From a virus: a DNA stretch of 64,000 nucleotides. This document shows, one piece after another, positions 1 through 64,000 of the stretch. The notes under the pieces were generated by a model. It saw only the letters and a program-made list of their open reading frames with translations. It did no database searches and was not told the origin of the DNA. The first letter of the stretch is position 1, and each line of letters opens with the position of its first letter. A program made the position numbers and the translations under genes. The DNA lies in IMG/VR virus record IMGVR_UViG_3300027977_000029, positions 1 through 64,000 of that record, one strand, 5' to 3'.

Positions 1-1005
1 CTCGGCACGAACGACCGGCTGACGATCCTGACGACCGGCAACGTCGGCCTCGGCAACCCTACCGCCATCACATACCGGCTAGATGTAAAGGGCGGCTACC
101 AGACCATCGTAAGTCGCTTCCTTCGGTCCGCTGACTTCGGTGAGGTGATAAGAATTGGGCGCGATGGCGTTCCGGGTGATGCGGGTATTGGCTACCCCCA
201 AGACAACACCATGAGTTTTCTTACCATAGGCACCGAGCGCCTGCGTATCTCCGGCGATGGCCACCTCCTCCCAGGAGCCGACGCGACCTATGATCTGGGC
301 CTGAGCGGGTCGGGCCGGTTCCGCGACGCCCATCTGTCACGCTACCTGCGGATCGGCGGCGCGGCCCCGGCGGGCTCGTCGGGCCTATCCGCAATCCAGG
401 CCTTCGGGAACGATTGGGGCTTAATCGGCGCGGGCGTCCTGACTGACGCGACGACCAAGGCGATGAGGATCGGTGTTGCTCACTACACCAACGCCGAGAA
501 GCCTCTGACGATGCTGGGCGGTTCTTCGACGTCGACCGGAGGAGGGGTCAGCATCGGCGGCGGGACGAGCAGCGGCTACGCGGCCACCCAGCTGAACTTC
601 TACACGGCGGCCAACAACACCACCGTCACCGGGACGCTCCGCTGGGCGATGGATAGTAACGGCCTCCTCCTCCCAGGAGCCGACGCCACCTATGACTTCG
701 GTACTGCCGCGAACCGCATTCGCGACGGCTGGTTCTCGCGGGATGTCACCGCGGCGGGGATAGAGCTCACAGGTCATCTTTTGGCCCACTTCGGCACCGC
801 CATCGCATCCGGTGGTGTCGCGACCCCGGCGCTCGCCTTCTCCACCAGTGGCGCCTTCGGCGTCTACTTCGGCGCTGGCGCGCCGACAATCTCAGCCGCC
901 AAGGGCTCCCTCTACCTGCGCTCCGACGGCTCCGGCACGAGCGACCGCATGTACGTCAACACTAATGGCGCGACGGCTTGGACCGCCGTGACCACCGCAA
1001 CATAG
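1..1005 (+). CDS. Tail fibre / receptor-binding protein, C-terminal part (left end cut by window)
   Basis: The frame is open from base 1, so only the last 334 codons are present. The visible start begins with a glycine-rich stretch (LTTGNVGLGNP...YRLDV) of the kind found in phage fibre shafts before their head domains. Two internal repeats share GADATYD followed by a glycine and a D-F/L-S-R segment, and the DNA repeat at 264-284 is identical to 666-686. The C-terminus has the GSLYLRSDG...YVNTNG...WTAV ending common in fibre tips. The role would be host binding at the tail end. The GC content is far higher than in the genes from 1374 onward, which suggests recent acquisition from, or long adaptation to, a high-GC genome. 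The family is clear in style; the exact receptor and fold are unknown. Confidence 0.8.
   Translation, partial: LGTNDRLTILTTGNVGLGNPTAITYRLDVKGGYQTIVSRFLRSADFGEVIRIGRDGVPGDAGIGYPQDNTMSFLTIGTERLRISGDGHLLPGADATYDLGLSGSGRFRDAHLSRYLRIGGAAPAGSSGLSAIQAFGNDWGLIGAGVLTDATTKAMRIGVAHYTNAEKPLTMLGGSSTSTGGGVSIGGGTSSGYAATQLNFYTAANNTTVTGTLRWAMDSNGLLLPGADATYDFGTAANRIRDGWFSRDVTAAGIELTGHLLAHFGTAIASGGVATPALAFSTSGAFGVYFGAGAPTISAAKGSLYLRSDGSGTSDRMYVNTNGATAWTAVTTAT
264..686 (+). repeat. Direct repeat inside fibre gene (264-284 and 666-686)
   Basis: The 21 bases at 264-284 (CTCCTCCCAGGAGCCGACGC with one C before it) recur exactly at 666-686, and the following codons are also alike. Both copies encode LLPGADATYD. This shows that the shaft grew by duplication of a segment of roughly 134 codons. 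Confidence 0.8.
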
Positions 1006-1017
1006 GAACCCCCAACC

Positions 1018-1368
1018 ATGAGCATCACCTACACCATGAAGATCGACAGCCTGGACTGCGTCCCCGCGCTCGACGGCCTGTCCAACGTCGTCAGCCGGGC
1101 CATCTGGACCATGACCGGGACCGATGGCGACCTGACCGCATCGACCAGCGCCAGCACGGAGTTCCCTGCCCCGACGCCGGAGCGGCCGTTCATCTCGTTC
1201 GATGACCTGACCGAAGCCACCGTCATCGGCTGGGTCGAGGAGTGCGCAGACGCCGCGTACCTCGAAAGCCGCCGCGAGATCATCGCCAGCCTGATCGCCG
1301 ACCAGATCGCCCCGCCCATCGTCACCCCGGCCCTGCCGTGGATTGCACCTGAAGAAGATCCGGAGTAA
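1018..1368 (+). CDS. Small fibre-associated protein, DUF7936-like
   Basis: This 116-residue protein starts MSITYTMKIDSLDC, followed by WTMTGTDGD, a proline patch, DDLTEATVIGWVEE and an A/I-rich helix ending in a proline-rich tail. I recognise this layout from small phage proteins encoded beside tail fibres (DUF7936-type); the match is from memory. It begins 12 bases after the fibre stop and shares its high GC content, so the two look like one transferred unit. Fibre assembly or decoration is a guess from position only. Confidence 0.65.
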   Translation: MSITYTMKIDSLDCVPALDGLSNVVSRAIWTMTGTDGDLTASTSASTEFPAPTPERPFISFDDLTEATVIGWVEECADAAYLESRREIIASLIADQIAPPIVTPALPWIAPEEDPE

Positions 1369-1373
1369 GAACT

Positions 1374-1565
1374 ATGATTGAAGAAAACACTGTGACTGTT
1401 GAATTTGACTTACGTGAACTTGACATGCTGATGGAATCCATCAATGTGACTATCAAGGCTGCACCTAACGCTATTGAAGCCTCTATGGCTCTCAACCCGT
1501 TAGCTGTTAAAATTGCTAAAGCCCGGCAATCAGCCCCTCAAAACCCTGAGGTGACAGATGGTTAA
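1374..1565 (+). CDS. Hypothetical protein, 63 aa
   Basis: A short acidic-to-neutral protein with a helical middle (LRELDMLMESINVTIKAAPNAIEA). I do not recognise it. It starts 5 bases after the previous stop, overlaps the next gene by 8 bases, and is the first gene with the lower GC and codon use of the main phage body. The switch in base composition falls between 1368 and 1374. Confidence 0.6.
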   Translation: MIEENTVTVEFDLRELDMLMESINVTIKAAPNAIEASMALNPLAVKIAKARQSAPQNPEVTDG

Positions 1566-1785
1566 TATCACAGCCACCGCAAAAACTGAAGACGAAATTG
1601 AAGTTGAAGTTCCGTTGACACCTGCTAAGAAACTCTCGGGTGAACCTTTCAAGGGTCGTAAGCCTTCGGATTGGTGTTTGACACCTCTTAAAGATGAGAC
1701 GATTGAAGCGATCAATAGTGTCACTGGTGAGACCTTTGAAGGTACTATGGAAGCCTTTAATGCGAGACTGAAAGCAAGCAACTAA
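1558..1785 (+). CDS. Hypothetical protein, 75 aa, upstream of portal
   Basis: A small charged protein (MVNITATAKTEDEIEVEVPL...) with no family I recognise. It overlaps the gene before it and shares its last base with the start of the portal gene, so it is translationally coupled into the head operon. Confidence 0.6.
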   Translation: MVNITATAKTEDEIEVEVPLTPAKKLSGEPFKGRKPSDWCLTPLKDETIEAINSVTGETFEGTMEAFNARLKASN

Positions 1786-3341
1786 TGACAGTCGCCAATG
1801 CCGCTGATGTAACCAAAACGGTAGGCGACCCGAATGCGGCATACGAGTCAATGCGACCTTTGTGGTTGACGAGTCGTGCAGCTTGCAGTGGCGGAAGGTT
1901 TGTAAAGGCATTGGATCAAACTATCGATGTCAATAAATTTACAAATCTTCTGTCACCATTCTCGCCTTCTATGACACAACAACAATATGACTTCTATAAG
2001 TCAGAAGCTGAGTGGCCTGGTATTGTCTCAACGTTCTCAAGAACGCTAGTTGATGCGATTCTTCGTAAAGCCCCTCAACTAACCTTACCTGCCAGTGTAC
2101 CTCCGGAAGCTCGTGACTGGATCCTTAACGAGTTCGGTGAAGATGGCACTCCTATGTCTGCCTTCCTGGGTGATGCGATCTGGGAAGAGATTCAGACAGC
2201 CCGCAGTGTTATCTTTGTTGATTATACTTCAGAACTGTCTGAGACCAATATTATTCCTTATCCTGTAATCCAAAAGGCTGAAAATGTCATTAACTGGCGA
2301 CGGACTAAAGACGCTTCCGGTAAAATGGTTGTGTCCCAAATCATCCTTAAGGGTTTAGAAGAGTCTTACGCGGATGAGAATCAATTCCATCCGACTCTTA
2401 GGGAAGTCATCAGGGTCCATGAACTCTTCAACGGCGCTTATCAAGTTCGTAAGTACGTTGCAGAGTCTGACGAGACTTCAGCACCTGTTGTCCAGGGTCA
2501 ACCTGTTCCCAAGAACACGAAGAAAAGCTTTAAACTAGTAGACGTGATCCCTGTGCTCGTCAACAACGAGAGCTTGGACTTTGTCCCCGCTTGGCCTCTT
2601 AATGGTTCCATTGACCTCGCTGAGCCTATATTGTGGCCGCTTATTGAGAAAGAAATTTCTCTGTATAATAAGATGAGTAGGCGCAATCACTTGCTCTATG
2701 GCGCTGCAACTTATACTCCATACGTTTGTTCAGACATGACTGACGAAAAGTTTACCGAGGTTGTTGAAGCGGGTCTTGGTTCTTGGTTGCACCTAGGTCA
2801 AAGCGATAGTATTGGTGTTCTTGCGACTCCTACAGAAGCTCTCCAGGATATGGACAAGGCTATCGCTGCGGGTATCGAGGAAATGGCAAAGCTGGGTGTC
2901 AGAATGTTGACTCCTGAAACAGCTCAATCTGGTGTTGCACTTGAACTTCGTAACGCTTCTCAAACTGCCAGACTAGGCTCGCTTCATACCAAGATCATTA
3001 ATACCATGAAACAGGTGGTCACTTTTATGATCAACTGGCGGTATGATCTTGAGATTAGCGCTAGTGAGGTTGAAGTTACTCTTTCTAATGATTTCAGTAC
3101 TGCGCCTTCCGGTGAAGTCTGGCTCAGACTAGCCACTGAGTGGTATGAAGCAGGCTTGATCCCCAGGTCTGTTTGGCTTGCCCTTCTTAAGCAGCATGAC
3201 TTGCTTCCTGATGACTATGATGACGAAGTAGGCAAGAAAGAATTGACAGAAGATGAGCTTATTATTACTCAGCCTGACGTCGCTGTTTCAGACTACCAAA
3301 AGCAGATTAGGTTGAAACCTGATACTGTTAAAGAGGTGTAA
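1785..3341 (+). CDS. Portal protein (DUF4055 type)
   Basis: At 518 residues this has the usual size of a siphovirus portal. It would form the dodecameric ring at the packaging vertex that passes DNA and anchors the connector. The N-terminal half carries YKSEAEWPGIVSTFSRTLVDAILRK and an EDG...F...W segment, then a region around residues 290-400 (EISLYNKMSRRNHLLYGAATYTPYV; a G-x-G turn; QSGVALELRNASQTARLGSLH) that is typical of DUF4055 portals, including the clip and tunnel helices. It directly precedes the MuF gene, the classic order portal-MuF-scaffold-capsid. Confidence 0.9.
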   Translation: MTVANAADVTKTVGDPNAAYESMRPLWLTSRAACSGGRFVKALDQTIDVNKFTNLLSPFSPSMTQQQYDFYKSEAEWPGIVSTFSRTLVDAILRKAPQLTLPASVPPEARDWILNEFGEDGTPMSAFLGDAIWEEIQTARSVIFVDYTSELSETNIIPYPVIQKAENVINWRRTKDASGKMVVSQIILKGLEESYADENQFHPTLREVIRVHELFNGAYQVRKYVAESDETSAPVVQGQPVPKNTKKSFKLVDVIPVLVNNESLDFVPAWPLNGSIDLAEPILWPLIEKEISLYNKMSRRNHLLYGAATYTPYVCSDMTDEKFTEVVEAGLGSWLHLGQSDSIGVLATPTEALQDMDKAIAAGIEEMAKLGVRMLTPETAQSGVALELRNASQTARLGSLHTKIINTMKQVVTFMINWRYDLEISASEVEVTLSNDFSTAPSGEVWLRLATEWYEAGLIPRSVWLALLKQHDLLPDDYDDEVGKKELTEDELIITQPDVAVSDYQKQIRLKPDTVKEV

Positions 3342-3364
3342 ACTAATTAATGTAGGAGAACAAA

Positions 3365-6300
3365 GTGGCAACCGTTAGCGCTAACACAGAACTGTATGAC
3401 AAAATTGTCGACAGAGCAGCTATGATTAGACTTTACGAGCGTCGAGTTCAAGGTAAAGTCTCGTTAGTGCTTGATGGTCACACTGTCAAGCTTGATGATC
3501 TTATCAGTGGGTCTGAAACCTCCACTGCTGGTTTAAAGAAACTCAGAGAGGCTATTGATCAAGAACTTCAAAAGACCTATCAAGAGATTTATAATATCTC
3601 TAAGCGGTCTTTATTAGATTTAGTTGTAGATCAAGCCTCCTTCTCTTACCAAGTTATTGAAAACACCATGGGTGGCATCTGGACAACTCAGAGACCTACC
3701 AGACGTGTTGCTGAAGACATTGTTTTAGATAGACCTCTCTATAACGACAAGACACTACTCCAGGGTTGGAATGGTGTAAGTATTGCTGAGCGTAGACGTA
3801 TCGAGACTGTAATCCGGGCTGGTATCGCCAAAGGTTCTACAGTCAAAGAGCTTGCCCTTGCCGTAAGACGCGGTAACGTGCACTCCATCAGCAGGAACCA
3901 AGCTGAGGCTCTTGTTACCACTTCTATTACTAGCGTCCATGCTCAAGCTGACCATGCTGTCTATGAGGCTAACGGTAAAGCCCTCCATGGTTGGCAGTAT
4001 GTTGCAGTCCTGGATAGTAGGACTACACCTATTTGTGCTCATCGGGATGGTACGATCTATCAGTTATCTGAAAAGAAGTACCTACCACCGGCTCACTATA
4101 GATGTCGTTCAACCACTATTCCTGTGTTTAAGTCATGGGAAGACTTAGCTAAACTCGAAGGTGTTGCTGAGGTTCGCAGGACCAATATTGCAAACCTAAC
4201 TGACAAGCAGAAGACTTTCTATGACGGTCTTACACCTCTCAGGGAATCTTATGATGCCTGGTTACGTAGACAACCTACCGCTGTCCAGTTAAAGCATCTA
4301 GGTGATTACAAGAAGCTTGAGATGTTCCAGACAGGTCAGCTTACTGTTGACAAGTTCACTAACGACAAAGGTAATAGCCTTGGTATTAAGGAACTTAGAC
4401 GCCTGACGAGTGACACCACAGTAATTCCTGGAGACACTCGTAGGTTTGCCAATGCTAAAGAACGCCTTGATGCAATGCAACTGGGTGCTGCATCTCCTGA
4501 CGATTTCTTAACTAAGCGTAAGCTGAAAGATACTCTAGTCGATTACTACTTGCTACAAGCTGGTGAACTGGACGGCACCCTGTCCTCTATGAACTACAGA
4601 GGTGGACTTGTCCATACTAAGCTGGCTATGCGCCGTAAGGTACTCTCAAGTCCTCCCACTGAGGATCAACTGAGATTCAATCCTGTTACCGGCAGATATG
4701 AGGACATAAGACTTTACCAACCTAACCCTGCTGTGTATGAGAATCGGATCAGACTCTTAGAGAGCACTCCAGAACTCACACCTGAGGACATAGCGTTTGT
4801 AAAGGATATCTCAAATCGTCTTGAAAGCAAGATGAGTATCAACCAACGAGCTGTAGTTGTAGACAATCTCAGAGTTCTTTTCAGCAGGTATCGTAAAAAC
4901 CCAGAACCCTGGGGTAACTTTAAAGCTGTTGTACAGGCGCAACTTAAGTTTGATATTATGAACGTCTCTGAGGCTGTGGAGACATACATTCGTAAAGACA
5001 CTAATGTTCTTAAGAAGTTGCTTGATGACAACTATATTGACCCTGTTCTGGGCCCTACCCAGCTTGATACACTGCATGACGAATTTATTTCAAACATTGT
5101 GGCTAAGAATCGTTGGGAAGATCGTAAGGCTCCTAAGATTGCGAAAGAACTGAAAGGTCTGTTAAATCTTGAAATACCTCTACTAGTTAGGGAAAGACTT
5201 ACAGATGCAGATCTCCAACAGTTCTACTTAAGGTTTGCCCATAGGCTGGCTCTTGCGGATTCTCCGGATAGGGATCAGTTTGCAGTAGCCTTGGGCCGTG
5301 ATCTCTACAACATGGCTAATCTTAATGGTGCTAAGCGTGATTGGTACACACTTGGTCTCAAGCTTCTGGAGTCTAAGCGCGTATCTAAATTCTATGAGAT
5401 TGAAACCTTTGGCGTTCAAAAACGTAGAATGAAGAGTCGTATGAGCGGTTCCTACTTTGGTCCGTATTATGATACCCTGGCTCATAATATTAGAGTAGTG
5501 GATCCTAGGATTCAAGAATACGCTAGGCTCACTCGTAAGGTTGAGCTCGGTCTCAGAGTCTCAGTCACTTCTGAAAAGAACAGATTGAAATTCAGAACTG
5601 GTTACAAAACTTACTTTATTGATCGTGGCATTCTTGGCCTGGAAGATACTAGGATCCCTATTACTTCCACCAGTTCATTCAGTGACTTCCCGGAAGAGCT
5701 TGTTGATGCAGACCTTGTCAAGGCTCTTAACTGGGCTGGAGCTTCTGAGTATAAAATTGATGAAGACTACTACGACTTCATTCATAAATTGATATACTTC
5801 GAAGATGACAGAGGTAAAGCTAAGTACTATAATGAGTTAAACCACTATCGTAATCACCTTCTTGGTCGCGGTGACGCTTATGAGCGTCTCAAGGCTATGG
5901 AATGGCTTAGAGCCTCAGGCAAAAGCTTCAGTAACCACCCGTTTGTGGATCATCGTGTTCGTATCTACGAGCGAGGGCTAATTGGACCTCAAGCAGGTGA
6001 GACATTTAGACCTTTCTTGAATACTAAGGAGCTAAGAAACTTCAGTCCTGAAGCTTTTAATAACCTCCAGGATCAGATCGGCGGGTTTCTCGGTGGTCTG
6101 GACGAGTACTTTGAAGGCCGATATAATGGACTCTCCTTCACAGGTAGGCAGAAGATTGCTGAAAAGTGGCGTCCTGAGATGATTCGTATTGGCAATCTGA
6201 TGCTTCGTAATAAGCCTGGAGACATTCGGGCGTTCCTTGAATCTGAGATGGTTCAACGAATCGATGGTGAAGAGCTGGGTAAGTTTGCTAGGCTTGCCAT

Positions 6301-8020
6301 TGAGTCTGCTAAGCTTGATAACTACTTAAGGGCTATGGATCCACGTAAGGGTGTTGACGTCTATTCTAAGTCTAACTTAGCTACTCTTGTCAAGTACAAG
6401 ACTGGCCTAGCACTGGAACAAGATGCCTCGTCATCAGGTGCTCAGATCATCGCTTTAACTACTAGGAATAAACAACTAGCTGAGCTCAGTAACGTTGTAG
6501 CTACTACACAGAAACGTCGTCTGTACGATGAGATTGCAGCTACAACCTATAACGATCCTCGCTTCCAGCTACTTAATCGTAAACTTGGGCTTAACGAGCG
6601 AGACCTCCGTAAAGCTGCTAAAGCTCAGAACATGGTTACGTTCTACGGAGCTGGCGAGCGTACAGGTATCTTTAACGTCGAAGGTAAGCTTGCCAAAGTT
6701 CTTAACAAAGACGCTGATACACTGGTTGTTACAGCTAAAGATCGAGATGCGGTTCTTGATCAAATAAGCGCGAGGGTGGCTAGAGTAGAGCGTTACGATA
6801 AGCTTTTGGCGGAAGATCTTAAACAGCTCAGAGCAAATGTTCGGGATGTGTTCAACAAAGGGTTAGATCCTGGCGATGATATACTTGAGCAGTTGTATTT
6901 CTTAGATCCTAAAACTCGTGAATTAGTTGAGAAGCTGAGCTCTCAGTATGAACGTATTATCACTCCTAATGACTTCAAAACCGTAGCCAACATTATGAGT
7001 GAACATCTTGCTGAGCAAGTTCCAATCCTCAAGGAGTTTACTAAGTTCTTTGGCAGACTAGCTGAGGCGTACTTGGCAAGCGCAAAACCCTCAAAGAGTG
7101 ATTTCGATTGGTCTTCTATTATTAAAAGTAAGATATTTGGTAATAAAAAGAAAGGCTACACACTTCCAGACGAAGTCAGCAAACTGCTAGGTTTAAAGCC
7201 AGGAGAGCCTGTCAAAGAGGCTGTTCTTAAACGTATCAGTCTGTATGACCCTAACAGCAATCTTGCTGACATGATCAATGGTGTCTCAACACCTGAGACA
7301 AGACGTACTGGTGGTAAATACTTTAAGATTGAATTGTTCGGTCTTAAGACTTTGTTTGAAATAGAGGTACTTAAGGCTAACAAGCTCCCTAAGTCTTGGA
7401 CGAATGTTCCTTGGGTAAACTTTGATGGCAAGATCATTGAGCAGAACTTTACTCAGTCGTTTGAAGAAAGATTAACTTACAGAGATAAAGATGGTAACTG
7501 GACAACTAATATTCTACAAGTTCCTCAAAAGACTGAGGCTTCTTGGTGGGATCAAGCACTCAATAAGAGCGGCAAGATTAATGACATTGCAGACGCTACA
7601 AAAGCTAGAACTGCCTTTGCTGTTAATGGTAACCATTCTAATGATGCTACATTAGTTAAGCAATTCCATCTCTGGGGTGAAGCTACTGGAGTTCCAACTT
7701 CGACTATCCATGACGCCTTCTTTACTAATGCAGCTGATATGCTTCAAGCCAGAACTGCCCTCCGTAAAATCTACGCAAGAGCTCTGAGAGGTGAATCTGT
7801 AAAGAAGACCCTGGACGAGATGCGCGCGAGAGGTTTACCTAAAGAAGTCTATGATAAGTTTCTTGAAGAAGCTATTGAAAAGGGCTTGATCCCTGTCGTA
7901 GGAAAATCTAGAATAGGTGGTAGGCTAATTGATGAGTCTGATATACTAACTACAGACGACATCTTGCAAGAAGTTCCATCCGATTTCGTAAGTGATTACG
8001 GTTGGTATGGTGTAGGCTAG
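3365..8020 (+). CDS. Giant MuF head protein fused to an N4-like single-subunit (virion) RNA polymerase
   Basis: The start is GTG, with TAGGAG seven bases before it. Residues about 150-255 are a MuF/head-morphogenesis domain (ALVTTSITSVHAQ...DSRTTPICAHRDG...LPPAHYRCRST). The remaining 1300 residues carry the polymerase signature in order: D862-H-R-V-R866 followed by IYERGLIGPQAGETFRPFL (T/DxxGR region), D1020-ASSSG-AQ (motif A), R1082-KAA-K1086-AQNMVTF-Y1094-G (motif B; same R+4+8 spacing as T7 R627/K631/Y639), then NGNHSNDA and IH-D1450-AF (motif C). MuF proteins sit inside the head, so the polymerase would be packaged and injected as in N4. The N4 protein is not known to be fused to MuF. The domain reading is strong; activity and injection are inferred. 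Confidence 0.85.
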   Translation: MATVSANTELYDKIVDRAAMIRLYERRVQGKVSLVLDGHTVKLDDLISGSETSTAGLKKLREAIDQELQKTYQEIYNISKRSLLDLVVDQASFSYQVIENTMGGIWTTQRPTRRVAEDIVLDRPLYNDKTLLQGWNGVSIAERRRIETVIRAGIAKGSTVKELALAVRRGNVHSISRNQAEALVTTSITSVHAQADHAVYEANGKALHGWQYVAVLDSRTTPICAHRDGTIYQLSEKKYLPPAHYRCRSTTIPVFKSWEDLAKLEGVAEVRRTNIANLTDKQKTFYDGLTPLRESYDAWLRRQPTAVQLKHLGDYKKLEMFQTGQLTVDKFTNDKGNSLGIKELRRLTSDTTVIPGDTRRFANAKERLDAMQLGAASPDDFLTKRKLKDTLVDYYLLQAGELDGTLSSMNYRGGLVHTKLAMRRKVLSSPPTEDQLRFNPVTGRYEDIRLYQPNPAVYENRIRLLESTPELTPEDIAFVKDISNRLESKMSINQRAVVVDNLRVLFSRYRKNPEPWGNFKAVVQAQLKFDIMNVSEAVETYIRKDTNVLKKLLDDNYIDPVLGPTQLDTLHDEFISNIVAKNRWEDRKAPKIAKELKGLLNLEIPLLVRERLTDADLQQFYLRFAHRLALADSPDRDQFAVALGRDLYNMANLNGAKRDWYTLGLKLLESKRVSKFYEIETFGVQKRRMKSRMSGSYFGPYYDTLAHNIRVVDPRIQEYARLTRKVELGLRVSVTSEKNRLKFRTGYKTYFIDRGILGLEDTRIPITSTSSFSDFPEELVDADLVKALNWAGASEYKIDEDYYDFIHKLIYFEDDRGKAKYYNELNHYRNHLLGRGDAYERLKAMEWLRASGKSFSNHPFVDHRVRIYERGLIGPQAGETFRPFLNTKELRNFSPEAFNNLQDQIGGFLGGLDEYFEGRYNGLSFTGRQKIAEKWRPEMIRIGNLMLRNKPGDIRAFLESEMVQRIDGEELGKFARLAIESAKLDNYLRAMDPRKGVDVYSKSNLATLVKYKTGLALEQDASSSGAQIIALTTRNKQLAELSNVVATTQKRRLYDEIAATTYNDPRFQLLNRKLGLNERDLRKAAKAQNMVTFYGAGERTGIFNVEGKLAKVLNKDADTLVVTAKDRDAVLDQISARVARVERYDKLLAEDLKQLRANVRDVFNKGLDPGDDILEQLYFLDPKTRELVEKLSSQYERIITPNDFKTVANIMSEHLAEQVPILKEFTKFFGRLAEAYLASAKPSKSDFDWSSIIKSKIFGNKKKGYTLPDEVSKLLGLKPGEPVKEAVLKRISLYDPNSNLADMINGVSTPETRRTGGKYFKIELFGLKTLFEIEVLKANKLPKSWTNVPWVNFDGKIIEQNFTQSFEERLTYRDKDGNWTTNILQVPQKTEASWWDQALNKSGKINDIADATKARTAFAVNGNHSNDATLVKQFHLWGEATGVPTSTIHDAFFTNAADMLQARTALRKIYARALRGESVKKTLDEMRARGLPKEVYDKFLEEAIEKGLIPVVGKSRIGGRLIDESDILTTDDILQEVPSDFVSDYGWYGVG

Positions 8021-8023
8021 CTG

Positions 8024-8041
8024 ACCCCGTTAATTTAACCC
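8024..8041 (+). promoter_or_regulatory. AACCCG element, copy 1 (candidate phage RNA polymerase promoter)
   Basis: The sequence ACCCCGTTAATTTAACCC matches the consensus AACCCGTTAANTTAACCC shared by five intergenic sites. It lies right after the MuF gene and 84 bases before the scaffold gene. The core GTTAANTTAAC is palindromic, so a dimer-binding operator is the main alternative. Confidence 0.6.
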
Positions 8042-8084
8042 AGGCGTGAATTTCTTGTTGGATATTCACAACTGCAACAGATAA

Positions 8085-8113
8085 GAAGCTGTGCTTCAAG
8101 TGAGTTGTACTCA
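8085..8113 (+). promoter_or_regulatory. Two tandem TGT-triloop hairpins in the capsid-operon leader
   Basis: GAAGC-TGT-GCTTC (8085-8097) and TGAGT-TGT-ACTCA (8101-8113) are perfect 5-bp stems with the same three-base loop. They stand between the AACCCG element and the AAGGA ribosome site of the scaffold gene. Possible roles are mRNA stabilisation or RNase processing. The GAAGC/GCTTC stem also resembles, from memory, the hairpin promoters of N4 virion RNA polymerase. Confidence 0.5.
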
Positions 8114-8124
8114 AGGATATAGAA

Positions 8125-8781
8125 ATGGCGGACGAAAATACCGATCCCAATACCACAGCAGACCCGGTTGTTGATACTCCAGCAGCTGATTCCGGTGATC
8201 TTGATAAGAAGATCCAGGAAGCTGTAGATGCCCAACTCGCTTCAATTAAGTCTAAGCTCGATAGTGCTTATGCTCAGCGTGACGAAGCTCTTGTTAAACT
8301 TAAGACAAAAGAGCAGGCTGAACATGAAGCTGAACTTAAGAGATTAGAAGACGAAGGAAAGCATAAAGAACGCTTCGAGTTGCTGATGGCCGAAGCTAAC
8401 GCTGCCAACAAGGCATTGGAAGCTGAAAACCTCAAACTCAAGCGTGATACTCAAGTAACTGCTGCCATGCAGACTGTTTCTTTACGGAACGACGCTGCAC
8501 AAGAAATGGCGGCTGCTACGATCACTAAGAATCTTGTTCAGGATTCTAATGGCAATTGGGTGTCCAAAGATGGTAAGTCGATCAAAGATTATGTCAAGAC
8601 ATTCTTTGACGATGAGTCTAACGCTTTCTTGTTGAAGCCTAAGGTTTCTAGAGGTTCGGGTACCAGTTCGCTCCAGCCCCAAGTTGATGAGCCGTCCACT
8701 AGGCCGCTCTTTGAGAGATCCCAAGCCGATGTGCTTAAGGATGTCCAAGAGGGTAGGCTTAAAAGGACCAAACCTACCTAG
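8125..8781 (+). CDS. Capsid scaffold protein
   Basis: This 218-residue protein has an acidic, low-complexity N-terminus (MADENTDPNTTADP), a long charged coiled coil at about residues 25-110 (SKLDSAYAQRDEALVKLKTKEQ...) and a basic tail (GRLKRTKPT), the normal build of a siphovirus scaffold. It lies immediately before the major capsid gene. Its role would be to organise capsid subunits during procapsid assembly. It is preceded by the candidate promoter at 8024 and by two leader hairpins, consistent with high late expression. Confidence 0.85.
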   Translation: MADENTDPNTTADPVVDTPAADSGDLDKKIQEAVDAQLASIKSKLDSAYAQRDEALVKLKTKEQAEHEAELKRLEDEGKHKERFELLMAEANAANKALEAENLKLKRDTQVTAAMQTVSLRNDAAQEMAAATITKNLVQDSNGNWVSKDGKSIKDYVKTFFDDESNAFLLKPKVSRGSGTSSLQPQVDEPSTRPLFERSQADVLKDVQEGRLKRTKPT

Positions 8782-8790
8782 GAAACGTAG

Positions 8791-9972
8791 ATGACTGTTG
8801 TCACAAATTTGGCGGGTGCTTCAACCGAAGTCCTGCAGGAAACCCTCGGCGTTTATTCCGACGAGGCGTACACCAATGCTCGTAAGCTCTCGGGCACTGG
8901 TATTGTCGGCTCTAACCCGGACATTGACCGTAATACTGAAACCTTTATTGGTCAAATGCGCTGGCACAAGCCTCTGAACCCCACGATCAACGTGGCTTCG
9001 TTGACTGACTCGACCAACGGTACCAAGACTTCTTACAGCTCAGACTACCTGAGCTACATTAAGACTGTCCGTACCCACGGTGCCGAGAAGGTCAACATGC
9101 AAAAGGTCGTCACTCAAGTTGACGGCCTCGCGAAGATCGGTAGAGACTTTGGTGAAACTCGCGCCCAAGACGAACATAATGCTATTATGGCCGTCCTCAA
9201 GGGTGTCGCTATCGCTGAAGCTCTGAACGGTGCTGCTACCGGTTCTGGAGCTACAGGTCTGGGTGGTCAAACCTTCGAGAATGACCCGACAGATAAGAAG
9301 TTCGGTTTCTATGTGGACCTCGGTTCAGACGCCGCTGTTGTTGATGCTACGGCGTCAGTTCAGGGCGCTGCTCGTGCTGAAGGCTTCATGGAAGCTATGG
9401 GTAAGGCGTGGAAGGACTATGAGCCTGAGTACGCTTACCTGATCACCTCTCCGGCTGTCATGGCTTCGCTGCGTTCAGCCAATCTGGTTGACCAAGATCG
9501 AGTCACTGATGGTAACGTCAACTTCAACACTATCTTCCAAGGTAAGCTGCGTCTGATCCAGACTCGTGCGGGCCAGTCGATGTCTTCAGCGGAATTGACC
9601 AAGATCAATACCGGTGCTGGCGTTGATATTGTTGGTACTAAGACTTCCTTCATCGTGCTTCCGGGTGCGATGGCTATGGAAGCCCTGGACGTTCCGGATG
9701 ATGTTGAAATCACCCGTGACGGTAACGCTTACAAGGGCGGTGGTACTACTGCTATCTGGTATCGTTGGGGTTATATCCTGCAACCTGCGGGCTATGACTG
9801 GAACGGTCTCGAAACAGAGTTCCCGTCGGATGCTTCTTACAAGTTCTCCGTTGAATCTGGTACTCCGGCTGCGCTCACTGGTGTCACGACCATTGCTAAC
9901 GCTCGTGGTACCTGGGATCGTAAGGCTTCTTCGGCTCTCAGCCTGGGCATCCTCCCGATCTTCCACAGCTAA
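8791..9972 (+). CDS. Major capsid protein
   Basis: The 393-residue product follows the scaffold and precedes the connectors, the standard place for the capsid subunit. The N-terminus (TNLAGASTEVLQETLGVYSDEAYTNARKL), the middle segment FIGQMRWHKPLNP and the late sequence GGGTTAIWYRWGYILQPAGYDW fit an HK97-fold capsid protein family seen with DUF4055 portals. Codon choice shifts toward C-ending codons compared with the flanking genes, as expected for the most abundant protein in a GC-rich host. No obvious terminator follows before 9986. Confidence 0.9.
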   Translation: MTVVTNLAGASTEVLQETLGVYSDEAYTNARKLSGTGIVGSNPDIDRNTETFIGQMRWHKPLNPTINVASLTDSTNGTKTSYSSDYLSYIKTVRTHGAEKVNMQKVVTQVDGLAKIGRDFGETRAQDEHNAIMAVLKGVAIAEALNGAATGSGATGLGGQTFENDPTDKKFGFYVDLGSDAAVVDATASVQGAARAEGFMEAMGKAWKDYEPEYAYLITSPAVMASLRSANLVDQDRVTDGNVNFNTIFQGKLRLIQTRAGQSMSSAELTKINTGAGVDIVGTKTSFIVLPGAMAMEALDVPDDVEITRDGNAYKGGGTTAIWYRWGYILQPAGYDWNGLETEFPSDASYKFSVESGTPAALTGVTTIANARGTWDRKASSALSLGILPIFHS

Positions 9973-9985
9973 TTGAGACAAGCTT

Positions 9986-10465
9986 ATGGCACTTGTTAAG
10001 GGTACTAATTCATATCGGACCGTTGACGATGCCAACGAAACTTTCAGTCAAAGGTTAGATGCTGCAGCTTGGACACAAGACGCAACAGCTGACCAAAAAG
10101 CAGCTGCACTTATTACAAGTACAATGCTTATTGATCTTGAAGAGTACATTGGTTATGCCGTAAGCGAGTCCCAAGATCTAGCTTTCCCCAGAGTTGGCGC
10201 GTATTATGAACCTAAGCTTGGTACAACAGTCACCTTGACTGAAACTACGCCGTGGAGAATTGAGCGCGCTTGCGATGAACTAGCCTATCACCTGTTGAAT
10301 AACGATGGACTTCTAGATGATGTTGGTGGTGTTAAGAGTATCTCACTAGCGCAAATTGACTTGCAAGGAATCAGAAATCCAAGTAAGTTTCCTTCGATAG
10401 TGAAAAGTCTCTTAAAGCCATTACTTGTCAGAGGAGGGTCTACAGCTTGGTGGAGATCTAACTGA
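9986..10465 (+). CDS. Head-tail adaptor (DnaT-like family)
   Basis: The start MALVKGTNSYRTVDDANETF and a later LIDLEEYIGY...W segment match the phage head-completion family often labelled 'DnaT-like ssDNA binding'. In siphoviruses this gene directly follows the capsid gene and encodes the ring docking under the portal. It is 159 residues, a usual length. It shares its last base with the start of the next gene, indicating coupled translation. Confidence 0.75.
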   Translation: MALVKGTNSYRTVDDANETFSQRLDAAAWTQDATADQKAAALITSTMLIDLEEYIGYAVSESQDLAFPRVGAYYEPKLGTTVTLTETTPWRIERACDELAYHLLNNDGLLDDVGGVKSISLAQIDLQGIRNPSKFPSIVKSLLKPLLVRGGSTAWWRSN

Positions 10466-10833
10466 TGGCTTATCAATCATTGATAAGAAACGGTCTCAAT
10501 CTAGCCTTTAAGCAAGCTAAAGATCTTGCTGTCACTGCCACAATCGCGAGAAAAGCAAGTCCTGCCTTTGATTTCGGTGCGGAAGCGACAACAATAGCCG
10601 ATGCTGAAGTAGTCACTGCAAAGCTCATTGAGCTTGAAGTTTCTAAACCCTCTAAAGACACTAACCTTGTAAAGAAGACTGTTCTATTTAAAACAAGTGA
10701 TGTCATAGACATGTCTCGGTACGACACAATTGTGTATTCCGGGACTTCCTGGCTGTTAGATGAAGTAGTGTACGCTAACAAGTACCTCTTTGTCGTAACT
10801 CTAACCAGGGAGGCACCACATGGGGAAATATAG
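10465..10833 (+). CDS. Head closure (stopper) protein, putative
   Basis: A 122-residue protein with a beta-rich C-terminal half (DVIDMSRYDTIVYSGTSWLLDEVVY...LFVVTLTRE). This pattern and its position between adaptor and tail terminator fit a head-closure protein. Recognition rests more on gene order than on motif. It overlaps the next gene by 14 bases. Confidence 0.6.
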   Translation: MAYQSLIRNGLNLAFKQAKDLAVTATIARKASPAFDFGAEATTIADAEVVTAKLIELEVSKPSKDTNLVKKTVLFKTSDVIDMSRYDTIVYSGTSWLLDEVVYANKYLFVVTLTREAPHGEI

Positions 10834-11224
10834 TCAAATAGAGACTGATATCTTCTCTATATTTGATAGCGTGGAATGGAAGGCACTAAGTCTAAATACG
10901 TACCCTTCTAACTTCATAGCCGCTAACACGACTAGGGAGTTTATTAGAGTATCTATTATACCTAGTGGCTCGGGTATCAATTTGAAATCTAGTTCTGGAG
11001 TTCTCCAGGCAGAGATATTCATAGCATCTGGTGCTGGTCCAAAAAGAGTATCTGTACTTGCAGATCATTTGGACGAATTCTTAGCGGGTAAGAGTAAACT
11101 AGTTGCGGGTAGAACTACCCAATTCTTAGGGAGCTCTTTGTCGCTAATTGGTACAGATCCAAAGAATTCAGCTTTGTATAAAGCCCTCTACACCATACCA
11201 TTCAACCACTTTGGAAGTATGTGA
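10820..11224 (+). CDS. Tail terminator protein, putative
   Basis: The 134-residue product has the shape of the gpU / DUF4128 type: an N-terminal helix (QIETDIFSIFDSVEW), then YPSNFIAANTTREFIRVSIIPSG, a strand-rich core and an ADHLDEFLAGK helix. It lies just before the major tail protein gene, where tail terminators normally sit. Its stop overlaps the ATG of the next gene (ATGA). Confidence 0.7.
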   Translation: MGKYSQIETDIFSIFDSVEWKALSLNTYPSNFIAANTTREFIRVSIIPSGSGINLKSSSGVLQAEIFIASGAGPKRVSVLADHLDEFLAGKSKLVAGRTTQFLGSSLSLIGTDPKNSALYKALYTIPFNHFGSM

Positions 11225-11805
11225 TGACTCACATTTCGTCTATCTCGGCCGGTATCTTCTCGGACCTGTCGATCCACGTTCCGTCCACTCAGTTGACAAC
11301 CACTGACTGGGACGGTCTTGATGAAACTGAACTGAAGGCTCTGTTTGCCACCGAAGTTGCCTACAACGGTACTGCGGCGGCTGCCAAGTTTGTTCGTGTT
11401 GAAAACGTTCGGGAGTTCCCTTCGATGGGTACGCCTCCGAACATTGTTAACGTTCCTGTCTATGGTTCGGCGACCTCACAACAAATCCAAGGGCAATCAG
11501 ATGCACCCACCCTGGAACTCACCCTCAACTATATCCCGCTGCACTGGGCCGAAGGCACGCTGCTTGGAAACATGGTTGGCGACGGTATCCAACGGGTTTA
11601 TCGATTTGCCCTGCTGGGGTCTGATCCGACGAGCTTTGCGTCCGCCACCGGTGGACTTGGCACGGTTCAGAATAGCCAGTTCTTCTGGTTTGGTAAAATG
11701 GAAGCTCTGCAGTTCTCGCCGCAGCTTACTGATGCCAACACGGCCACACTGACTCTGTCGATCCAGTCAGAGTTCAAGGGTGCTTACACGAGCGCCCCCG
11801 CCTAA
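11224..11805 (+). CDS. Major tail (tube) protein
   Basis: The ATG at 11224 overlaps the previous stop; an in-frame GTG at 11221 is a possible alternative. The 193-residue protein is beta-rich with MTHISSISAGIFSDLSIHVP, VPVYGSATSQQIQGQSDAPTLELTLNYIP and a closing TATLTLSIQSEFKGAYT strand, the pattern of lambdoid and T5-like tube subunits. Codon use is richer in GC than in neighbouring genes, as with the capsid gene, which fits very high expression. A terminator hairpin follows. Confidence 0.88.
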   Translation: MTHISSISAGIFSDLSIHVPSTQLTTTDWDGLDETELKALFATEVAYNGTAAAAKFVRVENVREFPSMGTPPNIVNVPVYGSATSQQIQGQSDAPTLELTLNYIPLHWAEGTLLGNMVGDGIQRVYRFALLGSDPTSFASATGGLGTVQNSQFFWFGKMEALQFSPQLTDANTATLTLSIQSEFKGAYTSAPA

Positions 11806-11810
11806 TGATT

Positions 11811-11846
11811 TGGAGGGGTTTGACCCAGGTTGAGCCCCTCCATTTC
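11811..11846 (+). terminator. Terminator after the major tail gene
   Basis: TGGAGGGG (11811-11818) pairs perfectly with CCCCTCCA (11835-11842), and TTTCT follows. It would lower transcription of the tail assembly genes relative to the tube gene, a usual arrangement. Confidence 0.65.
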
Positions 11847-11861
11847 TATCAAGAGAGCAAA

Positions 11862-12089
11862 ATGTCACTCGCTCCATTTAGCACTGGATACGTTTTACGT
11901 ATTACAGTAAAGCATCTACGAAAATACATCGATCTTAGTATCCATAAGACGTTCACGCGTATTTCGGATTTCGAAGGTGATGGTGAAAAGTCGAAGGAAG
12001 TATTAGACACCCTAATGCTGCTTCACAAAATGAGGAAGCTAATTGATGACTTCCAGTCCGAAAATTCCAAGCATTTCAAAGGAGCCTAA
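11862..12089 (+). CDS. Hypothetical protein, 75 aa, between tube and chaperone genes
   Basis: The ATG at 11862 (AAGAGAGCAAAATG) is preferred over an in-frame start inside the terminator. The product (MSLAPFSTGYVLRITVKHL...) ends in a charged helix, GDGEKSKEVLDTLMLLHKMRKLIDDFQ. I do not know the family. Small helical proteins at this position are common and may take part in tail assembly. Confidence 0.6.
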   Translation: MSLAPFSTGYVLRITVKHLRKYIDLSIHKTFTRISDFEGDGEKSKEVLDTLMLLHKMRKLIDDFQSENSKHFKGA

Positions 12090-12090
12090 A

Positions 12091-12429
12091 GTGGCTACTG
12101 GTATTAAGTCGCTCATTGGTCAACAAGTGACTAAAGAGATTCCATTTATGGGCGCTAAGATCGCCATTAAGAAGCTCTCTGTTGATGAGGTCATGGAAAT
12201 CCAGAACCTTGTTAGAGGTCTTCAAAAGACCGCTGAAGCTGCCGAGGGTTCTGAATCTGACGGCGACGACGGCAACCTTGAAATGCTCCACACGATTGTA
12301 ACCAAGGGTGTGGTTGAGGCTGATGATCTCACTATTGAGCAACTTAGGACCTTCCCGATGGAAGAGCTTAACAAGCTTACAGAGGAGGTCATGAAGTACT
12401 CAGGCTATGGTAAAGACCAGGGAAAGTAA
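12091..12429 (+). CDS. Tail assembly chaperone (G-like)
   Basis: The start is GTG with GGAG eight bases upstream. The 112-residue product has the G-protein form: a beta start (IKSLIGQQVTKEIPFMGAKIAIKKLSVDEV), an acidic linker and a C-terminal helix ending GYGKDQGK. It would coat the tape measure protein during tail assembly. Its last codons contain the slippery heptamer GGGAAAG at 12420-12426 in the correct frame (G-GGA-AAG-TAA), the same heptamer lambda uses for G/GT. Confidence 0.88.
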   Translation: MATGIKSLIGQQVTKEIPFMGAKIAIKKLSVDEVMEIQNLVRGLQKTAEAAEGSESDGDDGNLEMLHTIVTKGVVEADDLTIEQLRTFPMEELNKLTEEVMKYSGYGKDQGK

Positions 12430-12758
12430 CCCTAACCGAGCAAGAGTTTCAACTCTATGAGTTGGCGTATCTTTTGAAGATGCCTGTAGGTCGGATGATG
12501 TCAGAAATGACATACGAAGAATACTTAGGCTGGTATGCGTACTTTGAACAAAGACCTCCGGGTTGGCGTGAAGATGACCGTACTCACAAGCTCATGCAGG
12601 TCCAGGGTTTGAAAGAACCAGGCTATAAGGTATTTCCAAGTCTTGTTCCTATTCAAAGGCCCGAAAAGCCTGAAGGCTCATTCGATGTGGCTGGGTTTAA
12701 GGGCTCCAGCTTGTTCCAAAAGATGCAAAGAGCAAAAGGTGGCGAAAAGGTCTTTTAG
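12091..12758 (+). CDS. Tail assembly chaperone fusion GT, made by programmed -1 frameshift
   Basis: A -1 slip on GGGAAAG at 12420-12426 takes ribosomes into the overlapping frame. This reads VTLTEQEFQLYELAYLLKMP and on through a typical T domain (YEEYLGWYAYFEQRPPGWREDDRTHKLMQ) to 12758. The extension has no start codon of its own with a ribosome site, and its frame is open upstream through the slip site, which supports the fusion. Product length would be about 222 residues. In lambda the ratio of G to GT matters for assembly of the tail around the tape measure protein. Confidence 0.88.
12420..12426 (+). promoter_or_regulatory. Slippery heptamer GGGAAAG (-1 frameshift site)
   Basis: The bases form X-XXY-YYZ in the zero frame of the G gene and are followed directly by the TAA stop. 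This is identical to the lambda G/GT slip site. Confidence 0.88.
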
Positions 12759-13051
12759 TGGCAGTAATAATTAAAGGTAATCTTGGAGCGGAATTTGCTT
12801 CAGCTAAACGCAAGGCTCTCCATGCTAAATTGGATAACCTTGTTCGAGACTTAGCAGCTAATACTCCGATCGACACTGGTGAGGCCAGTGAAGGTTGGAG
12901 ACGAGAAGGGGATACTATAGTTAACGATGTAGAACACATCGCTCAACTTAACCAAGGCTCCTCAACTCAAGCTCCTGAGTTCTTCATAGAGAAAACGTTG
13001 TTGTCACATCCGGGTGTATTCCCTAGTGGAACAATTGTTCGGTTCAAATAA
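12758..13051 (+). CDS. HK97 gp10-like minor tail/neck protein, putative
   Basis: This 97-residue GTG-start protein contains LAANTPIDTGEASEGWRREGDTIVN and a late NQGSSTQAPEFFIEKTLLSH segment. Both are typical of HK97 gp10-like proteins (residues PIDTG...W and N-x-G...P...F). That family sits at the neck or tail end of siphoviruses. The unusual point is its place after GT rather than beside the tail terminator. It overlaps the previous stop by one base. Confidence 0.7.
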   Translation: MAVIIKGNLGAEFASAKRKALHAKLDNLVRDLAANTPIDTGEASEGWRREGDTIVNDVEHIAQLNQGSSTQAPEFFIEKTLLSHPGVFPSGTIVRFK

Positions 13052-13054
13052 TCG

Positions 13055-13085
13055 AAACCCGCTAGTTTAACCGCTAGCGGGTTTT
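13055..13085 (+). terminator. Strong hairpin terminator, overlapping AACCCG element copy 2
   Basis: AAACCCGCTAG (13055-13065) pairs perfectly over 11 bp with CTAGCGGGTTT (13074-13084), followed by TTTT. The left arm and loop also read AACCCGCTAGTTTAACCG (13056-13073), which aligns without gaps to the AACCCGTTAANTTAACCC family, just before the tape measure gene. The site may both end one transcript and start the next. Confidence 0.75.
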
Positions 13086-13101
13086 AAATGCAGAGGTTGT
13101 A

Positions 13102-16100
13102 ATGACTGGCGTAATTATTGACGTCAAGACCAAAGCAGACTCTGCCAATGCTGAGCTTAACAGACTTAATCTGAACTTGATGAATATCGTCAAGTCTGGA
13201 AATTTGTCTAATAAAGCTCTAGGGCAGATCTCTGCCGCTAGGTTCAAGGGAGTCACAAGTGAGACTCAAGCTGCTACCAAAGCTGTTAAGGCGTTTGGTA
13301 CAGAAAGTAGAAACAGTGTAAACAGCGCGAACTCTAGTGCTGCTACACTGGCCAGGACGATGAATTCCGTAAAGGCGGCTGCTGCTGGCGCTGTAGTTGC
13401 TTTTGCTGCCTTTAAAAGCACTCAGGGTTTACTAGCTGCCAGTGATGGATTGACTAATATCCAAAACAGATTAAAGCTTGTAAGCGGCTCAATGGATGAC
13501 TTAGCAAGACGTCAGAAAGTTTTATTTAAAGTAGCCCAGTCTACTCAAGCTTCTTACGCAGCAACAGCTAATACTTTTGTAGATTTCTCTAAATCTTTGT
13601 CACGGCTAGGTGCAAGTGAAGCCGATGTTATTAAAGTCGTTAAAACTATCAATCAGGCAGGCGCTCTGTCAGGCAGCTCAATAGAGTCACTTAACGCAGC
13701 GATGATACAGCTTCAACAAGGTATTTCTGCTGGTGCGCTTCGTGGTGAAGAATTTAACTCGGTTGCTGAACAAAATAAATACCTTATGCTGGAGTTAGCC
13801 AAAGCGACTGGTAAAACAGTTGGTGAATTACGACAGCTTGCCTTTCAAGGACAGTTGACTAGTGATGTTTTGTTTAAAACTATTTTGAAAATCTCTGGGT
13901 CTACGGATAAGGCTTTTAACTCAACTGTAATAACTTTTTCAAAAGGTACATTTATCTTAAAGCAAAGTATCTCTTATCTGGTTGGTGAGCTTGCCCAATT
14001 CACTAAGATATCTGAAATTGCAGGCAACTCCGTAGTCAAGATGTCTGCCAGGCTAGATAATTTTTCTCAAAATGTTATTGGCAATTTACGAACTGCTGTA
14101 GAGTACGCTAGCACTTACCTTAGTAAGCTTGCTACAGCAGAGCCGATTAGTCTTAAAACAAAGTTAAGGGTATTCTTCGATAGCAAGGATATTAAAAATA
14201 GATACCAGAATGAGATAAAAGAAATACTATTTGCATACTCAGAATTGTTTGGAATTGAAACTAAAATAAAAGCTTCAGGATTAGGTACTTGGGCTCAAAG
14301 CTTCGTCAGCCTTTATGACAACTTTATAGGTAAAACTAAAGATACCCAAAACGCAATCTCAGGATTTCTTCAAGAAATCTTCAGCAGCTCTACAGACGGG
14401 GTGTCTTCAGTTAAGATTACTGTGGAAAAGATACTTAACACAGTAATTGGTATAGTTGGTATCTTTGAGGCTGCGGTTCGACGTGTCTCGTCTTTCTTAC
14501 CTAAAATCGTTGCACCGGCTGAAATCTTCCTAGTTAATGTTGCAACATCGATCTACACGATCGTTACTGGGATACGAACAGTTTTGAGAGATGCCTTAAG
14601 ACCTACTGTCAGAGATATTCAAGGTATTTTTGAAGGTCTCACTATGTACCTTGTAAGTGACACTAGGATCGAGCGAGCTTTTGTTAAATTGTTTCAGACA
14701 GAGTCGCTAGAGACTTTCACATCACAGTTATTTAAAGTTCGTCAAGCGATTGACTCTGTACGCCTAGGCAGTTTAGAGACTTTATTGTTTAAAGTGGGTT
14801 ACACATTTAGGCGGGCCACTGTTCCTATAGAGTCCTTCTTAATTTCTATCAATTTACTTGACAACAGCATTCTTAGGTTAAATGCGGGCGCAATACAGCG
14901 TATTGGGATGAGTGTTGACACAATCGTTAGCACAATTAAAATGCTGTACACCGACGTTATCTGGATTGGACTTAAACCTATTTTGGCAAACATAGCTGTC
15001 TCTATTGTAAACTTTATGGCTGTTGTTACTGATATTATCAACGATACTTTTGACTATAACACTGGTAAATGGATCGGTTCACAGCTAGCAAAAGGTTTTA
15101 AAGCTAGCGCAATGTTATTGAAGAACATCCTTATTGGGATATTTAAACCTGACGATATTATGGGTAAATCAGTCTTTGATCGATTTGTAGACCTAGTCGC
15201 TAAGACCTTGATAGGAGCTTTTAAGAATGTGATTAATTTTACCAGAGGTCTTGTTGCTGGATTCTTTTCGGAAATGAATTTTTCAGTAGACTTGTTTAAG
15301 TTCTTGAACCCCACTGCTTCAGCTTCTGCAGGTTTTAAGAAGCTGGTAGATAACATTTTAGGAGATATCACAGGGCGTCTAGCAACAATCTCAAAGAAAC
15401 TGTCAGGTATTTTTGATTTCTCGAAAATTTTAGCGCCTCTAGTGTTCCTTAAAGATTTGTTTTCCACGATATTTAAGTATATCTCAGAGAGTATTGATAA
15501 AGTGTTTGCGGAGCTTTGGGCGAGAGCTAGTACATTTTCATTAAAGTATACCTTCAGTTTAAACACCACACTCTTAGAAGACGGCATTATGATTGCTATT
15601 AGGCTGTTTGAGTCTATCTATTATTTTGCTCGTAACTCAATCAAGAAGACAGAGAAGCTTGTCGAATCCTTTACAAATAACGTAAAAGACATGTTCTTCG
15701 ATGTGTACGACAAAGTGGTAGGGCACTCTTACTGGCCGGATATGATTTCCGGAATTAATATGCACACTCGTAGGCTTAATACGAGTGAGGGAATTGTTAA
15801 AAGATTTATTGAAAAGTTGAAGAGTGCTTTTAAAGAGCTTGGAGAACTGGCTGGTCCAGTTTTCGATAATTTTGGTAGCAGCTTCGGTAACTTAAAACTT
15901 GCTATTGGTTCTATAGACTATGGTCAAGTTTTGGTGAACTTGCGTGACAGAATTGCGGGCGCACTTGTTGCAGGCTTGCTTATCGGTTTTGGAGGAATGA
16001 GAGGTAAGCTTTTAGGTTTTGGTTATCTTTTCTCATTCATTACCGACGGTGTTGATAAGGCAATTCTCTCTACACTGCCTACTGTGTCCAAAGTGTTAGG

Positions 16101-19100
16101 TCAAATTTCCGCTGATTTCACTAAGTACTTTGTAGATAGCTTTGCTAGAGTTGTGGATGCAGTAATTGTTGTAATTCCTAAGACCTTAGATGCTCTAATT
16201 GAAGGGATCTTTGGGAAGGTTACTCTATTCTTTGCGCATCTTAACCCAATTCTTAGTAGTAAGTTGCTAGCGACTGTAACAGTCATTGGTCTGGCCTTAG
16301 CCAGCATGAGTCGAAATTGGCCTGATACCATCTCTAGCATGATCTTTGGAGAAAAGAACGCTAGAGGTAAAGTAGTCAAAGAAGGTGTCCTTGGGATATT
16401 CAAGGGGTTTACTCCTGCTCCTGGCGAAGGTCTTCTTACTAAACTCTTTGGTGATCGAAAAGAAGCTGCTGCGTTAGGTGTGTTGTTTGCTTCCACTATG
16501 GCTCTAGAAAGTGTTTCAGTATTTGAAGCATTATTTACTGCAGCGCCACTTATGCTGTACGCCCTGCTAGGTCCTGATGCTGGTGCCAGACTCTTGAAAG
16601 ACGTTGTGACTAAGTATTTGCCTGCTTTTGCTGGCCAAATGACTTTAGTCATCGCAGGCTTGATGGAAACGGTTGGTTTCACTAGCGGCGCTCAATTCTT
16701 AAAAGGTCTAGTGTCGGGTACTGGTAAAGGTGGCGGAACTATCCGAAAGCTTATTGAAAGCTCTTTTTCAGGATTTAGTGGCTCAAATGTAGTCTCTGGC
16801 ATCACTGCTTACTTTAGTGCTTTGAATACAGGCCTATCCAACTTTAGAAAGAACTCTAAAAACTATGCCTCCGGTGCAATGAGTCTCAGTGAAGCTATTA
16901 GAGACGCTTCTAAGTCAGACTTTGCAGCAAACCTAGCGAGAAACGCAGCAAGTGCTTATCAAGGCAATGCTGCAGCTATGGCTAAGCCTTTGATGGATCT
17001 CAGACTAAATTTTAAGAAGATGGGTAATGCAATAGCTATCGATTTTAAGAAGGCTTTAAGTTCGATAAAGACTGCAAAGCTTGGAAGTTCCACGTTCGGC
17101 AGTGTGTTTTCTGAAACGCTCGTTAATGCCCGTGAGTTTTCAAAGCACATGTCTGAGCTATTTTTGAGAGGTGGTATTATTGAAGCTGCTAAAGGTGCGG
17201 CTGAGAAGATTGCTTTCTGGTTCACATCTAGCTTCACTAAGATTTTAGAAGTGGCCGGCCCTTTCATAACCAAGTTTAAATGGCTGATCGCTGGTATTGC
17301 AGCAGCTCTGGTAGCGGCTATAGCATTGATGCCAAAAGATGCATTTGCTGCATCTCTTACAGATCCTGTGGCAGGTGCTGGTGAGGGATTTGCTAAGGCG
17401 GCTCTAGGGATTACTGCCTTTGCTGCAGCTTTGCTCGCTGTAGACCGAGTGATGAAGGGTCTTAACCTCTTCAAGACTCTTAAGGCTAAGGCCACCCAAG
17501 AAAACTTAGAGACACTCGCGAAACCATTCTTAGACCAACTGGAGACTGCTTCCGCTGCCAGGCTGAAAGACTTTAACTCAAAAGTTAAAGGCCGCGGTAG
17601 TGCTGGTGCTAGAGCTACATTTGAGGCGCTAGAGTCTTCCGCTAGACAAGCTGCCTATCAAGCTGAAATTCAAAGATTAGCTGCAGCGGGTCTCGGTAAA
17701 GAGGGTACTACAAAGGCTAGTCTAAAAGGTATTGCTGCTGAATTTGAAAAGATCGGGGCTAGCATTACGAAGTCTGTGAAAGGTACAGTCTTTAGTAATG
17801 TTTGGTGGTCTACAGTCGGCTCCAGACTTTCAGGCTTGTTTGATAATATCAGTCTTAAGATGAATGGCAAACAAGGGGCTGGTAAGGTTGCAGCTTCTAC
17901 CGGGATAGGTGCCTTCTTTGGTGAATTGCTCGGCTCAATGGTTGGTGGAAAACTCTTTAAAGGCTTGTTTAAGAAAGCTCCGACAGGTGCTGCTTCTGGA
18001 CTGGCGGGTAAGGCTACTCGGTGGTCACCTGCGATGTCTAAGTATCTGGTGGACGGTCCTTCAAAGGCTGGTGCTAAACTTTTTACAAATCTGAATGGAC
18101 CTTTGGTTAAGCTTGCCGCAAAAGGTGGTAGAGTCGGTCTTGTTGTTGGAGGTCTCGCTGCAGGTCTTGCGACACTTGGTGGAGTCTTCACGCTACTTGC
18201 GGGTAAGGGCGAAACTTTTAAAGAGAAGCTTGGTCAGATTTTTGATACTATTAAAGGCTACTTAGGGCTTGCACCTACTAGTCAAGGCGGTCGGGAGGCT
18301 GCTCTTGAGAAGCTGTTAGCCCCTGGGAGATCAAATACTCAAGCTTATAGCTTCGATAGTACTCTTGAGTCCATGAACCTTAAAGATCTTTCAGCTTACG
18401 CTATGGAAGATCTTACAAGTCTTGCTCAGACCTATTCAGACATTAACAGACAGGCCTTAAAGGAGAGAACGCTCAATGGTCAAATTTCAGGCGAGACTAG
18501 CAAGCAACTAGACATGGCTGCTAAGGCTTTCAATGACGCTGCCATACGTAATGGTGCTAAAGCCTCAGGTGGCATAGGAACCAACAACTATCAAGACTAC
18601 CTAAACTCCCAACTTGATCCTTTAATGACTACGTTTAGTTTTATTTCTCAGAGTCTTGAGAGTATGGACAAGTTAAACCTTATTAAATTTGTTCAAGGTA
18701 TTTTTGAAAAGAAGACCAAAGAACTCACTGGTGCTGCGGTTGCACTTGCAGGCGGTGTGGTAGTAGGGATAAAAAGCACTATTAAAGATGTAGTCTCTAA
18801 GTTTAAAGAGGGTCTTACAAAAGTTAGCGATGCTGCTAAAAGAGGTTTTATTCTTGCTGGCTTGCGAGCTGGGCCCACAAATTTAGATAAAGGTGTGAGT
18901 AGTAAAGTAAGCAGCCTTATAAAAGAGTTTGGCAAAGATTCTACACTCAAGCTTGATGAAGCTACTCAAAAAGACCTTACTTCAAAGAAACAAGATTATG
19001 AGACTAAAGGTTCCGCACGAGCTGCTTTTGTAAATCGTTACGGCATTAATAACGCTATAACAAAAGGTTTTAATGACGCAATAAGCGGAGCAACTGGTGG

Positions 19101-22100
19101 TAGAATATCTCCCTTCCAAAAGGATTTGTTAGCGTATCAGACAGAGCTTGCAAAGCTTACTAGAGAAGCTGATACGGCTGCTAAGGCCTACGACAAAACT
19201 TTAGATGTAATTTACGGTAAACTCTATAGAGTGAAACTCAGCGAAACGTTATTTGAAAAAGTTAAAAAGCAAGTTTCAGAAATTAATGCTTCTCTTGAGC
19301 TGGGCTTAGATGAGACTGGTAAAGGCGTATCTTCTGCAATTCTTGCGAAGATGCAAACGCTTGCCACTCTGAATACTGGAGCAGAAAAGGCTTACCTAGC
19401 GTCTGCTTCAGAAGCGGAACGTGATTTTTATTCGGGACTCTCTGTAGTTGCTAAGAGACGTGCTGAAGCCCTGAAGGCATTTTCGGAAAAATCTAACACA
19501 ATTACTGGTCAAGGCGAGCTTCTTGGTGCTAGCTCAGGTGGAGCCTATGGTGTGAGCGACGCTCTCACATTAGACCGTTTCAAGCAAGTTGGAATTAAGG
19601 AGAGTGGTCAAACAATCCTTGAATACACAGCTATTGGAAAGCAATACAAAGAAGTTTTAGAGGATATCGCTAAGTACCAGGCTGACTTAGATAACCCTCA
19701 ATTTGGCGGTAACCACCAGGCTGCATTAAAAGGTTTAGTTCAAAAGTATAGAGAGCTTAATCAAGTTATGAGAGGTTCTACACCTTCAATTAAAGGTGTC
19801 TCTGAGGCTCTTGCAGCTGCTGGTTTTGAAGGTGCTAATATTGACCTTATAGCTGGGTTAGATGAGGGTAGAATTAAAAGTCTACAAAGTGGAATTGCTG
19901 CGGTAGCTCAAGAAGCAGAACTATTCGAGCGTGCCAGTAAGAACGCAGGCCTTGACATTAAAGCCCAGATAGACTTTGTCAGACAGCTTAAAGCTGAGAT
20001 GGCAGGTCTTCGTCAAGGCTACGCTGAGGCTAAAAACTTTAGACGCTTTTTAATAATGTCTGACCCGAAACTTAGCAAGGTCGACAAAGCGGCCCAACTG
20101 GGTTCAGAAGGTCTGTTAGCGCCACAAGTAGACTTTGGTAAGTTTGTCGGACTTGGTGAAAAATCTAGGCAGCGAGCCCTCGACTATAGTGCTAATTACA
20201 ATGCTGCTACTGAGGCTATTGCAAATTTTAAACCGGGTGATAACGAAGATAGTCTAAAGAAAGCTGTAGAAGCGCAGCGTGTTAACGGCAAAGCACTCGA
20301 AAAGATGTTTGCTGAGCCTTCTTCTAGTAGTGGTTCTAGCGATCCTTTCAAATTCTCTGAGATGCTTTCAATCCTTCAAGAGACAGGCTTTGCTATTGAT
20401 GCTCTGGGCTTTAGTAAGTTAGGCGCGACCGCAAGAAAAGAGCTTGCAAGCATTGCCACTGAGATGAGCATTATCGATGATAGAATCGAGAAAGCTACTC
20501 CGGGCGCTGATCTTATGGAATCTCTCGAAAAGAGAGCTGCTCTACTCAAGAAAGCTCTTGACAAAGTCTTTGACAGCTTTAAAACTTCAGGTGCAATGCT
20601 GAAGAGTGGCTTGGATGAAATGGGAATCTCTGATGCTTCAGCAATGAACTTAGAAGTGTCGAGTCTTTCTGATTTGTTCGAACTCTACAAGAAGTCTAAG
20701 AAGGCTAAGTTTGAGTTTAACACTGCTGGCAGCTACGAGACCCAACTGGCAGCTCTAAGAGAGATGGTTAAGAGTGAGCGGGCTGTAGCTAAAGCAGCTA
20801 TGCTCGTCAATGATTCCTTCCAGGATCGTCTCAGCCTTGTTAATGAGATGTTTAACACAGACTTTGCCCTGGAAGACTTCGCCACTGTGTTTGCTGATAC
20901 CAGGGAAGAGTGGTATAAGCTTGCTGTATTCCTTAAGACTGAGCTTGACAGTATTGAAGCTATCGGTAAGAGCCAAACAGGTTACACTGTTGAACAGCTC
21001 AGCAATATGCAAAGAATGGTGGCTCAAGCCGCTTCTCTTGAAGGTATTATGGCGAAAGCCGGTACTGCTCTCAAGACTTCTTTGAATCTCTCAACAGATG
21101 AGATGTTTGAGACTATCAAAAGTAACTTTGCCGAACTAGAGCTCAGTGATAACGATATGTTCCGTATCCCGGCCTCTCAACGTCGTCAGATGGTTGAAGA
21201 TGCCACTAGGATGGGTGCACTTGTTGAACTTAGCAAACTTCAAGTAAGTTCAGGAATGGCAAAAATCTTAGACGACTTTGCTAAAGCTAATGATCGTTCT
21301 TCTTCTGCTATTAAAGCTGCCTTTGATAAGATGCGTATTGAGGCTTCTAAGCTTACGGGTGAAACAGCTGAGAAGTTCAAGAATCTCTTAGATCCTGCTG
21401 GTCAGAGAACTCCTGAGCTCAATGCAGCTGAGGGTACTGAGAGAAACACAGCAGACATAGTCAAGATCCTTAGCGGTATGAAGCCTGGTGATCTTGCTTC
21501 AGGTGTTGGATCTGGCATTGGCAGAGGCACTTCAGTTCTTAAAAGATTTATCAAGGCTGATACTTCAGTAGAGCCCCTCACAGTAACTGCCGCGAAATCT
21601 CTAGACACTCCTAACAGCCCTAGTTTGATGTCAGTCGATGACGCCACTCAGCAGTTCCTCAGAAAGCAGTCAGACCTTAAAGAACTATACAAGCTGTTTA
21701 ACAGAAGTTCTTTCGATTCGGCCACTAGACCTGGGGTTGGCTTAGACGACACTACAGCAGGACTGGCTACAGAAGCTCAACTTCAGAACTATATAGCTGT
21801 GAGAGAAAAGTTCTTAGCACTCACCGAGCAGCTTGAGCTTCTCAGAATTGGTGGCTTTAACAACGATGCTTTGGCTAAACAAGTTGATGATTTCAGGTAT
21901 GCTTTAGAGCGGCTTCCTGATGTTATTACGAAGAACATCAACGCAGCCAGAGAAGCTGGTAAGTCACTTGCTGATGGGATGAATAGCACTTTCAAGGATA
22001 CTCTAAAGGGAGTTTTCAAAGGTGAGAAAGGTCCTGGAGAAATCCTCCCGGCACTCCTCAACGAGTTTACCAGCAAGATGGTGGACACCTTTGTTGACAA

Positions 22101-22929
22101 CTTGACAGAACAATTTTTAGGTGAAGGTTCTGGACTTTATGCCCTATTTGAACAGATAGGCTCTGGCGTTGCTAAAGGCTCTCAGACAATTGGTGGTGGT
22201 ATTGCTAAGCGTACTGATGGTCCTGGCTTTGGTATAGCCGACATGCTCTCCAAGTTCATGTCAGGTGGATCACCCTCCGGTGGGCACGCCGGTGGGATTA
22301 AGCCTAGCCAGAATCTTTTAAGCAACGCGCTTAACACTAACTTTGCCGCTCCTGCTGAAGATCTTGCAAACATTACCAGCTCTGCTATGCCTGCGCTTAG
22401 CTCACACATTGGCGAGTCTTTCCCAAAACTTACTTCTTCAGTGACAGACTTAAGTAAGAACCTAGGAGGCGCTGCCGGTACAGCTGCTGGCGGTGCAGGA
22501 GGTCTTGGTGTCGGTATGTGGGGAGCCCTTGGTGGCATCTTCGGCACACTCATTGCCGGTATGTTTGCTGGAGGCGGTAAGATCGTCGGCCCTGGAACCG
22601 GTACTTCTGATTCAATCCTTGCAGGTGTTTCTAATGGTGAGTTTATTGTTAATGCGGCTTCAACTAAGAAGTACGGCAGAGTTCTAGAAGCTATTAACTC
22701 TAATTCCTTAAAGGCTTATGCTGAAGGTGGCTATGTTGGAAACCTTATGATGGGTTCCACACCGCTAAGTGAGAAAGCTGTCACTCAGGCTTCTAGAGAT
22801 AGGGCTACAGTAGTGAACCTTCAGATAACTGGGGACATCTCCAGGCAGACCAGGAGTGAAGTCTTCAAAATGCTTCCCGCAATTGCGAATGGCGTTAATG
22901 GCCATAACAGAGAGCAAGGTGTGAAATAA
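13102..22929 (+). CDS. Tape measure protein (3275 aa)
   Basis: The N-terminal region (about residues 90-270) is a clear tape-measure domain: AFKSTQGLLAASDGLTNIQNRLKL, then QQGISAGALRGEEFNSVAEQ and GKTVGELRQLAFQG. The middle holds long helices and several hydrophobic stretches. The C-terminus has the usual GPGTGTSDSILAGVSNGEF and YAEGGYVG motifs. It sets tail length and is thought to pass through the membrane during DNA entry. By the rule of about 0.15 nm per residue, a protein of this size would measure a tail near 490 nm if fully extended, unusually long. It lies after the chaperones and before distal tail genes. Confidence 0.95.
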   Translation: MTGVIIDVKTKADSANAELNRLNLNLMNIVKSGNLSNKALGQISAARFKGVTSETQAATKAVKAFGTESRNSVNSANSSAATLARTMNSVKAAAAGAVVAFAAFKSTQGLLAASDGLTNIQNRLKLVSGSMDDLARRQKVLFKVAQSTQASYAATANTFVDFSKSLSRLGASEADVIKVVKTINQAGALSGSSIESLNAAMIQLQQGISAGALRGEEFNSVAEQNKYLMLELAKATGKTVGELRQLAFQGQLTSDVLFKTILKISGSTDKAFNSTVITFSKGTFILKQSISYLVGELAQFTKISEIAGNSVVKMSARLDNFSQNVIGNLRTAVEYASTYLSKLATAEPISLKTKLRVFFDSKDIKNRYQNEIKEILFAYSELFGIETKIKASGLGTWAQSFVSLYDNFIGKTKDTQNAISGFLQEIFSSSTDGVSSVKITVEKILNTVIGIVGIFEAAVRRVSSFLPKIVAPAEIFLVNVATSIYTIVTGIRTVLRDALRPTVRDIQGIFEGLTMYLVSDTRIERAFVKLFQTESLETFTSQLFKVRQAIDSVRLGSLETLLFKVGYTFRRATVPIESFLISINLLDNSILRLNAGAIQRIGMSVDTIVSTIKMLYTDVIWIGLKPILANIAVSIVNFMAVVTDIINDTFDYNTGKWIGSQLAKGFKASAMLLKNILIGIFKPDDIMGKSVFDRFVDLVAKTLIGAFKNVINFTRGLVAGFFSEMNFSVDLFKFLNPTASASAGFKKLVDNILGDITGRLATISKKLSGIFDFSKILAPLVFLKDLFSTIFKYISESIDKVFAELWARASTFSLKYTFSLNTTLLEDGIMIAIRLFESIYYFARNSIKKTEKLVESFTNNVKDMFFDVYDKVVGHSYWPDMISGINMHTRRLNTSEGIVKRFIEKLKSAFKELGELAGPVFDNFGSSFGNLKLAIGSIDYGQVLVNLRDRIAGALVAGLLIGFGGMRGKLLGFGYLFSFITDGVDKAILSTLPTVSKVLGQISADFTKYFVDSFARVVDAVIVVIPKTLDALIEGIFGKVTLFFAHLNPILSSKLLATVTVIGLALASMSRNWPDTISSMIFGEKNARGKVVKEGVLGIFKGFTPAPGEGLLTKLFGDRKEAAALGVLFASTMALESVSVFEALFTAAPLMLYALLGPDAGARLLKDVVTKYLPAFAGQMTLVIAGLMETVGFTSGAQFLKGLVSGTGKGGGTIRKLIESSFSGFSGSNVVSGITAYFSALNTGLSNFRKNSKNYASGAMSLSEAIRDASKSDFAANLARNAASAYQGNAAAMAKPLMDLRLNFKKMGNAIAIDFKKALSSIKTAKLGSSTFGSVFSETLVNAREFSKHMSELFLRGGIIEAAKGAAEKIAFWFTSSFTKILEVAGPFITKFKWLIAGIAAALVAAIALMPKDAFAASLTDPVAGAGEGFAKAALGITAFAAALLAVDRVMKGLNLFKTLKAKATQENLETLAKPFLDQLETASAARLKDFNSKVKGRGSAGARATFEALESSARQAAYQAEIQRLAAAGLGKEGTTKASLKGIAAEFEKIGASITKSVKGTVFSNVWWSTVGSRLSGLFDNISLKMNGKQGAGKVAASTGIGAFFGELLGSMVGGKLFKGLFKKAPTGAASGLAGKATRWSPAMSKYLVDGPSKAGAKLFTNLNGPLVKLAAKGGRVGLVVGGLAAGLATLGGVFTLLAGKGETFKEKLGQIFDTIKGYLGLAPTSQGGREAALEKLLAPGRSNTQAYSFDSTLESMNLKDLSAYAMEDLTSLAQTYSDINRQALKERTLNGQISGETSKQLDMAAKAFNDAAIRNGAKASGGIGTNNYQDYLNSQLDPLMTTFSFISQSLESMDKLNLIKFVQGIFEKKTKELTGAAVALAGGVVVGIKSTIKDVVSKFKEGLTKVSDAAKRGFILAGLRAGPTNLDKGVSSKVSSLIKEFGKDSTLKLDEATQKDLTSKKQDYETKGSARAAFVNRYGINNAITKGFNDAISGATGGRISPFQKDLLAYQTELAKLTREADTAAKAYDKTLDVIYGKLYRVKLSETLFEKVKKQVSEINASLELGLDETGKGVSSAILAKMQTLATLNTGAEKAYLASASEAERDFYSGLSVVAKRRAEALKAFSEKSNTITGQGELLGASSGGAYGVSDALTLDRFKQVGIKESGQTILEYTAIGKQYKEVLEDIAKYQADLDNPQFGGNHQAALKGLVQKYRELNQVMRGSTPSIKGVSEALAAAGFEGANIDLIAGLDEGRIKSLQSGIAAVAQEAELFERASKNAGLDIKAQIDFVRQLKAEMAGLRQGYAEAKNFRRFLIMSDPKLSKVDKAAQLGSEGLLAPQVDFGKFVGLGEKSRQRALDYSANYNAATEAIANFKPGDNEDSLKKAVEAQRVNGKALEKMFAEPSSSSGSSDPFKFSEMLSILQETGFAIDALGFSKLGATARKELASIATEMSIIDDRIEKATPGADLMESLEKRAALLKKALDKVFDSFKTSGAMLKSGLDEMGISDASAMNLEVSSLSDLFELYKKSKKAKFEFNTAGSYETQLAALREMVKSERAVAKAAMLVNDSFQDRLSLVNEMFNTDFALEDFATVFADTREEWYKLAVFLKTELDSIEAIGKSQTGYTVEQLSNMQRMVAQAASLEGIMAKAGTALKTSLNLSTDEMFETIKSNFAELELSDNDMFRIPASQRRQMVEDATRMGALVELSKLQVSSGMAKILDDFAKANDRSSSAIKAAFDKMRIEASKLTGETAEKFKNLLDPAGQRTPELNAAEGTERNTADIVKILSGMKPGDLASGVGSGIGRGTSVLKRFIKADTSVEPLTVTAAKSLDTPNSPSLMSVDDATQQFLRKQSDLKELYKLFNRSSFDSATRPGVGLDDTTAGLATEAQLQNYIAVREKFLALTEQLELLRIGGFNNDALAKQVDDFRYALERLPDVITKNINAAREAGKSLADGMNSTFKDTLKGVFKGEKGPGEILPALLNEFTSKMVDTFVDNLTEQFLGEGSGLYALFEQIGSGVAKGSQTIGGGIAKRTDGPGFGIADMLSKFMSGGSPSGGHAGGIKPSQNLLSNALNTNFAAPAEDLANITSSAMPALSSHIGESFPKLTSSVTDLSKNLGGAAGTAAGGAGGLGVGMWGALGGIFGTLIAGMFAGGGKIVGPGTGTSDSILAGVSNGEFIVNAASTKKYGRVLEAINSNSLKAYAEGGYVGNLMMGSTPLSEKAVTQASRDRATVVNLQITGDISRQTRSEVFKMLPAIANGVNGHNREQGVK

Positions 22930-23519
22930 TGACCTACGGTATCTATGAGGACGGTGCGGTTATCGCTAAGTTTGTTGCCCCACTTCAAGTGACCAGCAAT
23001 AAGCCCGTCTTTACATCAGATGCCCTAGATCTCAGCCGAAATGCGGTAGCCTCGAGCGCTCAACGTTGGGAAATTCAAACTAACGTTGAGCCTCTTGTCA
23101 GAAATGCGCAGGACATATTTGTCCACTTGATTGAGCATGGGCATACTACAGCATTCAATATAATTTGTCCTCAAAACTACGGTGCAGTCTTAGCCAGAAC
23201 ATCCAATAGCACACCCACAGCAGTTGGTGCTAAGGGTTCTGGCACTGTCACTGTTACAAACAATGAAGGGATGATCCCTAGAGGTACATTTATAAAGTTT
23301 GCAAATCATTCAAAGATCTATATGACTATGAGACCGAGGGCCGATAATGGCCAACTCAGTATTTATCCACCGTTAAGAGTAGCGGTTAATACAACGTTCA
23401 CTCACAGAGATGACGTCATAATGCCTGTTAAGTATGATACTGATGTAATTATCGGCATGGTGTTCACGGACGGCATCGTTCAAGATCCTGGAACGTTGAA
23501 ACTAATTGAGGCAATCTGA
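22929..23519 (+). CDS. Distal tail protein, putative
   Basis: The 196-residue product begins MTYGIYEDGAVIAKFVAPLQV and contains strand-rich segments (GSGTVTVTNNEGMIPRGTFIKFANHSKIYMT). Its place directly after the tape measure gene is that of a distal tail protein that starts tube assembly. The call rests mainly on gene order. It shares one base with the preceding stop and one with the next start. Confidence 0.6.
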   Translation: MTYGIYEDGAVIAKFVAPLQVTSNKPVFTSDALDLSRNAVASSAQRWEIQTNVEPLVRNAQDIFVHLIEHGHTTAFNIICPQNYGAVLARTSNSTPTAVGAKGSGTVTVTNNEGMIPRGTFIKFANHSKIYMTMRPRADNGQLSIYPPLRVAVNTTFTHRDDVIMPVKYDTDVIIGMVFTDGIVQDPGTLKLIEAI

Positions 23520-24106
23520 TGAGAGCATTGTCAGGTAATTTATCAAGAATTATGGATACAGATGCTCCTGAGCTTCTATTGCTCGTACGAATTGAAGACG
23601 CTGCTGGGAGTCTTATTTTAGGCTCTACTTCACACTATGATACTATAACTCTTTCAAACGGCTGGAGTTACGCTTCAAATGGGATCTTGCTAAGTCTTGA
23701 CCCTCCTCAACAAACTACAGTGGTCACTAGAGAGCAGTATAAGATATCTTTGGTAGACTCGGATGGGGGTTTGAGAAGCTACGGAGAGAGTTCTCTTTTC
23801 GGTAAGAAACTAGATGTCAGGTTGAGTGCGATGGATCCACTTACTGGCTTACCTTTAACGACTCTCTCAGACCTGTTTGTAATTTATAGAGGTCGTATCA
23901 ACAGTGTGAACAGTCGAATTGTGTCTACAGAGATTGGGGAATCAACTCTCAATATCTCTGGTTCAAGTCCCGTAATGAGCCTTGAAATGAAGAATGGTAT
24001 CTTCTTCAGTAAAGAAGAAATGCGTCAACGTAGCGGTAACGATTCTTGTGCAGATGATCTGTATGAAGGTTCTGGAGCCACAGTCCTTAAATGGGGTAAA
24101 GCGTAA
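23519..24106 (+). CDS. Tail-tip hub protein, putative
   Basis: A 195-residue, beta-rich protein with MRALSGNLSRIMDTDAPELL at the N-terminus and a C-terminus CADDLYEGSGATVLKWGK. The closing C-x-D...LKWGK pattern is characteristic of phage tail-tip proteins encoded just before the central tip (J-like) gene. It overlaps both neighbours by one base, so all three are translated as a set. Confidence 0.6.
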   Translation: MRALSGNLSRIMDTDAPELLLLVRIEDAAGSLILGSTSHYDTITLSNGWSYASNGILLSLDPPQQTTVVTREQYKISLVDSDGGLRSYGESSLFGKKLDVRLSAMDPLTGLPLTTLSDLFVIYRGRINSVNSRIVSTEIGESTLNISGSSPVMSLEMKNGIFFSKEEMRQRSGNDSCADDLYEGSGATVLKWGKA

Positions 24107-27100
24107 TGGCAGCTGTAAGTACCATACTTGCGGTAGCAGCGTTCACTATTTCTGCTGTGTCAGCTGCTTACCAAGTAATTCAAGCTAAGAAACTGAAAGA
24201 GAAGGCTGATGCTGCGGCAGAGGCCAGGAAAGGTTTTGAAGTAACTTCGGAAGGGACTGCAGAGAAGCTTCCGATTGTATACGGTAGGGCATTGATTGGT
24301 GGTGTCAGGGCTTGGGCTAAGACTGGTCATAACTTCACGTATCCAGGCACTAGTAACTCTAATAAGAGCTTTTTAACAGGCTCAGCTTCACAATCAGGTT
24401 ACACTCAAGACTTCAGCACCTGGGATACAATAGAGAACTTTAGAGGTGTCTCAGTAGCGCGTAGCCAGAACTTAGTACCTGCCATGGAATCGGGTCACCT
24501 TAACAAGTCGCTGAGTGGTAAGAAAAATGAGTTTCTTTTCTTCCAACAAGCTCTTTGTATTGGACCTATCCATGCTGTTCATGACATCACGATTGATGGT
24601 AGTCGGTATATCAACGATCCTACAGTAGGTGCATTTACAACCACTGAAGATGACTCTACAGCTCGTATTAGAGCTGCTATGAGAGTGGATTGTCACTACG
24701 CAGGTGGTGTTGCTAGTAACATAATTGCAGCAAACTTCTCAGAACGTGCTGATTCAATCTTTAAAGATGTGGCTTACCTCTCAGGTGTTGTAAGGCTTGA
24801 CAGAGATGAACCTCAATTCTCAGGGATGGTTAGTATTCAGGCCCTGATGGAAGGTCGCTTAGTTAAGACAGTTACAAACGGTGTTCTTGCTTCTACCAGG
24901 ACTTACTCAAATAACAGTGCACTTTGCTTGTTAGACTACTTGACAGACCCGCTCGGTAAAGACATTCCATTAGACGAAATTGATTTAGCAAGCTTTGAAG
25001 CAGGTGCAATAATCTCTGCTCGACTTGCTAGGTCTTCAGTCCCAGTTGGTGGCAAGATCTTCCAGCCTACTGATGGTTCTAGAGATATCTCGGCTAGGAA
25101 CTTACCGCTCTATGAGTGCAACCTAGTCGTAGACACCAGGAAGTCTGTTAGAGAAAACATCGAAGCCATCCTAGCTACAATGGGTGATGCTCGACTTGTG
25201 TGGTCTGGTGGCGTTTATAAACTTAATATGCAAGTTCCTGAGACGAATGAAGATATTGTCTTAGCTGAAGTAATTGATGATACAAAGCTCTCTTTAGATC
25301 AGACTATTGAAATCAACTGGCCTAGTGGTGATGACAAACTAAACCATGTTAAAGTCAGGTTCAGCAACGAACATGAAAACTTCAAAGAAGACGTAGTCTC
25401 TTGGCCTCCTAAATATAATAGTTCTTACTACAAAGGTGTTGGCGGACATAAGCTTGCTACAAGTGTAGGTAGCTGGGATGACAGCAAGACTGGTGGTAAC
25501 CTCCTAAATAACCATGGGGTTTGGGATAGTACTACAACAACCCACACGTCGGTACACCGCTTTAGAGTTCCTAAGAGTAAAGCTGGAACTTACACTTTAA
25601 ACTTTACAGCAGACTCTTCAATCACGATTGCTGTCAAAGACTTCCAAACAAACGTCTCACTCTACTCAGGTACTCATAACAATCAAAACACCGTAGGTAG
25701 CGCTTCTTTAAGTCTTGGTAGTGCCAGTGTTGAGAAGCTCTATGAGATAAGTATCACTGCAACTAAGTCAGGCAATAGCTCTACAAGAGGGGCTGCTGCC
25801 AAGCTTACCAACAGCGGTTCTGTTCTGTGGAGCACTAGAGACGCTACTTACACAGCCTTTGACTTAGTTGAGCAAACTAACAGTATCTATACAAACATGC
25901 TCGCTGAAGATGGCATTGAGTTAGAAGCTGAAGTGTTCTTAAGCGGTTGTACTGATCCGTATCACGCTACAGCTAAAGCTGAAGAAATGGTGAGGACCAG
26001 CCGAACAGCTGCTAAAGTTAAGTTCAACTATAGGATTTCAGATCGCTATCTAGAACCTGGTGATATTATCAGACTTGAGAGTGAGATCCTTAATATTGGC
26101 ATTGAAGAGGATTTGTATGTAAGACTTGATGAAGTAAAGGTCCAGGTTGATAGGACCTGTGATCTTTCTGGCTCCAGATTTGATTACAGCCAGTTAGCCT
26201 TTAATGTGGCTGATGACTTCTATGCTAACCCTGCACCTATTTTCTCAACACGTATTACACCTCCGAGTGATATTGTATACTCTAATGCATTTAATGAGGC
26301 CATCCAAAACTCAGGTAGGCTTACCTGGGGTGTCTCAAGTGAACCTTCAATACTGCAGTATATTGTCTATGTGCATATTCCGAGCAGCGATGCTAATAGT
26401 ACAGCGTACGATGCCTCTGGAGCACCTATCTACACTGAGCTTTGTAGGTCAGAAACCAACACAGTAGTCTTACCACCTATTAGTGCTTCTAGTGCTTACT
26501 TCTGTGTTAAAGTCCTGACTGTAGGCGGACTCTCGCTTGGGGTTTATACAGACCGTGTCACTGCTGTCGAGCTGTCTCATAATTGGCTTAGACGGATTGA
26601 GTTGTCAGCGAGTGCAAACGCCTTTATCGCCAACGCTGGAGGAAGTGTATCTCCAGCCAATTCAGTAATCACGGCCACTGTCTTCAATTATGATTCACCT
26701 GTTTACAAGTGGTTTATCGATGGTGTAGAACAAGTTGGTCAAACCTCTAGTAGTTTAACCCTGGCAAGCTTTAATACGACTGCTTCTAAGACTGTTAAAG
26801 TCTGGGTTAGCGAAGCTGGCTCATTAGATACTCAGGTCTCTTCCTTACCTATTTTCTATTTAGAAGCGGGTGCAGACGGCGCTAATGGTATCAATACAGC
26901 AACAATTCAACTGTATCAACGCGCTGCTAGTGCTCCAACAAAACCTGCATCTACTCTAACTTACACCTTTGCAACCAGGACTCTCTCAGGAAATCTTGAG
27001 AGTTGGTCTACTACAGTTCCAGCCGGGACAAATCCTGTCTATGTGACAGCTGCTGTTGCTAGTAGCGATGCCACAGCAGACACCATTGTATCCGCCGATT

Positions 27101-30100
27101 GGGCAACACCTGTCGTACTCGTGCAGAATGGTGCCAATGGTGATCCAGGAGCTCCTGGACTAAATAGTGCTACGATAACGCTTTATAAGCGCACTACAGG
27201 CACTACTCCTGCTGGACCTACTGGTGATGCTGTTTATACCTTTGCTACTGGTGCACTGTCGACAGCAAACCTTAACGGTTGGACTCAGACGATTCCATCA
27301 GGTACTGCAGCTTTGTGGGCTATCACCCGGTCAGTGAGTACTTCTGCTACAACAAGTACAATCACGTCAGGCCAGTGGTCCACTGCTCAAATCATGGCTC
27401 TTAATTCAGCCATTGTGTATATCTACAAAAGAGCCACTTCAGTTCCGGCAACTCCTACTGTTAGTGCAACATACAACTGGTCTACAGGAGCTATTACAGG
27501 TCTGGATGGTGGTTGGACTGTAACAATCCCTTCGGGAACTGATCCATTATATGTCTCCGCTGCTACTGTCTTAAACAGTCAAGTTAGTATTGCTTCAAAT
27601 GCTTGGTCAACTGCTACTATTCTTTCACAGAATGGTGCAGCTGGCGCAACCGGATCTAATAGTGCAATTGTCACACTCTATAGACGAAGTGCCACATCAC
27701 CTGCAGTTCCTACGGCTACTCTAACTTATACCTTTGCAACAGGTGTGCTTAGTGGAACACTTAGTGGCTGGACTCAGAGTATCCCTTCAGGTGCTGATCC
27801 GCTATACGCAATTCTGGCAACTGCGACATCGACAGGTGCTACGGACACTATTGCAACAGCTGAGTGGTCAACTCCTGGGATCCTTGCGCAGAATGGCTCT
27901 GAGGGTGCCCCTGGGCTAAACAACGCCACTGTGATCCTTTATAGACGAGACACAGTCGTCCCTCCGGCTCCGGCAGCTACGCTAACTTATACCTTTGCAA
28001 CAGGTGTGCTTAGCGGAACACTTAGTGGCTGGACTCAGAGTATACCTTCCGGGACAGACCCAATTTACTCAATATCCGCTTTAGCTTCTGCCACTGGAGC
28101 TACAGACTCTATTGCTACAGGTGAGTGGACTATCCCGAGAGTTGTTGCTCAGAACGGTGCTGATGGTGCAGATGGTTTAAATAGTGCTACAGTAACGCTC
28201 TATAAAAGAGCTACATCAGCTCCTGCTGTTCCAGTGTCATCTCTGACTTATACTTTTTCAACAAGCTTAATAAGTGGAGCTCTTGACGGTTGGACTCAGA
28301 ACATTCCTACCGGTGTTGACCCTCTTTATGCAACCTTAGCTACAGCTACTTCCACAAGCGGGACTGATATAATCCTAACAGCTGAATGGTCCACTCCGAG
28401 AGTTGTTGCTCAGAATGGTGTGGATGGTCTTAACTCTATTACAGTTATGTTGTTCCAACGAACTGCAACTGACACAGCCCCTGCTGTCCCCTCTGGTAGT
28501 TTAACTTATACTTTCGGGACAGGAACTTTAACAGGGACTTTAGGTAGTTGGACGAGAAGCGTTCCAGCTTCCGGTGGAGCTTACTGCTGGGTTACTTCAG
28601 CAGTAGCGTCTAGTAACACTGCTTCAGACACAATAGCTAGTGTTGACTGGACCTCACCTACTGTCATGTCCAGAGATGGGACAAACGGGACTAATGGAGT
28701 AGCAGCAATAAGTGCTGTACTCTCTAAGCCTGCTGTAACAATTAGGACTGACATCAACGGTGATAATGGTGACTTTTCAGCGTCAGGAACCACTCTCTAC
28801 GTGTATGAGGGTAGTACCCCTCTAACGTACGATGGAGTTGGCACAGCTGCTGGAACTTGGAGAGTCACTGTTACAGGCTCTTTAATCACACCAGGCGCTG
28901 TAACTGATAGCGGGGCTTTTGCTACTGTTGCAAACATCACAGCTATCTCGTCTAATAATGGTAAGATCACTTTTGATGTAGCCGGTAAACGTGCAGACGG
29001 ATCAACGTTCACTATCACTTCTGAGCAGACTTTCACTAAGGTTTTAGGTGCAATCTTAGATACGACACCTCCGGCTGCTCCCACGAACCTTGCTGTTGCT
29101 TGGACAGTTGAGACTCTGAACGATGGTTATGTTCAAGTTAAAGGTCTCTTGACTTGGACAGCTTCAGCTAGTGCTGACATTGGTTCCTATGAGCTAGGGA
29201 TTAGAGAGACTGGAGCACCTGCGTATGTTACCTTCCCAGCAAGTGGCACTTCATTTGAGCGTATCTTCAAGTTAAACCAAGCTTATGATTTCAGTCTAGT
29301 AGCTGTTGATAAGTCAGGAAACCGTAGTACAGTACCTCTTACGCTGCTTAATCAGACTTCCTCAAGGGATACAACTGCACCGGCAGCTCCTACACCTGAT
29401 GCTGCTAATACTAAGTCCTCACTAAGAAGTGCATTCTTACGGTGGACCAACGTAGCAACTTCAGATCTAGCGAGAGTTCTAATCTATGAAGCAGTAGTTA
29501 ACAATGGAGCATCAGCTCCTACTTCAGCTTCAGCATTACTCATAAGTGTTGTTAATGCTTCACCATCACAAGTTGGTGGCTACACAAGGGCGGGTCTAGA
29601 TGCAACTAAGGATTATTACTACTGGTTCAAGTCTGAAGACACCTCCGGTAATATATCTGCTGCGTTTTCTACGGTACTAGGGCCTATAGCGTCTTCCAAG
29701 TTAGCTAATGATGATATAACAGCTGACTCTATAAACGCTAACAAACTTGCCTCTAATACAAGCTTACCTGCTTCACTTTTGATTGGACAGACTGGTTTTA
29801 GACTTGACGTGAACCCTGCATCGATAATCAACGATCCGGACATAGCTCATGGACAGTCTGTCGTGGCAATTGAACCCGGAAGAATTCTTGTTTCAGGCTC
29901 AACCTACCTCAGCGATTGGCGTAGCGGGGCTGACGAGACAAAGATCAACGGTGGTGTTGTTGCTGCTAACTCAATTCTTGCTAGTAGTATTACAGTCGGA
30001 GCTCGTGGTCTTGAAATCTCAGGTTTAAACTTTTCAATAACTTCTAACACTCAGGTCAGCTGGACTGCTGGTACAATTACTTATATCAGTGACTCGGGGA

Positions 30101-32013
30101 CAAAACAGACTGTCAATATCGCTGCAGGCTCTTATACCAAAGCTAACAGTGCTGCCACTGGGTACCTTTACTGGAGTAAAGACAGCACAACTTTGACAGG
30201 CCTGGCTAGTACAGCTGGGGTTGATACAACAACGACTGTCTTGTTGGCGACTTATGCTGCAGGGACACCAGGTCTTTTAGTTGCCACTTATGGTAGAAGC
30301 TTTATTGACGGTGATCGTATTACAACTGACTCTATCACAGCGGCTCAACTTAAAGCAGGTTCTGTGGTTGCAGGCAAGATTGCTGCAGGTACCATCGGCG
30401 GTACAGAACTCTCTGCTACGCTATCATTAAGTGTCGGCACAGACGATGATGCATTCTTTGTAAGTGGTGTAAATCCTGATTGGCGCATTTGGGCAGGTAG
30501 TACAAATCCTGAGTCAGCCCCCTTCAGAGTTTCTAAAGCCGGTAAACTAGTCACAACAAGTCTTGAGACCAGAACTAGTGATAATATCCTTCACTGGTCA
30601 TCTGAGGGTGGTCACACCCAAGAAGGCCTCAATCAAATGTTAGCCTTGAGCAGCTCTCAGCTCCCTGTGACAACTTCAAAAACCGGTTCAGTTGCAAGCA
30701 GAGGTCTTACTACGCCTTCTGGAACGCTTACCGACAGCTACATATTAAAGCTCAGGCTTGCGGGGTCTAGTGATCTTTCTCAAAAGGTCTACGTGTCTTT
30801 AAACGGGTATCATCCAAATCCAAGCAATTTCACAGCTGGGTTTGTTGTCAAACTCTACAGACGCTACAGACAAGCTGTCACAGATACCTTTGGAGCTTGG
30901 TCTGAAATTGCGTCACAGTATCTATCAAAGTTAACTCCAGATCCGTTAGCTAGTCCCACAGACGATATCACGTACGGTCTTTATTCTTACGAGAGTGGTT
31001 ACTGGCAGTTTAATATTGGTGATGGGACGTACGACTGGGTAGTTAGTACCAACTATAGCCCAGTTACGCGCAGCGGTAATGATCTATTTTTCTCAGTAAC
31101 TTCAACTAACCTTGCTGAGGGCTTCTATGAGTATGCTATCGGGACTGGTTTGGATTTTAGTTCAACACTAGTAACCTCTTATAGGATTGAGACTTCTGAT
31201 GTCGATAGTGTACCCAGTATTCTGTTAGGTAGCACAGGTAGCCTTAACTCTGTAAACTTTACTCACCCCCTAGGTTTCATATCTAAACTAGTCGTCCAAG
31301 GTCTTGGAACCACTATTAATGCAAGCTTTGAGACTTGTGTGCTGTATACAAACACTGGTGCTGCTAGGACTGTCAGAAATTTCAGTGGGGTCTGTGATGC
31401 AACACGCACTGGCTCGACGCCCACCACGCCTGGACCAGGTGGCATCTCCGAAGACTTTAGAAGTGGGTTTGATAGTTACAAGCAAGCAGGTCTTTGGCTT
31501 ATTTCGAATGGTCTTGAGGACCATCTTATTATAGCCAAGCTAACGAACCCGACGCTCCCTGAAAGCTATAGCTACAAGAAACTTCTAAGTATCCTTTTTA
31601 CACCGTCTAACACTCCTGGGGTATTCTTACAGCACATGGGAAAGGTTAGATTAGGTGATGGTTTAATGTGGTCTTCAGGCAATAAGGGTAACTATCGGAG
31701 TGGAAATGACTTGCTTACAACTGATTGGCAAAGCACCCCAATTCGTGGTGGTGAACTTGTTGTAGGCCCTGTAGTCCCTCTTCAAGCACACACAGTTACA
31801 CTACGCGTCAGACCATACGGTGGTTGGATGTATATTGCAGACGCTAACACTTACGAGAGTTATGGGCATCCTACTCTGCCACCTCCTATTGTAGAGTACG
31901 ACCACTCAATTTCAACCCATGAAGTCCCTCTATATTCTGACAATCTATTTGTTATTGCAAATGGCGGAACTAACGCTTCTATCAAAATTGCAGGCTTTGA
32001 ATTTGACGTATAA
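24106..32013 (+). CDS. Central tail-tip/fibre protein, J-like, with seven tandem repeats (2635 aa)
   Basis: The N-terminus has a hydrophobic helix (STILAVAAFTISAVSAAYQV) and a GTAEKLPIVYGRALIGGVRAW segment typical of tip attachment proteins. A hub region runs to about residue 900. Seven tandem modules of about 87 residues follow (nt 26884-28700), each starting near LNSATVTLYKR, containing LTYTF...GW...IPSG and ending QNGADG. Collagen-like G-x-y links join several of them. Two fibronectin-III-like domains come next (TTPPAAPTNLAVAW; DTTAPAAPTPD), then ITADSINANKLAS / DSITAAQLKAGSVVAGKIAAGTI motifs that often precede receptor-binding tips. It would contact the host and trigger DNA release. Confidence 0.88.
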   Translation: MAAVSTILAVAAFTISAVSAAYQVIQAKKLKEKADAAAEARKGFEVTSEGTAEKLPIVYGRALIGGVRAWAKTGHNFTYPGTSNSNKSFLTGSASQSGYTQDFSTWDTIENFRGVSVARSQNLVPAMESGHLNKSLSGKKNEFLFFQQALCIGPIHAVHDITIDGSRYINDPTVGAFTTTEDDSTARIRAAMRVDCHYAGGVASNIIAANFSERADSIFKDVAYLSGVVRLDRDEPQFSGMVSIQALMEGRLVKTVTNGVLASTRTYSNNSALCLLDYLTDPLGKDIPLDEIDLASFEAGAIISARLARSSVPVGGKIFQPTDGSRDISARNLPLYECNLVVDTRKSVRENIEAILATMGDARLVWSGGVYKLNMQVPETNEDIVLAEVIDDTKLSLDQTIEINWPSGDDKLNHVKVRFSNEHENFKEDVVSWPPKYNSSYYKGVGGHKLATSVGSWDDSKTGGNLLNNHGVWDSTTTTHTSVHRFRVPKSKAGTYTLNFTADSSITIAVKDFQTNVSLYSGTHNNQNTVGSASLSLGSASVEKLYEISITATKSGNSSTRGAAAKLTNSGSVLWSTRDATYTAFDLVEQTNSIYTNMLAEDGIELEAEVFLSGCTDPYHATAKAEEMVRTSRTAAKVKFNYRISDRYLEPGDIIRLESEILNIGIEEDLYVRLDEVKVQVDRTCDLSGSRFDYSQLAFNVADDFYANPAPIFSTRITPPSDIVYSNAFNEAIQNSGRLTWGVSSEPSILQYIVYVHIPSSDANSTAYDASGAPIYTELCRSETNTVVLPPISASSAYFCVKVLTVGGLSLGVYTDRVTAVELSHNWLRRIELSASANAFIANAGGSVSPANSVITATVFNYDSPVYKWFIDGVEQVGQTSSSLTLASFNTTASKTVKVWVSEAGSLDTQVSSLPIFYLEAGADGANGINTATIQLYQRAASAPTKPASTLTYTFATRTLSGNLESWSTTVPAGTNPVYVTAAVASSDATADTIVSADWATPVVLVQNGANGDPGAPGLNSATITLYKRTTGTTPAGPTGDAVYTFATGALSTANLNGWTQTIPSGTAALWAITRSVSTSATTSTITSGQWSTAQIMALNSAIVYIYKRATSVPATPTVSATYNWSTGAITGLDGGWTVTIPSGTDPLYVSAATVLNSQVSIASNAWSTATILSQNGAAGATGSNSAIVTLYRRSATSPAVPTATLTYTFATGVLSGTLSGWTQSIPSGADPLYAILATATSTGATDTIATAEWSTPGILAQNGSEGAPGLNNATVILYRRDTVVPPAPAATLTYTFATGVLSGTLSGWTQSIPSGTDPIYSISALASATGATDSIATGEWTIPRVVAQNGADGADGLNSATVTLYKRATSAPAVPVSSLTYTFSTSLISGALDGWTQNIPTGVDPLYATLATATSTSGTDIILTAEWSTPRVVAQNGVDGLNSITVMLFQRTATDTAPAVPSGSLTYTFGTGTLTGTLGSWTRSVPASGGAYCWVTSAVASSNTASDTIASVDWTSPTVMSRDGTNGTNGVAAISAVLSKPAVTIRTDINGDNGDFSASGTTLYVYEGSTPLTYDGVGTAAGTWRVTVTGSLITPGAVTDSGAFATVANITAISSNNGKITFDVAGKRADGSTFTITSEQTFTKVLGAILDTTPPAAPTNLAVAWTVETLNDGYVQVKGLLTWTASASADIGSYELGIRETGAPAYVTFPASGTSFERIFKLNQAYDFSLVAVDKSGNRSTVPLTLLNQTSSRDTTAPAAPTPDAANTKSSLRSAFLRWTNVATSDLARVLIYEAVVNNGASAPTSASALLISVVNASPSQVGGYTRAGLDATKDYYYWFKSEDTSGNISAAFSTVLGPIASSKLANDDITADSINANKLASNTSLPASLLIGQTGFRLDVNPASIINDPDIAHGQSVVAIEPGRILVSGSTYLSDWRSGADETKINGGVVAANSILASSITVGARGLEISGLNFSITSNTQVSWTAGTITYISDSGTKQTVNIAAGSYTKANSAATGYLYWSKDSTTLTGLASTAGVDTTTTVLLATYAAGTPGLLVATYGRSFIDGDRITTDSITAAQLKAGSVVAGKIAAGTIGGTELSATLSLSVGTDDDAFFVSGVNPDWRIWAGSTNPESAPFRVSKAGKLVTTSLETRTSDNILHWSSEGGHTQEGLNQMLALSSSQLPVTTSKTGSVASRGLTTPSGTLTDSYILKLRLAGSSDLSQKVYVSLNGYHPNPSNFTAGFVVKLYRRYRQAVTDTFGAWSEIASQYLSKLTPDPLASPTDDITYGLYSYESGYWQFNIGDGTYDWVVSTNYSPVTRSGNDLFFSVTSTNLAEGFYEYAIGTGLDFSSTLVTSYRIETSDVDSVPSILLGSTGSLNSVNFTHPLGFISKLVVQGLGTTINASFETCVLYTNTGAARTVRNFSGVCDATRTGSTPTTPGPGGISEDFRSGFDSYKQAGLWLISNGLEDHLIIAKLTNPTLPESYSYKKLLSILFTPSNTPGVFLQHMGKVRLGDGLMWSSGNKGNYRSGNDLLTTDWQSTPIRGGELVVGPVVPLQAHTVTLRVRPYGGWMYIADANTYESYGHPTLPPPIVEYDHSISTHEVPLYSDNLFVIANGGTNASIKIAGFEFDV
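26884..28700 (+). repeat. Seven tandem ~260-bp repeats in the tail-tip gene
   Basis: Each unit encodes about 87 residues with Y-x-R, TYTF, GW-x-x-x-IPSG and W-x-x-P/A-x-I/V-x-x-QNG. Units 4 and 5 are almost identical in DNA over at least 62 bases (27721-27782 against 27982-28043, one difference), pointing to recent duplication or gene conversion. Confidence 0.85.
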
Positions 32014-32260
32014 CCTTAGAAATTTTCTTGTAACCTTATAACTCTTGTCCAGGTCGAGAGGAAGGGGCCGGTCCCACGCGGGCCGGGGCCACCTGCTACC
32101 CAGAGGCGGTGCAGGGCGGGCGGGTCGGAGCCGCCCATGGCCACCCTACTCCGGCGGCGGCGCGGCCACCCAGAGGCCACTCTCGGGGCCAGGCGGGCCT
32201 CCCAATTCCTGACAAACTTGCACAATACTCTTAGAAACGAGGGACTAACAATCTGGTCGG
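32014..32260. other. GC-rich non-coding island A, before the lysis genes
   Basis: Bases about 32050-32205 are very GC-rich and G-rich on the + strand, unlike the flanking phage sequence. CACCCAGAGGC-like words recur at 32096 and 32168. No reading frame here looks protein-like on either strand. The island ends just before AACCCG element copy 3. Its function is unknown; a foreign insertion, a structured transcript end or a replication site are possible. Confidence 0.5.
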
Positions 32261-32261
32261 T

Positions 32262-32280
32262 CAACCCGTTAAATTAGCCC
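32262..32280 (+). promoter_or_regulatory. AACCCG element, copy 3
   Basis: CAACCCGTTAAATTAGCCC matches the family consensus with one change in the right arm. It stands 58 bases before the holin gene. A small hairpin TAGTAA-CCCA-TTACTA (32312-32327) lies in the leader. Confidence 0.6.
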
Positions 32281-32337
32281 AGGGTCCCTCCCCTAAGATA
32301 ATAGTAGTCAGTAGTAACCCATTACTAAGAGAATCTC

Positions 32338-32874
32338 ATGTTACCTGCCCTAGTAAGTGGTCTTCTTTCTCAAGGTCTGAACTTAGTTGCTAATGCAGCT
32401 CTGGCCAAGGGTAAAGATTGGATCAAGGACAAGACGGGAGTTGATCTTGACACTCCTCAGCTATCAGAAGAGTCTCTGCTCAAGCTTAAACAGTTTGAGA
32501 TGGAGCACGAGGAAGAGCTTATGGCTCTCCAACTTGAAGAGAATAAAGTCTCTGTAGAACTTGAGAAGGCTCGGTTAGCTGATGTCTCAAGTGCCAGGGA
32601 TATGCAGAAAGTTGCATTAACCCAAAATGACTGGCTTGCTAAACACTTTGTATACTTGCTTGCCTCTGTCTGGTCACTCTTTGCTGCGTTGTATATTGGA
32701 TTTATCACCTTTGGTAATATCCCTGAAACCAACGTGAGGTTTGCTGATACGATCCTCGGGTTTATCCTGGGTACCGTTATCGCAACCATCCTGCAGTTCT
32801 TCTTCGGGTCTAGCAGAAGCTCTCAAGTTAAGGACGAGACTATTAAGTCTGCTGTCCGCAGTATGGGAGAATAG
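32338..32874 (+). CDS. Holin, putative (GTA-type 3TM-like)
   Basis: The 178-residue protein has a hydrophobic N-terminus (LPALVSGLLSQGLNLVANAAL), a charged helical middle (FEMEHEEELMALQLEENKVS) and two clear membrane segments (FVYLLASVWSLFAALYIGF; ILGFILGTVIATILQFFFG). It ends with GSSRSSQVKDE. This build and the FFFGSS-x-x-S-x-x-KDE ending match the holin family first named from gene transfer agents. It is followed immediately by an endolysin, which supports a lysis role at the inner membrane. Confidence 0.75.
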   Translation: MLPALVSGLLSQGLNLVANAALAKGKDWIKDKTGVDLDTPQLSEESLLKLKQFEMEHEEELMALQLEENKVSVELEKARLADVSSARDMQKVALTQNDWLAKHFVYLLASVWSLFAALYIGFITFGNIPETNVRFADTILGFILGTVIATILQFFFGSSRSSQVKDETIKSAVRSMGE

Positions 32875-32877
32875 CCA

Positions 32878-33204
32878 ATGTCGCTCGGTCAAGAACAAGA
32901 AGCCTTTACCAGAGACCTGGTCAAGTTACTTGCTGAAGCTCACCGTAGAGGTTACGAAGCCCGACTCGGTGAAGTATTCAGACCGCCTGAAATGCAAGAG
33001 ATCTACGTCAAGACAGGCAGGTCAAAGACCATGAATAGCATGCACCTTAAGAAGTGCGCTGCTGATATTCACTTTACACAAAATGGTCAAGTAGTGTACC
33101 CTAAAGAACTGGGTGACTACTGGGAAAGTCTCAGCCTTAAGAACCAATGGGGCGGCAACTGGCGTTCCTTCAAAGATAAACCACACTTCCAAAGGACTGT
33201 CTAA
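32878..33204 (+). CDS. Endolysin, M15 family D,D/L,D-peptidase
   Basis: This 108-residue enzyme has the M15/VanY zinc motif S-M-H-x-x-x-x-A-A-D (SMHLKKCAADIHF) with the first His and Asp ligands, and a C-terminal KPHFQ with the third His ligand. It would cut peptide cross-bridges in peptidoglycan to release progeny. There is no signal peptide, so it should depend on the upstream holin. It begins 3 bases after the holin stop. Confidence 0.85.
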   Translation: MSLGQEQEAFTRDLVKLLAEAHRRGYEARLGEVFRPPEMQEIYVKTGRSKTMNSMHLKKCAADIHFTQNGQVVYPKELGDYWESLSLKNQWGGNWRSFKDKPHFQRTV

Positions 33205-33425
33205 TGACTTCCACTATTATTGTTGAATCCCATAATAACCCGGTTCTCGTTGAGACCATTGATAATGACAAGGTGACAGCTGAAGTTGTCCTTTGGCCTG
33301 TTGATGGCCCTGTCAAGTTCTATACCACGACTACCCGTGAGATTCGTTGTAAGGATCTCAACTACGATCACCCTACTGCCCTCAGGAATCCCGCTAAGGA
33401 ACCTGAACCCACTATCTTCGAATAA
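33204..33425 (+). CDS. Hypothetical protein, 73 aa
   Basis: A small beta-rich protein (MTSTIIVESHNNPVLVETIDNDKVTAEVV...) with an acidic C-terminus. Its ATG shares one base with the endolysin stop, so it is coupled to lysis gene translation. It has no membrane segment or lipobox, so it is not an obvious spanin. Function is unknown. Confidence 0.6.
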   Translation: MTSTIIVESHNNPVLVETIDNDKVTAEVVLWPVDGPVKFYTTTTREIRCKDLNYDHPTALRNPAKEPEPTIFE

Positions 33426-33431
33426 AGCTAA

Positions 33432-33457
33432 AGACCTGAGCATGTCTATAAACTGCT
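33432..33457 (+). promoter_or_regulatory. AGNC hairpin element, copy A
   Basis: AGAC (33432-33435), loop CTGAGCAT, GTCT (33444-33447), then ATAAACTG. Compared with the AGCC/GGCT copies, both stem sides changed so that pairing is kept. It lies about 100 bases before the gene at 33554. Confidence 0.55.
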
Positions 33458-33467
33458 CCACAAAACG

Positions 33468-33494
33468 CGGAAATCTATCCATCTTATATGAAAG
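33468..33494 (+). promoter_or_regulatory. CATCTTATATGA element, copy 1
   Basis: GCGGAAATCTAT followed by CCATCTTATATGAAAG. The same sequence with few changes recurs at 37769 and 57711, each shortly before a small gene. It may be a promoter, with TATATGA near the start point. Its ATG is in frame with the next gene but lacks a ribosome site. Confidence 0.5.
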
Positions 33495-33553
33495 GCTCTC
33501 TAAGAGTCTCTAACCGTACCTTGGATGAGGTACTCAACAGGAGGAATCCTAAA

Positions 33554-33868
33554 ATGTTTGCTGCTATCAAAGACCGCGTTGGCGACGCTCTTCACGCCCT
33601 GTTCTGTCGTCAAGAAGCTGCTGATGTCGTGATCGTCTATCTGGCGAAACCGAATACGCACGTCATGGCGGTCTACCAATGTGATTATCTGGTGGCCACT
33701 TACACCATCGGCAACGTGGAACTTCTGCAAAAGGAGTTCCGCAAGCGTAACGGTGAAATGCGCCACTTCCTGTGGAAGCTGACAGCCAAGCATCCGATCA
33801 TGATTGTCGAGGCGGAGACTCCTCGGAATCTGTCGGACCTGCTGGTTGACGGCGTTCCTGCCCTTTAA
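33554..33868 (+). CDS. Hypothetical protein, 104 aa
   Basis: The ATG at 33554 follows an excellent CAGGAGGA site, so it is preferred to the in-frame ATG at 33488, which belongs to a repeated element. The protein (MFAAIKDRVGDALHALFCRQEAADVVIVYL...) is mixed alpha/beta with no family I recognise. Codon use is richer in GC than in most accessory genes, suggesting strong expression or a different origin. Confidence 0.65.
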   Translation: MFAAIKDRVGDALHALFCRQEAADVVIVYLAKPNTHVMAVYQCDYLVATYTIGNVELLQKEFRKRNGEMRHFLWKLTAKHPIMIVEAETPRNLSDLLVDGVPAL

Positions 33869-33887
33869 TCCTGGAGAGGGTACTGCT

Positions 33888-34046
33888 ATGGTCTGGAAAG
33901 ATCTGATCACTTACATCGTGACCATTCGCTGGCTTAACCACCACGAAGTCTTCACGATCGACGCTACGGACTACGAAGAGCTTTTCAAGAAGCTCGTTGA
34001 CAAGGGTCTCATCGGGGCTCAAGGTATCGACATCGAGTTCTACTAA
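33888..34046 (+). CDS. Hypothetical protein, 52 aa
   Basis: The start ATG at 33888 has GGAGAGGG ten bases upstream, and the in-frame upstream extension reads poorly as protein. The product is MVWKDLITYIVTIRWLNHHEVFTIDATDYEELFKKLVDKGLIG..., a compact alpha/beta peptide. Function is unknown. Base composition matches the gene before it. Confidence 0.6.
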   Translation: MVWKDLITYIVTIRWLNHHEVFTIDATDYEELFKKLVDKGLIGAQGIDIEFY

Positions 34047-34054
34047 CTACAATC

Positions 34055-34080
34055 AGCCCTGGACATGGCTTTAAACTGTC
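34055..34080 (+). promoter_or_regulatory. AGNC hairpin element, copy B
   Basis: AGCC (34055-34058), loop CTGGACAT, GGCT (34067-34070), then TTAAACTGTC. It lies in the gap before the frame-disrupted gene at 34117 and is followed by a T-rich tract. Confidence 0.55.
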
Positions 34081-34116
34081 TACTTCTTTTCTTTTAATTT
34101 TTGATTGGAGACTAAC

Positions 34117-34125
34117 ATGAAATAG
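34117..34125 (+). other. Start codon followed at once by a stop (ATG AAA TAG)
   Basis: GGAG at 34107-34110 is well placed for the ATG at 34117, but the third codon is TAG. One base earlier in phase, an open frame starting GAA-ATA-GAC-ACC runs into the gene ending at 34490. A single G missing after ATG would explain it: a real mutation, a sequencing error or a recoding event. Confidence 0.55.
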
Positions 34126-34202
34126 ACACCTCAGGTAGAGTAGAATGTGCCACCACGTTTCAACTTCTCGGTTGGGCTATCTGGACTGACCTTTCACCCT
34201 TT

Positions 34203-34490
34203 GTGCAGGGCTACATCGAGGCTCTGCTTGAAAGCCTTTGCCCTGAAGAGGACGGCTCACGAGCTATGAGGCTTCCTGCTTTTACAGATCTTGCACCTGA
34301 GACTTTTAAGCGGATCCTTGAAGACTGCGAGGCGTGGCGTAAGACTTACCCAAACGTTAGTCACTGTAAACGGGGCGGTGCAAGCTTCTGGCGTCTTCGC
34401 TCCGAGCAGCTAGTCAAACGGTCAGCCTTCCCACCACTTGCCAGCTATTTGGGCAATGACGCCCTTATATACTTTGGAGAAAGTAGATGA
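34203..34490 (+). CDS. Hypothetical protein, probably longer and frame-disrupted at its start
   Basis: Only the GTG at 34203 can serve as a start in this frame, and it has no ribosome site. The frame is open back to 34119 and reads as convincing protein (EIDTSGRVECATTFQLLGWA, then IWTDLSPFVQGYIEALLESLCPEE). The intended gene probably began at 34117 and lost one base. The full product would be about 125 residues, ending ASYLGNDALIYFGESR. Sequences starting DxxGRVE appear in phage proteins of unknown function, from memory. The last four bases overlap the next start. Confidence 0.6.
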   Translation: MQGYIEALLESLCPEEDGSRAMRLPAFTDLAPETFKRILEDCEAWRKTYPNVSHCKRGGASFWRLRSEQLVKRSAFPPLASYLGNDALIYFGESR

Positions 34491-34669
34491 AAAAGCGTTT
34501 TAAGATCGTTATAGAGTTCGAAGGTGATATCGACATGGTTCCTGGCTGGGGTGACAACACCGCAGACTGGGTCAGGATGATCGCTCGAGACTTCGAACGG
34601 CAAACCCACTACAACACCAGTGCAAAGGTGATCTCGGAGGAGATTACCAGCGTAGAAATAAAGGATTGA
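34487..34669 (+). CDS. Hypothetical protein, 60 aa
   Basis: A small protein (MKKRFKIVIEFEGDIDMVPGWGDNTADWVRMIARDFERQ...) starting in an ATGA overlap with the previous stop. It has an alpha/beta pattern with an amphipathic helix in the middle. No family recognised. Confidence 0.6.
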   Translation: MKKRFKIVIEFEGDIDMVPGWGDNTADWVRMIARDFERQTHYNTSAKVISEEITSVEIKD

Positions 34670-34671
34670 TT

Positions 34672-34773
34672 ATGGAAAAGTTTAACCCAGCTATTGAGCG
34701 ATTTATTTCTTGGCTAATGTCTGCCGGGATGACTCGCCAAGCTGCAATCAACCGTATGCGTCAAGGATCTTAA
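34672..34773 (+). CDS. Small protein, 33 aa
   Basis: The ATG has AAGGA eight bases upstream. It encodes MEKFNPAIERFISWLMSAGM followed by TRQAAINRMRQGS, a single amphipathic helix with a basic end. It begins 2 bases after the previous stop. Small size keeps confidence moderate. Confidence 0.5.
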   Translation: MEKFNPAIERFISWLMSAGMTRQAAINRMRQGS

Positions 34774-34804
34774 TCACGGCCGACCAAATCCTAAGGTAGG
34801 TCTT

Positions 34805-34837
34805 ATGAAAGCTTTCAAGAACTTACACAACCTTTAA
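34805..34837 (+). CDS. Possible leader peptide, 10 aa
   Basis: MKAFKNLHNL has a good AAGGTAGG site before it and ends 15 bases before the next gene. It may be a coupled leader peptide or chance. Confidence 0.25.
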   Translation: MKAFKNLHNL

Positions 34838-34852
34838 CTTGGAGATCTGATA

Positions 34853-35182
34853 ATGTATCTCGATACCACCCAAGTCGCCAAAGCCGCTCTCAAAGCTTAT
34901 AAAGAGGGTAGACTCTCAGCTCAAGGCCCTACGCCTGAGTGCGCATACCGGGATAGTAGTGGCCGCCCTTGCGCAATCGGAGCCGCAATTCCTGATAAAC
35001 TCGCCGAGGTTCTAACAGGTTCTATCTTCGCCATCATCTCCACCAGGGGCTGGAGGACCAACAACATTCAAGGACTTTCCATGCTGCAAGCAGCCCATGA
35101 TGATTGGGTTTGCGGCCCTAAGTCTCGCTACCGCGAAGAAGATTTTGTGAAAGTCGCTGTGATGCTGGCAGGAGGAGTTTAA
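34853..35182 (+). CDS. CAVGCLIP-type small protein, divergent member (109 aa)
   Basis: The sequence has C-AYRDSSGRPCAIGAAIPDKL and a late LQAAHDDW segment. These match C-x-YR-x-x-x-G-x-KCAVGCLIP and LQ-x-AHD in the paralogues at 36143 and 36526. GGAG lies ten bases before ATG. Function is unknown. The family is found across phages and bacteria (recalled), and the cysteine pair could bind a metal. Confidence 0.65.
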   Translation: MYLDTTQVAKAALKAYKEGRLSAQGPTPECAYRDSSGRPCAIGAAIPDKLAEVLTGSIFAIISTRGWRTNNIQGLSMLQAAHDDWVCGPKSRYREEDFVKVAVMLAGGV

Positions 35183-35184
35183 CT

Positions 35185-35517
35185 ATGACTGACCAAATCA
35201 AACACGCTACGCTTCAAGAGTGGATCGAGGCTCTTGAGAGTGGAAAGTACCAACAGCATCGCAAGGAACTTACACCAAATAGCATTCCCATTGAAAGCAC
35301 AGATACTTTGTGCTGCTTGGGAGTTTATTGTAAGATTTCTGGATACACAGGTAACTCAGCCGATCTCCCCTATTTTGCTATTGTGGACGAGAATGTAGAA
35401 GTACGGGTAGCCGATTGCATTATTTGGAACGATTACGATGATCTAACCTTCCCTGAAATCGCCCAAAAGCTTCGGGAACGTTATCTCAACAGGGGTACCC
35501 AAAATGCCACGCTTTAA
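35185..35517 (+). CDS. CCLGV-type small protein (110 aa)
   Basis: It contains WIEALESGKYQQHRKEL and LCCLGVYCKISG, the signature of a small phage protein family with a CCLG motif and unknown function. The end, LTFPEIAQKLRERYL, resembles the helix that closes that family. It sits two bases after a CAVGCLIP-type gene; both families combine a W/I-x-ALxxG start, a Cys-rich turn and a late helix, and may be distantly related. Confidence 0.65.
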   Translation: MTDQIKHATLQEWIEALESGKYQQHRKELTPNSIPIESTDTLCCLGVYCKISGYTGNSADLPYFAIVDENVEVRVADCIIWNDYDDLTFPEIAQKLRERYLNRGTQNATL

Positions 35518-35674
35518 ATTTGAGAGCGCTTCCCAGCAAGGTTACGTTCTCAACACTCTCACTAGACTTCTGCAAGATATTAATGAACGAAGTCATTCTA
35601 CTGCTGAAACCCAGAACCTTCGCCTGGCTATCAAGTGTGTCCTGGATGCGGAAGTTGAAGGAGAGTTCTCATGA
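35504..35674 (+). CDS. Hypothetical protein, 56 aa
   Basis: The ATG at 35504 overlaps the previous gene and has AGGGG ahead of it. The product is MPRFKFESASQQGYVLNTLT with a helix RLLQDINERSHSTAETQNLRL and an acidic end. Its TGA overlaps the next ATG (ATGA). Coupling on both sides supports a real gene. Confidence 0.55.
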   Translation: MPRFKFESASQQGYVLNTLTRLLQDINERSHSTAETQNLRLAIKCVLDAEVEGEFS

Positions 35675-35862
35675 AGAAGTTCTGGCTGGTATACTGTCCA
35701 AGGTACTCAGTTATGTATCGGATGCCCAATAGAATAGAAGCCGCCTGTGAAGCAGACCGGCTCGCCAGAAAAGAGCCTGGGAAAACTTTCGTAGTTCTTG
35801 AGGCGGTAGCCTCTTATCAAGTCACGCCCTCAGAAGTTGTTGTTAAACTGCTGGATTCCTGA
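35671..35862 (+). CDS. Hypothetical protein, 63 aa
   Basis: The product MKKFWLVYCPRYSVMYRMPN then A-x-EADRLARKEPGKTFVVLEAV belongs to a recurrent phage type with FWLV at the start and P-G-x-x-F-x-VLEAV near the end. The function is unknown. It starts inside the preceding stop. Confidence 0.6.
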   Translation: MKKFWLVYCPRYSVMYRMPNRIEAACEADRLARKEPGKTFVVLEAVASYQVTPSEVVVKLLDS

Positions 35863-35864
35863 CT

Positions 35865-36146
35865 ATGGAGATCTCAAGTTGTTCTAACTGTAGTGAGTAT
35901 CACTACTCTGCCTGCACCCTCTACGCTTTTTACCCAAAAGTCCTTCATTACTGCAGTTCTCACACGCCAGCCTACGGTACTACCACACTGCCTGAGGCTT
36001 TCTTGCTGGGAGCTTTTGCTAATGAGCGTTGGTTGCTTACAAGCAAACAAATCTCAGAATGGGAGACTGTGGGAGAAGTGGTAGAGATTCTTAACTTTCT
36101 GGAAATCTTTGATTCCTGGGCGTCTATCCTAACAGGAGACCTATGA
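35865..36146 (+). CDS. Cysteine-rich hypothetical protein, 93 aa
   Basis: The N-terminus has four cysteines and several histidines (CSNCSEYHYSACTLY, then HYCSSH), which could form a small metal site. The rest (LPEAFLLGAFANERWLLTSKQISEW...) is helical. No family recognised. It overlaps the next gene as ATGA. Confidence 0.55.
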   Translation: MEISSCSNCSEYHYSACTLYAFYPKVLHYCSSHTPAYGTTTLPEAFLLGAFANERWLLTSKQISEWETVGEVVEILNFLEIFDSWASILTGDL

Positions 36147-36529
36147 TGACACCCCAAGAAATCTTTGACACCGTTGCCACTCACCTGTTTACACAAGGTG
36201 AGCGTGCTACTGACAATTATACTTGCGTGTATCGTACACCTGAGGGTCTCAAGTGTGCGGTTGGCTGTCTTATCCCTAACAAGCTCTATCGAGTGTCTAT
36301 GGAAGGAACTGTGCTCGATGGTCTCCTGCGGGATACAACATGCCAGCTTCCCAAGTATTTTAGAGAGAACAGAGAGCTTCTAAGAAAGCTACAGACTGCT
36401 CATGACAATCAGGACAACTGGAGCAGTTCCCGGCACATGCGTAAGCGCCTGGAAGAGATTGCTAAGGAGCACTACCTCAACTACGATATACTTAAAACTC
36501 TTAGTTTCTCATGGGATATAGCTCAATGA
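36143..36529 (+). CDS. CAVGCLIP-type small protein, paralogue 1 (128 aa)
   Basis: MMTPQEIFDTVATHLFTQG at the start and C-VYRTPEGLKCAVGCLIPNKLY define this family. LRKLQTAHDNQDNW follows, then a C-terminal helix. It is a tandem duplicate of the next gene, with which it shares most of its first 20 residues. It may start at 36143 or at the adjacent ATG at 36146. Function is unknown. Confidence 0.7.
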   Translation: MMTPQEIFDTVATHLFTQGERATDNYTCVYRTPEGLKCAVGCLIPNKLYRVSMEGTVLDGLLRDTTCQLPKYFRENRELLRKLQTAHDNQDNWSSSRHMRKRLEEIAKEHYLNYDILKTLSFSWDIAQ

Positions 36530-36888
36530 CACCTCAACAAATTTTCGATACCGTCGCCACCCACCTGTTTACTCAAGGACACCCAGCCAAAAACCCGGAT
36601 GGGTTCTGCGTATACCGCGCATACAGCGGGGATAAGTGCGCAGTTGGGTGTCTGATTCCTGACAGTGAGTATGAACCCCAGATGGAGAGTCAAAGCGTTA
36701 AAGAGTTAGTAATTCGATTTAAGACTCCTCTGTATTTTGCAGAGAACTTGGAGTTCCTTACTGAGTTGCAGAAGGTTCATGATTTCGTCGAATCTTGGAC
36801 CTCTGAACAAACTCTGAAGCTTGCGTTATACAGAGTCGCTAGTGATTATAAGCTAAACCCTCACGTCTTGATCGGTTTAACTCTCTAA
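36526..36888 (+). CDS. CAVGCLIP-type small protein, paralogue 2 (120 aa)
   Basis: The start at 36526 forms an ATGA overlap and gives MTPQQIFDTVATHLFTQG, aligning exactly with paralogue 1; the upstream ATG at 36511 is therefore less likely. It contains C-VYRAYSGDKCAVGCLIPDSEY and LQKVHDFVESW. The two copies have diverged strongly past residue 70. Confidence 0.7.
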   Translation: MTPQQIFDTVATHLFTQGHPAKNPDGFCVYRAYSGDKCAVGCLIPDSEYEPQMESQSVKELVIRFKTPLYFAENLEFLTELQKVHDFVESWTSEQTLKLALYRVASDYKLNPHVLIGLTL

Positions 36889-36906
36889 AGAATAGGAAGT
36901 AAGCTA

Positions 36907-37245
36907 ATGTTGACTCGTAAACTTTTCTCGTCTGGTTATCTCAGGGCAAATCCTGGCATCAAAATTCTTGTAGAGGTAACTATCTCTAAATACCAACCTG
37001 ATCTCAGAAGCTCGAATCTTGGAGTAGACGCCAATGGTGAGTATCTTGGCGTTATTCCAGTGAGTTCCGTAGTTGACTTGCTTGCAGAACCTTTCAAACC
37101 AGGTGACCTAGTGAAGTACGATGAGATTAGCCGCGGGAAAGTCGTCTATGTTGCTCCCGACGGTATGGTCGCTGTTATCTGGGGTGATAACAGTAAAGGT
37201 TGGTGGGAACCTGATAAGCTTGAAAGGGACTTTGATGTCATTTAA
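36907..37245 (+). CDS. Hypothetical protein with SH3-like C-terminus (112 aa)
   Basis: The C-terminal half, FKPGDLVKYDEISRGKVVYV then APDGMVAVIWGDNSKGWWEPDKLE, has the pattern of a small SH3-like beta barrel. The N-terminal half is unknown. GGAAG lies eight bases before the ATG. The end overlaps the next gene by 11 bases. Confidence 0.55.
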   Translation: MLTRKLFSSGYLRANPGIKILVEVTISKYQPDLRSSNLGVDANGEYLGVIPVSSVVDLLAEPFKPGDLVKYDEISRGKVVYVAPDGMVAVIWGDNSKGWWEPDKLERDFDVI

Positions 37246-37633
37246 CCTGTTCAAACGCGACTACAAAGCTCTTCGGCAGATCAATGGAGCAGTCTCAGGA
37301 CCACTCGCGCGATTGTTCTACCTTAGAGGCATGTATGTAATGTATGCCGAGTCTAACGAGGTCTCTCTTAGAAACTTCGTTCCCATCTTTCGTGCCGCCA
37401 ATGCCCTTGAGATTTGTGTTCTATACTTTGAGTATACTGAGTCCCACATCAAGGGGCTTGAGATGCTTACCAACGAGGAATTCAGTAAGTTGCCTCGCCG
37501 GTATCAACTAGAAGCTGTAAAGCTAGAGAGTCTCTTCAACAACATCAATCTCTGGAGTCGCAACCTGTGCCCTGGTCGAAACGCCACAAGCTCCTCAAAC
37601 TTGTCGCCTCTAACGCGAATGTCCTTACACTAG
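37235..37633 (+). CDS. Hypothetical protein, 132 aa
   Basis: The ATG at 37235 follows GAAAGGG and is preferred over earlier in-frame codons. The protein (MSFNLFKRDYKALRQINGAV...) is helical with aromatic patches (LARLFYLRGMYVMYAES) but has no clear membrane segment or family. The 3' part overlaps a small membrane gene in another frame. Confidence 0.55.
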   Translation: MSFNLFKRDYKALRQINGAVSGPLARLFYLRGMYVMYAESNEVSLRNFVPIFRAANALEICVLYFEYTESHIKGLEMLTNEEFSKLPRRYQLEAVKLESLFNNINLWSRNLCPGRNATSSSNLSPLTRMSLH

Positions 37634-37725
37634 CTGGAGTCGTGCTAGGTCTTATTGTTGTGCTTGGCCTTGTTGTTGAAATCGTTTGTTCTGTGGTGAG
37701 GTGGACACGTGCAAGTAGCTCTTAA
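37567..37725 (+). CDS. Small membrane protein, 52 aa
   Basis: The GTG start has TGGAG upstream. The product has a basic start (MPWSKRHKLLKLVASN), one strong membrane segment (VLTLAGVVLGLIVVLGLVVE) and a basic end. It is the first of six or seven tiny membrane genes in a row. The overlap with the gene before it keeps confidence moderate. Confidence 0.5.
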   Translation: MPWSKRHKLLKLVASNANVLTLAGVVLGLIVVLGLVVEIVCSVVRWTRASSS

Positions 37726-37792
37726 CTTATTCCTGGCGTTCCTCCTAATTCTTGGAGGTGTATGTTTGCGGGAAATCTTCCATCTTATATGA
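37709..37792 (+). CDS. Possible membrane peptide, 27 aa
   Basis: GTG with GAGGTGG upstream encodes MQVALNLFLAFLLILGGVCL and REIFHLI, a single membrane helix. It ends inside the CATCTTATATGA element, which argues either for coincidence or for a leader-type gene. Confidence 0.3.
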   Translation: MQVALNLFLAFLLILGGVCLREIFHLI

Positions 37793-37796
37793 AAGT
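37769..37796 (+). promoter_or_regulatory. CATCTTATATGA element, copy 2
   Basis: GCGGGAAATCTT followed by CCATCTTATATGAAAG, nearly the same as copy 1. GGAA-ATC-TTCC could form a short triloop hairpin in this copy. It ends about 17 bases before the gene at 37813. Confidence 0.5.
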
Positions 37797-37812
37797 CCTA
37801 GAAAGGTCTAAT

Positions 37813-37944
37813 ATGAGGTTTCTAACCTTGATCTTTGTAATCATCTTCAACGTGTTGATGATCGTCATCAGCACTGTCCTTGCCGATAAGCTCATGGGGT
37901 CTGCTTGGTTCAAGAAGCATATCCACAAGTTCTCGGTCCTTTAA
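37813..37944 (+). CDS. Small membrane protein, 43 aa
   Basis: The ATG at 37813 follows GAAAGG and is preferred to an earlier in-frame ATG lying upstream of the repeated element. MRFLTLIFVIIFNVLMIVIS TVLADKLMG is one membrane helix with a short basic tail (KKHIHKF). Function is unknown. Confidence 0.5.
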   Translation: MRFLTLIFVIIFNVLMIVISTVLADKLMGSAWFKKHIHKFSVL

Positions 37945-37958
37945 AGAAAGGTCTTACT

Positions 37959-38108
37959 ATGTTCGCCCAAACCGTCGCCCGTACTGCTGGCTTCATCTCC
38001 GGTGTTGCCCTCATCGTAGGCTTCGCCAAGATCGTCGGTTGGTTCATGACCATGGCTCTCCGTGGTCTCACGTTTCTCTTCCAGAAAGGCTTCATCAGGT
38101 TCCGCTAA
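37959..38108 (+). CDS. Small membrane protein, 49 aa
   Basis: The ATG at 37959 has AAAGG eight bases upstream. The product MFAQTVARTAGFISGVALIV carries on with a second hydrophobic stretch (VGWFMTMALRGLTFLF) and a basic end. It is GC-rich compared with neighbours. Its stop shares a base with the next start (TAATG). Confidence 0.55.
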   Translation: MFAQTVARTAGFISGVALIVGFAKIVGWFMTMALRGLTFLFQKGFIRFR

Positions 38109-38311
38109 TGAAAATTCTCCTCTTTGTGATCAGCATTCCGTTCCGTGTGATCCAGGCTATTCTCTGGAACATTGCGGGTCTCATCAGTCTCGTCCTGCTT
38201 CTGGCTATGACGATTCTGGGCTCGGTCGCCGCGATCCTCAGTTCTTTGATGGTTCTGGGTATCAACGCGATCGTGAAACAGCTCCAAAAGAAAGCTGTAA
38301 GGGCTCTGTAA
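38108..38311 (+). CDS. Small membrane protein, 67 aa
   Basis: Two membrane segments (LLFVISIPFRVIQAILWNIA; LISLVLLLAMTILGSVAAIL) and a basic C-terminus (KQLQKKAVRAL). It starts in a TAATG overlap. No family recognised. Placed in a row of tiny membrane genes, it may alter the host envelope or block superinfection; this is only a guess. Confidence 0.55.
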   Translation: MKILLFVISIPFRVIQAILWNIAGLISLVLLLAMTILGSVAAILSSLMVLGINAIVKQLQKKAVRAL

Positions 38312-38521
38312 ATGCCTGCAAAGACTTTTATACGAAGTCTCGCTGAAGGCTTTGTAGTATCCATCATACTGGTAGCCCTAGCATTTACGCTAGCCGTTGG
38401 CTTTCTAATGCCAGCGTTTGGGCCTCTTAAAATCCCAAGGCGAATTATCTACAACTTCCAGCTCTTATTTTTGAGCTTGTGGGTGATATTCACCACCTAC
38501 TTTTCTAACAAGAAGCCCTAG
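38312..38521 (+). CDS. Small membrane protein, 69 aa
   Basis: Two hydrophobic segments (GFVVSIILVALAFTLAVGFL; YNFQLLFLSLWVIFTTYF) with basic ends. It starts directly after the previous stop. The last bases enter AGNC element C. Confidence 0.55.
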   Translation: MPAKTFIRSLAEGFVVSIILVALAFTLAVGFLMPAFGPLKIPRRIIYNFQLLFLSLWVIFTTYFSNKKP

Positions 38522-38540
38522 ACATGGCTAAAATCTGTCT
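38514..38540 (+). promoter_or_regulatory. AGNC hairpin element, copy C
   Basis: AGCC (38514-38517), loop CTAGACAT, GGCT (38526-38529), then AAAATCTGTC. It is the first of three copies within 105 bases, upstream of the RNA polymerase gene. Confidence 0.55.
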
Positions 38541-38545
38541 ACCAC

Positions 38546-38571
38546 AGCCCTGAACATGGCTCTAAACTGTT
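38546..38571 (+). promoter_or_regulatory. AGNC hairpin element, copy D
   Basis: AGCC (38546-38549), loop CTGAACAT, GGCT (38558-38561), then CTAAACTGTT, followed by a T-rich tract. Confidence 0.55.
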
Positions 38572-38602
38572 CATCTTTTCTCTTATTTTTATCATTTTAA
38601 AT

Positions 38603-38628
38603 AGCCCTGAACATGGCTCTAAACTGTT
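38603..38628 (+). promoter_or_regulatory. AGNC hairpin element, copy E
   Basis: AGCC (38603-38606), loop CTGAACAT, GGCT (38615-38618), then CTAAACTGTT, identical to copy D over this length and 57 bases further on. Confidence 0.55.
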
Positions 38629-38678
38629 CTGAGTTCCCAAATAAATTTTTGGGCGATTGAGAATTGTAAAGAAAAGAA

Positions 38679-38813
38679 ATGATAGTACTTGCAGGAATAC
38701 TCGTGATGGGAGCCTTGGTGCTCTGCTATAGACTTCTGAACGGTATTCTTGCAAGCGTGTTTGTGAGCCTGGTAATCTCTATCGGGCTAGGTTTTATTCT
38801 GAGAGATAGATAA
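38679..38813 (+). CDS. Small membrane protein, 44 aa, leader gene of the RNA polymerase
   Basis: MIVLAGILVMGALVLCYRLL and a second stretch (ASVFVSLVISIGLGFIL) are hydrophobic. The ATG follows AAGAAAAG. Its stop overlaps the polymerase ATG (TAATG), so it is translated just before the polymerase and may tune its synthesis. Confidence 0.5.
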   Translation: MIVLAGILVMGALVLCYRLLNGILASVFVSLVISIGLGFILRDR

Positions 38814-41044
38814 TGCGTCAGGCATTGATAGCGTTATTGGATAAAAGACGTAAAGTAGAAATAGATCCTCGAAGTCCTCTTAAGTTCCTCATAACGGCCC
38901 CTGTAGAGTCTTATATAGACATGGCAATCTCCATCGTCTATTTATACACACGTCCAAAGAAAGGTTTTAAAAAGCAAGCTACATACCTGACAGAAGTGAT
39001 CTCTGCTTTGGGCCATGGAGTGCGCAATAAGCTTAAACTCAAACGCGACTCTTCAGCTGCAGCAAAGACAGGTGCATTCATCCTGTACTCGTTTGAGCAG
39101 TTAGGTCTTCTTGAAGTCACTCTGGGTCAGGGCTCTAAAGGTCACAACGCTTACATAATTCAAGTTACTAACGATGATTTGATTTGTGCTCTTTGGAATG
39201 CTTTGACAATCACTCAAGCTGAAAAGCTTCCAAGTCTTACTCCGTTTGCTCCCTGGGTTAGTACCAAGCATGAGACAGGTGCTACACTTGTCAAAACTGG
39301 TAATAAACGAGTCCTGGAGAGTCTCCAACCTGATACTCATCCAATTGTATTTTCTTGTGTAAACAAAGCTCAGACCCAAGGTTGGCGTGTTAATAAAGAC
39401 ATCTACGATATTTATAGATGGGCCCTCGATAACAAAACAGAAGCTTTCTCAGACATTTGGGACCAACACAATCCTGAAGCTAGGACCACCAAACTTAGAG
39501 AAGCTAAAGCGATCATTACTATTGCTGACAAGTTTGTTGACAAAACTTTCTATCATCTTTACTACTACGATTTTAGAGGTCGTAAGTACCCAACAACGGC
39601 TTACCTCCATGAACAAGGCTCAGATGCCGCAAGAGGTCTACTTTTAAGAGCTGATCAAAAGGCTTTAGGCAAAGATGGTGCTAAATGGTTATACATCTAT
39701 CTTGCCAATCTTTGGGCAGGCGATGCAGATAGAGTTGATGGTCTAAAAACTGACAAACTCCCACTCAGGGACAGAGTTCATTGGACTATGAGCAATGCTG
39801 CTGTATTGTTAAGCTATGCTACAGATCCTAAAACTAATCAGGGCTGGATGCAAGCTGACAAGCCTTGGCAATTCTTAGCAGCTTGTTTTGAATTCAACCG
39901 TCTTGTAGAATATTGCAGCACAGGTCGTATGACTAATGGTTTTGAATCTTCTTTAGAATGCTATTTAGACGGTAGCAATAATGGATCTCAGCATCTTTCA
40001 GCCCTTACGCTTGATGAAGAAACTGCGCCTCACGTAAACCTTGTCCCGCTCGCTTTTCCTGGTGATCTTTATAACTACGTCGCTAAACATGTTTGGGAAA
40101 GAATTGATGAGTACTGTGAAGATTTTTCTTTAGAAGAAAAAGACCAGATAGACGTCTTTATCAGCGAACTCCTTAAATATAAGACCTCAATCCATGCTCT
40201 TCCTCAAAACTCAGATGTGCGTAAATCTTTGATTGAAGACTTAAAAGTCTTTAGGAACTCAAATAAAGAGCTTTTAACACTTGCCGCACCGGTGTTCTGG
40301 AAGAAGCTTAGCAGCCCTAAGGATCGTAGGAAGGTAGTCAAACGTAATGTTATGACTCTCCCTTACGGTGGTACTCCTTACGGTCTCGGTGAGCAACAGA
40401 TATCGGATGCACCCAAGCATGGTATTGAACTTCTCAATGGTCTTGAACAACGTTGGGGTGCTTACATGGGAAGAGAAGTCTACGAGAGTTGTCGAGTGTC
40501 GCTTAAACGCCCAATGCAGCTTCTTACTGTGTTTGAAAAAGCAGGTAAAGCAGCAGAGGACCGAGGCGAGTTCTTATCCTGGACAGTTCCTGTAACAAAC
40601 TTTCCGGTTGTCCAAAACTATACTCAGGGTAAAGTTAAAAAGATTTGGGTACAATATGGACCTCCTGAAGGAGAGCGCCTGGGTACAGGGTACTACACAA
40701 ACACTCTTCAACTTGCTGTGTGTTTTATTGAAGATGTAGTTCCTTCAAAGAACAAGCAAGGTCAATCTGCTAGCCCAAATGCTATCCACAGTCTGGATGC
40801 AGCCCATCTTGCTATCACAGTCCATGAAGCTGAATTCTCTATAACAACTATTCATGACTCTTATGGAGCCCTGCTAGGTGATGTGGAGGGCTTATTTATA
40901 CTTGTGAGAGAAACCTTTGTTGAGCTTTATGAGACCAATCCTTTAGAACAGCTCATGAAAGATATTCAGGGTGATGCTAGTCAAATCATGATTGGTAGCT
41001 TGGATATCAGAGCTGTACTTGAATCTGACTATTGCTTTGTGTGA
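38813..41044 (+). CDS. T7-like single-subunit DNA-directed RNA polymerase (743 aa)
   Basis: All core motifs are present: D253-F-R-G-R257, D386-GSNNGSQHL (motif A), R506...K510-RNVMTLP-Y518-GG (motif B; spacing as in T7 R627/K631/Y639), and IH-D682-SYG (motif C). The C-terminus LESDYCFV corresponds to the T7 ending LESDFAFA. The protein is about 140 residues shorter than T7 polymerase (883), mostly at the N-terminus. It would transcribe later phage genes from its own promoters. No AACCCG element stands directly before it, but three AGNC elements do. This is separate from the polymerase module in the MuF protein. Confidence 0.96.
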   Translation: MRQALIALLDKRRKVEIDPRSPLKFLITAPVESYIDMAISIVYLYTRPKKGFKKQATYLTEVISALGHGVRNKLKLKRDSSAAAKTGAFILYSFEQLGLLEVTLGQGSKGHNAYIIQVTNDDLICALWNALTITQAEKLPSLTPFAPWVSTKHETGATLVKTGNKRVLESLQPDTHPIVFSCVNKAQTQGWRVNKDIYDIYRWALDNKTEAFSDIWDQHNPEARTTKLREAKAIITIADKFVDKTFYHLYYYDFRGRKYPTTAYLHEQGSDAARGLLLRADQKALGKDGAKWLYIYLANLWAGDADRVDGLKTDKLPLRDRVHWTMSNAAVLLSYATDPKTNQGWMQADKPWQFLAACFEFNRLVEYCSTGRMTNGFESSLECYLDGSNNGSQHLSALTLDEETAPHVNLVPLAFPGDLYNYVAKHVWERIDEYCEDFSLEEKDQIDVFISELLKYKTSIHALPQNSDVRKSLIEDLKVFRNSNKELLTLAAPVFWKKLSSPKDRRKVVKRNVMTLPYGGTPYGLGEQQISDAPKHGIELLNGLEQRWGAYMGREVYESCRVSLKRPMQLLTVFEKAGKAAEDRGEFLSWTVPVTNFPVVQNYTQGKVKKIWVQYGPPEGERLGTGYYTNTLQLAVCFIEDVVPSKNKQGQSASPNAIHSLDAAHLAITVHEAEFSITTIHDSYGALLGDVEGLFILVRETFVELYETNPLEQLMKDIQGDASQIMIGSLDIRAVLESDYCFV

Positions 41045-41050
41045 GGCGAA

Positions 41051-41503
41051 ATGATTGTAATTAGAAGTGTCTATGACATTCAAAAGGCTCCATTGCCTGT
41101 CCGGATAGAACTTCAGAAAATGGTTGGCAATGCCATCAAAGAGGCTTCCGAAGATCTTTTTAGAATTTTTGAAGACTTTGATTTCACTTACGGTGGTGCT
41201 TTCTATATAGTAGAAACTCCCCAAGAACTCCAAAATATTCCTACTGACGAACACTCTGAAGATGGGACTAGACATTTAACTCTAGGAGAGACTGCAAGCA
41301 CTTATGAGCTCGCTTATTATCTTCCAGACAAATCTTTTGCTTGTCTTGTTATGATCACGTCCAACTCCGGTGGAGACACTTGGTATATCCCACAACATCT
41401 TTATATGCAGTCTGAAAATCTTATCCAGTCTATCAAGATGACTTCACCAGATAACGATATATGGTCAATTCCTTTTAATCCAGGTATCCATGCAGATTTC
41501 TAG
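41051..41503 (+). CDS. Hypothetical protein, 150 aa
   Basis: The sequence begins MIVIRSVYDIQKAPLPVRIE and has an acidic middle (EDLFRIFEDFDFTYGG) and a strand-rich second half (ACLVMITSNSGGDTWYIPQHL). I do not recognise it. It follows the polymerase by 6 bases and overlaps the next gene by 14, so it belongs to the same transcript. Confidence 0.6.
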   Translation: MIVIRSVYDIQKAPLPVRIELQKMVGNAIKEASEDLFRIFEDFDFTYGGAFYIVETPQELQNIPTDEHSEDGTRHLTLGETASTYELAYYLPDKSFACLVMITSNSGGDTWYIPQHLYMQSENLIQSIKMTSPDNDIWSIPFNPGIHADF

Positions 41504-41687
41504 AAAGTCCCTTTTCTCAGGGATCACCAGAACAAAAGAACTAGACATCACGCCTGCTGAGTGGAAAGATTATGAATCGGGAACTCTTATTCAAAACGCT
41601 TTCCCTAGGCTCAGTGCTGATGATCGAGAGTTTATTATGACAGGCGCAGTTCCCGAAGAATGGGATGCTGCTTTTAAAGAGGATTGA
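41490..41687 (+). CDS. Conserved small phage protein, 65 aa
   Basis: MQISRKSLFSGITRTKELDI, then W...GTLIQNAFPRLS and EFIMTGAVPEEWD, is a pattern I recognise from many phages: a small protein with LIQNAFP and EF-x-MTG-x-x-x-EEW motifs. The biochemical role is unknown. Confidence 0.75.
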   Translation: MQISRKSLFSGITRTKELDITPAEWKDYESGTLIQNAFPRLSADDREFIMTGAVPEEWDAAFKED

Positions 41688-41690
41688 CTT

Positions 41691-41978
41691 ATGAAGATTA
41701 ATATCCTAATCCCTCAAGCTTACGACGAGCTGCTGCTCCAAGTAGAGCCTTCAGACTTGGTCCTAGTATTGGAAATCTTAGCTAAGGCTCACACTATTAG
41801 GCACGACTACGCACTTCAAAAGTATGTATTTGATGAATTCAAACCACTACAAGTAAGGATTGTCCCAGACGGCCTTATTGAACCGGCTACCACCATTGCA
41901 GTCGAAGAATATAAAGCTATTACAGCTTCTACACCTATTACTCGAGCTTCTAGCATTGACGAAGAAATTCCATTCTAA
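41691..41978 (+). CDS. Hypothetical protein, 95 aa
   Basis: A mixed alpha/beta protein (MKINILIPQAYDELLLQVEP) ending in an acidic tail, SSIDEEIPF. The short acidic, aromatic end resembles those used by phage proteins that meet SSB or polymerase, and the next operon encodes SSB; this is only suggestive. Confidence 0.6.
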   Translation: MKINILIPQAYDELLLQVEPSDLVLVLEILAKAHTIRHDYALQKYVFDEFKPLQVRIVPDGLIEPATTIAVEEYKAITASTPITRASSIDEEIPF

Positions 41979-41988
41979 CTGGCCCGAG

Positions 41989-42016
41989 AACCCGTTATAT
42001 TAACCCTCTTTGAGGG
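41989..42016 (+). promoter_or_regulatory. AACCCG element, copy 4, with triloop hairpin
   Basis: AACCCGTTATATTAACCC (41989-42006) matches the family. CCCTC-TTT-GAGGG (42004-42016) forms a perfect 5-bp triloop hairpin overlapping its right edge. The SSB gene starts 25 bases later. The right part TTAACCCTC also resembles the start of the T3 promoter. Confidence 0.6.
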
Positions 42017-42040
42017 CATCCATTTAAATCCGAGGATCAT

Positions 42041-42553
42041 ATGCCTATTTTGAATAATGTTGAACTGCATCACGCCTATCTTGACCCGAAGCGTCCGAAT
42101 AACCGCTTTGACAAGGTGAAGCCTACCTGGGAAGTTCAAGTTAGAACTACCGATAAAGCCGTCAAGAAGATTTGGGAAGAACTTGGAATTCCGGTTAAGG
42201 CGATTGTGCCTGATGAAGGTGAAACTTTCTTCCGAGCCAATCTCCGTAAGAAGTCTGTCAAGGCTGATGGCACTGCTGGTGAAGCTCCTGAGCTTGTTGA
42301 TGGTAAGGGGAATCCTGTCGATCCGAAGACTGTTGGAAACGGTTCTATTGGTAACGTCCGGATCTTCCAATACCAGGGTACAAAGCCTGATGGGTCTGCT
42401 ACAACTGTAAGTGTGCTTATGGGTGTTCAGCTTGTTAAACACATTGTGTACAAGCCTAAGGCTCGTGATGACGGCTTCAGCGAAATTGAAACAGAAGTTA
42501 TTGAGTACGACGAAGATGAGGGCAGCTCCTCGGGTGCCAATATCAGCGTTTAA
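42041..42553 (+). CDS. Single-stranded DNA-binding protein, putative (T7 gp2.5-like)
   Basis: The 170-residue protein has WEVQVRTTDKAVKKIWEELG, an NGSIGNVRIFQYQG strand pair, GVQLVKHIVYKPK, and an acidic C-terminal region (EYDEDEGSSSG). This layout fits the gp2.5-type SSBs that coat replicating DNA and recruit polymerase and helicase through an acidic tail. It stands first in the replication operon behind an AACCCG element, and its codon use suggests strong expression. The tail ends NISV rather than in an aromatic residue, unlike T7. Confidence 0.72.
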   Translation: MPILNNVELHHAYLDPKRPNNRFDKVKPTWEVQVRTTDKAVKKIWEELGIPVKAIVPDEGETFFRANLRKKSVKADGTAGEAPELVDGKGNPVDPKTVGNGSIGNVRIFQYQGTKPDGSATTVSVLMGVQLVKHIVYKPKARDDGFSEIETEVIEYDEDEGSSSGANISV

Positions 42554-42563
42554 TTAAACTAGT

Positions 42564-42590
42564 GGGGTAGGTGAGAGCCTACCCCTTTTT
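42564..42590 (+). terminator. Rho-independent terminator after SSB
   Basis: GGGGTAGG (42564-42571) pairs with CCTACCCC (42578-42585) around a 6-base loop, followed by TTTTT. It would make SSB mRNA more abundant than that of the replication genes behind it. Confidence 0.85.
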
Positions 42591-42602
42591 AATGGAGTTA
42601 TA

Positions 42603-42890
42603 ATGTCTAACCCTGTTTCGCCCAGCCACTATAAAGACTACTGCGACGGAATGCAGTGGCTTGAGACTATGCAGTACCTTCCGGACTTCAAAGATCCTGA
42701 GAAGTTTAAAGCAGCTATCAAGCTTCAAATTCGTAAGTATCTCGACCGTGACGGTCAAAAAGATGATACCCGTCAAGAGCTCCGTAAAGCTCTTTGGTAT
42801 CTTAAGTTTCTAGTGGCCTACCTTCATAACGATGGCAAGCCTCTAATGATTGTAGACGTAGACACAGTATTGGCTGAGCTTGAAAAGTAA
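42603..42890 (+). CDS. DUF3310 (SaV-like) protein, 95 aa
   Basis: The start NPVSPSHYKDYCDGMQWLET, then FKAAIKLQIRKYLDRDGQKD and ALWYLKFLVAYL, match the DUF3310 pattern (P-x-HY...E-x-I/M...KY-x-x-R...D-x-x-KA-x-WYL). These proteins are common next to phage replication genes; the activity is not established. It ends directly at the DNA polymerase start. Confidence 0.78.
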   Translation: MSNPVSPSHYKDYCDGMQWLETMQYLPDFKDPEKFKAAIKLQIRKYLDRDGQKDDTRQELRKALWYLKFLVAYLHNDGKPLMIVDVDTVLAELEK

Positions 42891-44906
42891 ATGACACGTT
42901 GGGTATATGACGTTGAAACAGATGACCTGTTGGTCGGTTGTACCCGCATGTGGATCCTTTGTGCATACAACCTTGATACAGAGAAACTTCATTACTGGCT
43001 AGAGGGTGACCTCAGCTGGCAGGAGGAATTTAGTAAAGCAACACTTGTTGCAGGCTTTAACAGTCTAAAATTCGATAACCTAGTTCTTGAAAAGCTTTTT
43101 AATTTTAAGTTTCCTGAAACCTGCCAAATGCGCGATCTTCAGATTATTTCTCTGGTTCTTGACTTCAATCGCTTTGGTAAAGATGTTCCGCATAGTCTTA
43201 AGAACTGGGGTAAGCATCTTGGGTTCGACAAGTTAGACTTTGATGCATTCCATGAGTACTCGGAAGAGATGTTGGATTATGCTAAGCGTGACGTCATGCT
43301 GACTGTCATGGTTAACAACGTGCTCCTTAAAGAACTCACGGAAGCTATGAAGAAGGCTCCTCTTCTCCAAACCTATATTAAAGCTGAATACGCAGTAGCT
43401 GAGTGGGTTGGTCGTGCTGAATGGCATGGTTGGCCTTTCGATAAAGAGGCTGCAATAGAGCTCTCTGGGAAGCTTGATGTAGAGATGAAGAAAGCTGAAG
43501 ATGCCTTAACAAGCATCCTTGGTATGAAAGCTGTAGCCGTAGACAAGGTTGGCGATGTCGTAGAAGTCAAGGAGCCTAAGTATACTCTTCAAGGCTTCTA
43601 CCATGCCCACACAGCTAGCTGGTTTGGTGTTGAACCTGTAGAGGGACTGCTGGAGCCTTGGGAGCGACCTGTCAGTGGACCTTACTGTAGGGTAACATTT
43701 GAGCATCTTTCTCTAAGTTCACCTGCTGATGTGAAGATCTTCTTGTTTAGACACGGTTGGATTCCAACAGAGTGGAACTACAAGAAAGATCCTAATACCG
43801 GTCGTAGGACTAAAGAGAAAAGTACTCCTAAGATCACAGAAGATAGTCTTGAGCTTCTCGGTGAGAACGGTAAACTGTATCCTGCGTACCTAACAGCTAG
43901 GTCACGTTCAGGTATCCTCAGAACTTGGATTGAAGTTGTTGATGAGAACGGCAGGCTGCACGGTGACTCGTTCACGATTGGTACCCCTAGTATGCGTACG
44001 AGGCATAACATTATTGCCAACGTACCTACCGGGGATAGCCCTTGGGGGCGTGAAATGCGTTCGTTATTCACCGCGTTACCCGGATATAAACTCATCGGGT
44101 GTGATTCGGAGGGTAATCAAGCACGTGGCCTTGCGCACTACCTTGGTGACCCTACTTTCACCCACACGCTTCTGAATAAAGATATTCACACCTTTAATGC
44201 TACGCTACTTGATAAGGTTCTTAGTGAGATTGGTTTTAACTGGTCAGCTTACCTTATTAAAGAAGGTAAAGCTCAGCTCCCTAAAAGAGTTCAAAAGTTC
44301 CTTGAAAGTAAAAGTCTCACAAAAGAGGACTACTTTAAGAGTAACCGTAAACGTAGGTACCACGATAAGGCAATTGCAACAGCTAAACGGGCTGTAGCTA
44401 AACGAATCCTGTATGCATTCTTGTTTGGTGCTGCAGGATTAAAACTTTGGAGCTACGTTACGGATGTTGGAGACTCGGTTCGTGGTAATAAACTCAAGCT
44501 TGGGTTTACAAAAGCTGTTCCAGGCTTCCAAGGTCTCATCGACAGACTAGGTAACATCTATGGCTCAACTAAGAAATTCGGCGACGGGTACATTTACTCT
44601 ATCGCTGGAAATAAGATCTACGTCGACTCTTTCCATAAACTTCTTGTTTATCTACTCCAGTCATTGGAAAAGATTACTTGCAGTGCGGCATTGATGCTCA
44701 CTATGAAAGGTCTTAAGGAGGCTGGTATCCCTTATATCCCTTGTATTATGTACCACGACGAAATTGATTTCATGGTTCCTGAACAATACGCCACGCAAGC
44801 TGCAGCCATTGGTAAGCAAGCATTTGTTGATGGTCCTAAACTCTTTGGAGTGATGATCATGGGCGGCTCAGGTAAAATAGGAAACAACTGGTATGACGTC
44901 CACTGA
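42891..44906 (+). CDS. DNA polymerase, family A (T7 gp5-like), with 3'-5' exonuclease
   Basis: The N-terminal proofreading domain shows YDVETDDL (catalytic D and E), AGFNSLKFDNLVL and DYAKRDV. The polymerase domain has CDSEGNQARGLAHYL (motif A), KRAVAKRILYAFLFGAAG (motif B) and YHDEIDFMV (motif C). At 671 residues it is near the T7 enzyme (704). It replicates the genome with the SSB and primase-helicase encoded nearby. Motif A has D-S-E-G-N-Q in place of the more usual D-x-S-x-x-E, so the steric-gate position deserves a closer look. It overlaps the next gene by 14 bases. Confidence 0.95.
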   Translation: MTRWVYDVETDDLLVGCTRMWILCAYNLDTEKLHYWLEGDLSWQEEFSKATLVAGFNSLKFDNLVLEKLFNFKFPETCQMRDLQIISLVLDFNRFGKDVPHSLKNWGKHLGFDKLDFDAFHEYSEEMLDYAKRDVMLTVMVNNVLLKELTEAMKKAPLLQTYIKAEYAVAEWVGRAEWHGWPFDKEAAIELSGKLDVEMKKAEDALTSILGMKAVAVDKVGDVVEVKEPKYTLQGFYHAHTASWFGVEPVEGLLEPWERPVSGPYCRVTFEHLSLSSPADVKIFLFRHGWIPTEWNYKKDPNTGRRTKEKSTPKITEDSLELLGENGKLYPAYLTARSRSGILRTWIEVVDENGRLHGDSFTIGTPSMRTRHNIIANVPTGDSPWGREMRSLFTALPGYKLIGCDSEGNQARGLAHYLGDPTFTHTLLNKDIHTFNATLLDKVLSEIGFNWSAYLIKEGKAQLPKRVQKFLESKSLTKEDYFKSNRKRRYHDKAIATAKRAVAKRILYAFLFGAAGLKLWSYVTDVGDSVRGNKLKLGFTKAVPGFQGLIDRLGNIYGSTKKFGDGYIYSIAGNKIYVDSFHKLLVYLLQSLEKITCSAALMLTMKGLKEAGIPYIPCIMYHDEIDFMVPEQYATQAAAIGKQAFVDGPKLFGVMIMGGSGKIGNNWYDVH

Positions 44907-45138
44907 TGAACCTGCGTACTTTGAGTTTAGAACTAGCGTGAAGTTTAGGGATAATAGAACTGCCAAGTGGTCTAAGACATATGACTACAAGACAACTGAG
45001 CAAGTTCCTCCCGATACTTGGATTCTTGTGAATGTTGGAGGTTTTCCGGCAACTGCAAGAGTTACTCAGTCGTATAAGACCAATCCCGAAGCTTTGGTGT
45101 CTCTGAAACCTGTCTTGCAACTTTTAGGAAAGCTCTGA
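44893..45138 (+). CDS. Hypothetical protein, 81 aa
   Basis: A strand-rich small protein (FEFRTSVKFRDNRTAKWSKT...TWILVNVGGFPATARVTQ). It overlaps the polymerase gene and precedes the oxygenase gene. No family recognised. Confidence 0.55.
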   Translation: MTSTDEPAYFEFRTSVKFRDNRTAKWSKTYDYKTTEQVPPDTWILVNVGGFPATARVTQSYKTNPEALVSLKPVLQLLGKL

Positions 45139-45139
45139 C

Positions 45140-45715
45140 ATGGATGCTTTCAGTACTTCACGAGATGGAGGCGGTGTCCAGTTATACAACATCCTAGACG
45201 CCACAGACCTAGCAGCCCTCAGGCATCGAGCTAATCTAGTAAGTTTTAGAAAGATTCCCGTAGGGCTCAACCAAAGCATAATGCTAGCGGCTATGCCAAA
45301 TGATATCTCTATCACATTGAGAAATGCTGCTGAATTTGGAGTACACCACCCGCTGCAATTGTTGAGCTCTATGCTGAGGCTTAATACTACAGTGTGTGAT
45401 GCAGAGCCTAGAATTCACACTGATAACGATATAGGTGGTGTACGACCTGTCTACGGTTCAGTCTTTTATCTTGAAGATGGGCCGCCTGGACTTCACGGTA
45501 CTGCTTTATACGAGCATCCTGAGTACGGGCGTGGCTCCGATGATGTCTCTGTCTTTACAGACAATACTGGTTGGGAGCCTTGGTACATCAATCAAGCAAA
45601 GGCAAACTCTATGTTTTTGTTCAAGTCAAATCTCTACCACGGAAGATACCCTTGGACAACTTATGGAGTTAGCCAGCTTACTGGTAGGAAGGTCGTAGTT
45701 CAATTTTATAGGTGA
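45140..45715 (+). CDS. 2-oxoglutarate/Fe(II)-dependent oxygenase-like protein
   Basis: The 191-residue protein has H93-T-D95 (IHTDND), a distal H167 in LYHGRYPW, and R183 in GRKVVVQFYR. This is the HxD...H...R set that binds iron and 2-oxoglutarate in double-stranded beta-helix oxygenases. SVFYLEDGPPGLHGTALYEH fits the strand between them. Phage members are known to act on DNA bases or proteins, but the substrate here is not visible. It lies between DNA polymerase and exonuclease, so DNA modification or repair is plausible. Confidence 0.78.
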   Translation: MDAFSTSRDGGGVQLYNILDATDLAALRHRANLVSFRKIPVGLNQSIMLAAMPNDISITLRNAAEFGVHHPLQLLSSMLRLNTTVCDAEPRIHTDNDIGGVRPVYGSVFYLEDGPPGLHGTALYEHPEYGRGSDDVSVFTDNTGWEPWYINQAKANSMFLFKSNLYHGRYPWTTYGVSQLTGRKVVVQFYR

Positions 45716-45718
45716 GAG

Positions 45719-46006
45719 ATGCGATCTGTCTTCAAGTTATCTCTTTTAGTGCTTCTAGTTACAGCTGCCCTTTACTCGGGTATGTATTTCATGAGACCCG
45801 GTAGTAAAGTGTTTGCTAGTAGCTATGAGTTCAACAAACAAATCTCAGGACTCTGCGAGAGTATGCGTCTTGTAGATGGAAAGCTCAGGCTTGCCTTTGC
45901 AATAAAGCTACGAGAAGATCTAAACGCTGCTAATCGTTCTCAAGACCTTACTGACAAAAACAGGGCTTGTGCTTTCGAGGCTCAGCGTGTGACTGGGATT
46001 CAATAA
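45719..46006 (+). CDS. Membrane-anchored hypothetical protein, 95 aa
   Basis: The N-terminus MRSVFKLSLLVLLVTAALYS is a signal-anchor helix. The remaining 70 residues (FNKQISGLCESMRLVDGKLRL) would face the periplasm and hold two cysteines that could form a disulphide. Function is unknown. Confidence 0.55.
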   Translation: MRSVFKLSLLVLLVTAALYSGMYFMRPGSKVFASSYEFNKQISGLCESMRLVDGKLRLAFAIKLREDLNAANRSQDLTDKNRACAFEAQRVTGIQ

Positions 46007-46025
46007 TTCATGCTAAGGAGTCCTA

Positions 46026-46361
46026 ATGAGTACTATCTTTATTTTCTCAAACACTTTGGACGGTCTTGCTGGGTATTGCTATGCTCTGACTGACAACGGA
46101 GTGATTCTAAACAGCAGATACTGTTCTAATCAGAAGTTTGCTCTTGCTGATTTGAACGACCATAAAGCCAATAGTCACTACCGTCTGTACTTCAGGGAGA
46201 TTCGTTATAAAGTTGAGTTCGTCCGTGCAGATCGGCTAGAAGCTCATGAAGAGTTTCAAAAAGCACTTGCAAAGTTCCTATCAAGGCTAGACTCTCCGGA
46301 GTACCTATCTAACTGGCACATTCCGCACGTCATTAAGAAGAGCGACAAAGTTAATGCCTGA
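46026..46361 (+). CDS. Hypothetical protein, 111 aa
   Basis: A soluble protein with LDGLAGYCYALTDNGVILNS and a helix EEFQKALAKFLSRLDSPEYL. AAGGAG is well placed before the ATG. Family unknown. It overlaps the next gene by 8 bases. Confidence 0.6.
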   Translation: MSTIFIFSNTLDGLAGYCYALTDNGVILNSRYCSNQKFALADLNDHKANSHYRLYFREIRYKVEFVRADRLEAHEEFQKALAKFLSRLDSPEYLSNWHIPHVIKKSDKVNA

Positions 46362-46581
46362 AGTAACATTCCCGCTACGAGTAGTCGGAGTTGAGTATAA
46401 TTGTGACACCTGCGGTCTACCAGTCAAAGTGATAGGACAAGTTCCTGGGCTGCTGGCCAACGCACCTCCTAAATTTAGAGCTTCCTGTCAGAAAGGCCAC
46501 CTACACCTGTTGGACAAACAATATCCGGGGATTGGGTATGAACGAGACACACCGACTGTTTCTGAAATCATTGATTTGTAA
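46354..46581 (+). CDS. Zinc-ribbon-like hypothetical protein, 75 aa
   Basis: The pairs C-DTC-G and C-QKGH-LH could bind one zinc ion. The protein (MPEVTFPLRVVGVEYNCDTC) has no other recognisable domain. It overlaps the next gene by 44 bases. Confidence 0.55.
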   Translation: MPEVTFPLRVVGVEYNCDTCGLPVKVIGQVPGLLANAPPKFRASCQKGHLHLLDKQYPGIGYERDTPTVSEIIDL

Positions 46582-46819
46582 TGCTGTAGCCGCAGCTATA
46601 GCAACAATCTTCATGCTAGCGATACAAGCAGACTTTGGCCTCATTCTTAACCTTGGGATTTTGGTTCTTGTCACTCAGGTCCTAACTATCATCTTCATGG
46701 CTATTGAGTATAGAAAAACCTTCTGCACTTTTTGCCACAAACGCTCTCATCAAGAAATTTATCAAGCTGATAATTCATACAGGATTTGTTCAAAATGCAA
46801 AACAATAGAACCTCTCTAG
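46538..46819 (+). CDS. Membrane protein with C-terminal zinc ribbon, 93 aa
   Basis: The ATG at 46538 after GGGG is chosen over a TTG two codons earlier. Two membrane helices (ICNAVAAAIATIFMLAIQA; LILNLGILVLVTQVLTIIFM) are followed by a cytoplasmic C-TFC ... C-SKC ribbon. Function is unknown. The first 44 bases overlap the previous gene. Confidence 0.55.
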   Translation: MNETHRLFLKSLICNAVAAAIATIFMLAIQADFGLILNLGILVLVTQVLTIIFMAIEYRKTFCTFCHKRSHQEIYQADNSYRICSKCKTIEPL

Positions 46820-47187
46820 TTACAATCTTCTGGGTTGCCATCACTATGATCTTGCTGTTCTTTATCATTACAGCATGCAACGGAATACCTTCTAAGCCTG
46901 CTTGGCAACGTGATATGGATAAACTTCAAGGCGAACTTATAGTAGCTTCGGCTTGTAATGGTTACTGGGACAGCCCTGCAGTTGAAGCTAGCAACTCAGA
47001 AGTCTTTATTGTAAAGGCAGAAGCCATCAGGAACCGCTGGGGTGTCTCAGTTGAAGAGATGCTAGAATACCTCCCGCAAGCAGAAGCTGAAACTATTGCC
47101 AAAGCCGCTAATCAGACAGTTGATGGTCAGCGTAAAGGTAAGACTCCAGCGCAGTGTATGACTTTCTTAGCCAATTGGGGTAACTGA
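46795..47187 (+). CDS. Putative lipoprotein, 130 aa
   Basis: The ATG at 46795 gives a basic start, a hydrophobic stretch (IFWVAITMILLFFII) and ITAC, which fits a lipobox with the cysteine as the lipidated residue. The mature part carries three more cysteines and ends KTPAQCMTFLANWGN. Phage lipoproteins often block superinfection, but nothing here proves that role. It overlaps the gene before it by 25 bases. Confidence 0.55.
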   Translation: MQNNRTSLVTIFWVAITMILLFFIITACNGIPSKPAWQRDMDKLQGELIVASACNGYWDSPAVEASNSEVFIVKAEAIRNRWGVSVEEMLEYLPQAEAETIAKAANQTVDGQRKGKTPAQCMTFLANWGN

Positions 47188-47195
47188 GGGAGCAA

Positions 47196-48035
47196 ATGAC
47201 AATAGCACTGATCGACGGCGATGTGATGGCTTACCAAGCCTGCTATACTCGCTACGAGAGAACTGCAAATAACGTCGATGGTGTACAGCGTATACAACTA
47301 GACGCAGATGGAAAGCGAGTACCGCTGGAATTTACTACTGAGGAAGATTCAAGGTACCTCAGAACTTGCTGGGAAAACTTTAAAAAGAATGTAGGACGAG
47401 TTTGTGACCGCTTCTACTGCTCTGAAGTGTTGATTGCAATCAAAGGCCGGGACAACTATCGAGACCTGTTGTATCCAGAGTATAAGCTTCCTCGGGTGAA
47501 TAGTGATAACTCGGGGAAGCTTGCACCCTTTGTAAAAAATATCAGGAACCTGGCTGAATTTGAACTAGAAGCTGTACCAGCCCATGGACGTGAAGCGGAT
47601 GACTTGCTAAGGATCTGGTCAAATGAGGCCAGAGCTGCAGGTCAAGACTTTATTGTGTTCTCTAACGATAAAGACCTACGTTGTATTCCTGGTAAACACT
47701 TTATAGTTAACTTTGATAAGACTAAAGAGGCACTGATCGAAGTCTCTGAACATGATGCGCGTGTCAATTATTACACCCAGCTCTTAAAAGGCGACATGAC
47801 TGATAATATCCCAGGGCTTCCAGGGATCGGTCCGGCTAAGGCTTCTTCAAGAGTTGCTGATTGTATCACTGACGCAGACTTCCAAGAGGTCGTGGTAGGT
47901 TCCTATATTGAATTCTATGACGACCAGTGGTATGATTACTTTCTTAGTAATGGTAAGCTGATCCACATCCAAAACCATCTAGATGACTACTTTGATTGTT
48001 CTGATTGGCCTATTGTGCAGGAGCTACGACCTTGA
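47196..48035 (+). CDS. 5'-3' exonuclease (FEN/T7 gp6-like)
   Basis: This 279-residue nuclease has the N-terminal IDGDVMAYQ (first metal Asp), HGREADDLL, VFSNDKDLRCIPG and a GDMTDNIPGLPGIGPAKA helix-hairpin-helix. These are the signatures of the flap/5' exonuclease family. It would remove RNA primers and degrade host DNA, as in T7. GGGAG precedes the ATG. Its stop overlaps the next start. Confidence 0.93.
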   Translation: MTIALIDGDVMAYQACYTRYERTANNVDGVQRIQLDADGKRVPLEFTTEEDSRYLRTCWENFKKNVGRVCDRFYCSEVLIAIKGRDNYRDLLYPEYKLPRVNSDNSGKLAPFVKNIRNLAEFELEAVPAHGREADDLLRIWSNEARAAGQDFIVFSNDKDLRCIPGKHFIVNFDKTKEALIEVSEHDARVNYYTQLLKGDMTDNIPGLPGIGPAKASSRVADCITDADFQEVVVGSYIEFYDDQWYDYFLSNGKLIHIQNHLDDYFDCSDWPIVQELRP

Positions 48036-48517
48036 AGTTCACAGGCACAATACCTAAAGGTCAACCTACCCTGAAACCTGTGTCAGCTTTTAAAAACGGA
48101 CACTGGGAATTCCCTGAACAGATGGCAGGACAGGGTTGGGTAGGTTTTGTATATGTAATCTATGACAAAGAACTCAGTCGTGGCTATATCGGTAAAAAGC
48201 AGTACTATGGTACAGGTAAACTGAACAACGGCAAAGAGTCAAACTGGCGGACTTATAAGACCTCTTCACCACTCCTTAAAGAGCACTTTGCTGTAAGACC
48301 TTTGTCAGAGTTTGAATTTATCTGCCTAGAACAGTACAGGACAAAAGGTACGCTCTCTTATTCTGAGACTTGGTCTCTTTGCTTTGTTGAAGCTCCTACC
48401 ACTAAGCTGTACTATAACACGCTGATTGAGAAGGTGTCTTGGCGGGTTAGTGAACCTATCAGTGCCAGGCACCGTGAACGTCTAATTCAATTTATGGAAA
48501 GGGTTAAAGGTGTTTAA
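48032..48517 (+). CDS. GIY-YIG-like endonuclease, putative
   Basis: The start is TTG at 48032, with AGGAG eight bases upstream and its last two bases inside the exonuclease stop. WVGFVYVIYDKELSRGYIGK carries a GxVY...GYIGKK pattern close to GIY-YIG. NWRTYKTSSPLLKEH and a late YYNTLIEKVSWR match phage GIY-YIG-like enzymes. T7 has a junction resolvase (gp3) near this position in function, so this may play that part. Homing activity is the alternative. Confidence 0.65.
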   Translation: MKFTGTIPKGQPTLKPVSAFKNGHWEFPEQMAGQGWVGFVYVIYDKELSRGYIGKKQYYGTGKLNNGKESNWRTYKTSSPLLKEHFAVRPLSEFEFICLEQYRTKGTLSYSETWSLCFVEAPTTKLYYNTLIEKVSWRVSEPISARHRERLIQFMERVKGV

Positions 48518-48719
48518 CTTTATTAAACTTACTGTAGCTGCTCTATTGATAATTATGTGTTTTGTAGTGCTTGTTGCGGCAGGATTCCTCTTCGAGATGT
48601 CTGCTCAAGCAATCCTCGATACCGGTCAACTGGACCTTTTATCTGGACTCTGTTTGGTCACTTCTGGAGGCATCCTTATTGGTGGCCTTAAATCTGCACT
48701 TGAAGCAATGGGAGACTAA
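48510..48719 (+). CDS. Small membrane protein, 69 aa
   Basis: Two hydrophobic segments (LTVAALLIIMCFVVLVAAGF; LLSGLCLVTSGGILIGGL). It starts with GTG inside the previous gene and ends at the primase-helicase start (TAATG). Function is unknown. Confidence 0.55.
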   Translation: MFNFIKLTVAALLIIMCFVVLVAAGFLFEMSAQAILDTGQLDLLSGLCLVTSGGILIGGLKSALEAMGD

Positions 48720-50365
48720 TGTCTAAGATAGTTGCTCACAATCTCAAGTGCCTATCTCCAACTTGTCAGTCCAGCGATGGTAGGCAGCTATACGATACAG
48801 GAACCTCTTTTTGTTTTTCTTGTACAACTTGGTTTAGCGCAGCAGATAGCAAAGCAGAAGAAATCGTGGAATCCACTCCTAAATCTCCTAGCCTAATACG
48901 AGTAACCACAGATCCTCTTGAAATTAAAGAAAATTTTCAGGTTAGAAGCTTTCCAGAACGTAAAATCTCTAAAGAAGTCTGTGAGTTCTATGGCGTGAAA
49001 GTAGGCTTCAAAGGTAATGGTGAAATTGGCTACCATTACTATCCGTATAAAGATGGTGAAAGCTACCAACGCCGAGAACTTCCTAAAACGTTCACCTGGA
49101 TCAATAAAGTAGACGATCTGTTTGGTATTGAAAGATTCCAAATGGGCGGCAAGCGTGTGATCATTTGCGAAGGTGCAATGGACACTCTTTCGATGGCTGA
49201 AGCAAGCTATCGTAGATATAAGAAGTTTTACCCAATCATTGGTCTCCCTAGTGCAGCTTATACTAAGTCTCTGATTGCAGCCAGGGATCAACTTAGGAAC
49301 TTTGATGAAATCATTGTTTGCTTTGATGAAGATGAGGCAGGACATAAAGCTCAACAAGAAGCTGTAAAAATTCTAGGTCTTGATAAAGTAAAGCTCACCA
49401 AGCTCCCTAAGAAAGACGCCGGCGATGTTCTTACAGAACTCGGTCCTGAAGAGCTGCTTCGTTGCACCTTCGACGCTGTAAAGTATATTCCGTCTGGGAT
49501 TATTACCAAAGAAGCTCTTTGGGAACAGATGGCAAACTACGACCAAACGCCCTCAACGTCATATCCACCCTGCCTAGAGGGTCTTAACACTAAACTCAAG
49601 GGGATGAGACTTAATGAAATCACACTGTTTACTTCCGGTACTGGTAGTGGGAAGTCTACTATGCTTAGGGAGATTATTCTGCATATCCTATCAACTGAAC
49701 CGGACGCTAAAATCGGTGTTGTAAGTCTGGAAGAATCTCCTGCAGAGACTGGTAAGAAAATCTCAGCCATGTATCTCTCCAGAAATCCTTCTCAAGAAGA
49801 GATTCCTCTGGATGAGCTGCGACATGGTTTTGATGCAACTTTTGGTACAGATAGAATTATCCTTTTGGACCATCAAGGTTCTATGAGTGATACATCTATT
49901 ATGGATAAGCTAGAATATATGTGCTTGATGGGCTGTCAATACTTGCTCCTTGACCACATTACGATTCTAGTTTCAGAAGGTGTTGAAGGTAGAGAAGGTA
50001 ACGAAGCTCAAGACAAAATTATGAGTGACCTTCTTAAGCTTGTGAAGCGTCACCCTGTATGGCTTGGTCTAGTGTCACACTTGAGAAAGACTAGTAATAG
50101 CTCAGGTAAGTCTTTTGAGGAAGGTAGACTTCCTTCAATGGATGACATTAAAGGCTCAGGCTCGATTAAGCAGATCGCGTTTGATATTGTTGGATTTGCT
50201 CGTAATATGAACGCAGAATCAGAAATGGAACGAAACACTATTGACATGTGTGTTCTGAAATGCCGTTTCTCAGGCCTCACGGGTGCTGTACCTGGTGCTC
50301 GATATATTTATTCGACAGGTAGACTAGAAGCCATATCGCACTGTGAAGAGTTTGTTACTATTTAG
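48719..50365 (+). CDS. Primase-helicase (T7 gp4-like)
   Basis: The 548-residue protein begins with a zinc ribbon (C-LSPTC...C-FSC). The TOPRIM part follows (VIICEGAMDTLS; CFDEDEAGHKA), then a RecA-type helicase core with Walker A GTGSGKST at about residues 307-314, VSLEESPAE, YLLLDHIT (Walker B) and LVSHLRK. It unwinds DNA and lays primers at the fork with the family A polymerase. The length is close to T7 gp4 (566). The C-terminus lacks an obvious acidic tail. Confidence 0.95.
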   Translation: MSKIVAHNLKCLSPTCQSSDGRQLYDTGTSFCFSCTTWFSAADSKAEEIVESTPKSPSLIRVTTDPLEIKENFQVRSFPERKISKEVCEFYGVKVGFKGNGEIGYHYYPYKDGESYQRRELPKTFTWINKVDDLFGIERFQMGGKRVIICEGAMDTLSMAEASYRRYKKFYPIIGLPSAAYTKSLIAARDQLRNFDEIIVCFDEDEAGHKAQQEAVKILGLDKVKLTKLPKKDAGDVLTELGPEELLRCTFDAVKYIPSGIITKEALWEQMANYDQTPSTSYPPCLEGLNTKLKGMRLNEITLFTSGTGSGKSTMLREIILHILSTEPDAKIGVVSLEESPAETGKKISAMYLSRNPSQEEIPLDELRHGFDATFGTDRIILLDHQGSMSDTSIMDKLEYMCLMGCQYLLLDHITILVSEGVEGREGNEAQDKIMSDLLKLVKRHPVWLGLVSHLRKTSNSSGKSFEEGRLPSMDDIKGSGSIKQIAFDIVGFARNMNAESEMERNTIDMCVLKCRFSGLTGAVPGARYIYSTGRLEAISHCEEFVTI

Positions 50366-50373
50366 GAAGTAAG

Positions 50374-52266
50374 ATGGACACACCTTGGAGTTCTATTGGG
50401 TACGTTACGTATAAGCGTACTTACTCGCGTAAACTAGAGAACGGTAATTCTGAAGAATTCGAAGACACTGTTGATCGAGTTATTTCTGCTTGTGATACTC
50501 AGCTTGAAGTTGGGTTCACTGATAAAGAAGAAGAGCAACTTAAGCGCTACATGATGGAGCTTAAGTGCAGTGTCGCAGGGCGATTCTTGTGGCAACTTGG
50601 CACACCTACGGTTGAACGCCTTGGTCTGGCGTCTCTCCAAAACTGCGCATTTGTGGTTGTAGATGAGCCTATCAGACCTTTCTGCTGGACTATGGACATG
50701 TTAGCGCTCGGTGCTGGTGTGGGCTATAACATCCAGCGGCATCACGTCGACAAGCTCCCAAAAGTTAAAACTTGGTTTAAAGCTCCTACGCGCACTAATG
50801 ATGGCGGTGCTGACTTTATTATTCCCGACTCACGTGAGGGTTGGGTCAAGTTCTTAGGTAAAACTCTCAAAGCTGCCTTCCTTTCAGACACTGAACAAAA
50901 AGGCACTTTCACTTACTCGCCTCAAGTGATTCGTGGTAAGGGTACGCCTATCGCAGGTTTCGGCGGTGTTGCTTCCGGTCCTGAAGAGCTGTGCTGGGGT
51001 ATTAACGAGATCTCCAAGGTTCTCATGAAACGCTCCGGTAAGCAGCTTCGACCGATTGACTGTCTGGATATTATGAATATCATTGGCTATATTATTGTGG
51101 CTGGTAATGTTCGTAGGTCTGCTCAACTCGCCATTGGAGATCCTGATGATGTTGAGTTTCTCCTTGCCAAGCGATTTGACCTCGGGTCTGTCCCCAAGTG
51201 GCGAGCGATGTCTAACAATTCGGTCGCGTGTGACGACATCTCGGAGTTGCACGACTACTTCTGGGACGGCTATACTGGTCGCGGTGAACCATATGGGCTC
51301 ATTAATCTCAGACTTAGTAGACTTATTGGTAGACTTGGGGAAACCCAATACCCAGATCCAGGGGTCGAAGGCTATAATCCCTGTGCTGAACAATCCTTAG
51401 AGACTTACGAAACTTGCTGTCTTGCTGAAGTCTTTCTTCCTAACGTGACTTCCGAAGATGAATTCATCGATATTCTTGAAAAACTTTATCGTATTAATAA
51501 ACATTCATTGATGCTTGACTCTCATCACCCTGAAACCGGAGCGGTCATCGCTAAGAATATGCGAATGGGTATTGGTATTACAGGCATCCTTCAAGCTACT
51601 CCCGAACAAATGTCTTGGTTAGACAGTGGCTATGGCTTTTTGAGACTGTTTGATGTACAGTACTCAAAGGATATGGGTGTTGAACCCAGCATCAAGTTGA
51701 CAACTGTTAAGCCTTCTGGTACCCTCAGTCTTCTGCCGGGAGTGCTCCCTGGTATTCACCCTGGCTACGCTCGCTTTATGATAAGGAGAATTAGAATTGA
51801 CTCTTCGCACCCGCTTGTTGACGTCTGTAAGTCTCATGGTTATCCAGTGGAATATGCTCGTGAATTCGATGGCACGTTAGATTATAAAACCATCGTAGTC
51901 TCGTTCCCGTTTGCGTACCCTGAGAATGCTATTCTTGCTAAGGACATGACTGCTCTCAAGCAACTTGAGTGGATTAGGACTGTTCAAGAGCTCTGGTCTG
52001 ATAATAGTGTGTCCTGCACTATTTATTATAAGGCTGAAGAGCTTGATGAAATTAAAGAATACCTCACAAAGTATTACAAGAACAACCATAAGAGTCTTTC
52101 TTTCCTGTTGCACTCTGAGCATGGCTTTGATCAAGCTCCTTACGAGGAGATCACCGAAGAGCAATATAACGAACTAGTCGCTAAAACAACTCAAATCACC
52201 TTCTCAGGCACTGTGGAGTTTGATGGCGTTGAAGACTGCGAAAAGGGCGCTTGTCCTGTTCGGTAA
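50374..52266 (+). CDS. nrdJ: Class II (adenosylcobalamin-dependent) ribonucleotide reductase
   Basis: The 630-residue protein has SLQNCAFVVVD, GAGVGYNIQ, NPCAEQSLETYETCCLAEVF and KPSGTLSLLPGV, which follow the radical-site and barrel motifs of the monomeric B12-type triphosphate reductases. The C-terminal CEKGACPVR is the cysteine pair that re-reduces the active site. It makes deoxynucleotides for replication, without needing oxygen or a separate small subunit. It follows the primase-helicase by 8 bases with GGAAG. A terminator hairpin follows. Confidence 0.93.
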   Translation: MDTPWSSIGYVTYKRTYSRKLENGNSEEFEDTVDRVISACDTQLEVGFTDKEEEQLKRYMMELKCSVAGRFLWQLGTPTVERLGLASLQNCAFVVVDEPIRPFCWTMDMLALGAGVGYNIQRHHVDKLPKVKTWFKAPTRTNDGGADFIIPDSREGWVKFLGKTLKAAFLSDTEQKGTFTYSPQVIRGKGTPIAGFGGVASGPEELCWGINEISKVLMKRSGKQLRPIDCLDIMNIIGYIIVAGNVRRSAQLAIGDPDDVEFLLAKRFDLGSVPKWRAMSNNSVACDDISELHDYFWDGYTGRGEPYGLINLRLSRLIGRLGETQYPDPGVEGYNPCAEQSLETYETCCLAEVFLPNVTSEDEFIDILEKLYRINKHSLMLDSHHPETGAVIAKNMRMGIGITGILQATPEQMSWLDSGYGFLRLFDVQYSKDMGVEPSIKLTTVKPSGTLSLLPGVLPGIHPGYARFMIRRIRIDSSHPLVDVCKSHGYPVEYAREFDGTLDYKTIVVSFPFAYPENAILAKDMTALKQLEWIRTVQELWSDNSVSCTIYYKAEELDEIKEYLTKYYKNNHKSLSFLLHSEHGFDQAPYEEITEEQYNELVAKTTQITFSGTVEFDGVEDCEKGACPVR

Positions 52267-52273
52267 CACTAAC

Positions 52274-52302
52274 TGGGAGGGCTTCGGCTCTCCCAAAATT
52301 TT
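52274..52302 (+). terminator. UUCG hairpin terminator after the reductase
   Basis: TGGGAG-GGC-TTCG-GCT-CTCCCA (52274-52295) is a stable stem with a TTCG tetraloop, followed by AAAATTTT. The T run is short, so termination may be partial, letting the ligase gene be expressed. Confidence 0.7.
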
Positions 52303-52311
52303 GGAGCTATA

Positions 52312-53211
52312 ATGTTCAAGCCTATGCTCGCTCCTGGGGAAGATCCTCAGAAGTATCCTAACTACTTTAAAGAGCTTCGGTATCCTTTGATGGTATCTCC
52401 TAAGTATGATGGTATTAGGTGTCTTACTATCAGTAAGATGGCACTGTCACGTTCAGGAAAGCTGCTTCCATCATGGCAAGTCCAAGAAGACTTTACAAGA
52501 GTTCCAGGTCTTGACGGGGAACTTATTGAAGGCAATCCAACTGATCCTGAAGTTTACAATCGAACTCAAAGCCATGTAATGTCGACAGACAAACCCGGCA
52601 ATCTCAAGTTTTTTGTGTTTGATTGTATTGATGATGCTGTAATTGATAAGCCTTTCTACAGGCGTCTTGAAGAAGCTGCTAAGATGGTCATCGGTGTGGA
52701 CGCTCACGAGGCTGTTGACCATACTACTGTAGAGCGCTACGAAGAACTTGTGGCCTACGAGAATCAATGTCTCTCAGAAGGCTATGAAGGTATCATGATG
52801 AGAGACCCCTTAGGCCGTTACAAGAATGGTCGAGGTACTTTTAAAGAAGGACTTATTTATAAACTTAAACGGTTCACTCAAACCGAAGGTCATATTGTTG
52901 ACATCCATCCCAGAATGCATAACACTAACCCTCAAACGACCGACGAGCTTGGCTATGCATCGCGTTCCCAATCAAAGGATGGGTTGGTGGCTATGGCGAT
53001 GGCTGGTAAGTTTATCTTAGATACGGCCCTTTGGGGTGAAGTTGAAGTAGCGCCTGGAGCATTCACTCACCAAGAGCTTGAATGGATCTGGGAGAACAAA
53101 TTAGACGTACTTGGCAAGACACTTACCTTTAAATTCTTCAGTCACGGTATTAAAGACAAACCGCGTTTTCCGAGGGCCGTAGGCTTTCGTCACCCCATTG
53201 ATATGAGTTAA
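52312..53211 (+). CDS. ATP-dependent DNA ligase (T7 gp1.3-like)
   Basis: The nucleotidyl-transfer motifs are clear: K31-YDGIR (motif I, adenylated Lys), DGELIEG (III), FFVFDC (IIIa), EGIMMRDP (IV) and IYKLKRF (V). An OB-like C-terminus follows. At 299 residues it is a minimal ligase, smaller than T7's (359). It seals nicks during replication. GGAG precedes the ATG. Confidence 0.93.
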   Translation: MFKPMLAPGEDPQKYPNYFKELRYPLMVSPKYDGIRCLTISKMALSRSGKLLPSWQVQEDFTRVPGLDGELIEGNPTDPEVYNRTQSHVMSTDKPGNLKFFVFDCIDDAVIDKPFYRRLEEAAKMVIGVDAHEAVDHTTVERYEELVAYENQCLSEGYEGIMMRDPLGRYKNGRGTFKEGLIYKLKRFTQTEGHIVDIHPRMHNTNPQTTDELGYASRSQSKDGLVAMAMAGKFILDTALWGEVEVAPGAFTHQELEWIWENKLDVLGKTLTFKFFSHGIKDKPRFPRAVGFRHPIDMS

Positions 53212-53212
53212 C

Positions 53213-54247
53213 ATGACTGGTCTTAGAACTCCTACAATTAAACTTGTAATTCGTAAAAAGATTAATGCTTGGCTGGCTACTATCAAAGAACCTGAGCTTG
53301 TTGAGCTTCTCAAGCGAGATACCATTGTTACAGGTGGTTGTGTCACTTCAATGCTTATGGGCGAGCGTATCAATGATTTTGACGTCTACTTCAAGACTTT
53401 TGAAACTGCCAAAGCTGTAGCTACCTATTATGTTCAGGAGTTCAACACCACCAAGGGCACGCTGAGTGCTAAAGCCCTTGCCGGTGTCAACCCTACGATT
53501 AAAGAAGAATCGGTTGTAAATATTAAAGGCGAGACTGAGCAGCGCATTAAGATTTACATGAAGTCTTCAGGTGTTGCAGGTGAGGAGCAAGGAGTTTACT
53601 CCTACTTTGAACATGGGCAAGACTCAGCTACTGCAGAGTTCCTCACATCAACCCAAGATGAAGGTGCTGAAGATCCACTGTTTACTGCTGAACAAGCTTA
53701 TGGAGCAGTTGCAGAAGACCCTCTCGGTACCGCTGAAGAGGTCAAAACTGAGCTTAAAGACCCTAAAAAGCCTCCCTACCGTCCAGTCTTTATGACTGAC
53801 AATGCTATCACGCTCTCCGATAAGATGCAGTTGATTATCAGATTCTACGGAACTCCTCAAGAAATCCACAAGAACTTTGATTTCATTCACTGCACCGGCG
53901 TGTACGACTATCGAGCTGACAGCCTTGTGGTCAGTGAGGCTATGATGCGCAGTCTCCTGAGTAAGAGTCTTGTGTACTCAGGTAGCTTGTACCCGATCGC
54001 TTCTCTACTTCGTATTCGTAAGTTTATGAAGCGTGGCTGGCGTATCTCTGCTGGCCAGATGCTGAAGATCATCTTCCAGCTTGACGGCCAACCCCTCACA
54101 GATCCTAAATTCCTCAAGGATCAGCTGATGGGTGTTGATGTGGCTTATATGCATGAGCTCATCAGGGCTATTAATAACGAGCCTGGCAGAATTGATGCCA
54201 CTTACTTGGCTACACTAGTCGATCAGGTATTTGGTGATGGCGGGTAA
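53213..54247 (+). CDS. Nucleotidyltransferase-like protein
   Basis: VTGGCVTSMLMGERINDFDV-YF at about residues 39-60 has the GG...S and D-x-D layout of pol-beta-type nucleotidyltransferases as found in phage 'poly(A) polymerase head'-like proteins. The 344-residue protein has an acidic insert (STQDEGAEDPLFTAEQ), then FIHCTGVYDY and a helical C-terminus. The substrate (RNA, protein or nucleotide) is unknown. It starts one base after the ligase stop, suggesting a nucleic-acid role. Confidence 0.65.
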   Translation: MTGLRTPTIKLVIRKKINAWLATIKEPELVELLKRDTIVTGGCVTSMLMGERINDFDVYFKTFETAKAVATYYVQEFNTTKGTLSAKALAGVNPTIKEESVVNIKGETEQRIKIYMKSSGVAGEEQGVYSYFEHGQDSATAEFLTSTQDEGAEDPLFTAEQAYGAVAEDPLGTAEEVKTELKDPKKPPYRPVFMTDNAITLSDKMQLIIRFYGTPQEIHKNFDFIHCTGVYDYRADSLVVSEAMMRSLLSKSLVYSGSLYPIASLLRIRKFMKRGWRISAGQMLKIIFQLDGQPLTDPKFLKDQLMGVDVAYMHELIRAINNEPGRIDATYLATLVDQVFGDGG

Positions 54248-54467
54248 TGCAAACTCCGGAAGAAAGTCTATTGTCTTCAAACCAGGCTACACTTACGGTG
54301 ACGCAGCGGGGAATCGTTACAGGTTGATTAAAGATCGTCAACAAGGTGACTTTCCGCTGTTATTTGAAAACTTAGACACAGGCGGGTTTAGAGCCTTTAC
54401 ACGCCAAGGTCGATCTATAACTGCATTTGGGAATGATCCTCAGGCCCTCACAAAGAAGCTTAAATGA
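54237..54467 (+). CDS. Hypothetical protein, 76 aa
   Basis: The ATG at 54237 overlaps the previous gene; GTG and TTG codons just upstream are alternatives. The product (MAGNANSGRKSIVFKPGYTY) looks like a small beta-rich domain (GNRYRLIKDRQQGDFPLLFE). It overlaps the next gene as ATGA. Confidence 0.55.
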   Translation: MAGNANSGRKSIVFKPGYTYGDAAGNRYRLIKDRQQGDFPLLFENLDTGGFRAFTRQGRSITAFGNDPQALTKKLK

Positions 54468-54709
54468 CCCATACCAGAGAAACGAACGAAGAATTTATTC
54501 TAGACTTGATCAACTTTGGACCATACGGAGGTCTTCAACAAGTGTTTCTCATTGAAGCTATTCGAAGCTACAGTGAGCGAATCTCTAAACTAGATCCAGC
54601 AAGCTTTGAAGGAGGCCTTATTGCTCCTGAAGCTTGGGTAGGCACAGCTAAGTATATCTTCCAGAAAGTCGAGGCCCGCTATGGCGACAGTAAGGACTCT
54701 ACTACGTAA
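54464..54709 (+). CDS. Conserved small phage protein, 81 aa
   Basis: FILDLINFGPYGGLQQVFLI then EAIRSYSE...APEAWVGTAKYI matches a recurrent phage family with L-x-NFSPYG-x-x-x-QVF and AW-x-G-x-A motifs. Its function is unknown. It overlaps the GNAT gene by 29 bases. Confidence 0.7.
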   Translation: MTHTRETNEEFILDLINFGPYGGLQQVFLIEAIRSYSERISKLDPASFEGGLIAPEAWVGTAKYIFQKVEARYGDSKDSTT

Positions 54710-55133
54710 AGACATCCCAGGCCTTCTCAAGATGGCTGAGCCTTTCTTTGAACAGTCAGGCTTTCCTGGTAAGTTTTCGTTACATCGGGCTCATGAAACA
54801 CTATTAACTTGCATTGCCTCAGCGAGTCGTGGGTGCCTTGTGCTAGTCGACGATAATGAAAAACCCCTAGGAGCTTTAGGGTTCGAGATCTCAAGACTCT
54901 GGTTTAGTTCTTCAGTAGTTGCCCGAGAGCTATTCTTTTGGATTGACCCGGATTCAAGAGGTGGGCATGGCAGTGCTATGCTGGAAGCATTTGAAGCTGC
55001 AGCTAAGGCTAGAGGTGCTGAGTTCACGGTAATGGTAGCTCTTGCTGCGTCTAACTATGATCGTGTTACTGACTTCTATCGATATAAATCTTATCGCGCC
55101 ATGGAAAGCGCATTTATCAAGGAACTTAGTTAA
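54681..55133 (+). CDS. GNAT-family N-acetyltransferase
   Basis: The 150-residue protein carries RELFFWIDPDSRGGHGSAML, the acetyl-CoA-binding motif A region of GNAT enzymes, followed by an A-rich helix and ASNYDRVTDFYRYKSYRAM at the end. The acceptor is unknown. Phage GNATs may modify host or phage proteins, or peptidoglycan precursors. Confidence 0.85.
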   Translation: MATVRTLLRKDIPGLLKMAEPFFEQSGFPGKFSLHRAHETLLTCIASASRGCLVLVDDNEKPLGALGFEISRLWFSSSVVARELFFWIDPDSRGGHGSAMLEAFEAAAKARGAEFTVMVALAASNYDRVTDFYRYKSYRAMESAFIKELS

Positions 55134-55385
55134 ATGGCTAAAACTTACGCTCAGATTAAGCAAGAAGACAGTAATCGCGAGATTGAGGCTGTCTACAGCA
55201 ATCTCGCAATCATCGAACGTGAGATGAACGAGCTGCAATACTCATTTGAGAGGTCAATGGAAGAGTTTACAAAGCTCCACCTCCAATATCTCGCGCAGCC
55301 TACCCACGAGGGCCTTCAGGTCTTTCGAGCAAGGGTCACTAAGCTTAGGCAAGCTTTTCCTAAGTATGATGAGATTCCGTTCTAA
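55134..55385 (+). CDS. Coiled-coil hypothetical protein, 83 aa
   Basis: Almost wholly helical (NREIEAVYSNLAIIEREMNE, LQYSFERSMEEFTKLHLQYL), with a short FPKYDEIPF tail similar in style to the IDEEIPF end of the protein at 41691. The start directly follows the GNAT stop. It is the last gene before the GC-rich island. Confidence 0.6.
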   Translation: MAKTYAQIKQEDSNREIEAVYSNLAIIEREMNELQYSFERSMEEFTKLHLQYLAQPTHEGLQVFRARVTKLRQAFPKYDEIPF

Positions 55386-55390
55386 GTTTT

Positions 55391-55560
55391 AAACCTAAGG
55401 TTTCTGCAAAGTAATGCCTTACAAAATTTGGCCGCCTGCAGCCGCGAGGCCCCCGCCTTGCCTGCCCCCTCGACCGGGCCGCCGCGCCCGCCCTGGACCA
55501 ACCTCGCGTGCGCACGGTACCAACCTACAGCGACCCGCCCCTGAACCGGCGTCGTCGCTG
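55391..55560. other. GC-rich non-coding island B
   Basis: A 13-base palindrome AAACCTAAGGTTT (55391-55403) is followed by a GC-rich, C-rich stretch at about 55428-55560 with no convincing reading frame. Like island A it ends just before an AACCCG element. Strand bias is opposite to island A. Function is unknown. Confidence 0.5.
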
Positions 55561-55568
55561 ACCACCTC

Positions 55569-55586
55569 AACCCGTTAAGTTAACCC
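55569..55586 (+). promoter_or_regulatory. AACCCG element, copy 5
   Basis: AACCCGTTAAGTTAACCC is the closest copy to the consensus. It lies 81 bases before the ATG at 55668. The leader holds an inverted repeat AATAGTAGTG-TGT-CACTATTATT (55626-55648), again with a TGT loop. Confidence 0.6.
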
Positions 55587-55667
55587 TTTATCTTGAAACT
55601 CATAACAGATATCTGGGTTTTTGTAAATAGTAGTGTGTCACTATTATTTGAATCAGCAGGACATAAA

Positions 55668-56237
55668 ATGACCGAGATCAAGAACGTCTTCACGACTCCC
55701 GATGGCAAGCAGTTTGATACTAAGGCCGAGGCTGTCAACCATCTGCGTCTTCCGAAGATTCGTGAAGCGTTTGCTAAGCTGACCGACAACAATACCGAAC
55801 TTGCTGAGTGGCTTATTGCCAATCAAGAGCAGGTCGAAATGGCTTTCGAAACGGGCACGATTCGTCGTGTCTCGAAGGCCGAGAAGAAGAAGCTCCAAGC
55901 TTCTCTGGATGCCATCAAGGAAGCTGGCAATCCGAAGTTTGCTTTCGTTGTTGACAATCTGGAAGCCATCTATACGAGCTTCCGTTGGCCGTCTGTCACT
56001 CGTCTGAAGCCGGAAGAGAAGACTGCCGCCGCTCAAGAAGCTCTGATGAAGCTTTCTGACGATAACGCTGAACTGGTTGGCTACGTTCTGGCTAACCAAG
56101 AAGGTATCATGGCTTGCTATGAAGCTGGTATCGAAAAGCGTCCGATGAACCCGAAGGCTGCAGAAGCCCTTGTTGAGTGGCGTGCTAAGGAAGCTGCCAA
56201 GAAGGCTGCTAAGGCCACTGAAGAGGTCGCCGGCTAA
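55668..56237 (+). CDS. Abundant-looking conserved phage protein with internal repeat, 189 aa
   Basis: The ATG at 55668 follows CAGGACAT; an upstream in-frame TTG at 55593 lies in the leader and is unlikely. LTDNNTELAEWLIANQEQVE at about residue 38 is repeated as LSDDNAELVGYVLANQEGIM near residue 127. The rest is lysine/alanine-rich helix. Codon use is strongly biased toward C/G-ending codons like the capsid gene, it has its own candidate promoter and is followed by a structured RNA and terminator. These point to high expression. The role is unknown; binding of nucleic acid or host protein is possible. Confidence 0.7.
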   Translation: MTEIKNVFTTPDGKQFDTKAEAVNHLRLPKIREAFAKLTDNNTELAEWLIANQEQVEMAFETGTIRRVSKAEKKKLQASLDAIKEAGNPKFAFVVDNLEAIYTSFRWPSVTRLKPEEKTAAAQEALMKLSDDNAELVGYVLANQEGIMACYEAGIEKRPMNPKAAEALVEWRAKEAAKKAAKATEEVAG

Positions 56238-56256
56238 TCTAGATAGTCGGTAGGAT

Positions 56257-56320
56257 GTCGGAGGGACAATGTTAGCTACTTGTCTTGAATAACGGCTCTA
56301 TTGTATTAGTTGCCTCCGAC
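56257..56320 (+). ncRNA. Structured RNA element downstream of the 189-aa gene (candidate)
   Basis: GTCGGAGG (56257-56264) pairs perfectly with CCTCCGAC (56313-56320), and inside it ACAAT (56266-56270) pairs with ATTGT (56300-56304). A terminator follows 29 bases later. This could be the 3' end of the mRNA, a processed small RNA or a stability element. Confidence 0.45.
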
Positions 56321-56348
56321 GTCGCACCTTAGAAACATACTTTAAAAG

Positions 56349-56377
56349 ACCCACCCTAACCGGTGGGTTTTATTTTG
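56349..56377 (+). terminator. Rho-independent terminator
   Basis: ACCCACC (56349-56355) pairs with GGTGGGT (56362-56368), followed by TTTATTTT. It closes the transcription unit that starts at the AACCCG element 5. Confidence 0.82.
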
Positions 56378-56385
56378 AGGTTTAG

Positions 56386-56631
56386 ATGAGTATTGAACAG
56401 TTCAGTTGGCCATGTGATCACCTTGATCATGATGTCCAGGTACCAGGTTGTGAATTCCATGCCTTCTTTGGGCATTCATTCTGTGAAGTGCACCGTAACG
56501 AACTGGCGATTAAGTTCGTTGAGAAGCGGGGTAAACGACTACCGAAGCCTGATGCTCCTGTTGAAGAGAGTTTCGAAGAGTTCGCCTTCATCCCAGCCAA
56601 GCAAAAGAGGCGCTATGACAGACGCTATTAA
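56386..56631 (+). CDS. Cys/His-rich hypothetical protein, 81 aa
   Basis: WPCDHLDHDVQVPGCEFHAF then FGHSFCEVH holds three Cys and six His, suggesting a zinc site. The C-terminus is strongly basic (KQKRRYDRRY). GAGGT precedes the ATG. No family recognised. It overlaps the next gene by 17 bases. Confidence 0.55.
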   Translation: MSIEQFSWPCDHLDHDVQVPGCEFHAFFGHSFCEVHRNELAIKFVEKRGKRLPKPDAPVEESFEEFAFIPAKQKRRYDRRY

Positions 56632-56986
56632 ATACGACCCTTATCCGTATGCTATTGGCTCTGAAGAATTCCCTGGGTTCTCTAAACTTATCGAAGAGCT
56701 GGGTGAACTTAATCAAGTAATTGGTCAAATTCTTGCACGTGGCAGTCAGCTAGGTGATTTTCATAATCACAAACTTGCAACCAGACTCGTGGAAGAGATG
56801 GCTGATACCTCAGCTGCTATCCTGCTTGTATTAGACGAAAACAAGCTGAACAATAAAGGCTTTATCGCTCGTCGTAACTACAAGTATAATACATACCGGC
56901 GTTGGCAGGCTCAAGGTATTGATGCTTGGAAAGGTTACGAAGACGAGTTCTTGTCTACACCTGAGGGTTTTCCTCTTGGTGAATAA
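56615..56986 (+). CDS. MazG-like nucleotide pyrophosphohydrolase, putative
   Basis: The ATG at 56615 lies within the previous gene. FSKLIEELGELNQVIGQILA and RLVEEMADTSAAILLVLDEN match the E-E-x-x-E ... E-E-x-x-D metal-binding motif of the MazG/all-alpha NTP pyrophosphatases. Phage members may lower (p)ppGpp or sanitise nucleotides. The size (123 residues) fits a single-domain member. Confidence 0.78.
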   Translation: MTDAIKYDPYPYAIGSEEFPGFSKLIEELGELNQVIGQILARGSQLGDFHNHKLATRLVEEMADTSAAILLVLDENKLNNKGFIARRNYKYNTYRRWQAQGIDAWKGYEDEFLSTPEGFPLGE

Positions 56987-56989
56987 TAC

Positions 56990-57065
56990 GCCGCTTTAGC
57001 TCAGCTGGTAGAGCAACGGTTTTGTAAACCGTGGGTCGCAGGTTCGAATCCTGTAGGCGGCACCA
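56990..57065 (+). tRNA. tRNA-Thr (anticodon TGT)
   Basis: A full cloverleaf of 76 bases with encoded CCA: acceptor GCCGCTT/AGGCGGC, D stem GCTC/GAGC, anticodon stem ACGGT/ACCGT with loop TTTGTAA, and T arm GCAGG-TTCGAAT-CCTGT. It reads ACA codons. Confidence 0.95.
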
Positions 57066-57083
57066 TTTTTAGAAAGACTTAAA

Positions 57084-57434
57084 ATGAACCTTAAGACTGC
57101 TAATAGGCGTAGACGTAAAACTAGTAGCGACTACAGATACTCTCAATGGCTCAAGCAGTTTAAACTTGGAGCTATTGTAGAGAGTTGCTCCTTACACCCG
57201 ATTCGTATTACTCGGTTTAACACTAAGCCCTACGGAGGCTTTGTTGATGGTGAGTCGCTCCTAGATGGCAGTCATCAAAGTTGCTCTATCCGACACTGCG
57301 GCGTAGATTTCTTAGCACCTTGGGAAGTCAAGAAAAAGCTTAAGCTTTGGAACAGTGGAGGTGAAAAGGCTCTTATTGCTGATTACTATGGAAGTAAAGA
57401 GGCTGCAGACGCCTTTATCAAAACCTGGAGATGA
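57084..57434 (+). CDS. Basic hypothetical protein, 116 aa
   Basis: The N-terminus is very basic (NLKTANRRRRKTSS). RITRFNTKPYGGFVDGESLL and GVDFLAPWEVKKKLKLW are conserved-looking but unknown to me. It lies between two tRNA genes; its stop is 2 bases before tRNA-Ser. RNA or DNA binding is a guess from charge. Confidence 0.6.
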   Translation: MNLKTANRRRRKTSSDYRYSQWLKQFKLGAIVESCSLHPIRITRFNTKPYGGFVDGESLLDGSHQSCSIRHCGVDFLAPWEVKKKLKLWNSGGEKALIADYYGSKEAADAFIKTWR

Positions 57435-57436
57435 TT

Positions 57437-57524
<88 letters not shown>

Positions 57525-57549
57525 ATTAACATAAGAGAAAGTTGACTGA

Positions 57550-57708
57550 ATGAACTTGCTATTCATCGCTAAGGGTCCTAACCGCACACCCGTCGTAGTT
57601 GTCGGAGCTAATAACGACCGGGTTGTATATCACTACGATCATGAGAAGCGTAGACACTATGGTTGCGTGTCTCGTAAGTTCTTTGAAGAGAATTACGTCA
57701 AGGTTTAA
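57550..57708 (+). CDS. Hypothetical protein, 52 aa
   Basis: MNLLFIAKGPNRTPVVVVGA and VVYHYDHEKRRHYG...FFEENYVKV look like a compact beta-rich domain. GAGAAAG lies upstream of the ATG. Function is unknown. It ends just before CATCTTATATGA element 3. Confidence 0.55.
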   Translation: MNLLFIAKGPNRTPVVVVGANNDRVVYHYDHEKRRHYGCVSRKFFEENYVKV

Positions 57709-57710
57709 AG

Positions 57711-57735
57711 GCCGGAATTCTCCCATCTTATATGA
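57711..57735 (+). promoter_or_regulatory. CATCTTATATGA element, copy 3
   Basis: GCCGGAATTCTC followed by CCATCTTATATGA. It matches copies 1 and 2 at most positions and lies 20 bases before the GTG start at 57755. Confidence 0.5.
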
Positions 57736-57754
57736 TAACCATGGAGGTTGATCA

Positions 57755-58255
57755 GTGTTTAACCAAAAGCCTACCAAACAAATTCCTACTACATTTGCTC
57801 TAGGCCAGGAGCTAATAGATGACCTTACAGGTTTCTGTGGGTATGCCTATCAGCTACTCTATCAAGATAACGGCAATCTAAGGATCTCCCTTCAACCTAA
57901 GAGCAACAGCCCGAGCAAGCTTGAAGAAGCAATCAGTTTTGATATTCACACGCTGAGTATCGTCAGTGGTGGCTACTCTGACAGGATCCCTCCTGTTACC
58001 CCGTTCAAGTACATGTTCGGAGACCGCGTGAAAGATAGGCTCACGGGTTTCAATGGGATCATCGTTTGTAGAGCTTACTTTATAAATGGGTGTGCCTTTT
58101 ACGAAGTTGTCAGTGAGAAGCTTGATAAAGATCAGCGCCCGGTGTGCTCTTGGATCCCTGAGCGGTACATTGAGCTGGTTAAAATCAGAGCAATATCTCC
58201 TCCTGAAAAGACAAAGACAGGTGGACCTCCCACTAAAGTTTCGTTCCGAGGCTAG
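57755..58255 (+). CDS. Hypothetical protein with two LTGF-G modules, 166 aa
   Basis: The GTG start has GGAGG eight bases upstream. IDDLTGFCGYAYQLLYQDNG (first half) and VKDRLTGFNGIIVCRAYFIN (second half) are two copies of one small beta module. The second, with D-x-LTGF-x-G-x-V...GC-x-YEV, is widespread in phage proteins of unknown role. The tail is proline/lysine-rich. Confidence 0.65.
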   Translation: MFNQKPTKQIPTTFALGQELIDDLTGFCGYAYQLLYQDNGNLRISLQPKSNSPSKLEEAISFDIHTLSIVSGGYSDRIPPVTPFKYMFGDRVKDRLTGFNGIIVCRAYFINGCAFYEVVSEKLDKDQRPVCSWIPERYIELVKIRAISPPEKTKTGGPPTKVSFRG

Positions 58256-58262
58256 ATTAACC

Positions 58263-58339
58263 GCGCCCATAGCTCAACTGGTTAGAGCCGTCAGCTCATA
58301 ACTGACTGGTTACAGGTTCAAGTCCTGTTGGGCGCACCA
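58263..58339 (+). tRNA. tRNA with CAT anticodon (probably tRNA-Ile2, else tRNA-Met)
   Basis: A 77-base cloverleaf with encoded CCA: acceptor GCGCCCA/TGGGCGC, anticodon stem GTCAG/CTGAC with loop CTCATAA, T arm ACAGG-TTCAAGT-CCTGT. The GGTTAGAGC and GGTTCAAGTCC segments resemble E. coli tRNA-Ile2, whose CAT is modified to read AUA. The other four tRNAs read A-ending codons, which favours Ile2. Initiator identity is unlikely because pair 1-72 is G-C. Confidence 0.9.
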
Positions 58340-58358
58340 ACTCTGTGGAGACAGAAAA

Positions 58359-58658
58359 ATGACTATCGAAGTACCTCTCAGCAAAGCTCCTAGTAAAATT
58401 GCTGAAAAAGCTGCAATGGACCTCACGTTACTGGTAACTAACTTTACTAAAGACCCTCTTGAATCTGTCGATATTCTTTTGTTGTCAGCTGTAGGTTACA
58501 GTGTGGCAGGTTCAGTGTACGATAGTCAGTCGACTGGAGAGTCTCGTTTGGACTATATACGTGAGCGACTTGAGTATCTTCATGAATTTCTTATAGGACG
58601 TATGGAGAGTGACCCTAAAGCACTAGAGCTCGCTGAACTTATAAGGGGATCCCGATGA
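58359..58658 (+). CDS. Helical hypothetical protein, module family H, copy 1 (99 aa)
   Basis: An all-helix protein with ESVDILLLSAVGYSVAGSVY and LEYLHEFLIGRMES. It resembles the protein at 59055 (ESTDALLLGLASFLRAQ... LDEFLEYIREQ). Both stand beside a member of the 135-residue family, so the pair appears to have been duplicated as a unit. Function is unknown. Confidence 0.6.
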   Translation: MTIEVPLSKAPSKIAEKAAMDLTLLVTNFTKDPLESVDILLLSAVGYSVAGSVYDSQSTGESRLDYIRERLEYLHEFLIGRMESDPKALELAELIRGSR

Positions 58659-59062
58659 ACGAAATTCTTAAGTATCAAGGTGAATTATACCTAAAGGCTA
58701 AGCCTGATGAGTCACTTGCCAAGACACATTACTTTTCGGTGATGTTGGATGCTGGTTGGATTCTTGCTACGCGGCTGTCTGATGGTAAACTCACTTTTAT
58801 TGATCCACCAGTTGCAAAACCTGATGAGTTATACTGTATTGTATGGGTTCGTAAAAACAAGGTCGAGCTTACAGGTGTGTTCGAGAACGACATTGACATC
58901 CTTTACGACATCTGGATAGATCTCGCACCATACGAAAAAGCAAATTTGCTTTTCTATAATATAACTAAAGGTAAGACAAAGGTTGAAACTTTCGTGCGTT
59001 CACCCCCAATCCCTTGGGCCTCCACTAAAACTTACATTGAAGGACTTTACAAGAATGTCTGA
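58655..59062 (+). CDS. 135-aa tandem family, copy 1
   Basis: GELYLKAKPDESLAKTHYFS, then LSDGKLTFIDPP and VELTGVFENDIDILYD. The genes at 59428 and 59839 have the same length (135 residues) and the same order of motifs: G-E/D-V/L-x-I/L-K, T/D-GELK, L-T/S-G-V/I-Y/F-x-x-D, and a C-terminal Y-x-x-V end. Identity is low, so the split is old. Function is unknown. Confidence 0.62.
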   Translation: MNEILKYQGELYLKAKPDESLAKTHYFSVMLDAGWILATRLSDGKLTFIDPPVAKPDELYCIVWVRKNKVELTGVFENDIDILYDIWIDLAPYEKANLLFYNITKGKTKVETFVRSPPIPWASTKTYIEGLYKNV

Positions 59063-59291
59063 ACCTATGACACCCCGCGCAGAAGAAGCCTCAGCAGGCT
59101 TTATCAAAGTACTACAGAACCTTGGAACTGACGAAAGAGAGTCTACGGACGCACTCCTGCTGGGATTAGCTAGTTTTCTAAGAGCTCAAGAACGGCATTT
59201 TGGGTCTGAGTTGGGTGAACTCGCACGGGAAGCACTCATCGACCGTCTTGATGAGTTCCTTGAATATATCAGAGAGCAAGAACGCGTATGA
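59055..59291 (+). CDS. Helical hypothetical protein, module family H, copy 2 (78 aa)
   Basis: The ATG at 59055 overlaps the previous gene's last codons. ESTDALLLGLASFLRAQERH matches copy 1, and the end, ALIDRLDEFLEYIREQERV, matches the C-terminus of the 46-residue chimera that follows. It overlaps that gene as ATGA. Confidence 0.6.
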   Translation: MSEPMTPRAEEASAGFIKVLQNLGTDERESTDALLLGLASFLRAQERHFGSELGELAREALIDRLDEFLEYIREQERV

Positions 59292-59428
59292 GTCGCTACA
59301 TCACGCACAATGGGGATGTTCGGGTTAAGACCTACATCGGGTCTGACTTGGCTGAAATTTCGCGCACTGTGATCATCAAGCGTCTTGACGAATTCGTCGA
59401 ATTTATTAAAGGAAGGGAGCTCGTATAA
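59288..59428 (+). CDS. Chimeric remnant gene, 46 aa
   Basis: The N-terminus MSRYITHNGDVRVKTYIGSD resembles the start of the 135-residue proteins (MAKHLIDNGEVWIKTTYDL). The C-terminus VIIKRLDEFVEFIKGRELV resembles the end of family H copy 2. It appears to be a fusion left by an internal deletion between two duplicated genes. It is still coupled to its neighbours (ATGA and TAATG overlaps), so it may be expressed. Confidence 0.6.
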   Translation: MSRYITHNGDVRVKTYIGSDLAEISRTVIIKRLDEFVEFIKGRELV

Positions 59429-59838
59429 TGGATAAGTATCATATCGAAGGCGATGAAGTTTTTATTAAGACTAGCTACCGTCCAATTCACCCGCTGAGTC
59501 GTAGTAAGGTTCTGGCCGAGCATGCACACAATCTCTACTGTAATATCAAGACCGGTGAGCTCAAAGTTCTTCCAACTAAACCGATGGCCTTCAAAGTTTA
59601 TGGGAAGTACGGCAGAGCTTCGCAAAATCTGTCCGGTATTTATACTACGGACCAGAATGCAATCTATAAGTTCTACGAGTTACTCACGAACGACTATGCC
59701 GAATTCACTCTAGAAGCTTATGGGTACCGTGACGGATTTTGGGCCAAGAAGGTTTTGGTAATAGATCCCACTCGTCGTTGGAGCCTGATCAAGGAAGATT
59801 TGCTCAAGTTTTACGAAGAATACGGAAGGGTTAGCTAG
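59428..59838 (+). CDS. 135-aa tandem family, copy 2 (136 aa)
   Basis: GDEVFIKTSYRPIHPLSRSK, YCNIKTGELKVLPTKP, LSGIYTTDQNAIYK and a basic/aromatic end (LLKFYEEYGRVS) place it with 59839. The two share NI-x-TGELK-x-L and a closing L-x-x-x-Y-x-x-YG. Function is unknown. It begins in the preceding stop (TAATG) and ends directly before the next start. Confidence 0.62.
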   Translation: MDKYHIEGDEVFIKTSYRPIHPLSRSKVLAEHAHNLYCNIKTGELKVLPTKPMAFKVYGKYGRASQNLSGIYTTDQNAIYKFYELLTNDYAEFTLEAYGYRDGFWAKKVLVIDPTRRWSLIKEDLLKFYEEYGRVS

Positions 59839-60246
59839 ATGGCGAAGCACCTTATTGATAATGGGGAAGTCTGGATCAAGACCACCTATGACCTAACCGG
59901 TCCACTCGGGAAGAGTTCGCTTCTGGCAACTTACGGAAATGGTGACTGGATTCTTTGTTGCAATATCGCAACCGGAGAACTCAAGTACCTCAAGAACCCG
60001 GAAGCGCCTGTAAAGCCAAGTTACGCTTTCAGGCTGGCATTCCCTGACTCCAACTTTTTCAATCTAACTGGTGTGTATGGGAATGATCAGTCAGTTCTCT
60101 ACAAACATCGCCAAGAAGGTTGTAAGCTGTATGTAATGAAGAGGGCTGAAGTCTTTGCCAGTTTTGTACTCCCGAGAAACGCCACCTGGCTGAATGACCT
60201 CAAACCCAAGCTGATTGACCTTTACAAAACATATGGAAGCGTGTAA
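59839..60246 (+). CDS. 135-aa tandem family, copy 3
   Basis: IDNGEVWIKTTYDLTGPLGK, CCNIATGELKYLKNPEAP, LTGVYGNDQSVLYKH and LIDLYKTYGSV. This is the copy closest to 59428. Start directly follows the previous stop. No known domain is visible. Tandem copies next to tRNA genes in an early-looking region suggest a host-interaction role, as inference. Confidence 0.62.
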   Translation: MAKHLIDNGEVWIKTTYDLTGPLGKSSLLATYGNGDWILCCNIATGELKYLKNPEAPVKPSYAFRLAFPDSNFFNLTGVYGNDQSVLYKHRQEGCKLYVMKRAEVFASFVLPRNATWLNDLKPKLIDLYKTYGSV

Positions 60247-60248
60247 CA

Positions 60249-60290
60249 ATGAAAAAGATCTCGAGTAGTACCCTAGGTAGTTTCACCTAG
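60249..60290 (+). CDS. Possible leader peptide / gene remnant, 13 aa
   Basis: ATGAAAAAGAT at the start is the same as at the starts of the genes at 60881 and 61253. The frame then reads KISSSTLGSFT and stops inside the hairpin at 60267-60296. It may be an attenuation-type leader or a deleted copy of those genes. Confidence 0.25.
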   Translation: MKKISSSTLGSFT

Positions 60291-60313
60291 GGTACTCTCA
60301 CTATACCGGTGAG
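60267..60313 (+). promoter_or_regulatory. Perfect 12-bp hairpin plus second stem
   Basis: AGTACCCTAGGT (60267-60278) and ACCTAGGGTACT (60285-60296) form a perfect 12-bp stem with loop AGTTTC. CTCAC (60297-60301) and GTGAG (60309-60313) add a second one. There is no T run, so this is more likely a processing or blocking structure than a simple terminator. The gene at 60340 follows. Confidence 0.6.
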
Positions 60314-60339
60314 GGACCCTCCTTTAATACGAGGTTTAA

Positions 60340-60495
60340 ATGTCTCTCGCGAACAAGCGGAAAAAGGACCAGGAGATGGCCCAGCAGATGAAGCGGCTGG
60401 GGATCGAGCGCAATCACACCAATTGCCCGATCTGTCATCACACGACGTCTCTGAGCAATCTTCGGTTCCACCTGACGACCTGTCAGGGCCGCTAA
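60340..60495 (+). CDS. C2HC zinc-finger-like protein, 51 aa
   Basis: CPICHHTTSLSNLRFHLTTC has a C-x2-C-x12-H-x3-C arrangement that could bind zinc. The N-terminus is basic and helical (NKRKKDQEMAQQMKRLG). CGAGG precedes the ATG. It is GC-rich compared with its neighbours, which may mark recent transfer from a high-GC genome. DNA or RNA binding is plausible. Confidence 0.6.
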   Translation: MSLANKRKKDQEMAQQMKRLGIERNHTNCPICHHTTSLSNLRFHLTTCQGR

Positions 60496-60504
60496 TAACA
60501 CTAC

Positions 60505-60529
60505 AGTCCTGAGCATGACTTTAAAAGGC
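60505..60529 (+). promoter_or_regulatory. AGNC hairpin element, copy F
   Basis: AGTC (60505-60508), loop CTGAGCAT, GACT (60517-60520), then TTAAAAGG. The stem differs from the others but stays paired. It lies 21 bases before tRNA-Leu. Confidence 0.5.
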
Positions 60530-60541
60530 TCGCTTAATTTT

Positions 60542-60627
60542 GGGGATGTGGCGGAATTGGTAGACGCACCGGACTTAAAATCCGTTGGCTGTAAGTCGTA
60601 AGGGTTCGAGTCCCTTCATCCCTACCA
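60542..60627 (+). tRNA. tRNA-Leu (anticodon TAA)
   Basis: An 86-base class II tRNA with encoded CCA: acceptor GGGGATG/CATCCCT, anticodon arm CCGGA-CTTAAAA-TCCGT (one outer mismatch), variable arm, and T arm AAGGG-TTCGAGT-CCCTT. It reads UUA codons. Confidence 0.93.
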
Positions 60628-60646
60628 ACCTTTAAAGGAAAATACT

Positions 60647-60862
60647 ATGAGTAATACTCGTACTATGATGCGCAAGCTTCGCTCTTTCCGTAACAAGCTG
60701 AGTGATCCTGAGAATCAACGCATTAAGCCAGGTACGCCTGACCGTCGAGTCAGGAAGCTCGATGTTGATCCCAGGACAGGTCTGGATGTCCCCGCCGGTG
60801 TACAGCTGACACTGCATGCCACCAAGGGCTATCGTAGCGAGCGTATCACTCACAAGGTTTAA
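60647..60862 (+). CDS. Basic hypothetical protein, 71 aa
   Basis: Strongly basic (MMRKLRSFRNKLSDPENQRI; PDRRVRKLDVDPRTG), suggesting contact with nucleic acid. AAGGA lies upstream of the ATG. No family recognised. It lies between tRNA-Leu and the duplicated 123-residue genes. Confidence 0.55.
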   Translation: MSNTRTMMRKLRSFRNKLSDPENQRIKPGTPDRRVRKLDVDPRTGLDVPAGVQLTLHATKGYRSERITHKV

Positions 60863-60880
60863 ATAAAGGAAATTGTCTAA

Positions 60881-61252
60881 ATGAAAAAGATTGAAATCAC
60901 CGTTCCTAACGACGTTGTTGCCACGATTGTCTCGCTTGTCATGGACTACGTGACTGAACTTCATGTGACTGAAGTCGAAGCTGGTGAGCCCACCCCTAGT
61001 CCGGTCAAAGTTGTTAGAGCCAAGAGGGAAAAGCGAGTGTCCCCAACATCCGCGACGAGACTTGGTAAAATCTATCTAGAGAGCCTCCCTGAAAACGGTG
61101 TGCCCATCCCACGCTCAACGGTTGCTTTTAATATGGAGGCTAAGGGTTACAAACCTAGCGGTGAAAGCTCAACTGCTTCTGGCTTGGTAAAAGAAGGTCT
61201 TATTGAAGTTCTAGGAACGGGTGTTCGTAAGGTTGTTGAAGGAAATACCTGA
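60881..61252 (+). CDS. 123-aa tandem paralogue 1, winged-helix-like C-terminus
   Basis: The first 33 residues (KKIEITVPNDVVATIVSLVM then DYVTELHVTE) are almost identical to those of the next gene. A linker with KREKRVS follows, then a C-terminal domain (LPENGVPIPRSTVAFNMEAK...TASGLVKEGLIEVLG) with the look of a small winged helix. Both copies are exactly 123 residues. A DNA-binding regulator is plausible but not shown. Confidence 0.62.
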   Translation: MKKIEITVPNDVVATIVSLVMDYVTELHVTEVEAGEPTPSPVKVVRAKREKRVSPTSATRLGKIYLESLPENGVPIPRSTVAFNMEAKGYKPSGESSTASGLVKEGLIEVLGTGVRKVVEGNT

Positions 61253-61624
61253 ATGAAAAAGATTGAAATCACTGTTCCGAATGAAGTTGTTGCCACGATT
61301 GTCTCGCTTGTTATGGACTATGTCACAGAGCTTCATGTAACTGAAGCCAATCCTGGTAAGCTCAAGCCTAGTGCGTCAACTTTTGAGACCAGCGTTGCTA
61401 AGAGAAGAAACAATTCTCCAGTTTCTCTAACCAGACTCGGTCTTAAAGTACTTTCGTGGTTGCCTGAAGACGGCACGCCTATGGAACGCAGAGAACTACT
61501 CAAACTCGTTCTTGGAGAAGGTTACAGGCTTAGTAGCGAGAGCGCAGTCTTAAGCGGTTTGAAGACTGAAGGCTGTGTTGGCGTCACCAGAACAACTGCT
61601 TGGAAAGTAATCAAAACGACCTAA
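61253..61624 (+). CDS. 123-aa tandem paralogue 2, winged-helix-like C-terminus
   Basis: It starts directly after paralogue 1, with the same first residues, the same length and the same layout (LPEDGTPMERRELLKLVLGE...AVLSGLKTEGCVGVT). The N-terminal halves are near identical in DNA while the C-terminal halves have diverged, as expected if the recognition part evolves fast. Confidence 0.62.
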   Translation: MKKIEITVPNEVVATIVSLVMDYVTELHVTEANPGKLKPSASTFETSVAKRRNNSPVSLTRLGLKVLSWLPEDGTPMERRELLKLVLGEGYRLSSESAVLSGLKTEGCVGVTRTTAWKVIKTT

Positions 61625-61635
61625 CTTTCTAACCA

Positions 61636-61712
61636 GACTCCATAGCTCAATTGGATAGAGCAACAGCCTTCTAAGCTGTGGGTTGTAGGTTCAAGTCCTA
61701 CTGGAGTCGCCA
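61636..61712 (+). tRNA. tRNA-Arg (anticodon TCT)
   Basis: A 77-base cloverleaf with encoded CCA: acceptor GACTCCA/TGGAGTC, anticodon stem ACAGC/GCTGT with loop CTTCTAA, T arm GTAGG-TTCAAGT-CCTAC, discriminator G. It reads AGA codons, rare in most high-GC bacteria. Confidence 0.95.
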
Positions 61713-61730
61713 ACCTTAAAGGAAATTCTT

Positions 61731-61925
61731 ATGGATAATATCGTTAAAGGTCTCAAGGCAGTGGCCTTGTTCATTACTGAATTTAAACAAGAAGCCGGAA
61801 ATGAACTCTACAAAGAAGTTATAGAGTTCATCGCGTTCTATGCACGGCGTAATGGCCTCGATCGGCTCACTACAGAGATGGTCCTGGAGGCCCTCTATAA
61901 GCGAATTACTTATGGGGAAACCTGA
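61731..61925 (+). CDS. Helical hypothetical protein, 64 aa
   Basis: Helical throughout (MDNIVKGLKAVALFITEFKQ, VIEFIAFYARRNGLD). AAGGA precedes the ATG. No family recognised. It overlaps the next frame by 14 bases. Confidence 0.55.
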   Translation: MDNIVKGLKAVALFITEFKQEAGNELYKEVIEFIAFYARRNGLDRLTTEMVLEALYKRITYGET

Positions 61926-62073
61926 CTTAATAGTAGTGGAATTCTACTTAGTGACTTACAAGCTAGATGGAAAGTCTTGCTGTAAGTCCTTCGATACGTT
62001 CATCGAAGCAAACCGTTTCGGATCTAAGCTTGGTGCAGGGTTCAAAATACACCCAATCAAGCTTAGGTTCTAA
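61912..62073 (+). CDS. Hypothetical protein, 53 aa
   Basis: The ATG at 61912 lies inside the previous gene without a strong ribosome site. MGKPDLIVVEFYLVTYKLDG continues with two cysteines and an FKIHPIKLRF end, a plausible small beta-rich protein. Confidence 0.45.
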   Translation: MGKPDLIVVEFYLVTYKLDGKSCCKSFDTFIEANRFGSKLGAGFKIHPIKLRF

Positions 62074-62088
62074 ACACTGGAGAGTGGC

Positions 62089-62328
62089 TTGAGACAATTT
62101 AAAGACGTTACTAGCGACCTTGATAGGCAGCAACGAACTAGGGCCTATGAGTTAGAGTCTGGCCAGCGTGTTAAGATCCTAGAGCGTATGGTCGTGATTA
62201 TAGGCGCTGCTAAGGTTTTGCATCAGATGGGACTGATCGAAGATCCTGCCACGGCTGAACGGTATCCCGTATACCAGTGGGGTTCTCAGATTGGGACCCT
62301 TCCTGGGGATTTGACCCTCATAACATAA
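62089..62328 (+). CDS. Hypothetical protein, 79 aa
   Basis: The start is TTG with GGAG nine bases upstream; no ATG fits. The product is helical in the first half (DVTSDLDRQQRTRAYELESG, RVKILERMVVIIGAAKVLHQ). Function is unknown. Confidence 0.5.
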   Translation: MRQFKDVTSDLDRQQRTRAYELESGQRVKILERMVVIIGAAKVLHQMGLIEDPATAERYPVYQWGSQIGTLPGDLTLIT

Positions 62329-62462
62329 AGTCTACTTCGCCCTTCTATAGCCCAAGGGCTGGAGACTTTGTCGTAACACATGACAAGGTTCTTGCAGCCC
62401 CTAACTTGGGTTCAGGAGATCTAGAAGCAGTTCCAGGATTTATTCGTGATGAAACAATTTAA
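62277..62462 (+). CDS. Possible hypothetical protein, 61 aa
   Basis: This GTG-start frame overlaps both neighbours and has no ribosome site, but its second half (AGDFVVTHDKVLAAPNLGSG) reads like protein and fills a gap that otherwise has no gene. It could also be the end of a gene that has lost its start. Confidence 0.35.
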   Translation: MGFSDWDPSWGFDPHNIKSTSPFYSPRAGDFVVTHDKVLAAPNLGSGDLEAVPGFIRDETI

Positions 62463-62820
62463 AGTATTTGCAGTACACCAAGGGGCTGGGGCAATTACTG
62501 TCAAACCTCACAGTCGTTACGAGGTCCCTATTCTGGAAAACTTTCTTAACAGGTTGGCTAGCGACGGCTATGAGGTAGTTGCAATAACGTCCGACAATAG
62601 CTGGTGGCATGTCACAGCTGTTCAGAACTTCACACCCCAGTACCGTCACCGTACACGAGAAACTGAGTACCAAGTCCTTGGAGTAGGCACCCTTCAAATT
62701 AGTACTAAGCCTCCCCAAGATAACGACAGGGTTGTAGTCTACCGAGATGAAGAAGGGAACCTTTGGGTGAGAGAGCTCATGGAGTTCCACGATGGCAGAT
62801 TTGAGGTTGTCAAGGCATGA
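62446..62820 (+). CDS. Hypothetical protein, 124 aa
   Basis: GTG at 62446 has AGGA at the best distance; the ATG three bases later is an alternative. KQFKVFAVHQGAGAITVKPH and FLNRLASDGYEVVAITSDNS look like an alpha/beta fold whose L-x-x-x-G-Y-E-V-V element recurs in small phage proteins of unknown role. It overlaps the next gene by 4 bases. Confidence 0.55.
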   Translation: MMKQFKVFAVHQGAGAITVKPHSRYEVPILENFLNRLASDGYEVVAITSDNSWWHVTAVQNFTPQYRHRTRETEYQVLGVGTLQISTKPPQDNDRVVVYRDEEGNLWVRELMEFHDGRFEVVKA

Positions 62821-63005
62821 ATCCTCCAGATGATTTTGTAATTGAACAACTGCGAGCTATCTTTAAAGAGTACGAGACAGTTCTCTCAGCTCTTCTGGAA
62901 TCCTACGTACAACTTGGGAACTCTGGTGATTGTGGTTTTTGGGATCCAGAGGAGTTACCCGAAGTAATCGCAGCTCGTAAACTTCTAGTAAGACTGAGGA
63001 CTTAA
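62817..63005 (+). CDS. Conserved small phage protein, 62 aa
   Basis: The C-terminal half SGDCGFWDPEELPEVIAARK is a pattern I recognise from many phages (S-G-D-C-G-x-WD-P-E...P-x-V-I-A-A-R). The N-terminal half is a helix. Function is unknown. It shares one base with the next start. Confidence 0.65.
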   Translation: MNPPDDFVIEQLRAIFKEYETVLSALLESYVQLGNSGDCGFWDPEELPEVIAARKLLVRLRT

Positions 63006-63196
63006 TGAGTAACGAACATTGGGTGGGGATCTCTAAAATTGGAGATAACTATCAAGTACAGCTTAATCTAAACGCTACAAGTGAGCGAGACCGTGTGAAG
63101 CATAGGCATAGAGTTTGTAGTCTACGTAGTAATCGTCAACCAACAACCACGCCTTGGGTTCCAGGGCTTCCTAAGAATTGGAAAGGTAAAGTCTAA
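63005..63196 (+). CDS. Hypothetical protein, 63 aa
   Basis: A basic protein (WVGISKIGDNYQVQLNLNAT; RDRVKHRHRVCSLRSNRQP) with no known domain. It shares one base with each neighbour's start or stop, so it is part of a coupled run of genes. Confidence 0.5.
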   Translation: MSNEHWVGISKIGDNYQVQLNLNATSERDRVKHRHRVCSLRSNRQPTTTPWVPGLPKNWKGKV

Positions 63197-63474
63197 TGGA
63201 CTACTTTTATGTTCTAGTGTTTGTGATCCTTGCAGTTATTATCTTACTCATGACGGATCAGCTCCGAAAGGCTGACAAGCAGCTTGTTGCTTTAAAAACT
63301 AAGCTTGGCGACACTGAGGCTATGCTCAGCTCTGCACGGTACACTCGTGAGAAAGATCAGAAGTCTCTTTCAGCTCACCAAGAGCACATCGAGAGATTGG
63401 AAACTGAGATTAGGAAGCTTAATGGCTATCTCAAGGCCATGAAGGTCCCCTCTAAGAAGAAAGTCACAAAGTGA
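63196..63474 (+). CDS. Membrane-anchored coiled-coil protein, copy 1 (92 aa)
   Basis: An N-terminal membrane helix (YFYVLVFVILAVIILLM) is followed by a long coiled coil (LVALKTKLGDTEAMLSSARY ...) and a basic end. The build is that of an inner-membrane spanin, but it is 30 kb from the lysis genes and has a second copy next to it. A spanin role is therefore uncertain. Confidence 0.55.
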   Translation: MDYFYVLVFVILAVIILLMTDQLRKADKQLVALKTKLGDTEAMLSSARYTREKDQKSLSAHQEHIERLETEIRKLNGYLKAMKVPSKKKVTK

Positions 63475-63878
63475 TGGAAGGTCTTGCTCACAGTTTTTCA
63501 GTCGTCGTTTTCGCACTCCTAGTCCTCTGGATTATCAGGCTCAGGGCTGACAAGCGGAGGCTTAAGGAAGACATTTCCGCCCAAGGATACACCAATCGGG
63601 GTCTTCTCGAAGAAATCTCTCAGGTTCGCAGCTACGCTGATATGTTTAAGAAGAAGTTTCAGGATTCAGAAGAACGTATCTCGAGGCTTCTTCAAGAAAA
63701 CGAAAATTTGATTTCTCGGTGGAATCGAGCTACTAGTAAGCTTGATAAGGCGAAGGCTGAAATTAAAGTTTTAAAGGCTGAAGCCGAGATTGTTGACCAC
63801 CGGGGTCGCAAGCTTTTAACTCTGGAAGAGGTCGGAGTCAGCACGAAGCGTTCTAAAAAGAAGGTACCTGGTTCCTAG
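63471..63878 (+). CDS. Membrane-anchored coiled-coil protein, copy 2 (135 aa)
   Basis: It starts inside the previous stop (GTG 63471 or ATG 63474). A membrane helix (FSVVVFALLVLWIIRL) is followed by a coiled coil (KKKFQDSEERISRLLQENEN) and a basic tail (TKRSKKKVPGS). It looks like an enlarged relative of copy 1. No partner lipoprotein is seen nearby. Confidence 0.55.
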   Translation: MMEGLAHSFSVVVFALLVLWIIRLRADKRRLKEDISAQGYTNRGLLEEISQVRSYADMFKKKFQDSEERISRLLQENENLISRWNRATSKLDKAKAEIKVLKAEAEIVDHRGRKLLTLEEVGVSTKRSKKKVPGS

Positions 63879-63937
63879 ACGGCTGTTATGGGCCAATGAC
63901 TGTAAACAATTTCACGAGCTAGTAATAAGGAGCTCCT

Positions 63938-64000
63938 ATGCAAGGTTCTATTTATAGAGAACAAAAACCTGGTCACGCTACCGTAGTTGTGCTCAGGTGT
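63938..64000 (+). CDS. Start of a gene cut by the right edge
   Basis: The ATG at 63938 has AAGGAG eight bases upstream, and the frame (MQGSIYREQKPGHATVVVLR) is open to the last base. GGAGCTCC around the ribosome site is palindromic. Too short to identify. Confidence 0.5.
   Translation, partial: MQGSIYREQKPGHATVVVLRC

Follow-up and report, generated by a model that had tools for sequence, protein, structure and literature searches.

The window analyzed here, that is, the whole stretch of 64,000 nucleotides (positions 1 to 64,000 of IMG/VR record IMGVR_UViG_3300027977_000029), is part of a viral contig of 71.7 kb. The virion genes follow the order terminase, portal, MuF-RNAP, scaffold, major head protein, head–tail adaptor, tail genes, and tape measure; the genes, protein regions, and P17 copies given below with window coordinates lie on the plus strand. 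The portal protein gene (1785..3341; phrog_145, E-value = 5.8e-52) is located directly upstream of the MuF-RNAP fusion gene (3365..8020), which starts with GTG and is a single uninterrupted frame encoding 1551 aa. The genes of the head scaffolding protein (8125..8781; phrog_206, E-value = 3.6e-6), the major head protein (8791..9972; phrog_247, E-value = 2.3e-17), and the tail tape measure protein (13102..22929; 3275 aa) were found downstream. A profile search with the 3275-aa tape measure protein gave tape-measure matches only, and the presence of this protein identifies the phage as a siphovirus. Repeats of ~260 bp were observed at 26900-28600 of the window, within the gene of a 2635-aa tail protein.

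The N-terminal part of the fusion protein is a head module (residues 1-350; 3365..4414) consisting of a long helical hairpin (residues 6-102) and a MuF domain, the core of which (PF04233) occupies residues 145-252 (3797..4120). The match to PF04233 (E-value = 4.7e-15, residues 145-252) scored 56.7 bits against a curated Pfam cut-off of 29.6, and that to TIGR01641 of SPP1 gp7 (E-value = 1.8e-18, residues 146-255) scored 66.9 bits against a cut-off of 39.65, whereas the head morphogenesis family phrog_241 covered residues 5-364 (E-value = 6e-66). The protein belongs to the MuF proteins both by profile scores above the cut-off and by the position of its gene between the portal and the scaffold/major capsid genes. 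Residues C224, PP241-242, H244, and C247-R-S of the MuF domain were invariant. A fold search with the MuF half against the PDB revealed no match. It should be noted that the residues up to 353 are homologous to residues 1-342 of a head protein of Pelagibacter phage Kolga (L169:31494-33395), in which the same MuF module is followed by a different C-terminal region with weak metallopeptidase matches (Peptidase_Mx1, E-value = 9e-5, below the cut-off). Since Kolga pairs the module with another C-terminal domain, the MuF module behaves like a carrier whose cargo can be exchanged. Kolga also carries a free polymerase gene related to that of the window. In the AlphaFold (AF2) model of residues 1-620, a low-confidence stretch at residues 351-357 suggests that a flexible hinge links the head module to the polymerase.

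The polymerase module comprises residues 358-1551 (4436..8017), as delimited with the AF2 model and Foldseek. It matched Pfam RNA_pol PF00940 (E-value = 3.5e-10; 39.7 bits, cut-off 22) and, in addition, two phage RNA polymerase families, among them phrog_414 (E-value = 1e-16). The original prediction that one frame unites a MuF domain with the motif set of a single-subunit RNA polymerase was thus borne out by the Pfam, TIGRFAM, and PHROG profiles, and the motif positions it gave were exact: D862-H-R-V-R866 (5948..5962) corresponds to T7 D421-WRG-R425, motif A D1020-ASSSG (6422..6439) to T7 D537-GSCSG, motif B R1082/K1086/Y1094 (6608..6646) to T7 R627/K631/Y639, and motif C H1449-D1450 (7709..7714) to T7 H811-D812; in addition, H1424 in VNGNHSND (7634..7636) corresponds to T7 H784. 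The active-site correspondence was judged by alignment to T7 columns. When fused, free, T7-like, and N4 RNAPII enzymes were aligned without constraints, residues R866, D1020, R1082, K1086, Y1094, H1424, and D1450 shared columns with T7 R425, D537, R627, K631, Y639, H784, and D812, respectively, and a profile alignment to T7-like enzymes (hhalign) gave the same pairing, with D862..R866 on T7 D421..R425. Residues D862, R864, R866, D1020, G1025, K1083, K1086, Y1094, H1424, H1449, and D1450 were invariant in the 44 aligned relatives, and position 1082 was occupied by R in 38, by Q in three, and by A in three of them. The AF2 model of residues 356-1551, built from the 44 relatives, had a mean pLDDT of 83.5 and a pTM of 0.79. 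Its best Foldseek matches in the PDB were the T7 and mitochondrial RNA polymerases (E-value = 7e-18, probability 1.00), and the structural match to single-subunit polymerases on which the original prediction depended was therefore found. The TM-scores were moderate (target-normalized, 0.43-0.57) and the rmsd was large, as is to be expected when multi-domain proteins contain insertions. The sequence and the predicted structure thus show a T7-type enzyme with all catalytic residues, which is apparently active.

The family to which this polymerase had been assigned, the N4-type virion RNA polymerases, was not upheld, as the profiles, motif A, and the fold ranking all argue against it. In hhalign comparisons, the probability was 98.1% for T7-like polymerases (E-value = 8e-14) and 93.3% for N4 RNAPII, the non-virion enzyme, whereas the profile of five vRNAPs, represented for N4 by the mini-vRNAP region 998-2103, gave only 0.3%, that is, no match in a comparison of the kind that had been proposed as a check. 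Motif A of the fusion, DASSSGAQ, is of the RNAP2/T7-like kind, whereas N4 vRNAP has DGVTNG. A true N4-type vRNAP that acquired a MuF domain is accordingly a very improbable origin, although it would share the same broad enzyme class and N4-type vRNAPs do occur in the viral list of Foldseek (E-value = 9e-12 and weaker, compared with 1e-20 for free phage polymerases). The giant size, metallopeptidase C-terminus, and Schitoviridae podovirus context of N4 vRNAPs were likewise absent here, the protein having 1551 aa and a MuF N-terminus and being encoded by a siphovirus; the accompanying description of the N4 polymerase as a stand-alone giant protein holds loosely, as N4 vRNAP is itself multi-domain. 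In the phylogenetic tree, the MuF-RNAPs formed one clade (support 100/100) on a long branch of 3.84 changes per column, located outside a clade (96/89) that unites the T7-like enzymes with the phages' own free polymerases; the exact placement of the MuF-RNAP clade is unsure owing to long-branch effects flagged by the tree program. An origin of the fused polymerase by recent duplication of the free one is not supported by this topology.

More than 80 viral loci share the conserved fusion, as do three named phages, namely, EBPR siphovirus 1, DSS3_VP1, and DSS3_PM1, the last two belonging to Naomviridae. The carriers form a large and for the most part uncultured group of long-tailed phages. Only four of 50,697 phage records (EBPR siphovirus 1, DSS3_PM1, and two records of DSS3_VP1) covered at least 80% of the fusion. 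The homologues in the named phages were 30-58% identical and are annotated as 'head morphogenesis', 'minor head protein-like', or 'head protein', the polymerase half being absent from these annotations. In IMG/VR, at least 522 stretches encoding relatives were found among the 599 candidates listed, several of which may share one contig; the best 80 loci were retained. Among 84,980 bacterial and archaeal genomes, matches were found only in two contigs of one MAG, and this near-absence from cellular genomes fits a lytic life style. The identity across dozens of independent contigs with the same fusion was 30-70%, and three contigs from other samples were 100% identical to the window. In both halves of the gene, differences at third codon positions were about twice as frequent as at first positions and 3-4 times as frequent as at second positions; purifying selection acts on both halves. 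This bias, together with the recurrence at 30-70% identity, excludes a chance fusion. Nothing was found in favor of a joining of two separate genes by misassembly, which is refuted by the identical junction in the named phages and in dozens of independent contigs, including the three identical ones from other samples. Thus, the fusion of a MuF/SPP1-gp7 head module to a full single-subunit RNA polymerase is confirmed as real.

In several relatives, the gene is interrupted. In EBPR siphovirus 1, it is split at motif B by an HNH-bearing insert, and stop-containing inserts were observed at conserved polymerase motifs in three loci (L021:23189-23965, L016:6080-6493, and L067:14236-14969), of which those in L021 and L067 resemble mobile introns because they contain HNH-like reading frames. 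In-frame insertions were present instead in the fusion genes of L094 and L018. A group I intron identity of the inserts in L021, L016, and L018 was considered and dropped, as no Rfam match was obtained at gathering thresholds.

These data bear on the idea that the polymerase part makes no RNA in infection and serves as a DNA-binding or structural component of the head, the fold having been kept without the function. The long tree branch (3.84 changes per column) and the replacement of R1082 in a few relatives would agree with such an idea; however, none of the residues D1020, K1086, Y1094, H1424, D1450, and R866 varies among the 44 relatives, the identity of which goes down to 32-37%, and where inserts, intron-like or other, occur at polymerase motifs of some relatives, the remaining frame is kept. 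The loss of activity is therefore regarded as quite improbable.

A second, free single-subunit RNA polymerase (38813..41044; 743 aa; phrog_414, E-value = 1.7e-117), T7-like in the tree, is encoded in a block in which it is followed by SSB, DNA polymerase, primase/helicase, RNR, and ligase genes. A separate single-subunit polymerase was found in all 14 of the 14 large fusion-bearing records, and none was seen in the partial EBPR record. In some relatives, namely, L116 and L117 (genomes G009 and G002) and L118/L119 (G004), the free polymerase gene was either longer, with frames of 926-994 aa, or divided at about profile position 591, pointing to an intein or intron.

A 17-bp motif, (A/C)CCCGTTAAATTAACCC, designated P17, was always intergenic and in gene direction. 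Its copies were located between the MuF-RNAP and scaffold genes (8025..8041; CCCCGTTAATTTAACCC), where the presumed early block with the free polymerase begins (32264..32280), before the SSB/replication block (41990..42006), before the block of ORF 55593 (55570..55586), and, in gene direction at record position 65261, before the terminase block. With two mismatches allowed, five matches were found in the window, compared with 0.31 expected. The eight related genomes that were compared also contained P17, at as many as five corresponding places, with copies diverged or missing in some relatives, most of all in G002. In 1.38 Mb of loci, 71 matches lay on the coding strand versus 4 on the other strand, and in 53 of the best 80 loci, a copy followed the fusion gene at a distance of at most 450 nt. 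At least 120 viral stretches contained exact copies, and of the 75 newly fetched ones, 70 encode relatives of the window phage. Judging from its sequence and placement, P17 looks like a promoter of a phage single-subunit polymerase and is a candidate for either of the two enzymes, as it marks early and late modules alike. The copies before the early and terminase blocks, at 32264 and at record position 65261, as well as those at the matching sites in relatives, had an additional element ~10 nt downstream that is CTCCCC-rich and often TATATTA-like; this element was mostly absent from other P17 copies, and the copies that have it possibly form a second promoter class.

Two further elements with pairing stems were observed. 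TGT-loop hairpins are located at 8085-8097 (GAAGC[TGT]GCTTC) and 8101-8113 (TGAGT[TGT]ACTCA), in the leader that separates MuF-RNAP from the scaffold gene; their stems vary and still pair. At least one perfect copy was found in this leader in all nine of nine genomes, and two or more in most, and DSS3_VP1 has a similar TGT-type hairpin. As they lie immediately ahead of the scaffold ribosome-binding site, their position speaks against promoters with a 3-nt loop and makes a role in the mRNA leader likelier, possibly as an element of mRNA stability or translation. The second element, RNA-like in character, is a 27-nt H-type pseudoknot motif (S1 of 4 bp, CT, S2 of 5 bp, and a six-nt A-rich loop) at window positions 33432, 34055, 38514, 38546, 38603, and 60505, which was also present in pieces of G001, G004, G005, and G006 (L132-L135, L136-L140, L145-L148, and L162-L165). 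Most copies follow a stop codon at a short distance; three of the copies precede the free RNAP gene, and one precedes tRNA-Leu. Covariation was seen in both stems (pairing in 97.6% of cells versus 76% in shuffles; 31 compensatory cells versus 10.5), and a comparison of the motif with Rfam gave no match above chance. The three copies before the free RNAP gene had suggested an N4-like vRNAP hairpin promoter; this was rejected in view of the H-type covariation, the position after stop codons, and the lack of scan matches in G003, G007, and G008.

The order portal, MuF-RNAP, scaffold, and major head protein is that of SPP1, in which the portal brings the MuF protein gp7 into the procapsid and gp7 supports the start of infection, whereas only ~25% of the virions that lack gp7 are infectious (PMC6316719, PMC5576092). 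One to two copies of gp7 are present per capsid (PMC5576092), and for toxins located on the C-terminus of MuF proteins, delivery upon infection has been proposed (PMC6316719, PMC5576092). The recruitment of SPP1 gp7 into the procapsid by the portal supports the logic of the original prediction, according to which the MuF domain would solve the delivery of the polymerase by attachment to the capsid, with packaging and injection themselves staying conjectural; the precedent covers presence in the virion, whereas ejection into the cell is what we infer for MuF-RNAP. A polymerase expressed along with the capsid genes has no way to act on early genes unless the particle brings it into the next host, and MuF-RNAP is therefore most likely a virion RNA polymerase. 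The presence of two polymerases in 14 of 14 large records suggests the same division between a virion and a non-virion enzyme as in N4 and P23-45 (PMC4496689, PMC10770324).

Consequently, the gene probably encodes an RNA polymerase that is made late, docked by MuF on the portal, packaged, and delivered so as to start transcription in the next host. According to this scheme, the fusion protein would be synthesized late in infection, MuF would dock it on the portal, and a few copies would enter the procapsid and be retained in the mature particle. When the next cell is infected, the protein would pass through the portal and tail with the DNA, at least partly unfolded, and the polymerase would refold in the cell and transcribe the first genes, including the block encoding the free polymerase, which may then drive the modules marked by P17. 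N4 (PMC4496689) and P23-45 (PMC10770324) operate in this manner, with other polymerase families and another carrier. Alternatively, the fused polymerase could work late in the same infection, on the capsid and tail modules or coupled to packaging at the portal, with virion entry as a by-product at most. Its gene does lie within the late block with P17 directly behind it, and the occurrence of P17 on several modules alike does not separate the polymerases by promoter class. However, the free T7-like polymerase present in every large record suffices for late transcription, MuF would direct a late enzyme to the capsids and thus away from the DNA being transcribed, and a low copy number is expected if the protein resembles SPP1 gp7; a late function is accordingly considered unlikely, and carriage in the virion is the preferred reading.

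More broadly, we lean towards the view that these phages are a widespread, apparently lytic siphovirus group with an unrecognized kind of virion RNA polymerase, namely, a deep-branching enzyme of the T7 superfamily carried as MuF cargo at the portal, and with a cascade of two polymerases sharing a 17-bp promoter, so that the phage would be largely independent of the host RNA polymerase. A MuF head protein is present in 57% of 931 sampled siphoviruses (PMC5576092). As a polymerase gives a clean read-out, namely, rifampicin-resistant early RNA, the hypothesis of cargo delivery by MuF proteins becomes testable by a simple enzyme assay, and delivery could be tested where the sequenced carriers DSS3_VP1 and DSS3_PM1 are cultured. 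The P17 motif and the polymerases are also candidate new transcription tools.

Virion RNA polymerases are known from N4-like, crAss-like, and phiKZ-like jumbo phages and from P23-45. If the above reading is true, MuF-RNAP would be a further independent solution, in which a T7-type enzyme is delivered by a small head protein; no report of a MuF–RNA polymerase fusion was found in the open-access literature. The described cargo of MuF proteins consists of toxins, ARTs, RNases, RelA/SpoT, and similar effectors (PMC5576092, PMC5512222). The MuF effector proteins (SPP1 gp7; MuF toxins, PMC5576092; polyvalent proteins, PMC5512222) have the same N-terminal module, encoded beside the portal gene, and the effector-bearing ones carry an enzymatic domain at the C-terminus, as does the fusion in the window. 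The T7-type RNAPs of Autographiviridae and N4 RNAPII are nearest by profile and fold and have identical catalytic residues; they are synthesized in the infected cell, with no head protein attached, whereas the MuF-RNAPs occupy a long branch of their own with full support. N4 vRNAP (gp50, Schitoviridae) shares the single-subunit superfamily, the virion or presumed virion role, and a further phage polymerase in the genome; it differs in belonging to another branch, in its size of ~3500 aa, podovirus origin, and metallopeptidase-containing C-terminus, in the lack of MuF, and in its hairpin promoters. In the Thermus siphovirus P23-45, gp96 is likewise a virion RNAP fused to a structural protein, and a second, non-virion RNAP and conserved promoter motifs are also present (PMC10770324). 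An RNAP joined to a virion-protein family and a second phage RNAP are found in the window phage as well, where they are known from the genes; a two-barrel RNAP on a tape measure protein was absent from it. The RNAPs of P23-45 are two-barrel (cellular-type) enzymes, the virion one being attached to the tape measure, whereas in the window phage, a T7-type enzyme is attached to MuF and the free RNAP is T7-like too. The closest functional precedent for MuF-RNAP is the tape-measure-fused vRNAP of P23-45, an enzyme of the unrelated two-barrel class.
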